NCBI GenBank assembly: GCA_903896545.1
Contig: CAITYF010000030.1
Span: forward strand, 1 to 64,000
Direction of reading: 5' to 3'
Length of the DNA: 64,000 nt
DNA from: an uncultured Myxococcales bacterium
Lineage (GTDB): Bacteria; Myxococcota_A; UBA9042
Positions within the stretch are counted from its first letter, which is position 1, and the number at the start of each line of letters is the position of its first letter. This document shows positions 1 through 64,000 of this stretch, piece after piece. Made by a program: the position numbers and the translations under genes. Below the pieces are notes generated by a model that made no database searches, was not told the DNA's origin, and was given only the letters and a program-made list of their open reading frames with translations.

Positions 1-100
1 GCGGTGGCGATTCGACGATACGTGTTGGCAAACCCTCGGTGCGTGCCGACACGATCCGTAGAGGCGGCGCTTCGTCGCCGCCTATTGGGGATGGATTCAC
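1..100 (-). CDS. Possible N-terminus of a proline racemase / 4-hydroxyproline epimerase-family protein (partial)
   Basis: A minus-strand frame opens with GTG at 98-100 and runs off the left edge, giving 33 codons. The stretch LRIVSARTEGLPTRIV resembles the N-terminal strand of the proline racemase family, usually close to IRVxDSHTEGEPTRVV, which comes just before the catalytic core. The normally conserved Asp-Ser-His is Ser-Ala-Arg here, so the gene is either divergent or decayed. No catalytic cysteine can be seen because the rest lies outside the window. No convincing ribosome-binding site precedes the GTG. Gene relics follow on its right side. The family call is tentative. Confidence 0.33.
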   Translation of the reverse strand, partial: MNPSPIGGDEAPPLRIVSARTEGLPTRIVESPP

Positions 101-299
101 GTCTCGGTGATACGGGTGGGAGGTTGCGGGAATGAGTGGCTGCGCGCATACCCCAAAACGGACAATTGACGCACCGATCGCGTCGCGTATTCGTCGACGG
201 AGTATTCTACCGCACGCGCGCTGGCGACGCACCGCGAGGAGCTGCCATCCGCACGCTTGACAACACCGTCCGAGCGCGAAAGCTAGTGCAACGAGCACG

Positions 300-461
300 C
301 GCGGCTCGCTAGGTGCACCATGCCTCAAGGCGCTGGTTCTGGAGTGGGCGTTCCAGCATCGCCCCGAACTGCTCGCGGCCTGGCAGCTTGCCGAACGCGG
401 CGAGCCTATATTGCCGATCTCGCCGCTGGAGGACCAGACTTGGACAAATGGCCCCGCTTGA
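300..461 (+). pseudogene. 3' remnant of a DUF4160 gene
   Basis: The frame from about position 300 to the TGA at 459-461 reads ALVLEWAFQHRPELLAAWQL, then an ERGEPI segment and a PISPLE end. This matches the C-terminal half of small DUF4160 proteins, whose usual end is LVLEWAxxHRxELLxxW...PxKIxPLE. No in-frame start codon precedes it, and the N-terminal half with the expected PPHFHA motif is absent in all frames upstream, so this is a relic. DUF4160 genes commonly sit directly before DUF2442 genes. That order is kept here, with the next ORF overlapping this stop. DUF4160/DUF2442 pairs have been suggested to be toxin-antitoxin-like, but function is unproven. Confidence 0.5.
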
Positions 462-763
462 TCGCCGTAACCGCTTGCCCGGATTTCCGAATTTTCCTGC
501 GCTTTGATGACGGACTTTCCGGTGAAATTGATCTGACGAACGCGCTGCGCGGCCCCGTATTTGAGCCTCTGCGTGATCCGGCCTACTTCGCCAAAGTGCG
601 CCTTTCCGACTATGGCGCTCCTGTGTGGCCCAATGGCTTGAATCTGGCACCGGATGCGCTGCATGAGCGTTTGCTCGCGGCGGGAAAAGCGAGTGCTGGA
701 GTCGGTCACCGCGCCAGTCGCGATGGGGACGCTGGGTGCTGGCCAAAGACGACGTGTGGGTGA
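440..763 (+). CDS. DUF2442 domain protein
   Basis: A TTG at 440 opens a 107-codon frame whose first 75 residues match DUF2442. It has the hallmark FDDGLSGEIDL, the segment VFEPLRDPAYFAKVRL, and VWPNGLNLAPDALHERL. Those 75 residues cover the whole domain. The last 30 residues do not resemble the family and are probably read-on sequence. The start overlaps the stop of the DUF4160 remnant by about 20 bases, the usual tight coupling of this pair. Because its partner is truncated, this copy may be non-functional or orphaned. No clear Shine-Dalgarno sequence is visible, and the TTG start is a guess based on where homology begins. Confidence 0.55.
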   Translation: MDKWPRLIAVTACPDFRIFLRFDDGLSGEIDLTNALRGPVFEPLRDPAYFAKVRLSDYGAPVWPNGLNLAPDALHERLLAAGKASAGVGHRASRDGDAGCWPKTTCG

Positions 764-1135
764 TTGGGCCGGCGAAGGTGGTCTATCGCTATTTGAAGTG
801 AATGGTGGCCAACCCGCCTGCGAGCATGCAGCGCGATGCGAAGCCGGCCGACACGCAACTCGGCCACGCGCTGTCGGCGTCTTTCTACCGCGCCCACCTT
901 GATCTGCCTCCAGGTATTCGGCAGCGGCGGGCTTGTCGGCCGCGGATGGCGAGATCTGTCTCAAGTAGTCAAAATCGCGTGGTTTTGGGGCTTGTCGTGG
1001 CCTGCGGACAGGGAAAAACTGCTGGGAAGCGGCGAATCGAAGGCACCGAAGGTGCGGAGGCGGTCAATATGGGCGGGACGCTCAAGCGGAAGACCCCATT
1101 GCAGGTCTTATGCGCACGGGGGGCAAGTTCACTTC
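764..1135. other. Gene-free stretch with coding debris
   Basis: No complete gene is supported here. Just inside its left side (about 738-801) a plus-strand frame reads WVLAKDDVWVIGPAKVVYRY and then a stop. It looks like the C-terminal scrap of an unidentified protein, in a different frame from the DUF2442 ORF. The remainder shows no conserved reading frame on either strand, no strong inverted repeat and no promoter that I can defend. Confidence 0.4.
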
Positions 1136-2020
1136 TCACCGTACGCAGCGGACACGATTGGGCGTCGTGCCAAAGTAGTAGCTGTAAGTATGGTTGAAGT
1201 CGACGTACCAGCCTGCGACGCCACCTGAATCCCATGGCAGCCCGCTCCAGAAGAGAAACGTCGCCGGATACGTCGGGTAGTACAACCCCCAACTCAGGTC
1301 CGGCGCTGCGGATGCAGGTTGGATCTCCGCAGAATCGTAGAGGGTTATCAGTTCGCGCGTGGTCGGCAGCCGCCAGTCGACAAAGCCGCCGTATGACTTG
1401 GCGATGCACGCAGTCAGGGCGGTGGGCCAATTCTGCGGTACGAGCGCCTCCTTCGCCCACGATAATCCGGTCAGCTTGTCGGTCACATACTCGGTCGAAA
1501 GCGTGAAATCGGTCGCGGGATGACTCGTCGGGAACGGAAATGGCCAAGTCGGGTCAAGTACGTCCGCCAAGCAGATGTTGCCGCCGCCCGCCGTGCTCCT
1601 TGCGAAGCAGGTCTTGGTGCCGCAGCCGTCACTGGTGCCGGGAGTTGGGCACTGGGCGCAGGTCACGCCGGAACATCCGTCCATCGAGGCGTCTGGCTGG
1701 GCGTCAGGTGTTGGCTGAACATCGACCCCGACGTCAGGTGTTGCATCTTTGACTGCGGCGTCGGGCGTCAGATCCGGCTGCACATCGGCGCCAACGTCGG
1801 GTGAACTGTCCGGTTGGTCGAGCAGGTCGGCGTGCACATCGGGCTGGGCGTCGACGGTGTCGTGAACGTCGGTCAGGTCGGCGACCGTGTCCGTCCCCGC
1901 GCTCACGGTCGCGTCGGTCACCGCCATCACGGCGGCGTCCGCAAAGTCGCTGGGCATCACGGGTTGATCCGGCGTACAGCCAGCGGCCATCAGCAGACCT
2001 GCCAGCCAGACCGAGCGCAT
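1136..2020 (-). CDS. DUF1566 (Lcl C-terminal) domain lipoprotein
   Basis: This 294-residue lipoprotein is probably displayed on the cell envelope. The ATG at 2020 is preceded by GGAGG with a 7-base spacer and opens a signal peptide ending in LMAAGC, so Cys15 is the lipidated residue. Residues 16-115 are an Asp/Ala/Val-rich tether with a repeated xxDAxPDV rhythm. A short Cys-rich piece (CSGVTCAQCP) follows. The last 120 residues form a DUF1566/Lcl domain, seen in TDKLTGLSWAKE, FVDWRLPTTRELITL and the terminal RVRCVR. This domain is common in surface proteins of deltaproteobacteria and its biochemical role is unknown. An upstream extension to 2089 exists but lacks a ribosome-binding site and a signal peptide. 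Confidence 0.85.
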   Translation of the reverse strand: MRSVWLAGLLMAAGCTPDQPVMPSDFADAAVMAVTDATVSAGTDTVADLTDVHDTVDAQPDVHADLLDQPDSSPDVGADVQPDLTPDAAVKDATPDVGVDVQPTPDAQPDASMDGCSGVTCAQCPTPGTSDGCGTKTCFARSTAGGGNICLADVLDPTWPFPFPTSHPATDFTLSTEYVTDKLTGLSWAKEALVPQNWPTALTACIAKSYGGFVDWRLPTTRELITLYDSAEIQPASAAPDLSWGLYYPTYPATFLFWSGLPWDSGGVAGWYVDFNHTYSYYFGTTPNRVRCVR

Positions 2021-2342
2021 CCACGAACCTCCACGCCTGCCCCGAACGGTAGCACCTTCTATGCGCGATTTCAGACTACGCGTCGCCATCGCTCACCGCA
2101 TTCACATCAGCAAGCGGCGCAGTGTCCAGCTTGGCTACCGAATCTGCTTCAACGACTTTGCCATCAACCTACAACCAGCCCCATCCGCCATTTTGCCGCC
2201 GCTGACTGTCACGAGCCATCCGTTGGACGTATAGACGGCGGAGTTGAAGTCGCCGCTGCCACGGCCTCTCACGCGTCACCGTTCCGCAGCGTCACTCACG
2301 GCATCGCGTGTCGACGCCGAACGCTGTGAATGCACACGCTCG
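2021..2342. other. Intergenic stretch, no gene seen
   Basis: This spacer lies between two minus-strand lipoprotein genes. A short minus-strand phrase near 2190-2255 (FNSAVYTSNGWLVTVSGG) looks protein-like, but it has no start or family I can name and may be decayed coding sequence. I saw no hairpin with a T-tract and no convincing promoter. Confidence 0.3.
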
Positions 2343-5300
2343 TCAAGGCGCGTAGTGGTAGCCCATGTCGCACGTGCCGCTATCGACGACGCCATCGGTG
2401 CGGGTCGTGTATTTGTTCATGCCGCTGACCGAGGCCTGATCGGGGACCAACGTGCCGCCATTGGCCGGGCCAGGATCGATGCACGGCGATTGGTAGCCTT
2501 GCCCAGCAGCGGCTTGCGACAGGTAGTAGCTGCCCTTGGGCCCGCTGACGAAGAGCGGGTCGGCGTCGATGTTGCCGCTGCCGCCTACGAATAGTCCGGC
2601 GCCGCTGTTGTCGCACAGCGTCGGGTCGTAAACGCCGGAGACGATGTTCGTGATGTCGCTGAAGCGCGCGCTGCTGCAGCCGGCGAGTTGAGCACCCGTC
2701 GTCGCGGTGTTGCTGCCGAAAATGCCATAGCTCACACTGACGCCGTACGCGCCGCCCCCCTTCCCAGCGGAATTGTTGACGAACGTCGCGGCCTTGCACG
2801 TTCCGCCGTACAGTCCGCCGCCGTTGCCACTGGCCGTGTTGCCGTCAAATAGCAGGTTGGTAGCCGAGGTCGAGCTGGAATAGTACGCGCCGCCGCCGTC
2901 GGTCGCCCCGTTGGCGCTGAACGTCGCGTTCTTCAGGTTCGTCACGTTGCTCGATGAGAAGCCGTACCAGTAGAGCCCGCCTCCGGAACCCGCCGCGGTG
3001 TTGCCGGTGAACGTGCAGTCCGCGATGGTGCCGCCGTCTCTGGCCCAGATGCCGCCGCCGCCGATGTACGAAGCGGGAGCCGCGGTCGCCTTGTTGCCCT
3101 GAAAGCTGCAGCTGGTGACGCTAAATGGGTGCGACGAGCCGCCTTCGATGTAAATCGCGCCTCCGGACGGCGCGACGTTGTTGGCAAAGCTGCTGTTGCT
3201 GACTGCGAACGACGCAAAGAGCGTCGTGTACCAGATCGCTCCGCCCTTGCTGGATGCCTGATTGCCCGTGAACGTGCAGCCGGATACCGAGCCGGGTTGC
3301 GCGAAGTCGACGTGTATCGCGCCGCCGGCCAATCCGGAATTGTTGGTAAAGGTCGAGTTGCTGACGGTCGCCGCGGCGGGCGTGGTCGATACGCCGAACT
3401 TGGTGAAGATGGCCGATCCGTTGGAACTCGTGTTGCCGTCAAAGGTGCTGCCAGTCACGAAGAGTGCAGGCGAGGCAAAAGTGCTGCCGTAATAAAGCAC
3501 AAACGTGCCGTGGTAGAGACTGCCGGTGACAAATGTCGTCGTGTTCGCGCTGACGGTGCAGTTCGTGGCGTTGACAGAGGTGGTGGCGAAAACCGTCGCG
3601 TTGGCCCCGGTGTTGCCGCTGATGGTGTCGTCCTTGAGCGTGAGGGTGTTCGCGCTGTGCAGCACGGAGCAGTCCGCGGTCGCCAACGTGCACGTGTTGT
3701 TGATGAGCTGCGATCCGGTCACCGTCACGCCTGCGGTGGCGAGAATCAAGTTGTCCGGTGTGGTATTGCCACTGAACTGGCACTTGGACAGCGTGAGGGC
3801 GCTTTCCGCATGGATCAGGTTGCCGCCTGCAATCGTGCAGTTGAGGAACTGGCTGTTGTTGATGGTGATGCTTGCCGTGTAGAGGGTCGAGGTGTCCTTC
3901 ATCGTGACGACGGTCTGCTTGTGGTTCGCAAAGCGCATCGAGTTGAGCGAAATCACGCTCGTCGTGGTGTCGGTGAGGTTCACGGCGCTCTTGCTCGACG
4001 GCAGGATGGTGTCGCGCGTCAGCGTGGCGGTCGAATCGGCCGCATAAAAGCTGCCATTGAGCACGCCGTCGAAGCTCGTCCACATTGAGGAGGACACCGA
4101 AATGCTTGCCACCGTCGAAGCCAGGCCGATCCGGCAGCCGAGCGCGGTTGCTTTGCTGCCATTGGCAATCGCGATGGAGCGCGCTGAATTGAGCAAGCCC
4201 AGCGTCAACCCCGACTTCGCTCCAGTCGCGTAGATGTAGTCGTAACCGCTCGGTATCGTCATCGTGTCCCGCACCGCCAGCTCCGAAAGAGTCGGCGTCG
4301 TCGCGGAAGCCGTCGCCGACACATACACCGCATACGCCGAGCAGTTCTGAATCGTCATCCGCGCCACCGTCGTCGCCGCCGTCTCTCCCGTCTCCGCAAA
4401 ACCAAAGCCGCGGCCGCTATTTTCCGCATCGACGATGGTCGCCGTCTGACTCTCGCCCAGCACCAGGATTTGCCTGCCGACTGTCACCAGGTTCTTGTTC
4501 CCCACGCCTTTCCACACGCCCGCGTGGACGAACACGCAATCGCCGTTCACGGACGCGTTGATCGCCGCCTGAATCGTCCCGTACGCCTGATCCGCGCCGA
4601 CGTGGAGGATCTTGCCGCTGTACACGTACGCGACCGCCCAGCCGTGCGCCTGATTGCCTTGGCTGTCGGTGACGATAATGGGGTAAAAGTGCGCGCCTAC
4701 GCTCAAATTTGCTGTGGGTACGCTGGCGGTGCAGGTGCCTCCGCTGCAGGTCATCAACTGGTCGACAACGCCATCGGTATTGCCGTCGATGCCGACGCCG
4801 TTGGTCGGATCGACGTCGCCTTGCGGATCGCTGTAGCTGATGGTCAAGGTCGCGGCGTTGCCCAAAAGCACCGGCATCGTGGTGCTCGTCGTGTTGTCGA
4901 TGTTCGGGTTGCTGTCGATGTAGCACTTGCCGGCCGAGCACGCCCCCGCGTTGCCGCAGACCGTCCCATCCGCGCTGATGGTCACGGGCTTGCAGACCTG
5001 CGCGCCGCCGCTGCAGGTCGTCGTGCCGGTGAAGCAGTCGCTGGTGCACGCGGCGCCGGGCACCGCGGTATCGTCGATGTCGTGTACGCAGCCGCCGTTC
5101 GTCGGGTAGCAGCTGTCGATCGTGCACGGGTTGGCGTCGTCGCAGGAGACGGAATTCGTGTGGACACACGCCTGGTTGACGCAGGTGTCGGTGGTGCAGG
5201 CGTTACCGTCGCCGCAGTCGGCGGCGCTGCTGCAGCTGCACTGGTTGTTGGTGCCGATGCAGCTCCCGTTGCTACAGCTGTCGAGGTTGGTGCACGGATT

Positions 5301-8009
5301 GCCGTCGTCGCACGTCGCGGTCGTGTTGGTATGCTGGCAGCCCAATGCCGGGTCGCAGCTGTCGGCCGTGCAGGAATTGCCGTCATCGCAGCTGATGTTG
5401 CTGAACTGGCAGCCACTGACCAGCGAACAGTATTCGCTTGTGCACACGCTGCCGTCGCTGCAGCTGCCTGCGGTGTGGTTGCAGCCGGAAATCGCGTCGC
5501 AGCCGTCGACCGTGCACGCCACGCCATCGCTGCAGCTCACCGCCGTCCCGCCGCACGCGCCGCCCGCGCATTTGTCGCTGGTCGTGCAGACGCTGTTGTC
5601 ATTGCAGGTCAAGGTGTTGTTGACGTGGACGCAGCCCGTCGTCGTGTTGCAGCTGTCCGTTGTGCACAAGATGCTGTCGTCGCACGAAATCGCCGTGTGC
5701 GTGCAGCCCAGCGTCGCGTCGCACGCATCGGTGGTGCAGGCGTTGCTGTCGTTGCAGCTGCCGCTCGTGGCATGCAGGCAGCCGAGCGTCGTGTCGCAGG
5801 TGTCGACCGTGCACGCGACGTTGTCGCTGCACGTGTTGGCGACGCCAGTGCACTTGTTGGACGCGCACGTGTCGCTGACGGTGCACGGATTGCCGTCGTC
5901 ACAGGCGCCGGTGGTCGCGGCGTGCGCACAGCCGGTCGTGGCGTTGCACGTGTCGGTCGTGCACGGGTTGCTGTCGGAGCAGTTGACGCTGGCGTAGACA
6001 CAGCCGCTGCTCGGGTCGCAGCTGTCGGTGGTGCACACGCTGGTGTCGCTGCAGACAATCGCGATGTGCGCGCAGCCGGTCTTGGAGTCACACGCGTCGG
6101 TCGTGCACGCGCTGCCGTCGTTGCAGCTGATGGCGGTGCCGGCGCAGGCGCCTTTGGCGCACGTGTCGCTGCTTGTGCAGGCCGAACCATCGTCACAGCT
6201 GGCGCTGTTGTCGGTGTGAACGCAGCCGCCCGCGCAGGTGTCGTCAGTGCAGGCGTTGCCGTCGCTACAGTTGATCGCCGTGCCACTGCACGTGCCACCG
6301 CCGCAGGTGTCGCCGGTGGTACAGACGTTGCCGTCGTCGCACGCCGAGGTGAGGTTGGTGTGCTGGCAGCCAAGCACTGGATCGCAGCTGTCACTCGTGC
6401 AGCCGTTGCCGTCGTTGCACTGTGCGCCACCGCTGTCGACGTGGCTGCAACCGCCAGGCGCTGCGCAGGTGTCGGTGGTGCACGCGTTGGCGTCGTTGCA
6501 GTTGGTGGGCAAGTGCGTGCAACCCGACGCGCCGTTGCACGCGTCGATCGTACACGGGTCGCCGTCCTCACACGCGCTGGTGACATGTTGGCAGCCCGTC
6601 GCGCTTTGGCACGAGTCCACGGTGCAGTCGATCCCGTCGCTGCAGTTGATGACGCTGCCACTGCAAACGCCGGTGCTGCAGACGTCCCCGGTCGTGCACG
6701 AGTCGTTGTCCGAGCACGGCGCGCTGTTCCAGGCGTGGATGCAGCCGCCGAGGCAGCCGTCGTCGGTGCACGCGTTGCCGTCGTCGCAGTTGAGGCTGGG
6801 CGACGCACACGCGCCGTTTGCGCACCAGTCCGGTCCGGTGCACGCGTCGCCGTCGTCACACGCCGTGTCGAGCGCCAAGTGGGCGCAGCCGGTCTTGGTG
6901 TCACAGCTGTCTGCGGTGCACGCCTCGCCGTCATCGCACGAGACGGCCGTGCCTTTGCACAAACCGCTGCTGCAGGTGTCGTTGCCGGTGCACGCGTTTC
7001 CGTCCGCGCACGGCGCGCTGTTGGCCACATGCACGCAACCCTTCTTGGCGTCGCAGCTGTCGTCACTGCACGGCTGGCCGTCGTCGCAGCTCTTGGTCGT
7101 GCCGGTACAGACGGTTTCCACACAAACGTCGCCGGTCGTGCATTTGCTGCCGTCGTCGCATGCGGCAAACGACGGCGGGTAGATGCAGCCCGTGTCGGGC
7201 GCACAGCTTTCGGCGGTGCAGGGATTGGCGTCGGTGCAGTCCAGCGCTGTGCTGCCCGAGCACGCGCCCGCGACGCACGTGTCGCCCGTCGTGCACGCGT
7301 TGGCGTCGCTGCAAGGTGCAGCTTGTGGGGCGTTCACGCAGCCGATACCGACAAGGCAGCTGTCCGCGGTGCACACGTTAGCGTCGTCGCACGAGACTGG
7401 CAGGTGCGTGCAGCCCACGGCCGGATCGCAGCCGTCCAGCGTACAGAGGTCGCCGTCGTCGCAGCTTTGCGCGGTGCACGCGACTCCTGCGTCAGAATCC
7501 GCGGCATCGGGTTCTGCGACTGCATCGGTGGAACTGGCATCGCCAGAATCCGCAAACAGCGCGTCCGAATCTACCAGCGCGTCCGCATCAACCGGCGTGG
7601 CCGCATCCGTGCCAACCGCGTCTGTGCCTGGCAGGGCGTCAGCGTCATCTGCGTCGGGTGTCGCTGGCGAATCGGGCTGCGCATCTACGTTCGTATCCGA
7701 AAGCGCGTCCGTGCCAACCTCGGCATCCGCGGTATCCACGGCGTCTGTCGCATCCAGACCCGGCGCCGCGTCGACGTCCTCTCCTGCAGCGTCAACCTCC
7801 GAAACGTCCGGTTGCGCCACCTCGCCGTCGTCTGCGGCGTCCGAGGCCGAATCCGTACCGTCGAGATCAGCGGTGCCATCCGCGGTTTCCAGGGCGGCGT
7901 CGGCACCGGTCGGCGCGTTCGGACTTGCACAGCCAGCTACGGCCATCAGCCACACGAACACCGCTGCCCAAGGTGTCGAAATCCGATGTGTGTTTCGTGC
8001 CAATCCCAT
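2343..8009 (-). CDS. Giant lipoprotein: 32 CTDC-type cysteine repeats plus Pmp-like beta-helix
   Basis: This 1888-residue surface lipoprotein starts best at ATG 8009, where GAGGGG lies 9 bases upstream; two earlier in-frame ATGs are less well placed. The signal peptide ends in VAGC (Cys27). Residues 28-175 are an Asp/Ala-rich tether. About residues 180-980 hold 32 four-cysteine repeats of the kind CDDGNxCTxDxCDxxxGCxH, similar to the slime-mould CTDC repeat. A short Ig-like stretch follows near 1030-1110. The C-terminal 700 residues form a predicted right-handed beta-helix with chlamydial-Pmp-type motifs (GGAIY, FxxN, as in CTFTGN and SSFANN). It closes with DADPLF, SPCIDPG and CDMGYHY, typical of choice-of-anchor Q proteins. 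Likely an adhesin or surface-layer component; ligand unknown. Confidence 0.85.
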   Translation of the reverse strand: MGLARNTHRISTPWAAVFVWLMAVAGCASPNAPTGADAALETADGTADLDGTDSASDAADDGEVAQPDVSEVDAAGEDVDAAPGLDATDAVDTADAEVGTDALSDTNVDAQPDSPATPDADDADALPGTDAVGTDAATPVDADALVDSDALFADSGDASSTDAVAEPDAADSDAGVACTAQSCDDGDLCTLDGCDPAVGCTHLPVSCDDANVCTADSCLVGIGCVNAPQAAPCSDANACTTGDTCVAGACSGSTALDCTDANPCTAESCAPDTGCIYPPSFAACDDGSKCTTGDVCVETVCTGTTKSCDDGQPCSDDSCDAKKGCVHVANSAPCADGNACTGNDTCSSGLCKGTAVSCDDGEACTADSCDTKTGCAHLALDTACDDGDACTGPDWCANGACASPSLNCDDGNACTDDGCLGGCIHAWNSAPCSDNDSCTTGDVCSTGVCSGSVINCSDGIDCTVDSCQSATGCQHVTSACEDGDPCTIDACNGASGCTHLPTNCNDANACTTDTCAAPGGCSHVDSGGAQCNDGNGCTSDSCDPVLGCQHTNLTSACDDGNVCTTGDTCGGGTCSGTAINCSDGNACTDDTCAGGCVHTDNSASCDDGSACTSSDTCAKGACAGTAISCNDGSACTTDACDSKTGCAHIAIVCSDTSVCTTDSCDPSSGCVYASVNCSDSNPCTTDTCNATTGCAHAATTGACDDGNPCTVSDTCASNKCTGVANTCSDNVACTVDTCDTTLGCLHATSGSCNDSNACTTDACDATLGCTHTAISCDDSILCTTDSCNTTTGCVHVNNTLTCNDNSVCTTSDKCAGGACGGTAVSCSDGVACTVDGCDAISGCNHTAGSCSDGSVCTSEYCSLVSGCQFSNISCDDGNSCTADSCDPALGCQHTNTTATCDDGNPCTNLDSCSNGSCIGTNNQCSCSSAADCGDGNACTTDTCVNQACVHTNSVSCDDANPCTIDSCYPTNGGCVHDIDDTAVPGAACTSDCFTGTTTCSGGAQVCKPVTISADGTVCGNAGACSAGKCYIDSNPNIDNTTSTTMPVLLGNAATLTISYSDPQGDVDPTNGVGIDGNTDGVVDQLMTCSGGTCTASVPTANLSVGAHFYPIIVTDSQGNQAHGWAVAYVYSGKILHVGADQAYGTIQAAINASVNGDCVFVHAGVWKGVGNKNLVTVGRQILVLGESQTATIVDAENSGRGFGFAETGETAATTVARMTIQNCSAYAVYVSATASATTPTLSELAVRDTMTIPSGYDYIYATGAKSGLTLGLLNSARSIAIANGSKATALGCRIGLASTVASISVSSSMWTSFDGVLNGSFYAADSTATLTRDTILPSSKSAVNLTDTTTSVISLNSMRFANHKQTVVTMKDTSTLYTASITINNSQFLNCTIAGGNLIHAESALTLSKCQFSGNTTPDNLILATAGVTVTGSQLINNTCTLATADCSVLHSANTLTLKDDTISGNTGANATVFATTSVNATNCTVSANTTTFVTGSLYHGTFVLYYGSTFASPALFVTGSTFDGNTSSNGSAIFTKFGVSTTPAAATVSNSTFTNNSGLAGGAIHVDFAQPGSVSGCTFTGNQASSKGGAIWYTTLFASFAVSNSSFANNVAPSGGAIYIEGGSSHPFSVTSCSFQGNKATAAPASYIGGGGIWARDGGTIADCTFTGNTAAGSGGGLYWYGFSSSNVTNLKNATFSANGATDGGGAYYSSSTSATNLLFDGNTASGNGGGLYGGTCKAATFVNNSAGKGGGAYGVSVSYGIFGSNTATTGAQLAGCSSARFSDITNIVSGVYDPTLCDNSGAGLFVGGSGNIDADPLFVSGPKGSYYLSQAAAGQGYQSPCIDPGPANGGTLVPDQASVSGMNKYTTRTDGVVDSGTCDMGYHYAP

Positions 8010-8204
8010 GCCAGCCATCCCCTCATGCATGCGGTCAAAGTAACAGGAAGTGCCTGCAGAAACAATGGAAAGTGCGCGCTTCCGAACTCCGACCCGTCCA
8101 CCGCTTGAACTTCCCGACCGCAGCGGGCTCCGTCACTGTATCGAACTGGCAACCCGGCCACGCCCTGTGTGCATAGCACCTCTGCGCCTCAGGCCAAGCC
8201 TTGG

Positions 8205-8993
8205 CTATTTCGCCCAACAGCCTTTCTGGTCCCCGCACTCATACACGGCCTGCAAGGTGACGAAAAAGCCTTTGATGAGCTTGTACGCTTTGGCCAGACA
8301 TGTCGCGTCCCCTTGACACTTCAGGAATGTCTCGACGCCTGCGGGATCGGCCGCCGCCATTTCTGTCGCGCACGAATCGTTCAGACAAACAACCTCGCCC
8401 GCCACCTTCGGGTCGCAGTCGAAGTGACAAAGCTGGGCGGTTTCCGCACCCGCACACTTGCCATCCCCGCAGACTTGGGGCACTTGGACGTCCGGACCCG
8501 CGTCCGAGTCCAGGGATGTTGCATCCGCCGTGTTGCCGCAATCGGCGGGACATGTGGCGACTGACTCATCCGCCGCGCAAACGCCGTCACCGCATACCGG
8601 CGCCGTGCAGATCGGGACGCAGGCCGCGAGCGCATCGGCCAGCGCGAGGGCGGCTGGCGTGGCGCGCATTGTCTTGTCGCAGGCAGCCGCGCACGCCGCA
8701 TCGGTCGCACCACAGCCAAAACCGCAGTTGATCGCGGAGCCGCAGGTCGCGTTCCCCATGCACGCGACCCACTGCGCGTTGCATTTCTGGACGATGCAGC
8801 CTTTCACCATGGGCGACCATGCGTAGGACGATCCAGAGGACGAGCCCGTTTGATCCACCGTCGCGTCGCTCTTGGAAACCGCACCACCACCGCCGCCACC
8901 ACCAGCCGTCGTGCCGCAGCCAGCCATGCCGGCAACCACGACGACCGCAGCAAGAAACGCACGGGGCACAAGCGACCGACTATCGAGCTTCAT
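8205..8993 (-). CDS. Cysteine-rich lipoprotein, unknown function
   Basis: The ATG at 8993 has AAGGAGG six bases upstream. The 262-residue product has a signal peptide ending in MAGC (Cys26), then a Gly-rich hinge (seven Gly in a row) and a Ser-rich segment. The mature part has more than 20 cysteines, including a block around residues 65-105 and two CGDGxCxxxE units (VCGDGVCAADES and VCGDGKCAGAET). The CGDG units are a recurring myxobacterial theme. The last 60 residues contain CLNDSCATEM and a final CGDQKGCW. I do not recognise a family. It sits between the giant lipoprotein and the two-component pair on the same strand, with about 200-base gaps, so it is probably transcribed alone. Confidence 0.8.
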   Translation of the reverse strand: MKLDSRSLVPRAFLAAVVVVAGMAGCGTTAGGGGGGGAVSKSDATVDQTGSSSGSSYAWSPMVKGCIVQKCNAQWVACMGNATCGSAINCGFGCGATDAACAAACDKTMRATPAALALADALAACVPICTAPVCGDGVCAADESVATCPADCGNTADATSLDSDAGPDVQVPQVCGDGKCAGAETAQLCHFDCDPKVAGEVVCLNDSCATEMAAADPAGVETFLKCQGDATCLAKAYKLIKGFFVTLQAVYECGDQKGCWAK

Positions 8994-9195
8994 CTTCGCC
9001 TCCTTCCGTATTCGACTCGCGCCGCCTCACAGCGACAGCGGGTTCGAGTCAAGGGCACACCGCGTCAGAACGCCACGCAAGCAGCGCCGCTCAATACCGG
9101 GGCGATTGCGCATGCGGACTCTGGCGAGGGTAGCGCAACTCTCCATGTCTTCGCTGTCGCGCCGAGTGCAGATCTTTGTAGCAAAAAGTGCAGCC

Positions 9196-9828
9196 CTACT
9201 CAGCCAACCCGTGATCCAACGCGTACCTGGCCAGTTCAACGTCGCTGGCAACGCCCAGCTTGTCCTGCACGCGCCGACGCAACGTGTGCGCGGTCGAGAC
9301 GCTGATTGTCAGCTCGCTCGCGATGGCGGGCGTCTTCTTGCCGGCGGCGAGCAATCGGAACACCTGAAACTCGCGTGGTGCCAGCGTCTCGTGCGGCGCT
9401 CGCGCGCGTGTGGGGTCCACGGCATCGACGAGCAGCGCCGCAAGTTCCTCCGTGACGAACCGTCCGCCCGCGTGAATCCGGCGAATCGCGGTAACCAGGA
9501 GTTCTGGCGCGGCTTCCTTGGGCAGGTAGCCGGCGGCTCCCGCGCGCAAAGCCTGAATCGCCAACTGGTCCTCAGCGTAGTGGCTCAAAACGACCACCTG
9601 TGGCCGCGCCATCCACCCAGACAGCTGCGCCAGCACGTCGAACCCTCCGCCATCGGGCATCTTCAGGTCCAGAACGAGCACGTCCACGTCGTGCTTGCGC
9701 AGCAGCTGGAGCGTTTCGCGACCGGACGCGGCCTGTGCCACTACGTGAATATCTGCCTGCTCGCTCAGGATCGCGATGACGCCGCTGCGAATCAAAGGGT
9801 GGTCGTCTGCCACGAGTACGCGAATCAT
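9196..9828 (-). CDS. NarL/FixJ-family response regulator
   Basis: This 210-residue cytoplasmic protein is a transcription factor controlled by phosphorylation. Residues 1-120 are a receiver domain. It has the acidic pair Asp8-Asp9 (VADDHP), the phosphoacceptor Asp54 in LVLDLKMPDG, a Ser in VVVLSHY, and the switch lysine in GYLPKEA. Residues 145-205 are a GerE/LuxR helix-turn-helix, seen in LAPREFQVFRLLAAGKKTPA and STAHTLRRRVQDKLGV. The start codon overlaps the stop of the upstream kinase gene (ATGA). The two are therefore translationally coupled and very likely form a cognate pair. Targets are not evident from the sequence. Assignment to the family is secure. Confidence 0.95.
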   Translation of the reverse strand: MIRVLVADDHPLIRSGVIAILSEQADIHVVAQAASGRETLQLLRKHDVDVLVLDLKMPDGGGFDVLAQLSGWMARPQVVVLSHYAEDQLAIQALRAGAAGYLPKEAAPELLVTAIRRIHAGGRFVTEELAALLVDAVDPTRARAPHETLAPREFQVFRLLAAGKKTPAIASELTISVSTAHTLRRRVQDKLGVASDVELARYALDHGLAE

Positions 9829-11207
9829 GTAGCCCTCTCCATTGTTTGCGCGACGTTCGGGATCGTCATCACTACTTCCGTGCCGAGCCCCGTCGGCCCC
9901 GCTCCAATCGCGAGCGTCCCGCCGATGGCCAGCGCGCGCTCGCGCATTCCGAGGATCCCCAACGGGCGGCGACCGGCCACCTGCCCTGCGTTCATACCAA
10001 CGCCGTCGTCCCGGACGCGAAGCGTCAGCACGCCTGCCAAATAGTTGAGTTCCACAACGACGTCCGTCGCCGCCGCGTGCCGAGCGACGTTGGTGAGCGA
10101 TTCCTGCAACACGCGAAACAGCGTCGTCGCCACCTGAGCGTCCAACGTCGCATCGATTTCAGGCGGCAGGTCGACAGCGAGCGAGGTCGTGACCGACGTC
10201 CGCTTGGAGAATTCACGGCACTGCCAGTCAAACGCGCGCGCCAGACCGCCATCGTCCAACACGGGAGGACGGAGCGCGGCAGCGATGCGGCGGACACTGC
10301 CCAGCGCCTCGTCAGTGGTGCCCAGCAGCGCGTCGTGCCGCTTGGCCAGCTCCTCGCTCGGCATGCCCGGATGGTTGCGGACCCACGCGAGGTCCATGCG
10401 AATCAGGCTGAGCACCTGCCCCAGGTCGTCGTGAATGTCCTGCGCGACGCTCGTCCGCTCCTCCTCGCGTGCAACCAGAAGCTCACCGGCCAGCGAACGA
10501 AGCTCCGCCTCGTTCTCCGTCAGCCGCTGCGTCGCGTCCTCCAACGCTTGGGTACGCGTCTGCACGCGTTCCTCCAAAGTTCCTTTCGCCTCCTGCAGGG
10601 CTCGCCGTTGCGTGTGATTTTCCCGGCGCGAGGAGAGGATGACGTGGTGAGTGATCGACGCGAGGATACCGAAGATGACCAAGCCAATCACGACATTCGC
10701 ATCTTCGACGTTCAGCGGACGCGTCGCGAAGCCGAGGCGGACGGCCACGTAGGCTGCGGTTGAAAGCCACGCGCCGGTCAGGAAGAGTCGCGCCGGGATG
10801 AGAAAGAACGTCGACGCGGCGAGGTCCAACTGCAAGATGCCAAACCAGTAGAGGTTGCCATGCTCGGCAGCGAGTGCGCCGTTGAGGGTGACCGGAATCG
10901 CGACGGCCGGGAAAACGGCGAACATGAGCGCCTGATAGTGGCGGCGCACGAACGTTGCCCTGTTGCGCGCGAGCCAGATACCGGTGGCGAACGCCGCGAT
11001 AGACGCACCACGCGCGGCCAGCCCGAGCGGGCGAAGGTCGGGACGAATGTCCGTGTAGTCGCCGGCGAGCGCAAGGATGCTGCCACAGAGCGCGCCGATG
11101 CACGTGACGAGCCAGACGCGCGGCGCACCGGACGCGACGTCGTCCCAGAACGATTCAGGGACCGTGGCGGGCGGCTGTGGGGGCGGTGGCTGAGACTCGC
11201 TCGACAT
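9825..11207 (-). CDS. Membrane sensor histidine kinase (HisKA_3 / DesK-NarX type)
   Basis: I start this 460-residue kinase at ATG 11207 (GGAG five bases upstream). An open frame continues to 11639, but that part runs through 43-bp tandem repeats and shows no protein character. Residues 30-190 contain about six hydrophobic segments forming an integral-membrane sensor with no large extracellular domain. Residues 195-240 are a predicted coiled coil. The HisKA_3 dimerisation box includes EERTSVAQDIHDDLGQVLS with phosphoacceptor His259. The ATP-binding domain shows ESLTNVARHA (N-box) and RDDGVGM (G1), then LGILGMRERA. It overlaps the response-regulator gene by four bases. The stimulus is unknown; DesK-like members sense membrane state, which is only an analogy here. 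Confidence 0.93.
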   Translation of the reverse strand: MSSESQPPPPQPPATVPESFWDDVASGAPRVWLVTCIGALCGSILALAGDYTDIRPDLRPLGLAARGASIAAFATGIWLARNRATFVRRHYQALMFAVFPAVAIPVTLNGALAAEHGNLYWFGILQLDLAASTFFLIPARLFLTGAWLSTAAYVAVRLGFATRPLNVEDANVVIGLVIFGILASITHHVILSSRRENHTQRRALQEAKGTLEERVQTRTQALEDATQRLTENEAELRSLAGELLVAREEERTSVAQDIHDDLGQVLSLIRMDLAWVRNHPGMPSEELAKRHDALLGTTDEALGSVRRIAAALRPPVLDDGGLARAFDWQCREFSKRTSVTTSLAVDLPPEIDATLDAQVATTLFRVLQESLTNVARHAAATDVVVELNYLAGVLTLRVRDDGVGMNAGQVAGRRPLGILGMRERALAIGGTLAIGAGPTGLGTEVVMTIPNVAQTMERAT

Positions 11208-11453
11208 GGCGTCTCCGGGTATTTGTGCACCGTCCGCGTTTCCCGGCACGCGCGAGCGGGCCAGCAAGCCCGGCCGGCACGGAGGGAGTATGCGGGATGC
11301 TGCGTGTCGGCGCCAGATGGCCTTGGTTCCAGGCGATTGGAGCCGCCCTCGCCGTCGTCGGGATCTGATTCTTGGTCTTCGCCACGTCCAGCGCGGTGTC
11401 CGCCGCGGCGAGATACACCACTTGACCTGCGCGCGAACGTCGATCCACAGAGG

Positions 11454-11668
11454 GCCGCCTCTACCGACCACGGCCCACAACGCCCCCGTGCCGCGAGGTC
11501 GAACCGCCCACCATGGGCTACAACGGCCTTGTAGCGCGACGTTGGCGTTCCAACCATGGCGTACAAGGTGCTCGTGGCGCGAGGTTGACGCGCCAACCAT
11601 GGCGTGCAACGCCCTCGTAGGGCGAGGTTGACTGCCCACCCATGGCCTGCAAGGCCGTCCTGGCGAAC
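11454..11668. repeat. Tandem array of five 43-bp imperfect units
   Basis: Five consecutive 43-base units lie at 11454-11496, 11497-11539, 11540-11582, 11583-11625 and 11626-11668. The most conserved part is the core CCAACCATGG (variants CCCACCATGG and CCCACCCATGG); four of the five units end in GCGA. Units contain small inverted repeats with paired differences, such as GGTTG/CAACC in unit 4 and GTTGG/CCAAC in unit 3, and GCCCT/AGGGC with a three-base loop in unit 4. Because 43 is not a multiple of three, the array cannot encode a repeated peptide. It lies between the histidine-kinase gene and a 49-codon minus-strand gene whose stop it touches. The neighbouring 11208-11453 shows no gene. Confidence 0.85.
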
Positions 11669-11817
11669 TACTGCACCGGCGGCGGCGTCTTCGGCTTCCT
11701 GCTGCCGGCGCGGAAGAAGCTCTCGACCCAGCGCTTGGACCGCTTGGTCTTGGTCGCGCGCTTGCTCAGGTCGGCGCCGACGGTTTCAAGCGCGAGTTTG
11801 AGGGAGATGTTCTGCAT
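11668..11817 (-). CDS. Small basic protein, 49 residues, unrecognised
   Basis: A minus-strand frame runs from ATG at 11815-11817 to TAG at 11668-11670. Nearly every codon ends in G or C (about 46 of 49), matching the real genes here. GGAG lies nine bases upstream of the ATG; an in-frame GTG ten codons further up is an alternative. The peptide begins MQNISLKLALETVGADL and continues with a very basic stretch (SKRATKTKRSKRWVESFFRA) and a KPKTPPPVQ end. It has no signal peptide or cysteine. The basic middle could bind nucleic acid, but I know no family. Its stop codon touches the 43-bp tandem array, and it is divergent from the 11960 lipoprotein. It could also be the tail of a decayed larger gene. 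Confidence 0.5.
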   Translation of the reverse strand: MQNISLKLALETVGADLSKRATKTKRSKRWVESFFRAGSRKPKTPPPVQ

Positions 11818-11959
11818 GACCGTGAGCTCCGGGCTCGCAGCCACCGAAAGCGTTGCAAACGCCGGTCATTTCCCGCACCCTCGGCGCTTCAGCGGTTTAA
11901 CCGACTGCTTCGCCCCGACACACCCGGCGCGTGTCGCCGACCTTTGCCACTGGAGACCC

Positions 11960-14900
11960 ATGCGCTCTTTCCGCTCCGCTCTCGCCCTGTTTGCCGTTCT
12001 GGTCGCCACCGCGGCGTGCGGGCAACCCACTGCCCCAACGGGTGAAGGCACGGACGCGCTCGCCGGCTTGGACGCGGATGTCGCCACCGGCGGTGACGGC
12101 GAGTCGGTCGACGCTGTGGCGGCCGATACCGTCCAGAACGATGCGGCGCAGAACGACTTGGCCCAAAACGACACTGAACAGACGGATGCGGCCCAGACCG
12201 ATGCCGCAGAGAACGATGCCGCCCCAGCCGATGCGGACGCGGCCGACGTGCCCGTCAATCTGGACAGTGCAGACGGGGACGCTGCCGACGTGGACGCGGA
12301 GGACGACGCGGGCTCCGCGGCCGACGCGCAGCCAGACAGCAAGCTCGAGTGCACTCAGGACGGCGACTGCGCGGACGCGGACCCATGCACCTTGGACACG
12401 TGCGCGGCCAACGTCTGCACCCACACGCCGCAGGACGGCCCGTGTGACGACGGCAACCCGTGCACGGGCGGCGACACGTGCACCCAGGGAACCTGCAGTG
12501 GCGCGAAGATCGCGTGCCCCGGGACAGTCTGCGGCAACGGCGTTCTGGAAGCCGGGGAAGACTGCGACTTTGGCGGCGTGGCCAGTGTCTGCTGCGACGC
12601 CACGACGTGCACCACGCTGCCCAGCAACCCGACCGAGACCGAGCCCAACAACACCAAGGTCGGCATCGACTTCTTGAAGGACGACATCACCGGCGGTTCG
12701 ACGGTAGCCAGCGAATCGTGCGGCACCATCGATGGCCAGTTTCAGCCTGACCAGATGGTGGACAACTGGGACGTCGACTTCTTCAAGTTCTACGTGCCGG
12801 CGCCGTCGACCGTGTACCTGGACATTGTCGACCCGACCGGTGGCGACGGCTGTGTCTGGCAGGGGAAGGCAGGCTCGGGGTGGGCGTCCCTCGATACGCA
12901 GTTGGCGGCGTTTGACAGCGCACTCGTGCAGGTCGCCACCAACGATGACAAGGTCAAGGGCAACGCCTGTTCCGCGGTGGTCATCGATGCCGCGACGCCG
13001 GGCTGGTACTACGCCGGCACCGTGGGGTACGGCAGTGATGCGCAGAACAACGACGTCAACCAGCCCTACCGCCTGCTGACCAAGATGCAGCCGTGGAAGT
13101 GCGGTGACGGCCTGAAACAGGGCAGTGAAGCCTGTGACGGCACGCAATTTGGGCCGGCGACGTGCGTGACGCTCGGCTACACCGGCGGCACTTTGGCCTG
13201 CGCGTCCGACTGCGGCCTGAACACCGGCGCTTGCACCGGCACGCCCCCGGGCGCGGAGCCCAATGACGCGTTTACGACGGCCACGCCGATGGTCAGCCTG
13301 ATCGCCGGGCACTTGGGCGGCGGCGTCGACTATTACAAGCTCGACCTGCCGGCGGGCGCGGTGCTGACGGCGACGACGTCGGACCCCACGGGCGGCAATG
13401 CGTGCGCGACGTCGACGGCGTTCCCGCCCCTGGCCGATCTGAACACGCAGCTGGCGCTCTACGGCCCGGACCAACAGCAGCTCGTGGGCAATGACGACAT
13501 CCACTCGGAGTACCCGCCGTTTGATGCCACTGCCAATTTCTGCTCGTCCGTGACCTGGAGCGTGGCCACCGCGGGCACGTATTACTTGGCCGTGACGGGC
13601 TCCGGCCTGCTGACGGTGACCGACCCGGTGACGGGCGTGGCGGGCTATCCGGTGGGCTACGCCTTGAACGTCACGGTGACGCCGTGGACGTGCGAGCCCG
13701 CGCCGGACTTGCCGTGTGAACTGCCGGACAACCACACGCCTGCGACGGCCATGCCGATTGACGGCGGTGCCGCCGGTGTCGTGAGCTCGCCCGCGCAGGC
13801 CGACTACTTCGTGTTCCAGGTGGACACCGACGGCACGATGATTGCGGCGACGATCCGCGATGGCGGGGTCCCCGCGGTGGCCGGGCAGCCGACGTGTGCG
13901 GCGGGGCAGATCGACACGCAGCTGGCGATCCTGGCGGCCGACGCCACCACGGTGCTGACCGAAAACGACAACATCAGCGCCGTGAACCTGTGTTCGGCAG
14001 TGACGCTGACGCTGGCGGCCGGGACGTACTACGCGGTGGTGTCCAGCCAAAATCCCAGCCAGGCCATGCCGTACGCCTTGCACATCGGTCGGGGTATTGC
14101 CAAGTGGGTGACGGCGGCTGCGGGCGGTACGGTGCAGATGCCCGCGGGTCTGGACGGTGCGGGCACGAGCGTGACCATTCCGCCGGGCGCGCTGGACGAC
14201 GATACGCTGATCACGATGGTCGGCGGCGAGCCGATTGCCTTCGCGGAGGGCACGTTGCTCGGGACGCCGATTGCGCTGGGGCCGTCCGGTACGACGTTTG
14301 GGGCGCCGGTAACGGTGTCGCTCACCGGGTTGGCGCCGACGACCGATGCGCGCTTGGTCCTGCACCGGCATGACGCCACGGGTGAGGTGGAGCTGCTGAT
14401 TGCCGACGCGAACACCGCGCCGGATGTGGCGACCGTGACGCTGGATTCGTTCTCCACGGTGCAAGCCGCCGCGACCGCCCAGCCGATGATCGCGTGGAAC
14501 AAGCACATCTTCCAGGAGACGTACGCCAACTACGGCACCATTGGCGAAATCATCGGGCGCTGCGTCAACTGCCAGATCAACACCCTGGGCACCAAGAATG
14601 CGACGCTGGACAGCTACCTCGGCTCCATCGATGCGCTGGGGATGGGGATTGGCACCTGCGCCATCAACTCCCCCGTCATCGCGACCACCCACGCGCAAAT
14701 CTACAACATCAACACGATTGGCTGGACGCTCATCACGACCGACTTCGACATCGGGTCGGCCAGCAACACGGGCCCGTTCAGCTGCCAGTTCACCGACGCA
14801 TGGCACGACACGCCGACCACCAGCGTCCCGCCGTTTGCCACGCTGGGCGGCGTGCCCTTGCCGACGTCGCAGATCCTGCAGGCCAAGAGCACGTTCTCGC

Positions 14901-16675
14901 TTGCGTTCTACGACACGCCGACGCTGACCACCAACAACAACGCCACGTTCCAGCACGCCATCGCCGCCGATGGCACGGTACCGGGCGTGGTGACGCTGAC
15001 CCTGTCAGGCGGAGAGCAGTTCAAGGCAGCGCCCGGCACGGTCCTGTCCCCGACGATTCCGTCAAATGGCGACGTGGCGCGCTTCACCGGTGACTGGAGC
15101 CTGGGCCTTACGCCACAGCTCAAGGTGACGGGGCCGACGACCGCGCAGGTGACGTTCACCGGCATGCAGGCCCCGCCGATTCCGCACGCGGGCATCGTCG
15201 ATTTTCTGGTGCTGTTTATACCGGGTGACTTCAAGCACTTCCCGTGGCCCTCGGAGACAGCCGTGCCGTTGCACCTGGACTGGCACGCGCGGGAGCTGCA
15301 TGTGTCGCGCTACTTCTACAACGAGAACGCCACGCTGAACGATGGCACGATCACCACGACCGGCACGTTCACCTTGGAGGGCGACACGTTCACCGCCGCC
15401 GTCGGGACGCACATCGGCACGTTCACGGGCGTGCCGGCGGGCTTGGTGCCCGATCTGGTCGTGACGGGTCCGACGACGGCCAAGCTCAGCTTCAGCGGCA
15501 AGGCGACCGACCCCGTGGATGGCGACTGGAACGACAACCTGCAGAATGGCGCCGTGGTCCACGACGTGAGCGTGAAGTTTGCCGACGCCGACTTCACCGC
15601 GGGTCAGGCGGCCCTGCTGACCGGCGCCAATCGGGACGACTTGCACATCGTCATGTACCGCTTCCCCGGCTTCGTCTACACGGGCTTGGCCGATGGCGGC
15701 AACATCGCGCTGGAGGCCTACGACTTTGGCGCCGGGCCGCGCTACCTGTACTGGCAGCCGATTCTGCGGGAAGGTGGCTTGGTCATGAACTATGCGCAGA
15801 CGGAACAGTGCGCAGAGCCGAACTTGGGGTGCCAACTGAAGAACTTCGGCGTGGAGGACCGCTTGGCGTTCGCCGCGGAAGGCGGCGCGAACCCGCACAA
15901 GGTCATGGAGAGCGGCAAGCCATCGGGGTGCAAGAAGCCTGGTGCCGCGGCAGATGCACTGGCCTACTGCGGCATGGACCAGTGGTATCCCTTCCACATC
16001 GAGACCCAGCTGCGCGTCGTCGGCGCTGGCCAGGCGGTGATTCATGACAGCTTCCTCGGCGCCGTTGAACAATCCCCGGACGGCAAGCCACCGGCGCCCA
16101 ATCCCGCGCTGGGCGGGACCTTGGAGCTCAATCCGGACCCGTCTCAACCGCCGATTCAGACCTGCCCGTTTGACAAGGTCTGCTGCGGACACGACTCGCC
16201 GTACTGGGAGCAACACGACGTCGGCTGGGGCACGACCGGCTATGCCGGAACGTATCCCAAGTGGCCCGCTGATCCCATCGACTTCAACGCAGGCTGGACC
16301 GCGCTGGCCAGCTGGGGCTGGGACTTTGGCAGTCATCCTCTCGTGGGTGGGCCGACGGACAAGTTCGTGTTCGACTGGTACAGTGGCAAGGGCGTGTGGG
16401 TCACGGTGCGACAAGAGCTGCAGTGCCCCGACGTGCGTCTGGTCAACGGCAAGCGCGTGGACCTGTGCGACGGCGCTGGCTACCAGTACCCGGGCACGTA
16501 CCACTCGGAGCTCAGGCTGTTCGGCTTCCCGGTCTCGTGGACGACCAAGTGCACGGGGCAGTGGTCCACACCCGGCGCGGTGTGCGAGGCCCTGTACGAC
16601 TCGAGCTCGACCTACGGCGGGTGCTATGGCCAGGTCACGGAAAACCCGACCGGCAACTACCCGCGGTTTTACTGA
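11960..16675 (+). CDS. Large multidomain lipoprotein (PPC domains, ZU5-like domain)
   Basis: ATG 11960 follows GGAG at five bases; the frame extends upstream to 11642 but only across unrelated sequence. The 1571-residue product has a signal peptide ending in ATAAC (Cys20) and an Asp/Ala/Gln-rich tether to about residue 125. Cys-rich CTDC-like units follow to about 225. Three PPC-type (bacterial pre-peptidase C-terminal) beta domains come next near 227-370, 432-570 and 585-707, each opening with EPN or DNH and carrying a DTQLA strand. A CGDGLKQGSEACDG knot lies between the first and second. Residues 722-840 resemble a ZU5 domain (VTIPPGALDDDTLITM). The last 700 residues match nothing I know. 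No protease domain is present, so this looks like a structural or adhesive surface protein. Confidence 0.85.
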   Translation: MRSFRSALALFAVLVATAACGQPTAPTGEGTDALAGLDADVATGGDGESVDAVAADTVQNDAAQNDLAQNDTEQTDAAQTDAAENDAAPADADAADVPVNLDSADGDAADVDAEDDAGSAADAQPDSKLECTQDGDCADADPCTLDTCAANVCTHTPQDGPCDDGNPCTGGDTCTQGTCSGAKIACPGTVCGNGVLEAGEDCDFGGVASVCCDATTCTTLPSNPTETEPNNTKVGIDFLKDDITGGSTVASESCGTIDGQFQPDQMVDNWDVDFFKFYVPAPSTVYLDIVDPTGGDGCVWQGKAGSGWASLDTQLAAFDSALVQVATNDDKVKGNACSAVVIDAATPGWYYAGTVGYGSDAQNNDVNQPYRLLTKMQPWKCGDGLKQGSEACDGTQFGPATCVTLGYTGGTLACASDCGLNTGACTGTPPGAEPNDAFTTATPMVSLIAGHLGGGVDYYKLDLPAGAVLTATTSDPTGGNACATSTAFPPLADLNTQLALYGPDQQQLVGNDDIHSEYPPFDATANFCSSVTWSVATAGTYYLAVTGSGLLTVTDPVTGVAGYPVGYALNVTVTPWTCEPAPDLPCELPDNHTPATAMPIDGGAAGVVSSPAQADYFVFQVDTDGTMIAATIRDGGVPAVAGQPTCAAGQIDTQLAILAADATTVLTENDNISAVNLCSAVTLTLAAGTYYAVVSSQNPSQAMPYALHIGRGIAKWVTAAAGGTVQMPAGLDGAGTSVTIPPGALDDDTLITMVGGEPIAFAEGTLLGTPIALGPSGTTFGAPVTVSLTGLAPTTDARLVLHRHDATGEVELLIADANTAPDVATVTLDSFSTVQAAATAQPMIAWNKHIFQETYANYGTIGEIIGRCVNCQINTLGTKNATLDSYLGSIDALGMGIGTCAINSPVIATTHAQIYNINTIGWTLITTDFDIGSASNTGPFSCQFTDAWHDTPTTSVPPFATLGGVPLPTSQILQAKSTFSLAFYDTPTLTTNNNATFQHAIAADGTVPGVVTLTLSGGEQFKAAPGTVLSPTIPSNGDVARFTGDWSLGLTPQLKVTGPTTAQVTFTGMQAPPIPHAGIVDFLVLFIPGDFKHFPWPSETAVPLHLDWHARELHVSRYFYNENATLNDGTITTTGTFTLEGDTFTAAVGTHIGTFTGVPAGLVPDLVVTGPTTAKLSFSGKATDPVDGDWNDNLQNGAVVHDVSVKFADADFTAGQAALLTGANRDDLHIVMYRFPGFVYTGLADGGNIALEAYDFGAGPRYLYWQPILREGGLVMNYAQTEQCAEPNLGCQLKNFGVEDRLAFAAEGGANPHKVMESGKPSGCKKPGAAADALAYCGMDQWYPFHIETQLRVVGAGQAVIHDSFLGAVEQSPDGKPPAPNPALGGTLELNPDPSQPPIQTCPFDKVCCGHDSPYWEQHDVGWGTTGYAGTYPKWPADPIDFNAGWTALASWGWDFGSHPLVGGPTDKFVFDWYSGKGVWVTVRQELQCPDVRLVNGKRVDLCDGAGYQYPGTYHSELRLFGFPVSWTTKCTGQWSTPGAVCEALYDSSSTYGGCYGQVTENPTGNYPRFY

Positions 16676-16678
16676 GTC

Positions 16679-16900
16679 CGCCACACCTGCGCGCCGTTCT
16701 TCACGCTGACCGTCGCCCTCACGGCGCAGGACGAGGGCACCGTGTTGAGTTGGTCGCAGGCGTTTGACGACCCGGAGGTGGCCGCGGCGATTTGGCATAT
16801 CTTCGCGCCGGCCAATGAACGGAATCTGGACTGGTTGGCGGAGGTGGTGGGTGCTGCACGGCGCGTCGCGGTCAAAGTTTCGCGGGGCGGCAGGGGGTAG
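16679..16900 (+). pseudogene. 3' relic of an SRPBCC (AHSA1-like) gene
   Basis: Directly after the lipoprotein stop, the same reading frame stays open for 74 codons to TAG at 16898-16900. It reads FFTLTVALTAQDEGTVLSWS, then AFDDPE, then APANERNLDWLAEVV. This matches the C-terminal strand and final helix of AHSA1/SRPBCC-domain proteins, where a phrase like VTFxxxxGGTxLTWxxxF precedes PGNExxLDRLAExL. No ATG occurs in the frame and the N-terminal two thirds are missing, so it is a truncated remnant. The lipoprotein gene therefore seems to end against decayed sequence. The residual GC-rich codon pattern suggests the decay is fairly recent. Confidence 0.55.
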
Positions 16901-17106
16901 GTGGAAGGTTTCTTTGTCCGGTTCACCAAGACGACGTCGGTGAAGAAACGGCCGACGCCGCAGCAACTACCCCGCCCTCGCCAGAACGTCGGCGCCGCCA
17001 ACAAAATCCGCGCACCAGGCCGATCGCGGACGCACGGATCGATTTTTGGCCGATCTCTCTGCACCATGCGACGATGGTCGATTGGGCGCCCGTAGAGCGG
17101 CGTCCG

Positions 17107-20037
17107 ATGCTTAGAAACCACATGCTCGCCCGCAAAATTGCCATCGCGTTTGGTGTTCTCACGGTGCTCCTGACCGGCCTCTGGCTGGGCGGGCAGCACA
17201 TGCTGGAACAAGCCGTTGCGGATCGCGTGCACGCGCGGCTGGACGGCAGCGATTTTGACCTGCGCTGGGGCTCGCTGTCCCTGGGACCCACGGGCAAGCT
17301 GGCGCTGCGACAGCTGGTTCTGCACGACGCCGTGAGCAAAACCGACGTGCTGACCGCGGGTGAAGTGGACGCGAACGTGGCGCTGTGGCCGTCGTTGGTG
17401 GGGCGCAAACGCCTGGACAGCCTACGGCTGGCGGACGTGCATCTGCGCGTGGACGTGGCGGACAGTCAGGCGGAAGTGCTGGAGCGGCTGCGAAAGGCGC
17501 TGAAGAAGCACAAAGATGACGAATCGGAATCTGCTAATCGCATTCCGCTTCTGGCGCGGCTGGGCGTCGTGGAAATCGAGTCGCTCGCCGTCACGCTGCA
17601 CCTCGCGCGGCACGGTGAGGCGCTGTTGTCCACGACGGCGGCGGTGCGCGGCGGCGTGAACTTCGCTGAACCGCAGAGTGAACTGACCGCGCAGCTGGAC
17701 GCGACACTGGGCGGCGGCAAGGTCATCGTAGCGTTGGAACACGCCGAAGCGGAGCTGACGGCGGTACGCGCGGCGAGTCAGCCGCCAGTGCGTGTGGCGA
17801 TTCAGACGTTCTATCCCAAAGCGCCGCCGATGTGGCAGGCGAGCGTGCGCGCGGCGGCTGTCGAGAAGTCGGGGCCGAACTGGCAGCTGGTGCTGGCGGA
17901 CGTGGCGCTGGGTACGGTCGATCAACAGGCGCTGACCCTCGCGGAAATACGCGTACACGCCGATAAGTCCGTGGCGGTGCGCGACGTGCGGGTATCCGTG
18001 CTGCCGGCGATGCAGGAAAAGCTGCTGCCGGAGGCGCTGCGACAACAGCTCGCGGACGTCGGCCTGAGCGGCGAGTGGACGGCGACCGCGGAGACGCTGA
18101 CCGTCCAGCCGGGGCAGGAGAACGCGCTGGCGATCGACGCGGGGCATCTGGCGCTGGGTATCGCCGGGCTGGAAGGGCGGCTTGCGCGGCTGCAACTGGC
18201 GCTGGCGGACCGCCACGCGCTGCGGGACCCTTCGGGCTGGCGGATGATCGCGCTGGAAGCGCCGACGCTGTCCCTGCCGATCGACGGGCCGATTGTGCAG
18301 AAAGACGAGAACCTGGCAACGGAGATTGCGCACTTGGCTGGGCTGCGCAAGGTCGCCGACGAGCCGGAGGATGACGAGGCGACGGACGAGAACGTCGACC
18401 CGGACTCGCTGCCGGAGACGCCCCCGGAGGATGATCCGACCAAACCGCCGACGCCCGCGCAGCGCTCCAAGGAGAAGCCCGGCGTGCGTTGGACACGCGC
18501 GCTGAACGCGCTGCACGCGAAGCTGCTGGGGCTGCACGACAAGCTGGACGACCTCTGGCCGAACACGCCGCTGCCCGCGTCGCTGGCGATTCAGGTGCGC
18601 GGCGGTCGCCTGGAGTTGACCGATCGGTCAGGAAAGGCGCTGCTCGGCGTGCGCGACGGCCGCGTGGAGCTGTTGCCGCCCGAAGACGGCGTCCGCAAGC
18701 TGAGTTTTGGCGCGGAGCCTTTTGACTCCGCCGGTTCCTGGGGCCACATGGGCGCGACGTGGCAGCACGACGCGACGGGGCATCGGCTGGACGTGCGGAT
18801 GTCGGGCGCGGGCATTGCCCAACTGCTGGCGATCAAGGCCAAAGGTCTGGCGGTGCAGCCTGAAGCGGACATTGAACTGCTCGCAACCTTGGCGCTGCCC
18901 GACGACGACCGCGTGGACGTGACGGGGCGGCTGTCCGTGACGCACATGGGCGTCCACTGGTGGCGGCTGGCGGAGAAGCCGATTGCGGACCTGCGCCTGA
19001 ACATGCCGTTTGAGCTACACGTTCGGCGGCATCCTGCGTACATCCAGTTCCGTTCGCCGGACGTCTATTTTGGCGGCGCTGGAGCGGACGCCGTCGCGCA
19101 CTTGGCGGTCGATTTGGACATCGCCGCAGCAGATGCGAAGCCGCGCGTGCACTTTGCCGTGGAAGCGCCGATGCAGGAGTCCGCCGACATGCTGCACGCG
19201 ATTCCGCCGTCGATGCTGCCGACGATTGGCCGCATCGACGCGCACGGTCCGCTGGGCTGGCGCGTCGCCGTGACGGTGCCATTGGCGATGACGGGCGCCG
19301 CCCAAGTGGAACTCGCGTTGGGCGACACAAACTGCGTGATGGAAAACTTTGGCAACATCTTGCTGGAAGAGTTGAACGAGGAATTCGACCGTCCGGTCAA
19401 TGAAAACGGCACTATTCTGGACGATGTGCACATCGGTCCGGCGTCGGGTTCGTGGACGCCCTTGGAGGAAATCCCGGCGCACGTCGTGTACTCGATTTGG
19501 GCGACGGAGGACTCGTTCTTCCGCCACCGCGGCATTTCTGAAAGTCTCGTGTCCAAAGCGCTCGCCATTGACCTCGCGTATGGACGCTTCATCTACGGCG
19601 GCTCGACGATTACGCAGCAGCTTGTGAAAAACCTCTATTTGCTGCGGCAAAAGGCGCTTTCCCGCAAGTTTGAGGAGATGCTGATCGCCTGGCAGATGGA
19701 AAAAGTCGTTGGCAAGAAGCGGATTCTGGAGATCTACATCAACGGCGTAGAATTCGGCCCGAAGATCTACGGCATCACGCGTGCGGCTTGGGCGTTCTTT
19801 GGCAAGACGCCAGGCGAGCTGATCCCCAAAGAAGGCGTGTACTTGGGCATCATCAAACCGAGCCCGCGATCGGGCTATGGCACCGCGCGCGCGAACGGCT
19901 GGGGCGAGTGGTATGACATGAAGGTGACGAAGTACATGGACCGTCTCCTGGACGAGGACTTCATCTCACCCGAAGAGTACGAGGCGGAAAAGCCATTCAA
20001 GCCGAAGTTTGATACGCAATCCAGCAAGGTTCAGTAG
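17107..20037 (+). CDS. AsmA-like protein fused to a GT51 peptidoglycan glycosyltransferase domain
   Basis: I use ATG 17107 (976 residues) because it sits just ahead of an N-terminal membrane anchor (LARKIAIAFGVLTVLLTGLW); ATG 17074 is also possible and neither has a strong ribosome-binding site. Residues 35-780 resemble AsmA/TamB-like envelope proteins: long beta-rich stretches with phrases such as LRWGSLSLGPTGKLAL. They are interrupted near 415-460 by an acidic, Pro-rich linker. Residues 785-960 are a GT51 transglycosylase with ATEDSFFRHRGI (first catalytic Glu), GGSTITQQLVKNLY, RKFEEMLIAWQMEK and RILEIYINGVEFG (second Glu). No transpeptidase domain follows. It should polymerise lipid II in the periplasm, perhaps guided or restrained by the AsmA part. 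Stand-alone monofunctional GT51 enzymes are about 240 residues. Confidence 0.85.
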   Translation: MLRNHMLARKIAIAFGVLTVLLTGLWLGGQHMLEQAVADRVHARLDGSDFDLRWGSLSLGPTGKLALRQLVLHDAVSKTDVLTAGEVDANVALWPSLVGRKRLDSLRLADVHLRVDVADSQAEVLERLRKALKKHKDDESESANRIPLLARLGVVEIESLAVTLHLARHGEALLSTTAAVRGGVNFAEPQSELTAQLDATLGGGKVIVALEHAEAELTAVRAASQPPVRVAIQTFYPKAPPMWQASVRAAAVEKSGPNWQLVLADVALGTVDQQALTLAEIRVHADKSVAVRDVRVSVLPAMQEKLLPEALRQQLADVGLSGEWTATAETLTVQPGQENALAIDAGHLALGIAGLEGRLARLQLALADRHALRDPSGWRMIALEAPTLSLPIDGPIVQKDENLATEIAHLAGLRKVADEPEDDEATDENVDPDSLPETPPEDDPTKPPTPAQRSKEKPGVRWTRALNALHAKLLGLHDKLDDLWPNTPLPASLAIQVRGGRLELTDRSGKALLGVRDGRVELLPPEDGVRKLSFGAEPFDSAGSWGHMGATWQHDATGHRLDVRMSGAGIAQLLAIKAKGLAVQPEADIELLATLALPDDDRVDVTGRLSVTHMGVHWWRLAEKPIADLRLNMPFELHVRRHPAYIQFRSPDVYFGGAGADAVAHLAVDLDIAAADAKPRVHFAVEAPMQESADMLHAIPPSMLPTIGRIDAHGPLGWRVAVTVPLAMTGAAQVELALGDTNCVMENFGNILLEELNEEFDRPVNENGTILDDVHIGPASGSWTPLEEIPAHVVYSIWATEDSFFRHRGISESLVSKALAIDLAYGRFIYGGSTITQQLVKNLYLLRQKALSRKFEEMLIAWQMEKVVGKKRILEIYINGVEFGPKIYGITRAAWAFFGKTPGELIPKEGVYLGIIKPSPRSGYGTARANGWGEWYDMKVTKYMDRLLDEDFISPEEYEAEKPFKPKFDTQSSKVQ

Positions 20038-20209
20038 CACTTCCTGGACCGTCGCGTGTGCTGGAACCGGACGCCGCGAGCCTTGACGCGCCCGCGCCCA
20101 AGCGCGAAACTCTTGCGCCGCCCGGATTGCCGGGCAAACCGCGTCGGTGACCACCTTGACGCGGCGTTTGAGCCCACCTGAACGCACCTCGATCACTCCC
20201 GGAGTCGCC

Positions 20210-22798
20210 ATGTTGCAAGCCTATCGTGAACACGTCGCCGAACGCGCTGCCTTGGGCATCCCGCCGCTGCCGTTGACCGCCCAGCAGACGAGCGAACTGA
20301 TCGACCTCCTCAAGAATCCGCCCAAGGGCGAAGAAACGGCGCTGGTCGAGTTGATCACCCACCGCGTGCCCGCGGGCGTCGATGACGCGGCGAAGGTGAA
20401 GGCGAGCTACTTGGCCGCGGTTGCATTGGGCAAGGAAGGGAGCCCGCTGATTTCCCGCGAGAGCGCGACGCACCTGCTGGGCACGATGCTCGGCGGTTAC
20501 AACATCAGCCCGCTGATCGAGTTGCTGGACGACGCGACGGTTGGCACAGTCGCCGCTGCCGGTCTGAAGAACACGCTGCTGATGTTCGACCAGTTCCACG
20601 ACGTGAAGGAAAAAGCCTTCAAGGGCAATGCCAACGCGAAGTCCGTGCTGCAGAGCTGGGCAGACGCCGAGTGGTTCACGACGCGCCCGGAAGTGCCGAA
20701 GTCGATTACGCTGACCGTGCTGAAGGTGACCGGCGAGACGAACACGGACGATTTGTCGCCCGCGCCTGACGCTTGGAGCCGCCCGGATATTCCGTTGCAC
20801 GCGTTGGCGATGCTGAAGAACAAGCGCGACGGCATCACGCCGGAAGACGATGGCAAGCGCGGTCCGGTCGCGTTCATCGAAGGTCTGCGCGCCAAGGGCA
20901 ACTTGGTCGCATACGTGGGCGACGTGGTTGGCACCGGTTCCAGCCGCAAGTCCGCCACCAACAGCGTGTTGTGGTTCACGGGCGAGGACATTCCGTACGT
21001 GCCGAACAAGCGCTTTGGCGGCGTTTGCCTCGGCTCCAAGATCGCGCCGATCTTCTACAACACGATGGAAGACGCGGGCGCGCTGCCGATCGAGCTCGAC
21101 GCCAGCCAGATGAACATGGGCGACACGATTGAACTCCGTCCGTACGAGGGCAAAGCGCTCAAGGACGGCAAGGTCATCGCGGAATTCACCGTCAAAAGCG
21201 ACGTGCTGTTTGATGAAGTGCGCGCGGGCGGTCGGATTCCGCTGATCGTCGGTCGCGGCCTGACGGCGAAGGCGCGGGAAGCGCTGGGTCTGCCGGTGTC
21301 GACGCTATTCCGCCTGCCGACCAACCCGGTGGACACGAAGAAGGGCTTCACGCTGGCGCAGAAGATGGTCGGTCGCGCCTGCGGTCTGCCGGAAGGCGAG
21401 GGCGTGCGTCCGGGTACGTACTGCGAGCCGAAGATGACGTCGGTGGGTTCGCAAGACACGACGGGGCCGATGACGCGCGATGAGCTGAAAGACCTCGCGT
21501 GCCTCGGCTTCAGCGCGGATCTGGTCATGCAGTCGTTCTGCCACACGGCGGCGTATCCCAAGCCCGTCGACGTGAAAATGCACCACGAGCTCCCGGAGTT
21601 CATCAGCACGCGCGGCGGCGTTTCCTTGCGTCCGGGCGACGGCGTCATCCACTCGTGGTTGAACCGCCTCTTGACGCCCGACACGGTCGGCACGGGTGGC
21701 GATTCGCACACGCGCTTCCCGATCGGCATCAGCTTCCCCGCGGGCTCGGGTCTCGTCGCTTTCGCTGCCGCCACGGGCGTCATGCCGCTGGACATGCCGG
21801 AGAGCGTGCTCGTGCGCTTCAAGGGCAAGATGCAGCCGGGCGTGACGTTGCGCGACCTGGTCAACGCGATTCCGCTCTACGCCATCAAGGCGGGGCTGTT
21901 GACGGTGGAGAAGAAGGGCAAAAAGAACATCTTCTCGGGTCGCATTCTGGAAATCGAAGGTCTGCCGGATCTGAAGGTCGAGCAGGCGTTTGAGCTTTCG
22001 GACGCCTCGGCGGAGCGCTCGGCGGCGGCGTGCACGGTGCACCTGAACAAGGAGCCGATCATCGAGTACATCAACAGCAACATCTCGCTGATGAAGTGGA
22101 TGATCGCCAAGGGCTATCAGGACCCGCGGACGCTGGCGCGGCGCATTGCGGCGCAAGAGGCGTGGCTGGCCAAGCCGGAGCTGTTGAAGGGCGATGCGGA
22201 TGCGGACTACGCGGCCATCATTGACATCGATCTGGCGGAAATCCACGAGCCGATCGTCGCGTGCCCGAATGACCCGGATGACGTGAAGACGCTCTCGGAA
22301 GTGTCGGGTGCGAAGATCGACGAGGTGTTCATCGGCTCATGCATGACCAACATCGGCCACTTCCGCGCGGCGTCCAAGATCCTGGAAGGCAAGCGGGATC
22401 TGCCGTCCAAGCTGTGGATCGCGCCGCCGACCAAGATGGACGCGCAGCAGCTGACCGAGGAAGGCATCTACGGCGTGTTCGGCAGCGCGGGCGCGCGGAC
22501 GGAAATGCCGGGCTGCTCGCTGTGCATGGGCAACCAGGCGCAGGTGCGCGAGGGGGCGACGGTGATGTCGACCTCGACGCGGAATTTCCCGAACCGCTTG
22601 GGTAAGAATACGTTTGTGTACCTCGGCTCGGCGGAGCTGGCGGCGATTTGCGCGCGGCTGGGGCGGATTCCGACGAAGGACGAGTATCTGGCCGATAGTG
22701 GGGTTTTGGCGGCGGCTAGCGATAAGATTTATAAGTATTTGAATTTTGATAAGATCGCTGCGTTTAAGATTGATCCTGTGCAGGGTGGGTTTGCGTAA
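20210..22798 (+). CDS. acnB: Aconitate hydratase B
   Basis: This TCA-cycle enzyme interconverts citrate and isocitrate through a 4Fe-4S cluster; AcnB proteins also carry an N-terminal HEAT-like and swivel domain and can act as 2-methylisocitrate dehydratase. The start at ATG 20210 (GGAG five bases upstream) gives 862 residues, close to the 865 of Escherichia coli AcnB, and [20 protein letters not shown] is a typical AcnB beginning. Diagnostic segments include [56 protein letters not shown] and [14 protein letters not shown]. The cluster-ligand segment [11 protein letters not shown] is present. It is monocistronic on current evidence. The last 35 codons are unusually AT-rich for this region (for example [12 protein letters not shown]). 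Confidence 0.98.
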
Positions 22799-23225
22799 GA
22801 CGCGGGCCGGCGCCGCGGGCGCGCCGGATCTGAGGGAAACGCAGTTTCCCTCAGACTCCCTTCCTTGGGGGCGGGCGGTTGAGGACGGCGGAGTTCTGGT
22901 ATCGGCGCCATAGCGCCTCCTAGCAAGCTTTCGCGTTGGGCCTCGAGTTGGATGGCGGGGATCGCCTTCTCGGCGTGCGGGGCCCCGATGCGCGCCGCTT
23001 TGCGGCGATCGGTACCGCGCCTCGGTTGAGAGGATTTGGGGGCTGATCCGTTGGGGAAGAGGTTTTGGCGTGTTGCCGCGCGGTGCGTACGACCCCGTGC
23101 CGCGGGCACTGTGGATCTTGGCCCTGTCGGTCAGCGCATTTCCGCACTTGTGGAAGACCCGCTCGCGGTGCCCGCGTGTAGGGTGGCAACCGCCGCTCGC
23201 GCGGTCGTTCGCAAGTCGGACTTGG
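22799..23225. other. Intergenic stretch between convergent genes
   Basis: No gene is supported. The region begins with a GC-rich inverted repeat around 22807-22827 and a perfect 12-bp stem-loop at 22829-22855. After that it is GC-rich, low-information sequence. Several overlapping minus-strand frames stay open but show no conserved motif, signal peptide or ribosome-binding site. It lies between acnB (plus) and the phosphoesterase gene (minus), so no promoter is required here. Confidence 0.4.
22829..22855. terminator. Perfect 12-bp stem-loop downstream of acnB
   Basis: TCTGAGGGAAAC and GTTTCCCTCAGA form a perfect 12-bp stem around the loop GCA, 31 bases past the acnB stop codon and between convergent genes. 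Neither arm is followed by a T-tract, so it is not a textbook intrinsic terminator. It may stop transcription from either side, stabilise the acnB message 3' end, or be a copy of a dispersed repeat. Confidence 0.4.
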
Positions 23226-24638
23226 TCACTTGTGCGGAAACGCCTTCACGCACGCATCCGCCTTTGCCTGATTCAACGTCGTCGCAGCAAACGCAGGCGG
23301 CGTGGCGAATTCCGGCTTCGCGAAATCGAAAAACTCGGCGGGCACGTGGCTGTTCGCATCGCGCTTGGAGAGCGCGGGCATCCCAAAGCGCGCTTCAATG
23401 AACCGCAGAATCGACGCGTTGGAAAGCCGCTTGTGCGACACAAAGTGCTTGCGCGCGTACGGCGACACGACGATGAACGGCACGCGCACGCCGTAGTTGT
23501 CAAACGGCACTTCGAGGTCGCCCTTCTTGCCGTCAAACGCCGAATCGTCCGGCACGCACGCTTTGGGCGGCGGCACGTGGTCGAATTGGCCGCCGTGCTC
23601 GTCAAACGTGACAAACAGCGCGGTGTGCGCCCATTGCGGGCTCTTTTGCACCGCGTCGACGACGTCAAACACGAACTTTTCGCCCAATTGCACGTTGCCC
23701 GGCGGGTGGAAGTCGTCACAGCCGCCCTGGGCTTGCTCCAGCAGGTCCGGGTCGACAAAGACGACCTGCGGTAGTTTGCCGGCCGCAGCGTCTTTGGCGA
23801 AGTCGGCGAGCGGCACGAACCGGTCGAGGTGGCTTGTGTAGCCGTCCACGAGGATGCCGAGGCCGGGTACGGACTCGTTGTAGACCTTCCACTCGACCTT
23901 GGCTTCGTCCAAAAGGTCCATGATGCTGCGGTGTGGATCGCCAAAGATGGCGTTGTAGGTGCGGCCAAAAGCGCTGCCGGCGTAGAGGAACAAGCGGTTC
24001 ATGTCGGTCGCGCCGAGCGCGTCGCAGAAGAAGCGGTCGCCGATCGCGTACGTGCTGGCGAGTTGGTAGAAGAACGGAATGTCCGCGTCCGTGTAGTAGC
24101 CCATCGCGCGGTGCCCGTCCGGGTCGAGTGATGAACCGCCGTTGGCCGTGCAGAATCCGTCCATCTTGCCGCCGTTGAATTGGGCGTGGACCTGGTTCCA
24201 TTGGTGCGTTGTGTCGTCAAAGCAGTAGTCGTCGAAGTGAAACCACGCCACAGATTTGCCTTTGCCGTCGACGTTGCTGGCATCGTCGGGCGCGCCCTCC
24301 GCATCGGGCTGACCGAACGCCTTCAAGTGTCCCAGCAGGTGGTCATACGAGCGGTTTTCCATCATCAGCACGACGATGGTGTCGATCGGCGCCTTGCTCA
24401 GGTCCGGCGCGTCGCTGCCAAACGTGGTTGCGGCGAGCGCACCGGGCCCAAAGGCGCAGGCTTCGCGCTGAACGGCGAGCGTCGTCTCCGTCGGCGCGAC
24501 GGCCGTGTCGGTCGCTACGTCTGCGGCAGCGGTGTCCGAGGCGTCCGAGGTCGCGTCTTCGCTTATTGTCGGCGTCGTTCCGCAACTCGCGAGGGAAAGT
24601 GCCACCATCGTCCGCTGCAACCAGTTCCACTTCACCAT
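23226..24638 (-). CDS. Phosphoesterase-family lipoprotein (phospholipase C / acid phosphatase type)
   Basis: The ATG at 24638, preceded by GAGG six bases upstream, opens a signal peptide ending in SLASC (Cys19), then a short Asp/Ala/Thr-rich tether to about residue 55. A GTG one codon upstream is equivalent. The 470-residue protein carries a PF04185 phosphoesterase domain: DTIVVLMMENRSYDHLLGHL (catalytic metal/nucleophile region), DIPFFYQLASTYAIGDRFFC, and FDEHGGQFDHVPPP near the C-terminal metal site. GVRVPFIVVSPYARKHFVSH and ILRFIEARFGMPALS complete the pattern. Members hydrolyse phosphate esters such as phosphatidylcholine or phosphoproteins. The substrate cannot be told from the sequence. 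It is probably anchored in the outer membrane facing the periplasm or surface. Confidence 0.92.
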   Translation of the reverse strand: MVKWNWLQRTMVALSLASCGTTPTISEDATSDASDTAAADVATDTAVAPTETTLAVQREACAFGPGALAATTFGSDAPDLSKAPIDTIVVLMMENRSYDHLLGHLKAFGQPDAEGAPDDASNVDGKGKSVAWFHFDDYCFDDTTHQWNQVHAQFNGGKMDGFCTANGGSSLDPDGHRAMGYYTDADIPFFYQLASTYAIGDRFFCDALGATDMNRLFLYAGSAFGRTYNAIFGDPHRSIMDLLDEAKVEWKVYNESVPGLGILVDGYTSHLDRFVPLADFAKDAAAGKLPQVVFVDPDLLEQAQGGCDDFHPPGNVQLGEKFVFDVVDAVQKSPQWAHTALFVTFDEHGGQFDHVPPPKACVPDDSAFDGKKGDLEVPFDNYGVRVPFIVVSPYARKHFVSHKRLSNASILRFIEARFGMPALSKRDANSHVPAEFFDFAKPEFATPPAFAATTLNQAKADACVKAFPHK

Positions 24639-24830
24639 CACTCACCTCGCCCTGCGCGCCGCGTGGATCGCGGCCCAATTCTGCGGCGCAACGTACGGCG
24701 CGATGGGCATGCGGTTATGACGCGGGCGTAACGATTCTGCGTTTACCAAACCGCGCACCGGCGACCGAGAGATGTCGGCGAAACGTTGCCACATTGACCG
24801 CAACCACCGCCGCTGCACATACTTGCGCTC

Positions 24831-25697
24831 GTGTCGCCTCACCGCCCTTCACCCGTGCTCCACCCTCTCCTCGCCGCGTGCGCGATGGTTGCCCTGTGCG
24901 TCAGCTGCTACTCGCCCCACTACCAGCGCTACAAGACCTTCATGGAGGTCAACGCGCCCGGTAAGCTGGCGACTGCGCAGCCCACCAGCACGGGCATTCG
25001 TCCCGAAGTGCGGTTTCACGTGCGCGTCTACGCCGACGAGTCGTATCGCCACGCCACGTTGCGCTGGGAAGCGGTGGCGCGGCGCCGCGTGGACCAGTTG
25101 TCTACGTTCGTGCGCGATCGCTTTGGCGTCCGCTTGGCGTGCGATTCCGTCGTACCTTGGCGGCTGGATGTTCCGCAGACGGGCAACCTGACGGACGCGC
25201 TCGCCGCGCTGCGCAAGCTGGATTCGGGGGAAGATGTCGATTGGGTGATCGCGTTTGTCGGACCAGCGCTTGACGACAACTTTGGCGTCGCGGATCTGGC
25301 GAGCAAGCACATCATCGTGCGACCTGGGTTTTGGCTCCGGGAGCGTCAGACAGCGGCGGAAGTGAAGAACATGAACAGCGAGGACATGGAGCTGCTGATC
25401 CGTGAACGGGCGGAGCATCGCGAGGCGGTCATCTTTTTGCGGACGTGGGCGACGTCGCTCGGTGTGCCGACGGACAACGAATTTGGCTCGATTCAGGCGC
25501 CGAGCTATCGACGCGAGGTCTCGGAATTCAGCCCCGCGTCCAAGAGGGCGATCGAGGTGGGGCTGCGGTATCGCTTCGATTGGACGCCCAGCGGGCGCAA
25601 GGCGTGGCGCGAAGCGATGCTGGCGCTGATTGCGGAAGACCCGGCGGCATTTTCACCCGCGGCCGCCGACGAAGTGCGGGCGTGGTCGGCGCGGTAA
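24831..25697 (+). CDS. Lipoprotein with a zincin-like fold whose metal-binding motif is lost
   Basis: The 288-codon frame starts at GTG 24831; GTG 24855 is an alternative nearer the signal peptide, which ends in LCVSC before SPHYQRY. No ribosome-binding site discriminates between them. The mature protein resembles secreted zincin-like metalloproteases found next to lipoproteins in myxobacteria: an N-terminal beta strand HVRVYADESYRHATLRWEA, a DWVIAFVG strand, and the helix AVIFLRTWATSLGVP. Aligning that helix with the common LLHEWAHTLGxxH puts Arg, Thr and Thr where His, Glu and His should be, so zinc binding is not expected. It may be a pseudo-protease. I have no homologue in hand, so the fold call is an inference. 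The neighbouring phosphoesterase gene is divergent, 190 bases away. Confidence 0.5.
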   Translation: MSPHRPSPVLHPLLAACAMVALCVSCYSPHYQRYKTFMEVNAPGKLATAQPTSTGIRPEVRFHVRVYADESYRHATLRWEAVARRRVDQLSTFVRDRFGVRLACDSVVPWRLDVPQTGNLTDALAALRKLDSGEDVDWVIAFVGPALDDNFGVADLASKHIIVRPGFWLRERQTAAEVKNMNSEDMELLIRERAEHREAVIFLRTWATSLGVPTDNEFGSIQAPSYRREVSEFSPASKRAIEVGLRYRFDWTPSGRKAWREAMLALIAEDPAAFSPAAADEVRAWSAR

Positions 25698-25710
25698 CCG
25701 GACCCGACGC

Positions 25711-27102
25711 CTACTCTCGACTCGGCACGACACGCACAGTCAGCCGCGGCATCAGCCGGTAGCCCGCGTCAAACCGCTCGATCCAGTCGCGCAAGCCCAG
25801 TTTCCGCAGGCGATTCAGTTCCACGTACACGCGGTTCGCGCCCGCTTCGGGCAGAGGCCGTTCACCTGGCCAGCCGACTTCAAGGAGGTCCCACACCGTC
25901 AGCGTTTCGCCAGGTCGTGCGCGATGCTGTTCTGCCAATGCCCGTACAATGCGCCGCGAGGCTGTTCCCACCCTTTGCTTCTGGCCATCGGGACCGGCTA
26001 GCCACGCCACGTGCTCGTCCATCGACAGCACCGGCGGTTCGTCGGCCGTTCGCGGATCGCTGTCCGCCAAGGGCACCGGTTCATCGGCCAGGCTGATGCA
26101 TTTCGCGGCAAAATGGGCAAAGCCTGACTCGTCCAGTGACGTTCCCATCGCCGAGCGAATTTCGGTGGCGGCAGTGACGGCTTCCTGCCAACTCACGCGC
26201 CGTGCGGGCACTTCGCCGACGATGCGTTGTTCGACCCAGCGGAGCTGGTCCATGAACGCTTCGTCGTCCTCGCGGATATCGCCGTGGAAAATGCGCGCGA
26301 GGCGCGGCGGCAACTCCGCGTACGGCAGCAACGAGCGCATGAAGAGCACCATCGCGACGTAGTCACCCATCTGGGACGCGGGCGCACCACCGGCGAGCTC
26401 TGGCGCGTGGAATGCCACGGCCGTCCCATCGACTTGCCCGAACTCGTTCTCCACCGAGAAGTTGCGCCCCAGGCCGATGAGCCACCAGCGGCCGTCGTCG
26501 GCGAAGAGTACGTTGTTGTGGGAGAAGCGGCCCATGAAGATCGGTCCGCCCGAACTGGGATGTTCCGCCGCGTGCGCCGCTTCAAGCGCCAAACGCAAAC
26601 TTACGATGAACGCGTCTGCCGCGCCGTACGGAATCTTTTCGCCACTTTCCGCCATGCAGCGCGTGACGTCCAGCGAGTCGCGGCTGGCTGGAATATCGAA
26701 TTCCAGAAATGCCTGACCTCCGTACGTGCCAACTTCACTCACGCGCGGCACGAGCGGTTGGTCGATGCGCGCGTGAATGACGGCAACCTCGGCCAGTGTT
26801 GACGCGACGCGCTGCGGGTTGGCGCGCGGACCGCCCAGCACCACAACGCAACGCTCGCCATCGCGCACCCGCCGCGCAGAGACGACGTGAAACGACGCCC
26901 GCGACTGAATCGGCAGTGGATCGGCGTAGCGACCGAGTAGCAAAGGCGACGGTTCAGCGGGTCGAATCGGTTCAAGCACGTCGCAACCACATGCCCGACA
27001 GGGCGCGCGTAGCGTAGCCCCATCGTTGCGTAGGTGGAACGGGGACTTTGCAACTCTCTGTGATGCGGGGACTTTAGCGTCGCGCGTTGGCTTCAGCGGC
27101 AC
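25711..27102 (-). CDS. Pseudokinase-like domain fused to a C-terminal winged helix
   Basis: I take GTG 27102 (463 residues), overlapping the upstream gene by ten bases; GTG 26979 is the main alternative and neither has a good ribosome-binding site. A small CRACGC knuckle lies near residue 40. Residues 50-330 follow the protein-kinase fold: RCVVVLGG in the N-lobe, a catalytic-loop-like GRFSHNNVLF, then WWLIGLGRNF where DFG belongs, and an APE-like FHAPELAG. The catalytic HRD and DFG aspartates are both replaced, so phosphotransfer is unlikely. Residues 380-455 look like a PhoB/OmpR-type winged helix (RIVRALAEQ, ETLTVWDLLEVGWPGERPLP, ANRVYVELNRLRKLGLRDWI, YRLMP). A DNA-binding regulator with a ligand-sensing pseudokinase is the simplest reading. 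Confidence 0.65.
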   Translation of the reverse strand: MPLKPTRDAKVPASQRVAKSPFHLRNDGATLRAPCRACGCDVLEPIRPAEPSPLLLGRYADPLPIQSRASFHVVSARRVRDGERCVVVLGGPRANPQRVASTLAEVAVIHARIDQPLVPRVSEVGTYGGQAFLEFDIPASRDSLDVTRCMAESGEKIPYGAADAFIVSLRLALEAAHAAEHPSSGGPIFMGRFSHNNVLFADDGRWWLIGLGRNFSVENEFGQVDGTAVAFHAPELAGGAPASQMGDYVAMVLFMRSLLPYAELPPRLARIFHGDIREDDEAFMDQLRWVEQRIVGEVPARRVSWQEAVTAATEIRSAMGTSLDESGFAHFAAKCISLADEPVPLADSDPRTADEPPVLSMDEHVAWLAGPDGQKQRVGTASRRIVRALAEQHRARPGETLTVWDLLEVGWPGERPLPEAGANRVYVELNRLRKLGLRDWIERFDAGYRLMPRLTVRVVPSRE

Positions 27103-27671
27103 TCGGTCGGAATCGGCAGCTTCTTGGCGGTCAGCGCCGTGCGCAGCGACGTCAGTCCCGCCGTGCACGCCGCGAACGATCGGTCGCCCAGCACCTTCTT
27201 GATGTCGCACTTTTGCGCCAACGGCCCCTCGGCCGCGCCACAGCATTGCGCCGCTGCAAGGCACGCTGCCTGTTGCGCGGTCGTGTCGGCGACCCACTTG
27301 GCGAACGCCTTGCCTTCCTCAGCGCTCGCCGGACCCAACGTCAGCACGATAGTTCCGAGTTCGACCCGCACTTCATCGGCCCGCAAGGCTTTGGCCTTGA
27401 TGCCATTTTCGCAGGTCAGTTCGTCCCCTGCGGGCGTGCACGGCACTGTGCTCGCGCTTCCCATGCCCGCATCCGCCGTGTCAAAACCGGTGGCGCGAAA
27501 GCGCACCCCGGCGCCTTTCTTGATGCCCTTGCCGACGCTCTCGCGAACGATGTACCAGCGGTCCAGCGCGACGCTCAAGCCGGGCGTCGCGTTGGGTGAC
27601 GTGGGCGTCGGTGTTTGCGCCAGCGCGACAGCAGCACAGAAAACGAGAAACAAAACGGATAGCCACTTCAT
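27093..27671 (-). CDS. Secreted cysteine-containing protein, unknown function
   Basis: ATG 27671 has GGAG six bases upstream and gives 192 residues with a classical Sec signal peptide (KWLSVLFLVFCAAVALAQ), probably cleaved after ALA. The mature protein has a C-terminal half with CLAAAQCCGAAEG, QKCDIKKVLG and FAACTAGL, whose six or so cysteines should form disulfides in the periplasm. The central part is beta-rich (DEVRVELGTIVLTLGPAS). I recognise no family. Its 3' end overlaps the likely start of the pseudokinase gene, so the two may be one transcript. A longer frame to 27743 lacks a ribosome-binding site. Confidence 0.8.
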   Translation of the reverse strand: MKWLSVLFLVFCAAVALAQTPTPTSPNATPGLSVALDRWYIVRESVGKGIKKGAGVRFRATGFDTADAGMGSASTVPCTPAGDELTCENGIKAKALRADEVRVELGTIVLTLGPASAEEGKAFAKWVADTTAQQAACLAAAQCCGAAEGPLAQKCDIKKVLGDRSFAACTAGLTSLRTALTAKKLPIPTECR

Positions 27672-28229
27672 CACAAACTCCGCAGAAAAGTGCGCGCAGG
27701 GATACGCCTGAACAGGAAAACCGAGCAGTCGGTCGGTTGTCAAATGCGCCGAATGCCGTGGCTGCGCGGATAATTTCCGTCGCGGGATTGTTTCGGCGCA
27801 TTCGCGAGCCCATGAACCTGACTCGTCTTTTTTCGAATCCGCAGTATGGTGTCTGCGGGGAAAATAGGCGCAGCGAACTCTGAATTCGTCGCCTGTTCAG
27901 CGCCGAAATGCTGCGAATTAAGACTTTGTAAGGCGTGAAATCGCTGTGTAATTTCTCAGCGAGTGCGACGGATTTATCTTCTGAGTTCAACGATATGTCT
28001 GGCGCGCCGCATCGAAATTGGCGGCGAATTCGCGTGGATTCTGCGGTTTGACCCGCTGCCGCGCCGGTTCGTATGCTCAAATCGACGGCAACTCTGACGG
28101 TGCGGTGCGCGGCGGCGCTTCGTACGCGAGTCGTCGATTCCCAGAAATGTACGGAGCACCTTGCCGCTCGTTGGCGGTCTGGATGCGCGAACAAGAGATC
28201 GCCCGGTCGCGGGTCGCAGGAGTTTGTGA
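27672..28229. other. AT-richer divergent intergenic region
   Basis: This 558-base stretch separates two divergent genes for exported proteins and is clearly richer in A and T than its surroundings, especially 27820-28010. No frame in it looks coding. It should contain the promoters of both neighbours; one candidate for the plus-strand gene is listed separately. I saw no strong hairpin or direct repeat. Confidence 0.5.
28048..28077 (+). promoter_or_regulatory. Candidate sigma-70-type promoter for the 28230 lipoprotein gene
   Basis: TTGACC at 28048-28053 and TATGCT at 28072-28077 are separated by 18 bases, a fair match to the -35 and -10 consensus. It lies about 150 bases before the lipoprotein start codon. 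Proposed by eye only. Confidence 0.3.
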
Positions 28230-30254
28230 ATGAAGAATTGGATCTTGGCCTCGGCCTTGCTGCTGGCATCGGCCTGTGGAACAACAACCGGCGCGTCGAC
28301 GACCGCTGAAGATGCTGCGACGACGGGCGATGACCTCGGCGTCGGCACGGACGCGACTGCGGCGGATCTGGGCGCCAGTGAAGACTCGGCTTCGACCGGC
28401 ACGGACGCTGCGGCGGATGCCGGCACGGACGCCGCGGTGTCGCCAGATGTCACGGACAACGACGCCGTGCTGGTGCCAGACGGTGCGGAAGACGTGGCCG
28501 CTGGAACGGACGCAGTTTCGCCGGGTGAGGACGTCGTCGGCGTGGACAGCCAAGTTCCCGATTCGGGGACCGCAGACGTGACGGAAACGCCCGACACGGG
28601 CGTTGCAGACGCGGGTATCACGGACACGGCACAGACGCCGGATGCCATCGCGGACGCTGGAAATCCGGTTGACGCGACGGTGGATGCTCCGGACGTGGGC
28701 AAGCCGGTCGAGCAGGGTTCATCGTGCGATCCAAACAAGACCAACCAATGCGGCAACTTGCAGACGTGCAAAGCCGGGCCGGACACGAAGTTCTATTGCT
28801 TCTGCCCCGATGGTCAGGCGTACCAGGGCGGCATCTGTGCGGGCGACACGAGCCAAGTCCAGTCGATGTGCGCGTACTTGAGCAAGGACTGCAGCGCGGA
28901 GGGCTACTGCTACGACGTCACGACGTCGACATGCACCTACCTGGCCGACCACAAGCTCACGCACCCCGCGTGCGCTCTGTTGGGCACTAACAAGTCCGTT
29001 GCGACGTGCGTGAGCGCCATCACCGACAAGACCAGCCCGTACTTCACTTCAGCGCAGTGCCCGCTCGTCCAATACTGGTCGAATCCCAGCGACTTCCCGA
29101 TTGACTGCCGGTGCGCGGGCAAATTGGAAAACCTCTGCAAGCGTCCGTACACGTTGGGCGCGGCCATCAGCTTTGGCGACGGCCCCCGCATGCGCAACCT
29201 CGCGAGCACGGTTCAGGCGTGGAACGGCGTCGTGGTCAACGGCGAGTGGCTGTTGCCGGTCGGTTGGTCGACGGCGTCCAAGAAGAGCCAGACGATGATC
29301 TTCGGCATCGATCTGAAGACCGGCAAGCGCCGCTATTTCTCGGGTACGTACGACGACCCGTCCAACGGCTACACCACCGTTGCCGCCGGCGACCCGTTTG
29401 TCAACGTCATGGACATCAAGCTCGGCGCGGATGGATCCCTCTATGCGGTCGGTGCTTCGAGCGACATTGCCGCGCCCAAGGTCTGGAAAATCGACCCCGT
29501 CACCGGCGACCGCACGCTGCTCTTTGACGAAGCGACCGCCGATCCGACGACGCTCTGCGCCAACGGCTCCACGTTGCCCGGCAAGAAGGTCATTCAAATG
29601 GTCCCGGAAGGCTGGGCGATGGACGCTTCGGGCAATTTCTACTTCGCGTACATCAACATGCCCGGTCGCGGCGTGGTGAAGTTCGGCAAGGACTTCGCCA
29701 AATGCGAGTTCCTGACGATGGTACCCGACCTCAACCAGTCGACCACGATGAAGACCGCGATCGGCACCGGCTACGACAGCATTCAGTTTGAAATGCGCGC
29801 TTTTGAGATCATCGCGGACAAGCTCTACGCCGTCGCAGACACGAAGCTCATCGAAGTCGACCTCGCAACTGGCGCGCGCAAGCTGATTTCCAATGCCAAG
29901 GACATCGGTGGCTTGGGCGGCGGTCCCATCAACGCGGAAGGTCTGGGCGACCGCTGGTCCAAGTGGGACCCGTACCGCAACGTCTTGTGGACGCACGGCA
30001 TCTCTGGCGGAAACGGCGCCATCGCCGTGGACTTGACGACCGGTGACCGCACGACGTGGCCTTGCTGGCACCCCGGCATGGGCATTCTCGGCGGCTGCGG
30101 CGGCACGGGAACGTCCTTGATTCCCGGCTATCTGAGCTACGGCGGCATGATCATCGACCCCGTTGAACCGCACGATCTCTACTTCGCTCACGACCTCTTT
30201 TCCGTGGTGAAGTACGAAGTGAAGACCGGAAACTCCTACATCCTCTCGCTGTAG
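28230..30254 (+). CDS. Lipoprotein with Asp-rich tether, Cys-rich module and predicted beta-propeller
   Basis: ATG 28230 follows AGGAG at seven bases. The signal peptide ends in ASAC (Cys16). Residues 20-165 are an Asp/Thr/Ala/Val-rich low-complexity tether. Residues 168-310 are a Cys-rich region with EGF-like spacing (CDPNKTNQCGNLQTC, CFCPDGQAYQGGIC) followed by CAYLSKDCSAEGYCYDV. Residues 310-674 show repeated propeller-like blades with phrases such as VNVMDIKLGADGSLYAVG, KVWKIDPVTGDRTLLFDEA and ADTKLIEVDLATGARKLI. They suggest an SMP-30 or WD-like beta-propeller, possibly six blades. No catalytic signature stands out. The protein is likely surface-exposed and ligand-binding. It stands alone on its strand. 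Confidence 0.8.
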   Translation: MKNWILASALLLASACGTTTGASTTAEDAATTGDDLGVGTDATAADLGASEDSASTGTDAAADAGTDAAVSPDVTDNDAVLVPDGAEDVAAGTDAVSPGEDVVGVDSQVPDSGTADVTETPDTGVADAGITDTAQTPDAIADAGNPVDATVDAPDVGKPVEQGSSCDPNKTNQCGNLQTCKAGPDTKFYCFCPDGQAYQGGICAGDTSQVQSMCAYLSKDCSAEGYCYDVTTSTCTYLADHKLTHPACALLGTNKSVATCVSAITDKTSPYFTSAQCPLVQYWSNPSDFPIDCRCAGKLENLCKRPYTLGAAISFGDGPRMRNLASTVQAWNGVVVNGEWLLPVGWSTASKKSQTMIFGIDLKTGKRRYFSGTYDDPSNGYTTVAAGDPFVNVMDIKLGADGSLYAVGASSDIAAPKVWKIDPVTGDRTLLFDEATADPTTLCANGSTLPGKKVIQMVPEGWAMDASGNFYFAYINMPGRGVVKFGKDFAKCEFLTMVPDLNQSTTMKTAIGTGYDSIQFEMRAFEIIADKLYAVADTKLIEVDLATGARKLISNAKDIGGLGGGPINAEGLGDRWSKWDPYRNVLWTHGISGGNGAIAVDLTTGDRTTWPCWHPGMGILGGCGGTGTSLIPGYLSYGGMIIDPVEPHDLYFAHDLFSVVKYEVKTGNSYILSL

Positions 30255-30286
30255 CGCCGGGCCTTCCTCGCGCCAACGGCTCGTGG

Positions 30287-30961
30287 CTACTCCGGCAGCC
30301 CCAAAGCCCGCACCAGAAACTGCACAAACGGCACCGTCTGCTCGAGCCGTTCGATGATCACCGATTCCATGTCCGCGCTCAGCACCTCTGCGTCTGTGAG
30401 CGGACTGCTGAGGGCGAAGTCCTTGCGCTTGATGTCCTCGATGAAGGGATGTTTGGGGTCAAAACCCGCCGGCGGCTTCTTCAGGGACTCCCCGACCATG
30501 CCGCACGGTGAAACACGAGAGGCTGCGCCGACCGCGTGTCCCCAGGCTTCGGGCTGCTGGCCGATGGCCTGACGGATGCGCGCAACGGCTTCCGCATCGG
30601 GTCGCCACAGACCGCCGCCGACAGCTGACGAATCCGGGGCGATGCGCAGGTAGAACGCCGGGGCCGCATCTTCGCCACCCGCCTCGTGCCAAAACTGTGC
30701 GGCAAAGGCAGGTTTGTACGGCGACTTGTCCTTGGAGAACCGTACGTCGCGGAAGATCCGCATCAGCGAGCCACCCTGCGGCCGTGGATCCACGACGGTA
30801 TGCGGCGACAGCGCGCGAATCCGCGGGGCCAAATCCACCAGCAATTGCAGCATCGCGTCGCGGTTGGCCTCGTAGCGTTTGCGATTGGCATCGAACCACA
30901 CGCGGTCGTTGTTGGCCTTCAATTCGCGCAGAAAAGGCATGAAATCGGCGGGCAAGGGCAT
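30287..30961 (-). CDS. DUF2461 (TIGR02453) family protein
   Basis: The ATG at 30961 has GGAG six bases upstream and yields 224 residues; an ATG two codons earlier lies too close to that GGAG. The whole length matches DUF2461: FMPFLRELKANNDRVWFDAN, RYEANRDAMLQLLVDLAPRI, MRIFRDVRFSKDKSPYKPAF and the C-terminal LVRALGLPE. The family is widespread, cytoplasmic and of unknown biochemical function; some members are annotated as conserved single-domain proteins with no catalytic claim. It converges with the propeller lipoprotein, with 32 bases between the stops. Nothing odd is visible in it. Confidence 0.92.
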   Translation of the reverse strand: MPLPADFMPFLRELKANNDRVWFDANRKRYEANRDAMLQLLVDLAPRIRALSPHTVVDPRPQGGSLMRIFRDVRFSKDKSPYKPAFAAQFWHEAGGEDAAPAFYLRIAPDSSAVGGGLWRPDAEAVARIRQAIGQQPEAWGHAVGAASRVSPCGMVGESLKKPPAGFDPKHPFIEDIKRKDFALSSPLTDAEVLSADMESVIIERLEQTVPFVQFLVRALGLPE

Positions 30962-31360
30962 CGTCATCTCCGTTTGGTTGCCATGCGCCTTTGGCCACCC
31001 GACATACAATCAGCTGGCACGTGGCAATGCGGGCCGCGGCTGCGGACTGCCGTAAAGCCTCGGGGCGGCGCGCCCCTGCGTCATTTTCTACCGAACCGTT
31101 GACGCTGTCGATTCTACGGCGACCGCGTCGCGGACGACCGCTTCGTGCGCTGCGGCCTGTTCTGTCTCGAACCCGTGGCAAAGAGCCGATGCTGCAGCGG
31201 AGCCACAGGCGGAGTAGGACGCAGAAGGAGCGGTATCTTAGGTTGTTGGACAGAGCCTGGCCCGAACGGCGACAGGTCTGACTCACTCCGGCACGCGATT
31301 CTCAAGAGGTCAGCATGTGTCGCTGAGTCCGTTCCGTCCCCGCACCGTTTGCGCGCGGCG
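30962..31360. other. Intergenic stretch, no gene seen
   Basis: About 400 bases separate two minus-strand genes. Several frames are open through it on both strands, but none has a ribosome-binding site, signal peptide or recognisable motif. The stretch probably holds the promoter for the DUF2461 gene near its left end and the end of the operon transcript at its right end. No hairpin with a T-tract was found. Confidence 0.35.
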
Positions 31361-31987
31361 TTACCACGGCTTCTTCACGGCAACGGGCACGGACACGCTC
31401 CGTTGTTGCAGCTGGCGGCGGCACGCAGGGCAGAGGTCGTCCTCGCCATCGACCGTTGCGACCTTCCCCCGCGCGTCTTCCATCAGGCAACCTTGCGTCG
31501 GGCAGTGCTCCAAGCCAAACGTGTGCCCGACTTCGTGGGTCGCAACTTTGGCCATGCGCGCCAACTCCACGCGCACCGGCACGCCGCGTCGGGCGCGGTA
31601 GGACGACAGCACGCACGCGCCACCGTCCAGACTGCCGAGTCCGAGCACGCCCCAATCCTCGTTCGCACCTTTGCTTGTCGAGATGTCCGCGGACGTCAGG
31701 CCGACAATCTTCTTGCCGTCAGGTGGCAGTCGTTTCTGTAGCCAGTCCAGCAACTTCTCAGCACGCCAACGGTGCCGCGGTGGGTAGAAAGCGCTACGTG
31801 GCAGCGGCGCCGGTGGAAGCACGTGCACAGTCACGGGGTAGAACGCCTGCAACGCCGCGACGATGGCGGCGATGACCTTCGGCCCCGGTGCTGGTTGCAG
31901 CGGCTGCAGGTAGATCACGGGCTGCGCCGCGCAAGCCAGCGATTGCCAAAGGAGTCCGAGCGTCAGCAGAAGAAGTCGAAGCTTCAA
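31361..31987 (-). CDS. Exported archaemetzincin-family zinc peptidase
   Basis: The 208-residue protein contains the full archaemetzincin signature HEVGHTFGLEH (residues 151-161), with Cys162, Cys167, Met169, and the CPAC pair at 186-189. These supply the catalytic zinc (three His), the catalytic Glu152, and a second structural zinc. It begins with MKLRLLLLTLGLLWQSLACA, a Sec signal peptide cleaved near ACA-AQ or possibly a lipobox. Most archaemetzincins are cytoplasmic, so export is notable. Its ATG overlaps the stop of pbpC by four bases (ATGA), and alpha-2-macroglobulin lies just upstream, so all three should be co-translated. A periplasmic aminopeptidase-like role near cell-wall synthesis is inferred. 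Confidence 0.88.
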   Translation of the reverse strand: MKLRLLLLTLGLLWQSLACAAQPVIYLQPLQPAPGPKVIAAIVAALQAFYPVTVHVLPPAPLPRSAFYPPRHRWRAEKLLDWLQKRLPPDGKKIVGLTSADISTSKGANEDWGVLGLGSLDGGACVLSSYRARRGVPVRVELARMAKVATHEVGHTFGLEHCPTQGCLMEDARGKVATVDGEDDLCPACRRQLQQRSVSVPVAVKKPW

Positions 31988-34014
31988 GGCGTCACCTCGT
32001 CAGTCTGTGCAAACGCGCGGTGATCGTGCGCCCATTGACCAGCCACGCTTGGCCACCGCACGGTTTCATCGCCCGCGGCGTCGTGTCCATGCCAATCGCA
32101 CGTTGCACGTGGGCGCTGCGTGGGTAGCACGAATTCGCGCTTCCGATGCGGACAATCCTGAGTCGGCAACAGCCCCGAAAGCGCGCATACCTCGATGGTC
32201 TGCAACGTCTCAGGACGTTGTGGCAGCGTCAGCGTCTTACCGTGCCCCGCCAAGAGCAGCCCCGCGCGCACCAACGGCGCTGCCGCGCGCATCGCCAGCA
32301 GGCCAAAAGTCGACGATCCGTCGAAGTTGCCCGCCCACGCGCCCACGGTCCACTCGTTCGTCGCGCCGATCGCCAGCGTGTCCGAGAAACCGCGCGACGT
32401 GCCGGTCTTCGCGGCGATGGCAAAAGGCAAGTCGATCGGTAGGTCCGCGCCGAAGACCGCGCGCCGCGCGTCGTCGTCCGCCAGCATGTCCATGACTTGC
32501 CACGCGACTTCAGGGCTGAACACGCGCCTCTCCGGGATCGCCTGCGGCGTCCAAAAGGTGCCATCCCCGCGGAGCACGTCCGTGACCCCGTGCGCTGCGA
32601 TGACGCGCCCGTCGCGGACCAGAAACCCAAACGCGGATGTCAGGTCCAGGAGCCGCACGCGCGCCGCGCCCAGGGCGAGACGGAGGCCGTAATCGTTCGC
32701 GTTGCCCGCAAGCGGACCTACGCCCGCCGTGGCCAGTCGCGCAATCAGCCGATTCACGCCGACCTGCTCCAGCACGTGCACTGCCGCGAGATTCAGCGAA
32801 CCCGCCAGCGCATTGCGCAGACGCACCGGCCCCCGCTCTGGCTGCGTCAACCGCCGCACGCGGTACTCAGACGGCACGTCGTGGATGTCCAGCGCCACGC
32901 TCGCTGGGTTCTGACCGTCCTCCAGCGCCAGCCCGTAGATGAACGGCTTGAGCGCAGAGCCGGGATGCCGGCGCCAGGTCGCGATGTCGACTGCGTTCAC
33001 ATCCTCATCGACGCTGCCGGCCAGCGCCGTAACCTCACCGCTTTGCGAGTCCACAATGACCACACCCGCTTGGCTCACACCGTCGTCGCGCAGTTCTGCG
33101 ACGTGGCGCTGCATGCGGGCCTGCAGTTGGGTTTGCAACGTCAGATCCAGCGTTGTGTGTACCACGCCGCCCGACCGCTTCACGTCCTCGGGCAACTGCC
33201 GCAGCACCCACGAACAGAAATGCGGCGCGGCAAATGGTTGTCGCTGGATCGCGACCTGCACGGACTCGGCTTCAATCCGCGCGACGTCCTCCGCCGTCAG
33301 TTGCCCGCGCTCTTGCAATAGCGCGAGCACGTGGTGGCGTCGGACCAGCGCCCGCTCGCGGTGGCGCACAGGGTCGTAACCCGCCGGCGAGCGCGGCAGC
33401 ACGGTCAGCAACGCCAGCTCGCCCGAGGACAAGGCCGCCGCAGGCTTGCCAAAGAACGTCTGCGCCGCGGAACTGAGACCATACGCGCCGCGGCCAAAAT
33501 AGGCGCGATTCAGGTACTGTTCAAGAATCTGCGCTTTGCTCAACGCCCGCTCCAGCCGCGCGGCCAGCACCATTTCCGCAATCTTGTTGCGCCACGTTCG
33601 CGCCTGACCGGGATGCTCCACCATGCGGACGAGCTGCATCGTCACCGTTGACGCGCCGAAGGCCGCGCGTCCGGCCCAGAGGTCCAGCCAAGCTGCGCGC
33701 ACAACCGCGTGGACGTCGACGCCGTGGTGGGCAAAAAAGCCGTCGTCCTCCGCCGCCAGCAGCGTCGTCACGGCAAACGGCGGCAAGTCCGCCAGCCGCG
33801 TCCAGGGCGCGCGCCGGCCGTCGGGGGAGGGCACGCTGCGCAACGGCGTCCCGTGGCGGTCCAGCAAGACGAGCGGGCCGTTTTGCGCGGGATCCAAACG
33901 CTGGACGGGGTAGCGCCAGCCCAGCACCGCAACGGCGAACGTCAGCGACAACGCCACTGCGCCTGCGAGTCCTGCGAGGAGCGCGCGGCGCAGCCACAAA
34001 TAGAAAGTCGCCAT
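31984..34014 (-). CDS. pbpC: Penicillin-binding protein 1C
   Basis: This 676-residue bifunctional class A PBP polymerises and may cross-link peptidoglycan in the periplasm. An N-terminal anchor (residues 10-32) precedes the GT51 domain: AAEDDGFFAHHG (Glu89), GASTVTMQLVRM, RNKIAEMVLAARLE and ILEQYLNRAYFGRGAYG. The transpeptidase domain has SALK (Ser353, Lys356), SLN (406-408) and KTG (536-538). The tail CALSGLLPTQDCPHRKREF followed by CDWH is typical of PbpC. The C-terminal extension found in the 770-residue Escherichia coli PbpC (BiPBP_C) is mostly missing. Three bases separate it from the alpha-2-macroglobulin gene upstream, the classic yfhM-pbpC pairing, and it overlaps the archaemetzincin gene downstream. 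Confidence 0.97.
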   Translation of the reverse strand: MATFYLWLRRALLAGLAGAVALSLTFAVAVLGWRYPVQRLDPAQNGPLVLLDRHGTPLRSVPSPDGRRAPWTRLADLPPFAVTTLLAAEDDGFFAHHGVDVHAVVRAAWLDLWAGRAAFGASTVTMQLVRMVEHPGQARTWRNKIAEMVLAARLERALSKAQILEQYLNRAYFGRGAYGLSSAAQTFFGKPAAALSSGELALLTVLPRSPAGYDPVRHRERALVRRHHVLALLQERGQLTAEDVARIEAESVQVAIQRQPFAAPHFCSWVLRQLPEDVKRSGGVVHTTLDLTLQTQLQARMQRHVAELRDDGVSQAGVVIVDSQSGEVTALAGSVDEDVNAVDIATWRRHPGSALKPFIYGLALEDGQNPASVALDIHDVPSEYRVRRLTQPERGPVRLRNALAGSLNLAAVHVLEQVGVNRLIARLATAGVGPLAGNANDYGLRLALGAARVRLLDLTSAFGFLVRDGRVIAAHGVTDVLRGDGTFWTPQAIPERRVFSPEVAWQVMDMLADDDARRAVFGADLPIDLPFAIAAKTGTSRGFSDTLAIGATNEWTVGAWAGNFDGSSTFGLLAMRAAAPLVRAGLLLAGHGKTLTLPQRPETLQTIEVCALSGLLPTQDCPHRKREFVLPTQRPRATCDWHGHDAAGDETVRWPSVAGQWAHDHRAFAQTDEVTP

Positions 34015-34017
34015 CGG

Positions 34018-37000
34018 CTACTTCACCACGACCGTCGCGCTGGCCGACCGTCCGTGCAAGTCGGGTTCGTACATCGCCTCCACCGTCGTCGGTGCTGCGG
34101 TGAACGTGCCGGAAATCAGCGCCCGCGCCAGATAGTGGAACCGCGTCAGCCCCGCGTTCAGCTGACCTGCAAACGCTCGGGTTTCCTCATCGTGTTGCTC
34201 CTTCCACTGCCAGACCCACCAGCGCCCCGTCCAATCGTCCGCGCCGTACCCGTGGCCCAGCACTTCGTCGTTGTCCTCCGCGCGCAGGCTCGCGCCCTCA
34301 AACCCGGCGGGCAACGGGTCAACCAACGCCACATCGCGGCGCGACTTCGCCGTCTGGATCGCAATCTCCACCTTCACCAGTTGTCCTGCCTTCACTTCGG
34401 TCAGCTCTTTTCCCGTCTCCGGGTTTAGATAGCGCCGAGTCACCTGGAAGCCGCGGTCGACCGCCTGTGCCGGCTGTTCGCGCCGCGCCGTCACCACGCG
34501 CGCCAGGTACCGCACCGGCGTTGTCGTCTGGATGCTCAACGAACCCGGCTGCACGTCTGCCAGCGGCAGGCTCAAGTTCACCGCTTCGTGGCCGTGAATC
34601 GTCTGGTCCGCCAGCGTCTTGCCGTTCAATTGCACCACAACGTGCGCTTCCCCCTTGGACTGCGCCCGTGCCCAAGCTGCCAAGGCCGTGACTGCGTGGG
34701 CGTTGTCGTGCGTGTTCGCCCACGAGCCATCCTCGCGTGCTGAAGTCAGCAAGTGCTGGGCCAGTTTCGGACTCAGAGGGTGCTTGGGCTGCAGGATCAA
34801 GAGCGCCTCCAGCAGCGCCGCGGTCGGCCGAACGTTGCGCAGCGTTGGCCACCACCAGTCGTCCTCGCCCGCGTCGCGGTCCACCACATACGCGGCGTCG
34901 CCCTCGACGACGACGTGTGCCAACAGCTCTGCCAAGAGCGTCTGGATCTGCGCTGTCGGCGCCTTGCTTGCCACCAGAGCGTGCAGGAGGACAGCTTGAC
35001 CAAACCGCGGCAGGGCCGCACGGGCGTCAAAAAGCCGCGTATTGAGGCTCGCGTCCGCGGCGTCCAGCCCGGCAAGCACGTCTGCCGCTTGCACGAGTGT
35101 CACCGTGTCGCGGTTCCCGTTGATTTGCGTCTGCCGCCGCGTCCAATCCGCCAGCGCCCGCGCGCCGTCCATCGCCAGCGTGTGGTCCACCGCGATGCCT
35201 GACCGCAGCAACTCCACCACGCCTTGCATCGCGTACACGGTGTAATGCGGCTCACCGTGACCACCCGGCCACAGGCTGAAGTGCCCGGAAGAATCCTGGA
35301 ACTTCAAAAGTTTCGCGGCGCCCGCGGCCAGATACTTGTCCAGCGTCGGCCCTTGCAGCCCGTCCAGGCCCGCGACCACGGCGAGTTCCTTCACCTTGGC
35401 AAGCGGCACCAAGCGCGACAGCGTCTGCTCCAGACAACCGTACGGGTACGCGATGAGCGCCTTGAGCGCCGGCTGCAGCGCGGCCATGCCAGTGCGGTCA
35501 ATCGCGATTTCCAGGCGGCTTGCGCCCGCGACGAACCCCGGCTGAAACGCGACCGGGATCTCGACACGCTGCTCCGTGCGGCCTTTGCCCGCGACCGTGC
35601 GGTCGACCATCAGGCGCTCCACCAGCGGCAACTCCATTTCGACGCTGTCGTGTGACTTGCCCAGCGAGACGTCAATCCGCAGCGTCGCTTTCTCGCCTGT
35701 CAGTGCGGTCGCCGCAAACGGCACGCGGATCGACCCTTCCGACGGCACCTGCACGCGCATTTCCGCCTGGTCCACAGTCACACCTGTTGCCGTCACCTTC
35801 ACCAGCGCCTCGCCCGCCACGCCAGAGTGGTTGTGCACCAGCACACCGAGATCGGCGCGATCGCCCGGTACCAGGAACCGCGGCACGATGGGCTGTGCCT
35901 GAACCGGCTTCTTGACCGTGAAGCGCTTGTCACCCGATCCGAACCGCGCGCCATTGTCCGCCGCGATCGCCATGACGCGAAAAGCCGTCAGGTTGTCCGG
36001 CGCGGTGAAGTGGACCGTCACGGTGCCGTTCTCGTCCGTGACCAACGCGGGTGCCCAGAACGCCGAGGACAGGAATCGCTTGCGAACCTGGGACCGCGCC
36101 GCGCTGTCGCCGCCTTCCTCGGTGTCGTTCACGTGCGGATCGGATGGGCGCAAGAGGTTGGTCCAGTTCGTCGCGGTCGTCACCGCCCAGTCCCACGGCG
36201 CGTACATGGGGTCGTGCAAGTCGGGCGTCCGGAAGCCAATGAGTTGCAACACGCCTTCATCGGCGACGGAGACGGCGACTTCACCCACAACCGGTGCGTC
36301 ATTGGAGCTCAGTCTCACGGTCGCCGTGACTTCCTCGCCGGGTTCGTACGACTCGCGTGCCGTTGTGACCGTCACTTTCAGATGCCGATCACTGGCCACC
36401 ACGGGCAAGTTCACAACGCCCATCTGCAAGCGTGGTCGCTGTTTGTCCTCCGGACCCGAACGCCCTTGGACAACCGTCACGCTCGCCATCACGTTGGGCG
36501 CGTTCTCGGCGCTCAGGCGGAAGTCGAACGGCTCCGCTTGGCCCTTCAGCGGCTGCACCCGCGCATCCAGCACGCCGTTGCGCTCCACGGTCAGCAGCGC
36601 AAGCCCCGTGTGCAGCGACGTTCGCGCCAAAATGCGCGCTGAATCTCCGGGCTTGTACGTCTTCTGCGACGCCACCAAATCCATTTTCGCCGCGCCACTC
36701 GGCTGCCACGCAGCGTTGCCCGCCCCGTGCACCCACAGCCAACTTGAAGTCTTGACGACGTGGCCTTTCGCATCCTTCGCCGACAGTTCCACGTGATAGG
36801 AGCCAGGCTCCGGCGGCGTCACTGTCAGTGCGGTCTGGGCCCCGTTCAGTGTCACTTGTTGCTCCGTGCTTGCGGTCTCCACGTGCTTGCAGTCCTCGTC
36901 GTACGCCGAACTGTGACGACGCGGCGTGCACACCCAGTCTTCGCGCACCAACTTCAACGTCGCCGACGTCCGCGCTGGAGTGCCATCGGGGTGCAGCGCA

Positions 37001-39549
37001 ACGGCTTGCAGCGTCACCGCCTTCTTGGCCTCCGCAAGCCACGGCGAATTCAGACCGACGTAGAACTCCGAGGGGTACAGCACGGTCACGGTATGACCCG
37101 TTACGGTGTCGTTTGCCGCGTCGACCACTTCCGCCGAGATGACGTAGTCCACGGGACCGCTGCCATCTTCCTTCCCCGGTTGCACGTTGAATGCGAAGTG
37201 TCCGGCGTCGTCGGCTGTGCCCGTGCCTTCTGCGCCGGGCTCGACCGCATCGCCACCGCTGTAGTCGTCGGAATAGCCATACTCAGAGGCTTGGAAATTC
37301 CAGTCTTCATAGCCTGAGAAACCGAGATCATGGCGCCGCACCGCCGCAGTCCACGAGACTTTCGCGTGTGCGACCGGAGCGCCAAAAAGGTACCGAGCGT
37401 CGACTTGAAACGGCAGCGCTTGCCGCGAGCCCGGCTGGGGCGCGGGGCCAGCAACCTTGACCTCAAACGTCTGACGGCGAAATTCCGCGACCAGAAACGA
37501 CTGCTGCAGCGTTGCGCCGCCGACGTCCGCGGCCACTTCCCAATCACCCAGCGCGGCGGTTTCCGCCACGTCCAGGTCAAAGGAGAAACCGCCGAACGGC
37601 GTCAGTTCCAAGTCTTTTTGCAGCATCACGGCGCCACGCGCGTCCTGGACTTTTACGTGTGCCACTTTTTCGCGCGGCACCGTCATGCCTTTGCCGGACA
37701 CGTCGCGCACGACGCCCTTGAAGTGTGCGGTCTCGCCAGGGCGATAGACGCCGCGGTCAGTGAACAGCACGCCGCGGATCGTAGCGGCCGCGCCGTTCCA
37801 GCTGTAGGGCACACCAAAACTCCACGGATACATGCCTTGCCGCCAGTCGCCGAGCGTCACGGCGAGGTCGTCGCCCTTTTGCACGACCACCAGCAGGTCC
37901 GTTGCGCTGAGCGTGTGGCCGCCCTCGTTTTCCAGCGCTGGATTGTCGGCGCCCTTGGCTTTTGGCCCCAGCAGTGTTTCGTTGCCGGGCAGGCGCCAGA
38001 GACCAAGCTGGTTCGTCGTGCCATGCGCCGTTGCCAGCCCCGAAGGTGCGAACACCTGTGCGGTGGCGTCCGCAATTGGCTTGCCGTCGTGTAGTCCAAC
38101 CGCCCACACGAGACCGGATTCCGTCCCCGTCTTCACCACCAGACCGATGTCCGTCACGTTGGCGAGCAGCCGTTGCTGCCACGGTTCATTCCACGGGCGC
38201 GCTTTCAGCGCCTTCAGTTCGCTCGACGTCACTTCCGCCACGACAAGTCCGCGGCTCGCCGTTCCGCATTTCGCGGGCAGGTCCAATTCGTCCTTGTGCC
38301 ACTTGTCGGTCGTCGAAACGATCGGCAGGTCAAACTCCTGCACCGCCAGTCCCGACCAATCCAGGGCTTCTTGGCTCTCATCGCTCCATGATCTTTGGAT
38401 CACGTTTGCGTGCTGGGCCATGAAGACCGCGGCCTTGTCGGCGGCGAGCATCGCGCACTTCACGTGGACGCTGGAAATATTGCGCGTCCACAGCAGCGGC
38501 CGCCGGTCCGCCTCAACCGTCACGACGCCGCGGTCCATGCGCATGCGCGGCTTGCCGTTGCCCGTCTGGAACGCGTAAGTCGGCGAGACGTCCAAAGCCA
38601 GCGCTTGGCCGTATTCGTCGTGCAAGTCCTTGTCGACGGTCAGCGTGTACTTCGTGCTCGGCTCCAAATCCAGAACCGCTTCCCGCGCCTCGTCGTCGGC
38701 CCACGTCCAGGCGTTCGCCAGCGTTTTCACCGGCGGGTTCAGGTGTACGGACTTCGCGACGGCTTCGATGTCGACCTGCGTGGAGAACTGAATTCGCAGA
38801 CGCGCCTCGTCCGGCTCGATCCGCGCGTCCTTGGACGGCGTGACCGACACCACTTTGAACGCCGGCGCCACCGTCAACGTCGTTTCAAAAGGCGCATCCA
38901 GCGGCGCATCGCCCGTGGCGGGAGGAACGTGGTCGCAATGGAATTGAAACTGCGCCCCAGGCGGCAACGAGGGCGCACGCAGGGCGACTTCGGTGGCGAT
39001 CGCGGTCGGCACTACAGCCTGCAGCGCGACTGGCGTGTCGCCACCTTGCAACACGCAATTGGCTGCCGCCGCTTGGGAACGCACTGGCTGGTTGAACGTC
39101 AGGTAGAGGTCAAAACCGCGTGACGGCGCGCCGCGCAGGTCCACGCCGGTGACGCGCAGGAGCGACAACGGCGCCTCCACGAACGCGAACTCGTGCTCCA
39201 CCGTCCGATCCGCCAGCGCGCCACGCAGCGCCAGTTTGTACTGCGTCGCCGCGTGCAGCCCCGCCGTTTCCACCAGCAGCGTCTGCGGGTCGGCCCAGCG
39301 TGCAGTCATTTTGCCCGCAGGACCTTCGGGCGCGGGCGTGAGCGCGACCGGCAGATCCGTCAGCGGTTTGCCCACCGCGCTCGCGGGCACAGCTGGTGCG
39401 CTGAACTGCAGGCGCAGCGGTTGTTCAGCGGAGACGTGCGCCGTGGGTGAAAATGAAAGCACGTGAAGGTCCGCTTGAGGCTTCTTGGTGCACGCAAAAA
39501 CGGCAAAAAGGGCGACGAAGGCGGGGACGAAGCGCGGCAAACGGGCCAT
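34018..39549 (-). CDS. yfhM: Bacterial alpha-2-macroglobulin (YfhM type) lipoprotein
   Basis: This 1843-residue periplasmic protease trap is thought to guard the envelope against invading proteases by covalently caging them. ATG 39549 has GGAGG seven bases upstream, and the signal peptide ends in FAVFAC (Cys20). Macroglobulin domains fill the N-terminal half; LFTDRGVYRPGETAHFKG near residue 600 is the A2M_N signature. SAFWAPALVTDENGTVTVHF near 1170 marks the A2M domain after the bait region. The thioester motif CLEQ is present at about 1372 (YPYGCLEQTLSRL), so covalent trapping is expected. The length exceeds the 1653 residues of Escherichia coli YfhM. It leads an operon with pbpC and an archaemetzincin. 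Confidence 0.96.
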   Translation of the reverse strand: MARLPRFVPAFVALFAVFACTKKPQADLHVLSFSPTAHVSAEQPLRLQFSAPAVPASAVGKPLTDLPVALTPAPEGPAGKMTARWADPQTLLVETAGLHAATQYKLALRGALADRTVEHEFAFVEAPLSLLRVTGVDLRGAPSRGFDLYLTFNQPVRSQAAAANCVLQGGDTPVALQAVVPTAIATEVALRAPSLPPGAQFQFHCDHVPPATGDAPLDAPFETTLTVAPAFKVVSVTPSKDARIEPDEARLRIQFSTQVDIEAVAKSVHLNPPVKTLANAWTWADDEAREAVLDLEPSTKYTLTVDKDLHDEYGQALALDVSPTYAFQTGNGKPRMRMDRGVVTVEADRRPLLWTRNISSVHVKCAMLAADKAAVFMAQHANVIQRSWSDESQEALDWSGLAVQEFDLPIVSTTDKWHKDELDLPAKCGTASRGLVVAEVTSSELKALKARPWNEPWQQRLLANVTDIGLVVKTGTESGLVWAVGLHDGKPIADATAQVFAPSGLATAHGTTNQLGLWRLPGNETLLGPKAKGADNPALENEGGHTLSATDLLVVVQKGDDLAVTLGDWRQGMYPWSFGVPYSWNGAAATIRGVLFTDRGVYRPGETAHFKGVVRDVSGKGMTVPREKVAHVKVQDARGAVMLQKDLELTPFGGFSFDLDVAETAALGDWEVAADVGGATLQQSFLVAEFRRQTFEVKVAGPAPQPGSRQALPFQVDARYLFGAPVAHAKVSWTAAVRRHDLGFSGYEDWNFQASEYGYSDDYSGGDAVEPGAEGTGTADDAGHFAFNVQPGKEDGSGPVDYVISAEVVDAANDTVTGHTVTVLYPSEFYVGLNSPWLAEAKKAVTLQAVALHPDGTPARTSATLKLVREDWVCTPRRHSSAYDEDCKHVETASTEQQVTLNGAQTALTVTPPEPGSYHVELSAKDAKGHVVKTSSWLWVHGAGNAAWQPSGAAKMDLVASQKTYKPGDSARILARTSLHTGLALLTVERNGVLDARVQPLKGQAEPFDFRLSAENAPNVMASVTVVQGRSGPEDKQRPRLQMGVVNLPVVASDRHLKVTVTTARESYEPGEEVTATVRLSSNDAPVVGEVAVSVADEGVLQLIGFRTPDLHDPMYAPWDWAVTTATNWTNLLRPSDPHVNDTEEGGDSAARSQVRKRFLSSAFWAPALVTDENGTVTVHFTAPDNLTAFRVMAIAADNGARFGSGDKRFTVKKPVQAQPIVPRFLVPGDRADLGVLVHNHSGVAGEALVKVTATGVTVDQAEMRVQVPSEGSIRVPFAATALTGEKATLRIDVSLGKSHDSVEMELPLVERLMVDRTVAGKGRTEQRVEIPVAFQPGFVAGASRLEIAIDRTGMAALQPALKALIAYPYGCLEQTLSRLVPLAKVKELAVVAGLDGLQGPTLDKYLAAGAAKLLKFQDSSGHFSLWPGGHGEPHYTVYAMQGVVELLRSGIAVDHTLAMDGARALADWTRRQTQINGNRDTVTLVQAADVLAGLDAADASLNTRLFDARAALPRFGQAVLLHALVASKAPTAQIQTLLAELLAHVVVEGDAAYVVDRDAGEDDWWWPTLRNVRPTAALLEALLILQPKHPLSPKLAQHLLTSAREDGSWANTHDNAHAVTALAAWARAQSKGEAHVVVQLNGKTLADQTIHGHEAVNLSLPLADVQPGSLSIQTTTPVRYLARVVTARREQPAQAVDRGFQVTRRYLNPETGKELTEVKAGQLVKVEIAIQTAKSRRDVALVDPLPAGFEGASLRAEDNDEVLGHGYGADDWTGRWWVWQWKEQHDEETRAFAGQLNAGLTRFHYLARALISGTFTAAPTTVEAMYEPDLHGRSASATVVVK

Positions 39550-39730
39550 GAACGGGCCTCCGGGAACTGGCGGGTGAAGAGCCAGTTTGTGCGCTTGTCA
39601 ACGGGGTACGTCAAGGTTCAATTCACCGGCCCAACGGGCATTGCCGCCGATTTCCAGCAGATTGCTTGTCGCCGCCCCCGTCGCCCGTTACGATGCAAAA
39701 GGGCGGATGTTTTGGCCCCCGGATGGCAGG

Positions 39731-42700
39731 ATGAACGCACGGCGACGCACAACGGGGAACGGCAGAGGCTTCAAGCTCGCGTTCGGGTGGCTGGCGGCGC
39801 TCGTGTTGACCGCCGCGTGCAGCACGCCCGCCACGACGGAAACGCCCGCGGCTGACGTGGCGGATACGTTGGCAGCTGACGTGACCGCGACGACAGACAT
39901 CGCTGGCGATTCGACCGAGGTGGCTGCCGCGTGCCCTGGAGGTGACGGTTGTGCGTGCGCAACGGACGCGGAATGCGCCACCAAGCACTGTTTGGCCGAC
40001 GAAGCCGGCGTGAAGACGTGCGCGCGTTCGTGCAGCAGCGACCTTTGCCCAGTCGGTTTTGGCTGCGGCACGTTGGACGGCAAGTCGCTCTGCATTCCTC
40101 GGCGCGTCAACTTGTGCGAACCGTGCCTGAAAGACTCCGCGGAATGCGAAATCACCGGCCTGCCCGGCGCGGCGTGCGTGAAGTACGGCAACTTGGGGGC
40201 GTTCTGCGGCGCGGCGTGCACGAGTGACGGCGACTGCGGCACTGGTTTTGCGTGTCGCAGCGTGGAGCGCATCGAAGGTGGCACAGCGCAACAGTGTGTG
40301 CGTGTCGACACGGGCGGCGCCTTGAGCGAATGCGCGTGCAGCCAACGGGCGATCGACGCGCAGAAGACGACCCTGTGCGGCGTTACCGGCGGCGCGCACA
40401 CCTGCGCGGGCGTCCGCACGTGCGGTGCGAGCGGCTTGAGCCTGTGTGACGCGCTGACGCCAACGACAGAAACCTGCGACGGCGTCGACAACGACTGCAA
40501 CGGCGCGACGGACGAAGGCACGTGCAACGACAGCAACCCGTGCACGGACGATTCTTGCGGGGGCGCAGCGGGCTGTAGCAACCCGAGCAACACGGCGGAA
40601 TGTAGCGACGGCAACGCGTGCACGTTGAACGACGCGTGCGCCGACGGCACGTGCGTTGGCACGGTCGACGCGTGCGATGACGCAAACCTGTGCACCGACG
40701 ACTCGTGCGACAAGTTCAAAGGCTGCGCGCACAAGTCCAACACAGCGACGTGCGACGACGGCGACCTGTGCACGCTGAGCGACCTCTGCAAAGGCGGCGT
40801 CTGCCTGCCCGGGGAAGTCACGGTGTGCGATGACGGCGTCGCGTGCACAGCCGACGCCTGTACCGGCACCGGTTGCATCTTTACGCCCGCCACCGGCGGC
40901 ATTTGCAGCGACAACGACGCGTGTACCGCTGCGGACGCGTGCCTCGACGGCGCGTGCAAAGGCACCGCGATCAGCTGCGACGACGCGAATCCCTGTTCGG
41001 ACGACTCTTGCACGCCGAGCAAGGGCTGCGTGCACGTCGACGGCGCCGGCACGTGTGACGACGGCAATCCGTGCACCGACTCCGACACGTGCGCGGGCGG
41101 TGCTTGTGTCGGCACGGCCAAGACGTGCACCAGCTTGGGCGTGTGTTTGACCGCCGCGTGCAGCGCGATCGCGGGCGGCTGTTCCTACGTCCAGAAGCCC
41201 GAAGGCACCGCGTGCAGCGACGGCGACGCATGCACAAGCGACGACGCGTGCGTGAGTGGCGATTGTGCCGGTAACGCCACGAACTGCGCGGACGGCAACG
41301 CGTGCACCGAGGACAGCTGCAGTCAGGTCAGCGGTTGCGGCCACGTGGCCTTGACCGGCGCATGCGACGATGGCAACAGCTGCACGCAAAATGACACCTG
41401 CGCCACCGGCACGTGCGTCGGCGTGGCGCTCGACTGTGACGACGGCAAACCGTGCACCGACGACACCTGCACGGCGGGTGGCGGTTGCAAGCACACGAAC
41501 CACGTGGGCAGTTGCGATGATGGCAAGCCGTGCACCAGCGGCGACGTGTGCACCGGTTCGGTCTGTGCCGGACCCACGGCGACGGACTGCGCGGACGCGG
41601 ATCCCTGCACCGACGACAGCTGCGACGTGGCCACGGGCTGCAAACACGCGCCCAACAGCACCGGCTTGTGCGACTTGGACAACAGCAAGTGTACGCCGGA
41701 CAAGTGCAGTTCGGGCGTCTGCGCCGCTGGCGTTGCCAAGGTGTGCGATGACGGCTTGTCGTGCACGACCGACGCGTGCAGCGCAACGACGGGCGATTGC
41801 GTGTTCACACCCGTGACGAACGGCACCGCTTGTGACGATGCCAACAACTGTACCTCGCCCGACACCTGCCAGGCGGGCGCGTGCGTGGGCAACTTGCCGG
41901 GCACCGCGGTGACGACGTACGCCGGACAGGGGAGCGCGGGCGGCAAGGACGACGCCAATAGCCAACTCGCCACGTTCAACCAGCCGCGGAGTCTCGCTTT
42001 GGACGCCGGCGGCGCGCTGTACGTTGCGGACACGGGCGGCTTCAAGATTCGCAAGATCGCGGTTGACGGCACCGTGTCAACGTGGGCGGGCCAAGGTATC
42101 TCCGGCTACCTGGAAGGGACGGGTACGGTCGCGCGCTTTTCATACCCAGAGGCGGTTGTCGTCGCTGGCACCGACCTGTACGTGTCGGACTCTCGCGTGC
42201 AAAACATCCGGAAAATCGCGGCTGACCAGTCGACAAGCCTCATCGCCGGCTCAAACGTCGAGCCCAGTGGCCCCGGCTTCCCGAATCCCGGCGACTTTCA
42301 GGATGGCCCCGCATCAGGCGCGCTCTTTTCCTCGCCAACGGGCCTCGCTTGGAACGCCACGACCAGCACGCTGTACGTCGCTGACCGCGGCAACAACCGC
42401 ATCCGCGCGATCGACATCGCTGGCAGCACCGTGAGCACCCTCGTGGGCACCGGCGCGGCGGGTCAAAATGACGGTCCGCTGATCGGCGCGACGCTAAACC
42501 AGCCAACAGGTCTCTTCCTCAGCAGCGACGGCAGCAAGCTCTACGTCACCGATCAGGGCAGCAACGTCGTGCGGCTCATCGACTTGGTCGCCAACACGGT
42601 CAGCACCATCGCTGGCATTGGCAGCGTAGGCAACGCGGACGGCGCCAACATGACCGTGGCGAGCTTCAGCACGCCCTGGGGCATCACTGGCGACGGCACG

Positions 42701-42934
42701 ACGCTCTGGCTCGCCGACAAGGGCAACCACCGCTTGCGCACGATCAACGCGACGGCGACCAGCACGCTCACGGGCAGCACCAGCACGCCGTTTGCCAACG
42801 GCACGTTCAGCTTGGCGACGTTCAACCAGCCCAGCGGCATCCTTTGGGTCAGCACGGGCGTGTGGTACGTGGCCGATACCGGCAATCACCGGATTCGTAA
42901 ATTGGTTGATCCGAACGCGGGTTGCGTGCCATAG
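39731..42934 (+). CDS. Lipoprotein with 18 alternating CTDC-type cysteine repeats and an NHL propeller
   Basis: ATG 39731 (weak ribosome-binding site) gives 1067 residues with a signal peptide ending in LTAAC (Cys30). A short Asp/Thr/Ala tether leads to Cys-rich EGF-like modules (residues 60-245). A MopE-type motif ETCDGVDNDCNGATDEG follows near 246. Residues 263-720 contain 18 four-cysteine repeats that strictly alternate between two spacing classes. The C-terminal third is an NHL-repeat beta-propeller, with repeated blades such as FNQPRSLALDAGGALYVADT, NRIRAID and NHRIRKL. The architecture suggests a long, disulfide-stiffened stalk carrying a binding propeller at the tip. It is divergent from the alpha-2-macroglobulin gene. 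Confidence 0.88.
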   Translation: MNARRRTTGNGRGFKLAFGWLAALVLTAACSTPATTETPAADVADTLAADVTATTDIAGDSTEVAAACPGGDGCACATDAECATKHCLADEAGVKTCARSCSSDLCPVGFGCGTLDGKSLCIPRRVNLCEPCLKDSAECEITGLPGAACVKYGNLGAFCGAACTSDGDCGTGFACRSVERIEGGTAQQCVRVDTGGALSECACSQRAIDAQKTTLCGVTGGAHTCAGVRTCGASGLSLCDALTPTTETCDGVDNDCNGATDEGTCNDSNPCTDDSCGGAAGCSNPSNTAECSDGNACTLNDACADGTCVGTVDACDDANLCTDDSCDKFKGCAHKSNTATCDDGDLCTLSDLCKGGVCLPGEVTVCDDGVACTADACTGTGCIFTPATGGICSDNDACTAADACLDGACKGTAISCDDANPCSDDSCTPSKGCVHVDGAGTCDDGNPCTDSDTCAGGACVGTAKTCTSLGVCLTAACSAIAGGCSYVQKPEGTACSDGDACTSDDACVSGDCAGNATNCADGNACTEDSCSQVSGCGHVALTGACDDGNSCTQNDTCATGTCVGVALDCDDGKPCTDDTCTAGGGCKHTNHVGSCDDGKPCTSGDVCTGSVCAGPTATDCADADPCTDDSCDVATGCKHAPNSTGLCDLDNSKCTPDKCSSGVCAAGVAKVCDDGLSCTTDACSATTGDCVFTPVTNGTACDDANNCTSPDTCQAGACVGNLPGTAVTTYAGQGSAGGKDDANSQLATFNQPRSLALDAGGALYVADTGGFKIRKIAVDGTVSTWAGQGISGYLEGTGTVARFSYPEAVVVAGTDLYVSDSRVQNIRKIAADQSTSLIAGSNVEPSGPGFPNPGDFQDGPASGALFSSPTGLAWNATTSTLYVADRGNNRIRAIDIAGSTVSTLVGTGAAGQNDGPLIGATLNQPTGLFLSSDGSKLYVTDQGSNVVRLIDLVANTVSTIAGIGSVGNADGANMTVASFSTPWGITGDGTTLWLADKGNHRLRTINATATSTLTGSTSTPFANGTFSLATFNQPSGILWVSTGVWYVADTGNHRIRKLVDPNAGCVP

Positions 42935-42957
42935 GCAACCTCCTACACGAGGTTTGC

Positions 42958-43287
42958 ATGGCAGCTGATCGGTACACGACCTTTGAAGCGTTCTTTCCCT
43001 TCTACTTGCAGGAGCACGGAAACGCCGTGAACCGGCGCTTGCACTTCGTCGGTACGACGCTGGTGAACGTGTTGCTGCTGACGGCTTTGATCGAAGGCAA
43101 ACCGTGGCTGCTGGCGTTGACGCCGGTGTGCGGCTACGGTTTTGCGTGGATCGGCCACTTCATCGTGGAAAAGAACCGACCAGCGACGTTCCAGTACCCG
43201 TTGTGGTCGCTGATGGGGGACTACAAAATGTATGGCCTGATGCTGCGCGGCAAGCTGTGGAGTCACGGGGCAGACGGAGTCGGCTGA
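42958..43287 (+). CDS. DUF962 / Mpo1-like membrane protein
   Basis: ATG 42958 has GAGG five bases upstream; the longer frame to 42922 overlaps the previous gene and lacks support. The 109-residue protein has FFPFYLQEHGNAVNRRLHFV, two hydrophobic segments, WIGHFIVEKNRPATFQYPLW and SLMGDYKMY, which are the DUF962 hallmarks. The yeast member Mpo1 is a dioxygenase acting on 2-hydroxy fatty acids, with conserved His residues as iron ligands. The equivalent His (EHGN, LHFVG, GHF) are present. A role in lipid alpha-oxidation is therefore possible but unproven for bacteria. It lies 23 bases after the NHL lipoprotein, so it may be co-transcribed. Confidence 0.92.
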   Translation: MAADRYTTFEAFFPFYLQEHGNAVNRRLHFVGTTLVNVLLLTALIEGKPWLLALTPVCGYGFAWIGHFIVEKNRPATFQYPLWSLMGDYKMYGLMLRGKLWSHGADGVG

Positions 43288-43303
43288 TTTGACGCCGCGC
43301 CGC

Positions 43304-44305
43304 TCAAAACGCCAGCGCAATCTTGCCAAAATGCTGCCCCGTCGCCATCTCCGCCAGCGCCGCTTGCGCGTCCGTCCAAGGCAGCACCCGCTCCACCACC
43401 GGCTGTAGACGCCCCGCTTCAATCGCCGTGAGCATCGCCCGCGCCGACGCAGCGTGTCCAACCATGACGCCGAGCACGCGCAGGTTCTTCATCAGGATCG
43501 GCAACAGCGTCGCGTCTGGTTGCACACCGGAGAGCACGCCAATCACCGCAATGTGACCGTGCGGCCGCGCGACCAGGAGCGACTGGCCGAAGGTCTGCCC
43601 ACCGCCCACTTCTACGACGTGGTCGACGCCGCCGGTCAGCGCAAGGATCTTCTTGCCCCACGCCGGTTCCTGCTTGTAGTTCAGCGTTTGCCACGCGCCC
43701 AGCGCGCGCGCACGTTCCAACTTCGCGTCGGATGAGGAAATCACGATGGGGCGTGCGCCCATGAGCACGGCAAACTGCAGGGCGAAAATCGACACACCGC
43801 CTGTACCTTGAATGAGAACGGTCTCGCCCGCCTTCAGGTGGCCTTGCGTGACCAGCGCAGTCCACGCGGTCAGCGCGGCGCACGGGAGCGTGGCGGCTTG
43901 GACGTCGGTCAGGTGCTCCGGCACGGGCAGGACGCCATCGGCCCGCAGCACCGCGTATTCGCGCAACATGCCGCCCAACGGACCGCCCAGCGTGGCGCGC
44001 AGGACCTCTGGCGTCGCTTCACCGTCTTGCCAAAGCTGGTTGAACAGGCCAATGACGCGTTCGCCCACTTTGCGCTGCGTCACGCCGGCTCCGACGGCGT
44101 CGATGATGCCTACGCCGTCAGATAGCGGCACCAGAGGCAGTGGCTGTCGCGGATTGTAGGTGCCCGAAACCGTCATGAAGTCGCGATAGTTCAGCGAGCA
44201 CGCGCGCAATTGAACGCGGACCTCACCGACACCGGGCTCCGGCAGTGGCCGATCGACCCTGTGCAAACCGTTGGCACCAAAAGACTGCAGCTCAATCGCG
44301 CGCAT
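43304..44305 (-). CDS. Zinc-free MDR-family NAD(P)-dependent oxidoreductase (quinone-reductase-like)
   Basis: ATG 44305 has GGAGG six bases upstream, giving 333 residues. The N-terminal GroES-like domain (DRPLPEPGVGEVRVQLRACS, SLNYRDFMTVSGTY) and the nucleotide-binding domain (AGETVLIQGTGGVSIFALQF, then VISSSDAKLERARALGA) are complete. The usual catalytic-zinc Cys of alcohol dehydrogenases is replaced in RACSLNYRDF, as in quinone oxidoreductases and related enoyl reductases, and the four-Cys structural zinc lobe is absent. It should reduce an activated double bond or quinone with NAD(P)H in the cytoplasm; the substrate is unknown. It converges on the DUF962 gene and is divergent from the 44395 lipoprotein gene. 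Confidence 0.93.
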   Translation of the reverse strand: MRAIELQSFGANGLHRVDRPLPEPGVGEVRVQLRACSLNYRDFMTVSGTYNPRQPLPLVPLSDGVGIIDAVGAGVTQRKVGERVIGLFNQLWQDGEATPEVLRATLGGPLGGMLREYAVLRADGVLPVPEHLTDVQAATLPCAALTAWTALVTQGHLKAGETVLIQGTGGVSIFALQFAVLMGARPIVISSSDAKLERARALGAWQTLNYKQEPAWGKKILALTGGVDHVVEVGGGQTFGQSLLVARPHGHIAVIGVLSGVQPDATLLPILMKNLRVLGVMVGHAASARAMLTAIEAGRLQPVVERVLPWTDAQAALAEMATGQHFGKIALAF

Positions 44306-44394
44306 GGGACGCCTCCTTCCGGGCGCAGTATCGGCACGCGCGGCCGCGCACGCAAGCGTTGAACCCACCGCGTTTTACGGGTAAGGTCGCTGGC

Positions 44395-44919
44395 GTGAAG
44401 GCTCTCCTTGCACCGCTGCTGCTCGCTCTTGTCACGGTTTCGGCGTGTGATGACGGCCATGGCGCGACCGATGACGACGTCCTCGACGCAACCGCCGACG
44501 CAGCCGAAGACGTTGCGGCGCCCGTGGACACGATCGTACCAGACGTGTGGCCCGAAGGATTTTGGGCGCCGTCGTCGATTGAGCAGCTCTATGGCTACTG
44601 GGTCAACGACGACGGCACGACCGTGCGGGTTTTTCGTTTCGCGCAGTTCGACATGTTTGACCAGGACATGGCGCAGATTTCACCCGTTTACGAGCTGTAC
44701 AAGTACGACGCCGGCACGAAGCCGGTACTGCTGGAGCGCGGACGTGCGACGCTGAGTCTCGGCCCCGTGCTGCATCGCGAAGTGGTCTGGTCGGAGACCG
44801 TGACCGACAAAGGCGCCAAGCGCGAGGACGCGTTCCAGCCGGCGCCAGTGGACACCTTTGCGCTGGCGACGGGTTCGGGTACGCCGCGTGTGTACGTGAG
44901 GGCAGGAAAGTTGCCGTAG
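44395..44919 (+). CDS. Small lipoprotein, unknown function
   Basis: A GTG at 44395 with AAGG eight bases upstream starts a 174-residue protein whose signal peptide (KALLAPLLLALVTVSAC) ends at lipobox Cys18. A short Asp/Ala tether (to about residue 45) precedes a 120-residue beta-rich domain with IEQLYGYWVNDDGTTVRVFR, YELYKYDAG and AFQPAPVDTFALA. That layout recalls small lipocalin-like or META-type lipoproteins in which one strand set reports a value with units, but I cannot assign a family. Thirty-one bases separate it from the next lipoprotein gene, so they form a likely operon. The longer frame from 44245 overlaps the divergent gene and is rejected. Confidence 0.75.
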   Translation: MKALLAPLLLALVTVSACDDGHGATDDDVLDATADAAEDVAAPVDTIVPDVWPEGFWAPSSIEQLYGYWVNDDGTTVRVFRFAQFDMFDQDMAQISPVYELYKYDAGTKPVLLERGRATLSLGPVLHREVVWSETVTDKGAKREDAFQPAPVDTFALATGSGTPRVYVRAGKLP

Positions 44920-44950
44920 CGCCCGCGGGCGCAGACCGAGGAGCAAAGCG

Positions 44951-45274
44951 ATGCGGGTCTTGTGGTCAATGGGCGTAGCGACTCTGTTTCTGAGCGCGTG
45001 CACAAGCAGTTCGGGCAGCAGCGGCGGCGGCGGGGATGCGACCGGCGGCGGTAGCGTCCTGGGCGTCGACATGTCGCCGGGCAAAGCCTGCACGGAGAAG
45101 ACGGGCACCCACTGCTACGACGGCAAAGTTGTGGCGTGTACGTTGGGCGCGTGGTCGATGGTGGAGAATTGCGCGCCGTCGGCTTGCGCCGAGAAGTTCC
45201 TCGGATCAGGCGCGTGTGCAACAGGCAGCAGCGATGCCAGCAGTGGTGACGCGGGCGCGAGCGACGCGAAGTAG
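44951..45274 (+). CDS. Small Cys-containing lipoprotein
   Basis: ATG 44951 follows GAGGAG at seven bases. The 107-residue product has a signal peptide ending in LSAC (Cys17) and a Ser/Gly-rich linker. A compact module with six cysteines follows (KACTEKTGTHCYDGKVVACT, NCAPSACAEKF, GACATGS), then an Asp/Ser tail. The CYDGKVVxC phrase recurs in small myxobacterial lipoproteins, but no function is known. It is probably co-transcribed with the preceding small lipoprotein gene. Its small size and disulfide pattern suggest a periplasmic or surface binding module rather than an enzyme. Confidence 0.78.
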   Translation: MRVLWSMGVATLFLSACTSSSGSSGGGGDATGGGSVLGVDMSPGKACTEKTGTHCYDGKVVACTLGAWSMVENCAPSACAEKFLGSGACATGSSDASSGDAGASDAK

Positions 45275-45333
45275 GGCAGTAACGGCCGCTTCAGTGCGAT
45301 ACGCCGCCCCGTCGCGCGTGCTACGCTCCGCCG

Positions 45334-46134
45334 ATGACAAACTCGCCCCAGTCGCAGCCGCTCACTTCCGTCCCGCTGGATCAGATGACAATCGACGACG
45401 AGGCGTCCTTTCGTCACGTCGCGCACTACGCGGATCTGAAGAAGATTCTCCGCCTGCAGGCTTACGAGTTTCGCGTTCTTCCGCGCGCGCTGGCACGTTG
45501 GGATCACGCGGTCTTCCTGGGTCTGACGTACTGGCAGGAAACCGCGGGCGACGTCGTGCTCGATCGCCACGTGCCCGCCGACGTCCTGACCCACATCGCG
45601 TGGCATCGTTTGGCGGCGCAGGCGCTCGCGATTCCGGACCAACAAGTCTCGGCCGACGCGCTGTTCTTCGGTGAAGCGATTGCCAGCGCTTTTGACCTCT
45701 ACTTGGTCGGACGACTGCTACATCACTGCCCGGATTCCGACTTCATCGCGACGCAAGTACCCGCCATGGCCGAATCCGCCGACGCCGCAGGGCGTACTCC
45801 CGACGAATTTGCTGCTCTTCTGGATACCATCGTGGCCGATCCGGAACAGGCGTTTGAAGACCTGCGCGAGCTGCTTTTTGACGCCGCAACGGGGCTCTTG
45901 GCTTGTGCTGATGTAGACGCCGCGCTGAGTGTGCTGGCGGCGCTGGACACGCATCGTTTTGGCCCGCTGCTGCACCGTTTTGAGCTGTCGAATTGGCTGC
46001 TCTACGCCCGCGCCTTTGCGCCGAGCGGGCTGGCCCCGGATCCGATTGTGCGCGCTCTCGATCAAAAAATGCGCGGGGAGCGTGTGGCGCTCGATTGGTT
46101 GACGACCGCGTGGGTTGAGCCGGCGTTGGCGTGA
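45334..46134 (+). CDS. Conserved hypothetical protein, cytoplasmic
   Basis: This 266-residue protein is mainly helical, with no signal peptide or membrane span. It contains phrases such as RHVPADVLTHIAWHRLAAQA, FFGEAIASAFDLYLVGRLLH and FDAATGLLACADVDAAL. The HIAWHRLA and the GEAIASAFD segment with its acidic residues could form a metal or haem site, but I do not recognise a family. Codon use matches its neighbours, so it is a real gene. The start at ATG 45334 is the first in frame; the ribosome-binding site is weak. It converges with the ATP-grasp gene, with 12 bases between the stops. Confidence 0.75.
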   Translation: MTNSPQSQPLTSVPLDQMTIDDEASFRHVAHYADLKKILRLQAYEFRVLPRALARWDHAVFLGLTYWQETAGDVVLDRHVPADVLTHIAWHRLAAQALAIPDQQVSADALFFGEAIASAFDLYLVGRLLHHCPDSDFIATQVPAMAESADAAGRTPDEFAALLDTIVADPEQAFEDLRELLFDAATGLLACADVDAALSVLAALDTHRFGPLLHRFELSNWLLYARAFAPSGLAPDPIVRALDQKMRGERVALDWLTTAWVEPALA

Positions 46135-46146
46135 TTCACGCGGAAA

Positions 46147-47364
46147 TCACCGCGCGTAGAGCTTCAATTCCCGCCCAATGCGATCGGCCATTTCCACAGT
46201 CTTGGCGAACTCCGGATGGCGCACGACCATGAACCCATCGGACAACAGCGTCTGCAGCCAATTGCGTCGTTGTGCGCCGACCGGCAAGAGGTTCTCCCAG
46301 ACCAGGTGCGGACCAAAATCGCGGCGCAGCGCCTGAAGCCCGGCGATCGCGACGATGCGGCCTTGACCTTGCGCGCGCTTGAAGACGGTTGCGACGTTGT
46401 AGCTGCGTTGCCAGGCTTGGGTCAGCTTGCCGTGACAGACGATTTCCGCCCAGCCGACGAAGCTGTCGAAGTCGCACGCGTAGTTCATCTGATCCACCTG
46501 ACGCGCGCCTGGAGGGCGACCGCCAATCTCGCCAAAAACCACTTCGCCGTCCGCTTTGCGGTACCACTCCATGTGCGTAAAGCCGTCCTGAAAGCCCAGC
46601 GCCTCAATGACCCGCTGACCCATTTCCGCGCCGCCGCGTAAGTGCGGTTGTTCGACATCCCGCAGGGCAATCACCTGGGGGGAAATCCACTCGTTGGTGC
46701 GCGCAATCAGCGGCCGCGGCCGGTACCACGCGATGTTGTGGTATTGAATCACGCCGCGGGCCGTCAGTGTGTCGAACGTGAACTCCTCGCCGTCGACAAA
46801 CTCCTCCACGCTGACTTGCGGCACGTGGCGCGTCCCTTCAATCGCCGCTTCCAATTCTTTTTGGTCATTGCAGCGAAACGTGTGCGCTGAGCCCGCACCA
46901 TCAATTGGCTTCACGATCAGCGGAAAACCGATCCGCTCCGCAGCCTCGCGCATCTCACCTACGGTCGTGGCGCGCGCGTGGCGCGGCGTACGAATCCCCG
47001 CGGCGTCCAGTGCCTGCTTCATCTTCTCTTTGTCGCGAAAAATCTCGGCCTGCGCGACTGTCATTCCCGGCACACCCAGCGCCTCGCGCAGCCGCGCTGC
47101 CAGCACCACCTGGTATTCCGTCAGCGCTTCGACCCGATCGAGTTGGCGGCCGCCCAGCCAACGACGCACGCGCACCACGGTGTCGAACTCGTCGAGCAAA
47201 TTGGGAACCTGCAAGTACGCGTGCAGATGTTTGCGCGCCGTTTCCGGCAGCAGCCCCACCGGTTCCACACCGACGCCCCAGACGCGCGCGCCCACAGTCG
47301 CCAGACCGCGCACGAACTCAGGAATTTCGGAAGGAAAACCGGGCGACAAAAACAGGACGTCCAT
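46147..47364 (-). CDS. ATP-grasp domain ligase
   Basis: ATG 47364 has GGAG six bases upstream; an in-frame GTG four codons earlier is less likely. The 405-residue cytoplasmic enzyme starts with MDVLFLSPGFPSEIPEFVRG, an N-terminal Rossmann-like subdomain. ATP-grasp follows: RDKEKMKQALDAAGIRTP, GFPLIVKPIDGAGSAHTF (ATP-binding lysine and Gly loop), VEEFVDGEEFTFDTL, and a metal-binding EIGGRPPGAR near residue 290. Such enzymes join a carboxylate to an amine or thiol using ATP. The substrate is not evident. The gene is last in a minus-strand run that begins with methionine-salvage genes and a lipoprotein, so it may act on a related metabolite, but that is inference only. Confidence 0.88.
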   Translation of the reverse strand: MDVLFLSPGFPSEIPEFVRGLATVGARVWGVGVEPVGLLPETARKHLHAYLQVPNLLDEFDTVVRVRRWLGGRQLDRVEALTEYQVVLAARLREALGVPGMTVAQAEIFRDKEKMKQALDAAGIRTPRHARATTVGEMREAAERIGFPLIVKPIDGAGSAHTFRCNDQKELEAAIEGTRHVPQVSVEEFVDGEEFTFDTLTARGVIQYHNIAWYRPRPLIARTNEWISPQVIALRDVEQPHLRGGAEMGQRVIEALGFQDGFTHMEWYRKADGEVVFGEIGGRPPGARQVDQMNYACDFDSFVGWAEIVCHGKLTQAWQRSYNVATVFKRAQGQGRIVAIAGLQALRRDFGPHLVWENLLPVGAQRRNWLQTLLSDGFMVVRHPEFAKTVEMADRIGRELKLYAR

Positions 47365-47394
47365 GTCCAACTCCACTGGCGACAGTTCAGACAG

Positions 47395-48321
47395 CTAGGG
47401 CTTCGGCGTGGCCTCGCAGCGCACTTCCAGCGACAAGTCTACCTCGCCTACGACGCCTGTCACGGCGTCGTGCAGGTCGACGAGCGCGGCAGTCACCGCG
47501 GGCTCATCCAACTTGCACAGGCCGCGAAAACGCAATTGCACGCGATGTTCCTGCTTGAGCCAGCGATCCACGACGGAGGTTGCCAAGGTCGCTTCAGCCA
47601 ATTTGCGGACCGCTTCGGCGACCGCCAAGCGCGCCAGCGGCACCCGACGCTCCGTCACCTGGATGGGCGTCAGCGCCCGCGCGACCAGACACAGATCCGA
47701 CTCGTCTTCCGCGCTCGCCTGTGCGTCGCCGTCGGTGTCCTGACGCAGCAGCGCGGCGATGACCCCGCCGGGAACGTTCGCGGCGGCCTGAAACGACACG
47801 TGCGTGACGGTTACCTGCGCGACGGGACCAGCCCGCGTCGGTTCCAACAGCGTCTCGGCGTTTCCAACGGTCCGCACCAGCCAGTTCTGCCCCTGGGGGA
47901 CGTGGATCAGCCGCAGGTTTGCCGGCGGCTGCGGTTGGCTCGGCTCGTCCGGCGGCGTCGCATCCGGCGGCAGCCCGGTCTCGCTGTCCACCCCATCCGC
48001 GAGCGTCACGCTCACGCCGGTCGGCAGCATCACGGCGACGCGCTGCCACCGTCCATCCGCGACCTCTTCGGTGAATTCAAGACGCGCGGTCTCGCCGTTC
48101 CACCACAGGCTATGGCGCGCCGCACCGGGCAGGGGGTAGCAGTACGCGCCGGTCAACAGCGCCTCAGCGACGGCGTCTTCCGGTAGCCGTTCGCCGTCCG
48201 CGACGTGCGTATGCGGTGTCACGACGGGGCGTGGCGGCTCGTCCGCAGGCAGCACGCGCGGTTCTTCGCGGCGGCAAGCCAGCGCCGCGAGCACGAGGCC
48301 AAAGGTGAGCGAGCGCTTCAT
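47395..48321 (-). CDS. Lipoprotein, unknown function
   Basis: The 308-residue product starts MKRSLTFGLVLAALAC, a short signal peptide with lipobox Cys16, followed by a Pro-rich stretch. The mature part is beta-rich with GAYCYPLPGAARHSLWWNGE, WQRVAVMLPTGVSVTLADG and FQAAANVPGGVIAALLRQDT. A DTDGDAQASAEDESDLC segment resembles a calcium-binding loop, and the C-terminal half looks helical. I do not recognise a family. It lies three bases after the aminotransferase gene and 30 before the ATP-grasp start, so it is embedded in the methionine-salvage transcript, which is unusual for a surface protein. Confidence 0.75.
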   Translation of the reverse strand: MKRSLTFGLVLAALACRREEPRVLPADEPPRPVVTPHTHVADGERLPEDAVAEALLTGAYCYPLPGAARHSLWWNGETARLEFTEEVADGRWQRVAVMLPTGVSVTLADGVDSETGLPPDATPPDEPSQPQPPANLRLIHVPQGQNWLVRTVGNAETLLEPTRAGPVAQVTVTHVSFQAAANVPGGVIAALLRQDTDGDAQASAEDESDLCLVARALTPIQVTERRVPLARLAVAEAVRKLAEATLATSVVDRWLKQEHRVQLRFRGLCKLDEPAVTAALVDLHDAVTGVVGEVDLSLEVRCEATPKP

Positions 48322-48324
48322 CGG

Positions 48325-49593
48325 CTAGCTGTGTTCAGCGATCATGGCGGCAAGACGGTCCAGACCTTCACGCACCACCTGCGCTTCTGGGCCAAAGGAC
48401 AGCCGCACGTACGACTTCAAGCGCGACGGAATGTGGCTGCGGCGCTTACCCGGATTCACGTCAAAGAATTCGCCCGGAACGACGATCACCTGCTTTTCCA
48501 GCGCGGCGCGGAAGAACGCGTGGCCGTCCTGCAGCGCAGGCGGCAGGTTTTCCAGACCCACGAAGCAGTAGAACGCGCCCAGAGGCACGTGATCCAAGCC
48601 CAAGCCAAGCTCGCGGATCCGTTCGAGCATCATCCAGCGCTTCTCGGCGAACGCCTTTTGGATCGCGAGCGCCTCTTTGTCGGCGTTCTCGCGCTCCAGC
48701 AGCGGCAGCGCCGCGCGTTGCATCGGATGCGGCGGCCCGCCGTCCAGGAAGCTGCCCGCTGAGGTCAGACGCTCGATCACGTCCTTGGGGCCGACGGTCC
48801 ACGCCAGACGAAAGCCGGGATAGCGCCAGTTCTTCGTCAAGCCGTCGACAAGAATCACGGGATCCTCGTTCACGTCCTCCACGAACCGCGCCGCGCTGGT
48901 CGACGCGCCTTCACTCGCCGCCGCTGCGTCGTAGAGGTAGTGGCTATAGAACTCGTCCAGAATCAGCGCGCAACCGAGCTTGCGGGACGTCTCCACCCAC
49001 GCGCGCATGTCGCGACCGCGCACGACCTGACCGGTCGGATTGCACGGGTTGGACAGGAGCACGGCGCCCAGGCCTTTGCCGACGATCTCGGCGCGGAGTC
49101 GGGCGGGCGTCAGCGCAAAACCCTCCGCGGGATCGAGCACGATCGGAATCGGCACAAACGCGCGAAAGATGCCCAGCAGTTCTTCGTACGCCGTGTAGTC
49201 CGGCAGCAAGTGGCCCAAGTGGCCATTGCCCAGGGTCGCCAGAACGCGGGTCAACGCCGTTCGACCGCCCGCCGAAATCGCCACGTTCTCAGCCGTGTAC
49301 TGGCTGGGCATGCCTTTGCGATACCGTGCATTGTAGAGCGCTGCCACCGCTTCACGCAGCTCCAGCAGGCCGCCAACCGGACCGTACTCGTGGCTCGCCG
49401 GATCGACGTCGATGTGGTGCACCCGCGCCGTGCAGCCCGGCAGTTCGCCCGTTTCCGGCGCACCTTGACCCAGATTGGCCCAGCCTGGCTTGCCATACGC
49501 AAAGCCACGTTCAGCGGCCTCGGCCATGACGTAGATGACGCCGGTGCGGGGAACTGGCCGAAAGATATCGTGATGTTCGTGCTGATCGTTCAT
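48325..49593 (-). CDS. Class I/II PLP-dependent aminotransferase, candidate methionine-salvage transaminase
   Basis: This 422-residue cytoplasmic enzyme has HEYGPVGGLLELREAVAALY, SNPCNPTGQVV (substrate-binding loop), LILDEFYSHYLYD (Asp-Tyr pair) and the PLP-lysine segment LVDGLTKNWRYPGFRLAW. A phosphate-binding arginine lies near the final LKSYVRLSFG. It follows mtnB and mtnD with gaps of 15 and 6 bases. It is therefore well placed to do the last step of methionine salvage, transamination of 4-methylthio-2-oxobutyrate to methionine (MtnE role). The sequence alone cannot fix the substrate, so I leave the symbol blank. Related families include aspartate and kynurenine-type enzymes. Confidence 0.88.
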   Translation of the reverse strand: MNDQHEHHDIFRPVPRTGVIYVMAEAAERGFAYGKPGWANLGQGAPETGELPGCTARVHHIDVDPASHEYGPVGGLLELREAVAALYNARYRKGMPSQYTAENVAISAGGRTALTRVLATLGNGHLGHLLPDYTAYEELLGIFRAFVPIPIVLDPAEGFALTPARLRAEIVGKGLGAVLLSNPCNPTGQVVRGRDMRAWVETSRKLGCALILDEFYSHYLYDAAAASEGASTSAARFVEDVNEDPVILVDGLTKNWRYPGFRLAWTVGPKDVIERLTSAGSFLDGGPPHPMQRAALPLLERENADKEALAIQKAFAEKRWMMLERIRELGLGLDHVPLGAFYCFVGLENLPPALQDGHAFFRAALEKQVIVVPGEFFDVNPGKRRSHIPSRLKSYVRLSFGPEAQVVREGLDRLAAMIAEHS

Positions 49594-49599
49594 AGCCCT

Positions 49600-50049
49600 T
49601 CAGGCTGCATTGCGGTTGATTGCCGCCCAGCCGTCCTGATTCTGGAACAACCGCTTGCAGGTAATCAACCGCGCATCGGTCAGCGCGAACCTGTGGTACT
49701 TGTGCGGAGGCACAATGATCAGGTCGCCCGGCACCACGTGGACGCGCATCCAGCGATCGTCCTTGTCGCGCAAGTCAAAGATTCCCTCACCTTCCAGAAC
49801 AAAGCGGATTTCTTCGTCCGTGTGCAGGTGCTCGGAAAAAAACTTGTCCAGAAGCGGTTCCAGATTGGGCGTTGTCGCGCTCAGGTGCACTTGGTCCTGC
49901 GAAATGTAGCCCCGTTCCGCGCAAAGCGCCGCCAGCGGCTCCGCGTACACTGCGCGGTCCGTCGACATGTGCACGTAGAAAATGCCTTCCTCATTCAACT
50001 TGGCGCCGCCAATCGCGGTCTGCGGCTCGTCCAAAAAGTACGCGTGCAT
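49600..50049 (-). CDS. mtnD: Acireductone dioxygenase
   Basis: This 149-residue cupin enzyme oxidises acireductone to formate plus 4-methylthio-2-oxobutyrate (Fe form) in the methionine salvage pathway. The metal ligands are visible: His74 and His76 in SEHLHTDEEIRF, Glu80, and His119 in VPPHKYHRF. MHAYFLDEP is a typical bacterial start. The length is slightly shorter than the 180 of some members. The Ni form, with identical protein, would instead give methylthiopropionate, formate and CO. It sits between mtnB and the aminotransferase on one transcript. Confidence 0.95.
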   Translation of the reverse strand: MHAYFLDEPQTAIGGAKLNEEGIFYVHMSTDRAVYAEPLAALCAERGYISQDQVHLSATTPNLEPLLDKFFSEHLHTDEEIRFVLEGEGIFDLRDKDDRWMRVHVVPGDLIIVPPHKYHRFALTDARLITCKRLFQNQDGWAAINRNAA

Positions 50050-50064
50050 CGTTTCTTGTCTCCG

Positions 50065-50751
50065 TTATGCCGCGCAGGCTGTGTCTTGATCGGCTGCATC
50101 CGGCGCGCTGCGGTCGTACTTCAGGTGGTCAATGCCCGCAGCGTGCATGCGCACGACGGCGCGGCAGAGGTAGTCGAGGCATTCCGCCTGCGCCTTGGCG
50201 TGTCCCGCGTCGCGTCCCCAGACGTAGATGCCGTGGTTGCGCACGATCACGGCGTTGGACTTAGGGTAATCGATGATGGCCTGCTCAACGCGGTCTTTCA
50301 GTTCGTGTTCAAGCGCCGTGTTTTCAATGACAGGGATTTCGTGGACGTCAAAATAGCCAACGCCTTCGAGACCTTTCATCATTTCCAAGCGCGTCAGGCG
50401 CAGCGGCTCGCCCGGCGGCACCAGCATCGACGCCAGCACGACGTCCAGGCTGTGTGAGTGCAGCACCGCACCCGCGTCGCGGTGATCGTAAGCCGCCTGA
50501 AACAGCGGCGCGCACGCCGTCAAACGCTGACCCGGCGCCGCTTTCTTGATGCGACCGTGGCGATCCAGCTCAAAAATGTCCGCAGGCTGCAGTCTCTCTT
50601 TCTCCACGCCCGACGGTGCCATGTAGATCGTGTCGCCGATGCGCAAGCTGATGCCGCCGCCGGTACCGGACGCCCAGCCGAGTTGCCAGAACAAGCGACA
50701 CAATTCGCAAATGCGTTCGCGGGCTTGGGCGTTGTTGAGCAGATCGACCAT
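50065..50751 (-). CDS. mtnB: Methylthioribulose-1-phosphate dehydratase
   Basis: This 228-residue class II aldolase-like zinc enzyme dehydrates 5-methylthioribulose 1-phosphate in methionine salvage. The fold is marked by GWASGTGGGISLRIGD (phosphate-binding loop), YMAPSGVEKERLQPADIF, LHSHSLDVVLA (His98, His100) and IVRNHGIYVWG (His173), which supply the three zinc ligands. The ATG at 50751 has AGAGGA four bases upstream. It leads the run mtnB, mtnD, aminotransferase. Genes for MtnA, MtnC and MtnN or MtnP are not in the window, so those steps must be encoded elsewhere. The preceding terminator hairpin leaves little space for its promoter. Confidence 0.95.
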   Translation of the reverse strand: MVDLLNNAQARERICELCRLFWQLGWASGTGGGISLRIGDTIYMAPSGVEKERLQPADIFELDRHGRIKKAAPGQRLTACAPLFQAAYDHRDAGAVLHSHSLDVVLASMLVPPGEPLRLTRLEMMKGLEGVGYFDVHEIPVIENTALEHELKDRVEQAIIDYPKSNAVIVRNHGIYVWGRDAGHAKAQAECLDYLCRAVVRMHAAGIDHLKYDRSAPDAADQDTACAA

Positions 50752-50788
50752 GCAGTCCTCTTGGCCAAATGGCAGGGAACAAAACGCG

Positions 50789-50820
50789 GACCGATCGCAC
50801 CATTGCGGGTGCGATCGGTC
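50789..50820 (-). terminator. Intrinsic terminator between DUF3332 gene and mtnB
   Basis: On the minus strand a perfect 13-bp stem (arms GACCGATCGCACC and GGTGCGATCGGTC, loop of six) is followed within four bases by TTTTGTT. That is a rho-independent terminator for the DUF3332 transcript, whose stop is about 30 bases upstream. It may also act as an attenuator or operator for mtnB, as it ends 37 bases before that start codon. Confidence 0.8.
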
Positions 50821-50850
50821 AACAAAACGCGTTGTAAGTGCTTGAAAAAA

Positions 50851-51363
50851 TTACTGTGCAGCGACCGGTGTGATCTGCAGCTTCGCGGTCATCTGCTCAG
50901 TCTGCTTCACATCTTCCGGCGTCAGGCGAACGACCTGACCGCTGTTGGCCATCGTGAAGATCATGCCGCGGTCGCCCGTCATCGACGCCGTGCCGACCAA
51001 CTGGCCTTCGCGGAAGATGTCAAAGCGGTTCTCGCCGGTCGGCACCAAGCGCATCGCGATGCCGTCGCGCTCGATCTGCAGGGAACCGTCGGGCATCTGC
51101 TGCATCTTCATGTCCGCAACCGGATTGGAACCCGTCCAGAATTCGATCACGTTCAGTACCAGGACGTCCGCCGTGCCGAGCACACCGTAGACGGGGATGA
51201 TGTTGAAAGCCCAGAACACGACGGTCTTCACGAACTTGTTGCCGAAACTGTCATTCCACGTGTAGAGCTTGTTGGTGAGGGCAAATTTGCCAAAGCAGCC
51301 TGTGGTGAAGGATGCCAGTGCGAGCGCGGTGACAATCATCAGAATTCGGGTCTTCTTGCGCAC
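50851..51363 (-). CDS. DUF3332 family lipoprotein
   Basis: GTG 51363 with GGAG seven bases upstream starts a 170-residue protein whose signal peptide ends in FTTGC (Cys23). It carries the DUF3332 core: FALTNKLYTWNDSFGNKFVK, then a hydrophobic stretch VVFWAFNIIPVYGVLGTADV, and a C-terminal beta domain (VVRLTPEDVKQTEQM). The family is of unknown function and found in envelope contexts of deltaproteobacteria and other phyla. A strong terminator follows its stop codon, so it is transcribed separately from mtnB. Confidence 0.9.
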   Translation of the reverse strand: MRKKTRILMIVTALALASFTTGCFGKFALTNKLYTWNDSFGNKFVKTVVFWAFNIIPVYGVLGTADVLVLNVIEFWTGSNPVADMKMQQMPDGSLQIERDGIAMRLVPTGENRFDIFREGQLVGTASMTGDRGMIFTMANSGQVVRLTPEDVKQTEQMTAKLQITPVAAQ

Positions 51364-51517
51364 GGGAAATCTCCTGCTGGGTGGGTGAAAAGGCGTGTCG
51401 GCGCGGCCGAACACGAGGAGTGTGCGAATTCCCGGTCTCGACGGCAAGTCCCAGCGCGAGTAGAATCTTGGCCCCGCCGTGTTGGAGCACGCGCGCAGAA
51501 TGCAACGTGAGGAAATC

Positions 51518-52801
51518 ATGAGTGACTGGCTGGATTCCGGAGTTTCAGAAATGGCCAACAGCCTGCGCGGCTCGTCGATCTTGGCGATTGCGGCGCAAGT
51601 CAACGCGCTGGTGGCGTCGGGCAAGGCGGTGTCCAACCTGACAATTGGCGATTTTGATCCCAAGCAGTACCCGCTGCCCAAGAAGCTGGTCGACGGCACG
51701 ATCGATGCGCTGCACGCAGGCCACAGCAACTACCCGCCGGCCAATGGTATTTTGGAGCTGCGTCAGGCGGTCCAGGCGCTCTACAAGGAACGCTGCAATC
51801 TCGATATTGCGCTCGAGCGCATCCTGATCGCGGGTGGCGCGCGGCCGCTGCTCTACGGCGCCTACCGGGCGATCGTGAATCCGGGTGAAAAAGTCCTGTA
51901 TTCAGTGCCTTCGTGGAACAACAACCACTACGTGCACCTGACTGACGCGGTGCCGGTGGAGATTGAAGTGGGCCCGGAGGACAACTTCTTCCCGCGTCTG
52001 GAAGCGATCGCGCCGCATTTGTCGGACGCCGCGCTGATCGTGATCAACAGCCCACAGAATCCGTCGGGCACATGCATCGAGGAAAGCACGCTCAAGGAGT
52101 TGTGCGACGCGATTGTGAACGAGAACGATCGCCGCAAGACGGTCGGTCAGCGCCCGCTGATGATGATTTACGATCAGATTTACTGGATGCTGACTTTCGG
52201 TGACACGCAGCATGTCGATCCGCTGCGCGTGCATCCGGGAATGGCGGATTACGTCGTGTACATCGACGGTATTTCCAAGGCTTTCGCCGCGACCGGTCTG
52301 CGCGTGGGTTGGTCGATTGGTCCGGTGCGCGTGATCAACGCGATGAACAAAGTGATTGGCCACGTGGGCGCCTGGGCGCCGAAGCCGGAGCAGGTCGCGA
52401 CCGCCAAGTTGCTGCGTGATTCCGCAGCGGTGGACGATTACCTGGCGTTCATTCGTCCGGCCGCCGAGAAGCGCTTGTCGCTGCTGTACACCGGCATCAC
52501 GGCGCTTGCCGCGCAGGGTCTGCCGGTGCGCGCGCTGCAGCCGCAAGGCGCGATCTATCTCTCCGCGGAATTTGCGTTTCGCGGTTGGAAGGATGGCGAC
52601 AAGGTTCTTGTGACGTCGGACGACGTGCGCAAGTGGCTGCTGGACGAAGTGGGCTTCGCCGTGGTGCCGTTTGACGCGTTTGGCACGCACGACGCCGCGG
52701 ACTGGTACCGCCTCTCGGTTGGTGCGGTGAGTATTCCGGATGTCGAAGCGCTGCTCGGTCGCCTGACCGCCGCGCTGCCGCGTCTGCAGCGTCCGGCTTG
52801 A
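51518..52801 (+). CDS. Class I/II PLP-dependent aminotransferase
   Basis: ATG 51518 (GAGG five bases upstream) gives 427 residues; the longer frame from 51479 lacks support. Family signatures are HSNYPPANGILELRQAVQAL, INSPQNPSGTC (substrate loop with Ser in place of the first Asn), MMIYDQIYWMLTF (Asp-Tyr) and the PLP-lysine segment IDGISKAFAATGLRVGW. It is a cytoplasmic enzyme distinct in sequence from the one next to mtnD. It heads a plus-strand run with an RlmM-like methyltransferase and dapB. A role in diaminopimelate/lysine synthesis is conceivable from context but not shown. Confidence 0.9.
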   Translation: MSDWLDSGVSEMANSLRGSSILAIAAQVNALVASGKAVSNLTIGDFDPKQYPLPKKLVDGTIDALHAGHSNYPPANGILELRQAVQALYKERCNLDIALERILIAGGARPLLYGAYRAIVNPGEKVLYSVPSWNNNHYVHLTDAVPVEIEVGPEDNFFPRLEAIAPHLSDAALIVINSPQNPSGTCIEESTLKELCDAIVNENDRRKTVGQRPLMMIYDQIYWMLTFGDTQHVDPLRVHPGMADYVVYIDGISKAFAATGLRVGWSIGPVRVINAMNKVIGHVGAWAPKPEQVATAKLLRDSAAVDDYLAFIRPAAEKRLSLLYTGITALAAQGLPVRALQPQGAIYLSAEFAFRGWKDGDKVLVTSDDVRKWLLDEVGFAVVPFDAFGTHDAADWYRLSVGAVSIPDVEALLGRLTAALPRLQRPA

Positions 52802-52822
52802 GTGAGCCAGCCAAAGGATGCC

Positions 52823-53896
52823 ATGACCGGGTCGATTCCGCCGTCAGCGCCTTGGCTGTTCACTTGTCGTCACACCTATGAGCTGACTTTGCTGGCGGAA
52901 ATGCGCCTGCTGCAGTTGCCCGTCCAACGCAGCGACGTGCTCGCGCCAGGGCTGGTGCACGTCGACCTGCCGCGCGACTTTCCACTTCTGACTGCCAATC
53001 CGGCGTACGCGCTGCAAGTGCTGCCCAACGCTGTGGAGGTGTTCGCGCCGTCGATTCGCGCTTTGGCGGAGCCGATTGCAGATGCGCTTCGCGCGCAGCT
53101 GGACGGTCACACGGGAACGTGGGACGTGCACGCTTTGGTGCCGGGGCAGTTCAAGGGCAATCCCAAACCGCCGATGCGGCGTCGCGCCGACTTGATTCTG
53201 GACGCCGTGCTGGATCGTCTGAAGACGACCGCGCGCTGGGCGCTCAAGCGGCGAATCACGGGCGGTCGCGACGTCGCAGTTCTGGCGCAGTTTGTGCTCT
53301 TCGACGAAGGGCACGTGTGGTTTTCCATCGCGCCGGTGCAGCAGCTGGCTGCAGGTGGAACGTGGCCAGCGACGTTGCCGGCTGGTCTGGCGGAGGTGGC
53401 AGACGATGACGTCGCGCCGGCGTCCTCTTATCGCAAACTGGTGGAAGCCTTTGCGTGCCTGAACGCGGCGCCGGCTGAGGGCGACGTCTGTGTCGACCTC
53501 GGCGCTTGTCCCGGCGGCTGGACGCGTGTGCTTCTGCAACACGGGGCTCACGTGACAGCGGTCGACCGCGCGCCGCTGGCGCCGCACCTGATGGCCGATC
53601 CCCGCGTCACGTTCCTGCCGTCCGACGCGTTTGCCTACCGGCCTGAACAGCCCGTTGCCTGGCTCGTTTCCGATATTATTGCTTTCCCCGAGCGGGTGGG
53701 CGAACTTCTCGTGCAATGGCTGCCCGATCGGCGTTGCGAACGCTTCGTGGTGCAAATCAAGTTCAAAGGCGAGCCGGACTGGCCGGCGGTGCAAGCCGCG
53801 CAATCGGTCGCGACGCGTGCGGGTTATCACTTGATAACGCGGCACTTTTTCAACGACAAGAACGAGCTGACCCTGATGGGAAGGCAAGGAGACTGA
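52823..53896 (+). CDS. RlmM-like FtsJ-family SAM methyltransferase
   Basis: I start at ATG 52823, with AAAGGA four bases upstream, giving 357 residues; GTG 52802 is alternative. The C-terminal half holds a SAM-binding FtsJ/RrmJ-type domain: CVDLGACPGGWTRVLLQHGA (motif I), ADPRVTFLPSDAF, then the catalytic tetrad region IKFKGEPD. The N-terminal half resembles the THUMP-like and linker region of RlmM, the 23S rRNA C2498 2'-O-methyltransferase. Length and layout agree with that family. Overlaps are tight: a one-base gap to dapB suggests co-translation. Confidence 0.85.
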   Translation: MTGSIPPSAPWLFTCRHTYELTLLAEMRLLQLPVQRSDVLAPGLVHVDLPRDFPLLTANPAYALQVLPNAVEVFAPSIRALAEPIADALRAQLDGHTGTWDVHALVPGQFKGNPKPPMRRRADLILDAVLDRLKTTARWALKRRITGGRDVAVLAQFVLFDEGHVWFSIAPVQQLAAGGTWPATLPAGLAEVADDDVAPASSYRKLVEAFACLNAAPAEGDVCVDLGACPGGWTRVLLQHGAHVTAVDRAPLAPHLMADPRVTFLPSDAFAYRPEQPVAWLVSDIIAFPERVGELLVQWLPDRRCERFVVQIKFKGEPDWPAVQAAQSVATRAGYHLITRHFFNDKNELTLMGRQGD

Positions 53897-53897
53897 C

Positions 53898-54653
53898 ATG
53901 AGCGGAATTCGCGTGGCAATTGTCGGTGCCAACGGCCGCATGGGTCGGCATCTCTGCGAGCTGACCGAACTGGCGCCCGCGCTGCGTTTGGCTGCGCGCA
54001 TCGTGGCACCTGGCGAGACAGGCGGCATCACGCTGGCGGAGTTGCCACCGGAGAGTGTCGATGTCCTGGTCGATTTCTCGCACCGCGCCGCGATTGCCGA
54101 AGTGGCCGAGTGGGTCGAGCGGTACGGCAAGCCGTGGGTCGTCGGCACGACGGGGCTCTCGGCCTTTGACGAGCAGGCTCTCGCGGACGCCGTCAAGCGG
54201 GCGCCGGTGTTTCTGGCGAGCAACTTCTCGATCGGCGTGGCGCTGCTCGCGGACTTGTGTGCGCGCGCGGCCAAAGTGCTCGGCGTGGAAGCGGACGTGG
54301 AAATCGTCGAGACGCACCACCACGGCAAGCGCGACGCGCCTTCGGGCACAGCGCTCTCGTTGGGGCACGCGGTGGCGTCGGCACGGGGTCAGGAGCTGTC
54401 CAACGTGCGGCGTGATGGTCGCGTGGGGCAGGTGGGCGAGCGTCCAGCGGGGGAAATTGGCTTCCACGCGGTGCGACTCGCGGACATCGTCGGCGAGCAC
54501 GAGGTCCACTTCGGCTGGGGCTGTGAACGGCTGACGCTGAAGCACGACGCGCGCAACCGGCAGGTGTTCGCCCAAGGTGCGCTGCGTGCGGCGCAGTGGC
54601 TGGTCGGACAAGAACCGGGACGTTACGGGATGGCAGACCTGCTCAAGTCGTAG
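53898..54653 (+). CDS. dapB: 4-hydroxy-tetrahydrodipicolinate reductase
   Basis: DapB reduces 4-hydroxy-tetrahydrodipicolinate with NAD(P)H on the way to diaminopimelate, a peptidoglycan and lysine precursor. The 251-residue protein has VAIVGANGRMGRHL (nucleotide-binding), VDFSHRAAIAEVAEW, VGTTGLS, and the catalytic signature ETHHHGKRDAPSGTAL, with EHEVHFGWG near the C-terminus. AGGAG six bases upstream supports ATG 53898. It is slightly shorter than the 270-residue norm but complete. Confidence 0.97.
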   Translation: MSGIRVAIVGANGRMGRHLCELTELAPALRLAARIVAPGETGGITLAELPPESVDVLVDFSHRAAIAEVAEWVERYGKPWVVGTTGLSAFDEQALADAVKRAPVFLASNFSIGVALLADLCARAAKVLGVEADVEIVETHHHGKRDAPSGTALSLGHAVASARGQELSNVRRDGRVGQVGERPAGEIGFHAVRLADIVGEHEVHFGWGCERLTLKHDARNRQVFAQGALRAAQWLVGQEPGRYGMADLLKS

Positions 54654-54727
54654 TTGAGCGTTGTGGCTTGCACTCTGCGAGCGTAGCCGCGAAACTGCTT
54701 GTGCGTTCCTGCAGCGCGGAACGCGGA

Positions 54728-55144
54728 ATGGACATGACCGAAGGCTTTGTCAACTTGCTGACTTCACTGCGTCTTTCCCGTCCGGGAATGGCGTTCGTCG
54801 TCGTCCTGTTGGCGCTGACCCACACGGCCAGCTTTGCCCACTTCGCCCTCGTCCAACACGAGCAATGCCCCGAACACGGCGATTGGATGCACGTGCACGG
54901 TGGTCCGGCGCACCACGCGGACGGTGCCGACGCGACGTGGCACAGTCAGGAAACGTCGGATGGCCACGATCACTGCGGTGCGCCGACGGCGTTGCGCGAA
55001 CGCGTGGCCTTCCGCGCGCTCCAGATTCCGGCGCAGCAACAGCTATCGCACCTGCTTCCAACCGCGGATGTCGCGCCGGCTGCATCTCAGCTCTCTTCGC
55101 CGGTGACGTTGCGAACCGCGCCCAAGACTTCACCTCCGGCCTGA
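54728..55144 (+). CDS. His-rich exported protein of the metal-uptake locus
   Basis: From ATG 54728 (second ATG at 54734) the product is 138 residues. An N-terminal hydrophobic segment (GMAFVVVLLALTHTASFA) serves as a signal or anchor. The mature part is His-rich and Cys-containing: HEQCPEHGDWMHVHGGPAHH, ATWHSQE, DGHDHCGAPT. These ligands fit zinc or another divalent metal. The remaining C-terminal half is Ala/Pro-rich and low in information. It sits 117 bases before the outer-membrane barrel gene and just ahead of the metal ABC genes, so it is likely a periplasmic metal-binding accessory. No family name is known to me. Confidence 0.68.
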   Translation: MDMTEGFVNLLTSLRLSRPGMAFVVVLLALTHTASFAHFALVQHEQCPEHGDWMHVHGGPAHHADGADATWHSQETSDGHDHCGAPTALRERVAFRALQIPAQQQLSHLLPTADVAPAASQLSSPVTLRTAPKTSPPA

Positions 55145-55261
55145 GCCCATCGCCGTCGACCTTCGACGTCTTTTGGGTTTGGCCGGTCGCGTCCGCGGAA
55201 GTCCCGTCGTTCGTGCCCGTCCTCCTGCATTCCGCATCGGGATGCGTGGAGCATATTGATC

Positions 55262-56482
55262 ATGTTGCGTATTATTCTTTCGCGCCGCACCGTCGGGAGT
55301 TCGCTCCTGCTGGCGTCGCTGATGTTTCTGACCCTGCCGGCGATCGCGCTTGCGTTGCCTGAAGCGCCGACGGACGCCGCGGCCATGGCGGAACTGGAAG
55401 CTGCCCTTGCCGCAGATGCGAGTGCCGCCGTGGAGGACGTTCCGCCCGTTGCGGATTCTTCCCTTATGCCCAAGATGGCGCTGATCTTCGACGGCACCGC
55501 CGCGTGGTTCAGTGACCGCGACAACCTGCAGGCGGGTGGACACGACCCGTACCGCACGGGCTTCAACCTGCAACAATTGGAACTCCACTTGGAGAGCAAC
55601 GTCGACCCGTACCTGCACATGCAAGCGAATATCGTGTGGGGCAAAGATGGCGTGGAGTTGGAGGAGGCGTTTGCACAGTCGACTGCGCTGCCTTGGAACC
55701 TGCAGGTGCGCGCCGGCAAGTTCCTCACGCCGTTTGGGCGGCTGAATCCAACGCACCCGCACGCCTGGTCGTTTGTCGACGCGCCTTTTGCGCTGACGAA
55801 AATGCTTGGCCCCGATGGCAGCCGCGGTCTGGGAACAGAAGTTGCGTGGTTGGCGCCCTTGCCGTGGTTCCTGGAAGTGCGCGCGGCGGCGAGTCACCCC
55901 GATGCGGAGACCGGGCGAAGCTTCGCGGGCGAAGACGGCAAGACGGTCGGGACCCTGTACGATCTGCTCTGGACCGGCAATCTTCGCCAGTTCTTCGCGC
56001 TGACCGACGACTGGAGCCTGTACGTGGGCGTGTCGGAGCAACAAGGCACCGGTCCCAACCGGGAGGCAGACACGACGCAACTCTACGGCGCGGACGTTTA
56101 CCTGCGCTGGCGCCCCGTGGACGACGCGGATCGGCTGGCAGTGTCCCTGCAAGCGGAAGGTCTTTATCGGCGCCGGTCCTGGTCGGGGCAACAACTGAAC
56201 GACTGGGCGGGCTACGCGCAGGTCGTCGCGGACCTGAATCCGCACTGGCAAGTCGCGGTGCGCGATGAGCAAGGCTCCGGCGTTCAGGATGACCCGCTCG
56301 ATCCGCTCTGGACGGGGCATCGGCAGCGCTACACCGCGCAAGTGACGTGGTTCCCGAGCCACTTTGCCCGCATCCGGCTCCAAGGTTCCGCGGACATTCC
56401 GTCCTGGCGCGACCAGCCCATCTTCGCCGGCATGTTGGCGCTTGAAACCGTCATTGGCGCCCACGGCGCGCACGCGTACTAG
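55262..56482 (+). CDS. Predicted outer-membrane beta-barrel, metal-uptake locus
   Basis: ATG 55262 begins a 406-residue protein with a Sec signal (RRTVGSSLLLASLMFLTLPAI, cleavage near ALA). An Ala/Asp-rich plug-like stretch follows (to about residue 65), then a long series of amphipathic beta strands. QQLELHLESNVDPYLHMQAN, LPWNLQVRAGKFLTPFGRLN and RYTAQVTWFPSHFARIRLQG are typical barrel strands, several ending in aromatic girdles. It resembles porin-type barrels that accompany zinc ABC operons rather than TonB-dependent receptors (no TonB box or plug domain). Nine bases separate its stop from the binding-protein gene. A role in passing metal through the outer membrane is inferred. Confidence 0.78.
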   Translation: MLRIILSRRTVGSSLLLASLMFLTLPAIALALPEAPTDAAAMAELEAALAADASAAVEDVPPVADSSLMPKMALIFDGTAAWFSDRDNLQAGGHDPYRTGFNLQQLELHLESNVDPYLHMQANIVWGKDGVELEEAFAQSTALPWNLQVRAGKFLTPFGRLNPTHPHAWSFVDAPFALTKMLGPDGSRGLGTEVAWLAPLPWFLEVRAAASHPDAETGRSFAGEDGKTVGTLYDLLWTGNLRQFFALTDDWSLYVGVSEQQGTGPNREADTTQLYGADVYLRWRPVDDADRLAVSLQAEGLYRRRSWSGQQLNDWAGYAQVVADLNPHWQVAVRDEQGSGVQDDPLDPLWTGHRQRYTAQVTWFPSHFARIRLQGSADIPSWRDQPIFAGMLALETVIGAHGAHAY

Positions 56483-56491
56483 GAGGTTCTG

Positions 56492-57382
56492 ATGAAGAAG
56501 CTTTTGCTCCCGGTTCTCTTGTTGCTGCCGCTCCCGGTTCACGCCTTGACGGTCGTGGCGACGCTGCCATCGCTCGCGGCGATTGCCAAGCAAGTCGGCG
56601 GCGCTCAGGTGCAGGTCGAGTCGCTGACGTCGCCGCACCAGGATCCACACTACGCGGATGCCAAGCCGAGTCTCATCGTGTCGCTGAACCGCGCCGATGT
56701 GCTGGTGGTCAACGGCTTGGATCTGGAAGTCGGCTGGTTGCCGCCACTTCTGCTCCAGTCGCGCAACGCCAGGATCCAAAAAGGCGCGGCGGGCTACGTG
56801 GACGCGTCGCAAGCGGTGCGCCTGCTTGGTGTGCCCAAGGGGCCGATCGACCGCGCGATGGGCGACGTGCATCCAGGCGGAAATCCGCATTTCTTGCTGG
56901 ATCCGCGGTCGGGCGCGCGCGTGGCGCTTCTTGTGGCCAAGTCGTTTGCCAAAGCCGATCCGCCCAACGCGGCGACGTACCAGCAAAATGCCTCCGCGCT
57001 CGCGGCATCGCTCGATGCGCTGGCTGCAACGACGACGGCGCAGTTCGCGCAGATTCCCGCGGAGCGTCGCCGGATCGTGGTGTATCACGACTCCCTGACT
57101 TACCTTGTCGACTGGTTGGGTGTGAAGCAAGTGGCGACGTTGGAGCCGCGTCCGGGCATCGCGCCGAGCCCGCAACACGTCGCGGAGGTCTTGCAAGTGA
57201 TCAAAAGTCAGAACGTGAAGGTGATCGCGCAGGAGGAGTTCTACCCGAAGAACACGGGCAAGACGCTCGCTGGCTTGGCGCACGGTGCGCTGGCGGTGCT
57301 GCCTGGCGGCGCGGATTTTCCCACCGAGACGTACGCGGTGCATATCAAGAACGTGGCGCAGGCGCTGCGGGCGGGCTTGTAG
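56492..57382 (+). CDS. Metal ABC transporter substrate-binding protein (ZnuA/TroA family)
   Basis: A perfect AGGAGG-type ribosome-binding site precedes ATG 56492. The 296-residue periplasmic protein has a signal peptide (LLLPVLLLLPLPVHA) and family hallmarks: SPHQDPHYADAKPSL (His49, His53), LNRADVLVVNGLDLEVGW, GNPHFLLDPRSG, VYHDSLTYLVDWLG, and QEEFYPKN. Histidine and acidic ligands match a zinc or manganese cluster A-I protein. The long His-rich loop of classical ZnuA is absent; its task may pass to the His-rich neighbours. It is the first gene of the ABC trio. Confidence 0.93.
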   Translation: MKKLLLPVLLLLPLPVHALTVVATLPSLAAIAKQVGGAQVQVESLTSPHQDPHYADAKPSLIVSLNRADVLVVNGLDLEVGWLPPLLLQSRNARIQKGAAGYVDASQAVRLLGVPKGPIDRAMGDVHPGGNPHFLLDPRSGARVALLVAKSFAKADPPNAATYQQNASALAASLDALAATTTAQFAQIPAERRRIVVYHDSLTYLVDWLGVKQVATLEPRPGIAPSPQHVAEVLQVIKSQNVKVIAQEEFYPKNTGKTLAGLAHGALAVLPGGADFPTETYAVHIKNVAQALRAGL

Positions 57383-57397
57383 ACTGGGGGAGCGCCG

Positions 57398-58114
57398 ATG
57401 TTGTTGCACATCCAAGATCTGTGGGTCGGCTACCAGAACCGAGCGATCCTGCCGCCTATCACGCTGACCGTGGAGCCCGGACAGCTGTGGGCGGTGATTG
57501 GTCCCAATGGTGCGGGCAAGTCGACGTTTCTGCGGACGTTGCTGGCTCTCCAACCGCCCGTCGCTGGCACGGTGACACGCGGCGAAGGGCCGATTGGTTA
57601 CGTGCCGCAGCGCAGCGAAGTGGACCCGGCCGTGCCGCAGCGCGTGATCGATCTGGTGCGGATGGGCGTTGAACGCGGCTGGCGGGTGCTGGACCCGCTG
57701 GCGGCCCGGCGCAACCCGGCGGTGCAGACGGCGATGCGCGATGCCAACGTGACGGAACTCGCGCGCACCCAGTGGCGTCGGCTGTCGGAGGGGCAAAAGC
57801 AACGCGCCCTTCTGGCGCAAGCGCTCGCGGGCGAGCCCAAGTTGCTCGTGCTGGACGAACCGACTTCGGCAATGGACGTGCACGCCGAGGCGGCGATCTT
57901 CAACGTTCTGGAACGGTTGCGTACCGACCGGCATCTGGGCGTCGTCGTCATCAGCCATCACCTTGCGCTCCTGGCCAAACAAGCGACGCATTTTCTGCTG
58001 CTGGACAAGGACGAGAACCTGGCACTGGTTGGCGACCGCGAAACGGTCTTGCGCCACACGGCTTTCATCGAGCGGTACGGTCAGGTGCTGGATCGCGGAG
58101 GTCGTCATGGTTGA
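57398..58114 (+). CDS. Metal ABC transporter ATPase (ZnuC type)
   Basis: The 238-residue cytoplasmic ATPase contains Walker A GPNGAGKST, the signature LSEGQKQRALLAQALA (LSxGQ variant with Glu), Walker B KLLVLDEPTSAMD, and the H-loop VVISHHLALLAK. It is shorter than many ABC ATPases but complete. It follows the binding-protein gene by 15 bases and overlaps the permease gene by 8 bases, so the trio should be co-translated. It energises inward metal transport. Confidence 0.95.
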   Translation: MLLHIQDLWVGYQNRAILPPITLTVEPGQLWAVIGPNGAGKSTFLRTLLALQPPVAGTVTRGEGPIGYVPQRSEVDPAVPQRVIDLVRMGVERGWRVLDPLAARRNPAVQTAMRDANVTELARTQWRRLSEGQKQRALLAQALAGEPKLLVLDEPTSAMDVHAEAAIFNVLERLRTDRHLGVVVISHHLALLAKQATHFLLLDKDENLALVGDRETVLRHTAFIERYGQVLDRGGRHG

Positions 58115-59114
58115 CACAACCTCCTTCTGGGCGTCGTGGGAGTTGTTCCGCGACGCCGCGTTGGCTGGCACGTTTGCTGGCGCCATGTTGGGCGCGCTGG
58201 GCGTGTACGTGCTGATCCGCCGCATGGTGTTTCTCTCCGCGGCGTTGTCTCAAGCCGCGAGCCTTGGCGTCGCCACCGCATTCTGGGCGCAAGTGCAAGG
58301 CGCGCCGCCGTGGCTGGCTACGCCGACATTGGGCGCTCTGGGCGGCACGTTGCTCGCCACGGCAATCGCTGGGATTCCCGATCGGACGGGTCGCCGTGAC
58401 GGCTTGTTGGGCGCGATCTACCTGGTCTGCGCCGCTGGTACGCTCGCCATCGGCACCAAAATTGTCCAGGAACTGCAGGATATCGAGTCGCTGCTGTTTG
58501 GCTCCGGCGTCGCGGTTTTGCCGGACGACTTCCAAATCATCGCGTGGCTCGCGCTCGCGCTCGGTCTCGTCCAACTCTGGCTGCACCGCGGGTTGCTGCA
58601 CGTTTCGCTCGACCGCGACGGCGCCCGTGTCCAAGGGTTGCCGGTGCGCTTTCTGGATTTCGTGCTCGTGCTTTCGCTCGCCGCGGCAGTGTCCGTCTCT
58701 ACGCGGCTCCTCGGCGCGCTGCCCGTCTTCGCGTTCATGGTGCTCCCGGCCTTGGCTGCGCTCGACGTCGCGCAGAATCCTACCCAAGCGCTCCTCATTT
58801 CGGCGTTTCTGGGCGCGTTGGCGGGGCTCGGTGGCTACTGGCTGGCGTTCGCGGCGTCCCTGCCTGTGGGGGCGGCACAGACGTTGGTCGCCGCGCTGCT
58901 TGTGCTCACGGCGCGCGTCATGCACTTCACCGCGTCGCGCATTCTCGCGTGGCAAGCCCATCGCCACCACCACCGGCTGCAGCATCAGGCGCACGAACAC
59001 GGTCCAGACTGTGGTCACGAGCCGGTCGCGCACGGCGATCACCTGGACTATCTGGTCGACGGTCACCTGCACCACCCGCACGACGGGCATTGTGACGATC
59101 ACGGGCACCAGTAG
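58107..59114 (+). CDS. Metal ABC transporter permease (ZnuB type) with His-rich C-terminal tail
   Basis: ATG 58107 has GGAGG five bases upstream and overlaps the ATPase gene. Residues 20-275 form about eight membrane helices of the ABC-3 permease family (MLGALGVYVLIRRMVFLSAA, LLGAIYLVCAAGTLAIGTKI, VFAFMVLPALAALDVA). The last 50 residues are a His-rich tail with stretches HRHHHRLQHQAHEHG and DGHLHHPHDGHCDDHGH. That tail resembles small stand-alone His-rich metal-binding proteins found near other zinc transport operons, suggesting a fusion that buffers or senses metal at the cytoplasmic face. The whole is 335 residues, longer than the usual 270. Confidence 0.93.
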   Translation: MVDTTSFWASWELFRDAALAGTFAGAMLGALGVYVLIRRMVFLSAALSQAASLGVATAFWAQVQGAPPWLATPTLGALGGTLLATAIAGIPDRTGRRDGLLGAIYLVCAAGTLAIGTKIVQELQDIESLLFGSGVAVLPDDFQIIAWLALALGLVQLWLHRGLLHVSLDRDGARVQGLPVRFLDFVLVLSLAAAVSVSTRLLGALPVFAFMVLPALAALDVAQNPTQALLISAFLGALAGLGGYWLAFAASLPVGAAQTLVAALLVLTARVMHFTASRILAWQAHRHHHRLQHQAHEHGPDCGHEPVAHGDHLDYLVDGHLHHPHDGHCDDHGHQ

Positions 59115-59176
59115 CCCGACCCTTCACAAAGCCGTGGAAAGTGCTACATTGTTCCGGCTTCCCAAGGAGATACCCC

Positions 59177-61066
59177 ATGATTCGTCGCCTTTTTGCTGCT
59201 TGCCTCGCGCTGACCGCGCTTTTTGTCGCCTCGCCCGCGTGGGCTTGCGGCGGCTTTTTCTGTTTTCAGCAGCCCGTCGATCAGAGCGCGGAGCGCATTC
59301 TCTACGTCGTGGATGACGCGGCGGTCACGCTGCACATCCAGATCAGCTACACCGGTGACGACGATCAGTTCTCGTGGGTCCTGCCGCTCGCCAAAGCGCC
59401 CGCGCAGAATGCGGACGGCACCTACCTGAACGTCGGCTCGGACGCCGTGTTTTCGATCCTCGAATCTTCCACGCGGCCGATCTTCCAGTACACGGTCCCG
59501 AACCAGCCGACCAACTGCTACATCGGCGGCGGCTGCTTCGCGGAAGACAGCGGTACCGGCGGCGGCGGTGGTCCGAACGCCGGTGGCGGCGGCGGCGTCA
59601 CCGTGTTGCTGAAGGAAAACGTGGGTCCGTACGAAGCCGTTGTGATCCAAGGCGCGACGGGTAAAGAAGTGCGCGACTGGCTGAACGCCAACAAGTACGT
59701 GCAGCCCGAATCGTCCGAAACGCTCTTGGACGCCTATGCCAAGCAGGGCAACGTGTTCTTGGCGCTGCGTCTGCAAAAGGACAAAGGCGCGGGCGACTTG
59801 GTGCCGATCGTCGTGAAGATTGCCGAGCCCGGTCCGTGCCTGCCGATTCGTCTCACGCAGATCGCTGCGGCGCCGGACATGCCGATTGTGGCGTGGGTGC
59901 TGGCCGCGAAGCGCGCGATCCCGAAGAACTTCCTGCACGTGGTCATCAACGACGCGGTTGTCGATTGGCTGCAGTACGGCGCGAATTACAAGACGGTCGT
60001 GTCCAAGGCGGTGGATCAGGGTTCCGGCCACGCGTTCGCCACGGAATACGCGCAGCCGACGACGGACCTGAAGAAGAACTACGTGAGCTTTGTGAACGCC
60101 GGTTGGAACACCGCGGCGCTTGCCAGCATCACCGACGCGAGCAAGTTCATGCAGACGATGTTCTCGCAGGGCTTCAGCGGCACGACCATCGTGCGCAACC
60201 TGTTCAAGAAGTACATTTCCAAGCCCGCGCAGTTCGCGTCGGTGGCGGATGCGGACTTCTACACCTGCATCCAGAACCCGTACGGCCAGGCCCCGTGCAG
60301 CGATTGGGAGGCTGCCGTGAAGGCGCAGCCCTTTGACGCGAAGGCGTTTGCCGCGGATTTGGAAACGCTGATCGTCAAGCCGATGACGGCGGTGGAAGGC
60401 CAGTTCTTCGCTGAGGGGCGCTACCTGACGCGCTTGTACACGACGATGTCGCCCGAAGAAATGACCAAAGATCCGATCTTTGCCTACAATGCGGGACTGC
60501 CCACGGTGGACCGCGTGCACACCGCGACGGCGCTGCCGATTTGCGAAGGTACGCAGACGATGGCGAGCAAGGTGGAGCTGACGTTTGCCGATGGCCACAA
60601 GCTGACGGTCGACGTGCCCAAGCCGGACTACCAGAATTGCTACTATCCCGGGAACGCGGCGAATCCGACGACCAGCACGCAGCCGCTCATCGCGGGCGGT
60701 GGTCAACCGGCGAAGCAAGTGCAAGTGCTCGACGAAAGCGGTGACCCGCTGGACATCCAGCCGCTGGGTACGGCGGATCTGGTCGACGCGGAGTTGAACA
60801 ACGCCAAGGTGGGCACGCCGTCGCTGAGCGACGAGTTCAAGAAGTCGCTGCCCAAGGTCGATTGGGACCCGTACAAGGTCTTCACGCAGGGCACCGGCGG
60901 CACCGACGCGGGTTCGCTGAGCGGTGACGCCGCGTCCAACTCCGGCACGTCGTCCGACACGTCGACGTCGTCGTCCAGCTGCCAAGCAGGTCCGACGGCG
61001 GGCGCGAGCGGCTTGTTCGGCCTGCTCTTCGCGCTGGCGTTGGTCCTGCGCCGTCGCTTCGCGTAG
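59177..61066 (+). CDS. DUF2330 domain protein with a MYXO-CTERM-like anchor
   Basis: ATG 59177 has AAGGAG seven bases upstream; 629 residues. A Sec signal peptide (LFAACLALTALFVASPAWA) is cleaved before CGGFFCFQQPVDQSAERIL, the classic DUF2330 opening. The domain continues through DDQFSWVLPLAKAP and a Gly-rich insert (five Gly twice) near residue 130. The C-terminal 30 residues, CQAGPTAGASGLFGLLFALA followed by an Arg cluster, match the MYXO-CTERM sorting signal: Cys, a hydrophobic span and RRR. That implies processing and surface anchoring or export. The function is unknown. It follows the permease gene by 62 bases and precedes an MFS gene by 15. Confidence 0.93.
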   Translation: MIRRLFAACLALTALFVASPAWACGGFFCFQQPVDQSAERILYVVDDAAVTLHIQISYTGDDDQFSWVLPLAKAPAQNADGTYLNVGSDAVFSILESSTRPIFQYTVPNQPTNCYIGGGCFAEDSGTGGGGGPNAGGGGGVTVLLKENVGPYEAVVIQGATGKEVRDWLNANKYVQPESSETLLDAYAKQGNVFLALRLQKDKGAGDLVPIVVKIAEPGPCLPIRLTQIAAAPDMPIVAWVLAAKRAIPKNFLHVVINDAVVDWLQYGANYKTVVSKAVDQGSGHAFATEYAQPTTDLKKNYVSFVNAGWNTAALASITDASKFMQTMFSQGFSGTTIVRNLFKKYISKPAQFASVADADFYTCIQNPYGQAPCSDWEAAVKAQPFDAKAFAADLETLIVKPMTAVEGQFFAEGRYLTRLYTTMSPEEMTKDPIFAYNAGLPTVDRVHTATALPICEGTQTMASKVELTFADGHKLTVDVPKPDYQNCYYPGNAANPTTSTQPLIAGGGQPAKQVQVLDESGDPLDIQPLGTADLVDAELNNAKVGTPSLSDEFKKSLPKVDWDPYKVFTQGTGGTDAGSLSGDAASNSGTSSDTSTSSSSCQAGPTAGASGLFGLLFALALVLRRRFA

Positions 61067-61081
61067 CCCGACGCGCAGCCG

Positions 61082-62317
61082 ATGCAACCTTTGACCCGGC
61101 TGCACGCCTGGATTCTGACTCTGTGCGCGACGCTGACGATGGCGGTGTCCTACGCCGATCGTCAGGCGCTCGCGGTGCTTTCGCCTACCGTCACCCGGGA
61201 ACTGCAGATTTCGGAGACGGCCTACGGTTGGCTGCTTTCGGCGTTCTCGCTGGCTTATCTCGCGGGTGCGCCGCTGGCCGGTCGATGGCTGGACCGCATC
61301 GGCGCACGGCGTGGCTTGCCGATCGCTGTGCTGCTGTGGTCGAGCATCGCTGCCGCGCACGTGCTGCTGCCCGGTCCAGGCGCGGGGCTTTGGGCGCTTC
61401 TGGCGCTGCGCGTGTTGCTCGGTTTCGCGGAAGCGCCGTCGTTCCCCGGCGCGTCGCAGACGATTCATCGTGCGCTGTCGCCCGCCGACCGCCCGCGCGG
61501 GTTTGGTGTGCTGTACGTCGGTTCGTCGCTGGGCGCGATGGTTGTTCCGCCCGTTGCCACCGCACTCGAACACCGCTTCGGTTTTCGTGTCGCGTTCCTC
61601 GGTGTCGCCGCTGTTGGCCTCGCATGGCTCCCACTTTGGCTTCTTACGACGCGCGCTCCAGCAGCCCGCGAGGCGCTCGATCAGCCGCCGACGGATTCGC
61701 CCGCGCCCGCTCTGCCTCTGTTGGAACTGGTGCGCCAGCCCGTCGCCCTGCGCGGCATCGTGGCTGCACTCGCCGCCGCGCCGATGATGTCCTACGCGCT
61801 CAACTGGTCGCCGAAGTACCTCGTCGCTACGTTTCACCTCCCGCAGCAAGAGCTGGGGCATCTCCTGTGGATGCCGCCCGTGCTGTACGATCTGGGCTCG
61901 GTCGCCTTTGGCCTGTGGGCAGCTCGCCGCGCGCGCTTGTCGCCGCCGAATCAACCGCCCGTTCCGCTCCTGCCTGGTTTGGCCGGATTGGCGCTGGCGT
62001 TGACGTGTGCGCTGGTGCCGCTGGGAGGAACGCCGTACGCAGCCGTTCTGCTCACCGGCGTGGCGATGGCGGGCGGTGGTGCGCTGTTTGCGCTGTTCAC
62101 CACCGACACGTTGGCCCGCGTTCCGTCCGGCTCTGTTTCCGCAATGGCCGGCCTTCTGGCGTCCGCGCAGTCGATCGCCTACATCGCCGCGAGTCCGCTC
62201 ATCGGTCACGGTGTAGAGGTCGCGAGCCACGCGTTCGTGCTGCGCGCGCTGGCGCTCTGGCTGATCCCCGGCGTTCTGTTCTGGCTTCTCGCACGGCCCA
62301 AACGCGCCACGCCGTAG
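61082..62317 (+). CDS. Major facilitator superfamily transporter
   Basis: This 411-residue protein has about 12 membrane helices in two halves. The conserved MFS loop motif is seen as GRWLDRIGARRGLPIAV, and SYADRQALAVLSPTVTRELQ in the first helix pair is typical of the anion:cation symporter (ACS) subfamily. These proteins carry organic anions such as hexuronates and glucarate. A substrate cannot be assigned. It lies 15 bases after the DUF2330 gene, so the two may share a transcript. It converges with the DUF2169 gene, with three bases between the stops. Confidence 0.93.
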   Translation: MQPLTRLHAWILTLCATLTMAVSYADRQALAVLSPTVTRELQISETAYGWLLSAFSLAYLAGAPLAGRWLDRIGARRGLPIAVLLWSSIAAAHVLLPGPGAGLWALLALRVLLGFAEAPSFPGASQTIHRALSPADRPRGFGVLYVGSSLGAMVVPPVATALEHRFGFRVAFLGVAAVGLAWLPLWLLTTRAPAAREALDQPPTDSPAPALPLLELVRQPVALRGIVAALAAAPMMSYALNWSPKYLVATFHLPQQELGHLLWMPPVLYDLGSVAFGLWAARRARLSPPNQPPVPLLPGLAGLALALTCALVPLGGTPYAAVLLTGVAMAGGGALFALFTTDTLARVPSGSVSAMAGLLASAQSIAYIAASPLIGHGVEVASHAFVLRALALWLIPGVLFWLLARPKRATP

Positions 62318-62320
62318 CTG

Positions 62321-64000
62321 CTACTGCTTCCCGCCCTTGGGCGGCACCGGCTTACCCGCTGCGACCGCGGCGCCAATCTCGGCCCGCCGCGCGTTTTCAG
62401 CCTTCTCATCGGCGTCCAACTGTTTCAGCGCCGCCGCCGTCTGCGCGCGCCACGCCAGTTCCGCTTGTTCGCGCTTGCGCTTCTCGGCCGAGTCAGCCGC
62501 CGCCTCGTCCGCCCGGTCCGCCCAGCCGTCGTCGATCGCCTGCACGTACGAGCCCATCTTCGGCAATTCCAGCGCGTCGTCCGGCGCTGTCGGCACTTCT
62601 GCCACCTTCACGGGCACAAACGCCAGAACTTCAGGCGGCAAGTCGTTCAAGTCCAGCACTTGTGTGCCATCCCCGCGCGCTTGTCGTGCAGCGTTGGCAT
62701 CGTCGCGCTTGCGCCGATCCTCGATGTCCCAATCCAGCACGTGCCCGACGAGGTGCGGGTACGTTTCGAGTTCGTCCCACGTCGCGAACGCAAAGTGCGC
62801 ACGCCACACCAGCGAGACCTCCGCCTTTTCCGCGTCAATGATCAGGGTGTCCAGCCGCAAGTCGCGCCGTTCCACACCGCGGCCGCGATCCAGTTCGCCG
62901 ATCGGCGCACGCGCTGGCAACTTGAAAAACAGCCGCCCCGCCTTGGTCAGGTTCTCCAGCAGCACCTCCTCGTCGCCGCGTACTTCGTTCATCTGGAGCG
63001 CCGGGAGCGCGCAATTGTAGTACCCGGCCTGCATCTGCCTCGGCTTCTCGCGCTGCTCCATCGCCCGCAGCGTCTGCACGCCCTGTCGCGTGCTCAGGTC
63101 CACCTGCTTCTTCTGCGCTTCGAGCTTGACCTGCCAGTCGCCCAAATCCGACGGCAACGGTCCTGCCAGATCAATTCGTGGGCGCGCGTGCCGCGGCAGA
63201 ACGCCAAAGCCCGCAGGGAGGGGCACGGCGTCCAGGCGCTGGAAATCGCGGACAAAGTCGTTCGGCGTCAGCGGCGTCAGCGGGTGCTCAATCTGCGGCA
63301 GCACGGCGCGCGCAAGGACTTGAGGGTGATTGGAAATGCAGAATCCGACGCCAAACGGATTGGTTGGGCAGGGCATGCGCGGAAATTCTGCCAGCGCCGC
63401 GTCCTCCGCCTTGCGCCGTTCTTGTGCCGCCTTGGCGCGCGCCCCCGCCGTCCTCGCATCCTCGTCGGCGATTTCGGTCCGCAGCGCCGCATCCCATTCC
63501 GTGCCGCCCGTCTCCTTCAGGTGCAGCGCGCCATCGGGGTTCAGCACGACCTCGTCGCTCGTTTGCACCGGCACCTGCACGGCATTGGCCGCCAGCTCCG
63601 CGCGCATCTCTGCGAGCGCGGCGTCGGTCATCACTTCCGCGCCGTCGTCGACCTCCAGCCACTCACCCGCGGCGTTCTGCCGCAGTGCGGGCTTCTCCAC
63701 GTTCGGCGCTGCCTCTGGTCTTCGCTTGCGCGCCTGTTCCGCCAGTTCTTGCCGTTCAAACTCGTCGATGCTGAGCACCGCCGTGCCGTCGTTGGACGCA
63801 GCAGCGTTCCACAGGCGCACGCCGTCCGCGTCGTAGCCCTCCGAACCATCGCCGCGCAGCAGCTTTTCCTCGGCGCGTGCTCCGTCGGGCGTCTGTGCTT
63901 TCACCGGTGGCGTCCGCGCGTCCGACTCTTCGGCCGACGCTTTTTTTTCCGCCGTCTCCACCGCCGCTTCCGCTGCCATCACCTTGGCGACTTCAACCTG
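62321..64000 (-). CDS. DUF2169 domain protein, 5'-truncated by the window edge
   Basis: An open minus-strand frame runs from the right edge to the stop at 62321 with no stop upstream, so the true start lies outside; at least 559 residues are in view. The region encoding PLTPNDFVRDFQRLDAVPLP, PALQMNEVRGDEEVLLENLT, LRLDTLIIDAEKAEVSLVWR and WDELETYPHLV matches DUF2169, a domain near type VI secretion genes in many proteobacteria. It is preceded by an Ala/Glu/Lys-rich low-complexity region (about the first 180 visible residues) and followed by another charged tail. No T6SS gene is visible in the window, so the system link is only by family. Confidence 0.8.
   Translation of the reverse strand, partial: QVEVAKVMAAEAAVETAEKKASAEESDARTPPVKAQTPDGARAEEKLLRGDGSEGYDADGVRLWNAAASNDGTAVLSIDEFERQELAEQARKRRPEAAPNVEKPALRQNAAGEWLEVDDGAEVMTDAALAEMRAELAANAVQVPVQTSDEVVLNPDGALHLKETGGTEWDAALRTEIADEDARTAGARAKAAQERRKAEDAALAEFPRMPCPTNPFGVGFCISNHPQVLARAVLPQIEHPLTPLTPNDFVRDFQRLDAVPLPAGFGVLPRHARPRIDLAGPLPSDLGDWQVKLEAQKKQVDLSTRQGVQTLRAMEQREKPRQMQAGYYNCALPALQMNEVRGDEEVLLENLTKAGRLFFKLPARAPIGELDRGRGVERRDLRLDTLIIDAEKAEVSLVWRAHFAFATWDELETYPHLVGHVLDWDIEDRRKRDDANAARQARGDGTQVLDLNDLPPEVLAFVPVKVAEVPTAPDDALELPKMGSYVQAIDDGWADRADEAAADSAEKRKREQAELAWRAQTAAALKQLDADEKAENARRAEIGAAVAAGKPVPPKGGKQ

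Follow-up and report, generated by a model that had tools for sequence, protein, structure and literature searches.

An exported protease encoded directly behind a macroglobulin protease trap and a cell-wall synthase raises the question of whether the three proteins work together or whether the third gene has simply come to lie there. In the 64,000-nucleotide stretch of DNA analysed here (the window), the three genes are on the minus strand in the transcription order A2M, pbpC, archaemetzincin, with a 3-base gap at the first junction and a 4-base overlap at the second. The A2M gene (34018..39549, minus strand) encodes a Type I bacterial alpha-2-macroglobulin of 1843 aa with the Pfam domains A2M_BRD, A2M, MG2, bMG3, bMG5, and bMG10, in which a CXEQ thioester (CLEQ; 35425..35436, minus strand) accompanies BRD, A2M, TED, and MG10 regions, and its N-terminus (LFAVFAC/TKKP) marks it as a probable lipoprotein. 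The pbpC product (31984..34014, minus strand; 676 aa) has an N-terminal membrane anchor and the Transgly (PF00912) and Transpeptidase (PF00905) domains of a bifunctional peptidoglycan synthase, with the catalytic signatures EDDGFFAHHG, SALK, SLN, and KTG intact. Because it scored 464.1 bits against the cut-off of 494.2 for the PBP_1c equivalog TIGR02073 and lacks a BiPBP_C tail, we refer to it as PBP1C-like. A Type I A2M followed immediately by pbpC on one strand is the yfhM-pbpC arrangement, for which the model given in PMC5764988 has the macroglobulin trapping proteases that enter the periplasm and PBP1C mending the wall. To this extent the preliminary description, which had placed pbpC three bases beyond an A2M with an intact CLEQ, was confirmed in gene content and order.

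The same genome carries a second, canonical yfhM-pbpC pair without an archaemetzincin (G000:C106:21804-30244; L059), whose A2M and PBP are about 28% and 37% identical, respectively, to those of the window, and whose PbpC has the BiPBP_C tail that the window protein lacks.

The third gene (31361..31987, minus strand) encodes a 208-aa archaemetzincin of peptidase family M54. Since it starts with TTG, its overlap with the pbpC stop (31984..31987, minus strand) reads TTGA and not ATGA as first reported, and a GAGGTGA Shine-Dalgarno sequence lies inside pbpC just upstream of this start. Scans for promoters, terminators, tRNAs, and Rfam families returned nothing useful. The N-terminus reads as a Sec-type signal peptide, MKLRLLLLTLGLLWQSLACAA (31925..31987, minus strand), with probable cleavage before Q22 (QP follows), and hydrophobic signals are conserved in the homologues; a periplasmic location is therefore predicted for the mature protein. 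A possible lipobox, QSLAC, was judged weak, its Cys being absent from relatives.

The zinc-binding motif HEVGHTFGLEHC (31502..31537, minus strand), which CLM and CPAC follow in the Cys4 site, is part of HEVGHTFGLEHCPTQGCLM-x16-CPAC, matching the family signature HExxHxxGxxHCx4CxM...CxxC with a spacer one residue shorter than the x17 given in the preliminary description, which was otherwise right about an exported archaemetzincin with a full catalytic motif. The protein passed the Pfam M54 model PF07998 (36.8 bits; cut-off 24.4) and missed that of NCBIfam NF033823 (103.2 bits against 145), although the latter match covered nearly the whole model at an E-value of 1.4e-29. Solved archaemetzincins (2x7m, 4axq, and 3zvs) were matched by phmmer at 6e-13. 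The AlphaFold (AF2) model had a pLDDT of 96.1, and its top five Foldseek matches, including 3lmc, were all archaemetzincins, the best of them (3zvs, 2x7m, and 4axq) with TM-scores of 0.69-0.72 by query and 27-28% identity in the fold alignments. With motif, Pfam, and fold in agreement and NF033823 missed, we read the protein as a divergent M54 branch and do not assign it to the NF033823 subfamily. Residues H151, E152, H155, and H161 are invariant among 59 aligned relatives, and the HExxHx5H signature is retained in 94 of 94 distinct relatives; together with full-length homologues (52-64% identical) at seven loci of the family, this shows that the gene is not a chance reading frame. The retained catalytic residues predict proteolytic activity. 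The archaemetzincin gene is the sole M54 gene found in this genome.

Searches of GTDB and of whole genomes gave 173 M54 loci, duplicates among them. A scan of the GTDB contigs with the single protein returned no match, and an alignment-based rescan gave 174, of which the best 80 were used. From these loci, 94 distinct ones with a strong match to a window-type profile were taken as an exported clade, found in Myxococcota and in Bacteroidota such as Flavobacterium, with sporadic M54 loci elsewhere. Extending the sampling class by class brought in few further genomes, as the phylum set was nearly exhausted. Of the 89 clade members with an intact N-terminus, 75 were signal-positive in a crude scan, and several of the 14 negatives show evident signal-like segments that it missed; 17 signals were Tat-like and 16 lipoprotein-like. 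By the same scan, 17 of the 67 remaining M54 genes had a signal, most having none. Many exported archaemetzincins carry Tat-like RRxFL signals (L070, L073, L080, and L087), which suggest export in a folded, zinc-loaded state, and those of Flavobacterium resemble lipoproteins. As the export signal is common to the whole clade, mostly without an A2M neighbour, it does not point to a role with the macroglobulin.

Which of the two upstream genes, if either, accompanies the archaemetzincin elsewhere could be followed across the same 173 loci (GTDB part, best 80 of 174), bearing in mind that the neighbouring genomes are mostly draft metagenome assemblies in which contig ends hide some neighbours (the G221 archaemetzincin starts at a contig edge). 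A2M adjoins the archaemetzincin in two genomes besides the window, G114 and G043, so that for this pair uniqueness to the present genome did not hold. Both of these archaemetzincins have signal peptides, and in all three genomes the A2M comes first. G114, a member of the same family, has its A2M at 795-3191 (minus strand) of locus L048 (on contig C161; the same locus as L062), joined to the archaemetzincin by an ATGA overlap with no pbpC present. This A2M is 51% identical to that of the window and consists of a lipoprotein signal followed by bait, A2M, and TED regions only, without MG1-6 and MG10, and with an apparent 1-nt frameshift near its 5' end in a draft assembly; the "mini-macroglobulin" may be a real remnant, a new form, or an assembly error. 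In G043 (L207), from a distant Myxococcota family, a full A2M of 2066 aa, of a different subtype and with a CAEQ thioester, meets the archaemetzincin in a TAATG overlap, and the latter has HEIGHVMGLPHN with a reduced, partly lost Cys4 site.

For pbpC the outcome was the reverse. Among the same 173 loci it adjoins an archaemetzincin in the window only, two others having another, non-adjacent PBP no further than about 3 kb away. Pairs of A2M and pbpC of the window type are present in the distant Myxococcota genome G246 (38% and 53% identical to the window pair), in G077, and, in reversed order, in G273 and G116, and no archaemetzincin was found flanking any of these four, the contigs of G077 and G273 ending at the pair. 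The initially proposed link to PBP1C is thus unsupported, and we dropped it. In G273 and G116 (L142 and L143) pbpC lies upstream of A2M, opposite to the usual order, and the G116 A2M was called at only 1430 aa. About 92 of the 94 exported loci lack an A2M neighbour and other partners vary: in G186 (L049; 1874-4569, minus strand) a DUF2330 gene has its end overlapped by the exported archaemetzincin gene, and in G153 a GH94-like gene precedes the archaemetzincin. Clustering of 749 neighbours of 95 loci yielded, apart from A2M, nothing beyond lineage synteny and families that are very common. The original interpretation was supported in part: for the trap and the exported protease, the coupling recurs.

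The search started from the window, which leaves G114 and G043 as the recurrences that count. Two upstream A2M neighbours compare with about 0.03-0.06 expected by chance over the 94 loci under assumed gene numbers, and with the window and its relative G114 set aside there is one independent case, G043, against a chance of about 0.03-0.05. A single clade of the window, G114, and G043 archaemetzincins was rejected by the AU test (p = 6e-5), which implies two or more origins of the adjacency, or else an ancestral adjacency that was widely lost. A quick tree grouped the window with G114 and G221 (support 96), a grouping that a careful 20-row tree does not resolve. A2M is also commoner in genomes with an exported archaemetzincin (31 of 33) than in those without (160 of 251; Fisher p = 3e-4, kinship ignored).

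The three genes lie in a block of about 17 kb (22799..39730) that is variable among close relatives. In the congener G005 (L295), the orthologue of acnB (93% identical) is 270 bp from the orthologue (71%) of the window gene at 39731-42934, and in G050 (L296), also a congener, the arrangement is similar, with two other genes between them. As the block is missing from both, we concluded that it is accessory, and with it the three-gene cluster. Its flanks are acnB on one side and an EGF/NHL-repeat protein gene on the other; the latter (39587-42934, plus strand) encodes 1115 aa with slime-mold (Dicty_CTDC) and NHL repeats, and its relatives number about 55-98 matches per genome throughout the family. 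A DUF2461 gene next to the cluster inside the block is located elsewhere in G153 and G050. The block does not stand out in base composition, and no tRNA was found in it.

Based on these data, we regard the cluster as an extended yfhM-pbpC operon of a rare, accessory kind, and the macroglobulin-protease link as a recurrent, testable lead that is plausible but unproven and not an established system. A working relation between A2M and the archaemetzincin, which would make the cluster an accessory envelope-defence operon, has in our judgement close to an even chance of being correct. Under it, an archaemetzincin from a widespread, normally stand-alone exported clade would have been recruited by a yfhM-pbpC operon; translational coupling would then yield a lipoprotein trap, a membrane-anchored PBP1C, and a small zinc endopeptidase of the periplasm together, with the protease produced whenever the trap is. 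Gene content, coupling, export signal, catalytic residues, fold, and the recurring A2M-archaemetzincin coupling are the observed basis of this proposal; co-expression of the three genes, periplasmic location, proteolytic activity, and any dependence of the archaemetzincin on A2M or act upon it are inferred from them. The enzyme's likeliest role would be narrow-specificity proteolysis in the compartment of A2M, on A2M itself or on products that A2M has captured, or alternatively A2M might restrain the enzyme. The substrate is probably a narrow one, because archaeal archaemetzincins showed no activity on standard substrates (PMC3427221) although AMZ-tk from T. kodakarensis is active (PMC4681839). 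That exported archaemetzincins in general are envelope partners of thioester macroglobulins (for processing, for clearing, or as a restrained client), as a rule from separate loci in trans but brought together in a single operon on more than one occasion, seems to us rather unlikely.

Favouring a working relation are the overlapping stop and start codons in both recurrences, the rejection of one origin for the three archaemetzincins, the different A2M subtype of G043, the excess over chance, the association across genomes, and the coupling kept in G114, where pbpC is absent. Against it stand the many loci without A2M and with other partners, the missing block in the congeners, the rearranged A2M of G114, the partly lost Cys4 site of G043, the inactivity of archaeal archaemetzincins on standard substrates (PMC3427221), and the single independent case left once the window and G114 are set aside. 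Alternatively, a solitary exported archaemetzincin may have landed downstream of A2M-pbpC in a rearrangement-prone block, where it would be transcribed with the operon, have no dedicated partner, and serve general periplasmic or extracellular peptide processing. We consider this a real possibility, if somewhat short of an even one: most relatives are solitary among unrelated neighbours, coupling partners switch, the block is missing from G005 and G050, and both the window-type pairs elsewhere and the C106 pair do without an archaemetzincin, but independent recurrence with overlapping coding ends and the retention of the archaemetzincin beside a rearranged A2M in G114 argue against it.

Protease-inhibitor operons are a known pattern in bacteria, and the trap precedes the protease in all three cases, so A2M might be a cognate safety trap, made first from the same message to catch archaemetzincin misfiring in the cell's own periplasm. 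We think this improbable, as hardly any of the exported archaemetzincins have an A2M next to them and, with the known enzymes of the family showing no activity on generic substrates (PMC3427221), there may be neither a trigger nor a need for a broad trap. More improbable still is an inactive zinc-binding partner like the CarG branch of M. xanthus: inactive archaemetzincins do exist in myxobacteria (NF033824; CarG, PMC3427221) and some exported relatives have lost Cys residues, but the window protein has an intact HEVGH and scores 34.3 bits against the NF033824 cut-off of 250, and neither the HExxHx5H signature nor the catalytic E152 varies among the relatives compared.

A working A2M-archaemetzincin relation would bear on two questions. 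Bacterial macroglobulins have been described as traps with a wall-repair partner, and the question here is what becomes of a sprung trap and whether the cell contributes a protease of its own; exported bacterial archaemetzincins are essentially unstudied in the papers found, and even the archaeal and mammalian members of the family have unclear substrates and functions. The pair, present in two unrelated lineages, offers a concrete and cheap test of both, and should it turn out to be a coincidence, what is left is an exported M54 clade deserving annotation. We found no paper treating archaemetzincin and macroglobulin together, which is weak evidence of novelty given a search without most subscription journals, and within the same coverage no description of an exported bacterial archaemetzincin surfaced in those parts of the archaemetzincin literature that were accessible.

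Compared with known systems, the window has, like yfhM-pbpC of E. coli and Salmonella (PMC5764988), a bifunctional PBP1C encoded immediately behind a lipoprotein macroglobulin with CXEQ, and differs in adding an exported archaemetzincin as a third gene, in a PBP1C without BiPBP_C, and in being an extra copy beside a canonical pair. With the M54 archaemetzincins (AmzA of M. kandleri and A. fulgidus, human AMZ1/2, and AMZ-tk) the protein shares the metzincin fold and the full zinc and Cys4 signature, but it has a signal peptide and x16 Cys4 spacing, and where the archaeal proteins have FVFGEA the window type has a conserved DWG(V/I)LGLG. CarG (NF033824) of myxobacteria belongs to the same superfamily and phylum, yet it is an inactive transcriptional partner whose catalytic Glu is replaced by Gln (PMC3427221), whereas the window protein keeps HExxH and an export signal. 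The mag operon of P. aeruginosa, in which the Type II A2M MagD occurs with MagA, B, C, E, and F, likewise co-expresses a macroglobulin with envelope proteins, but MagD has no thioester and no such peptidase is among the partners named in the passages of PMC5764988 consulted.
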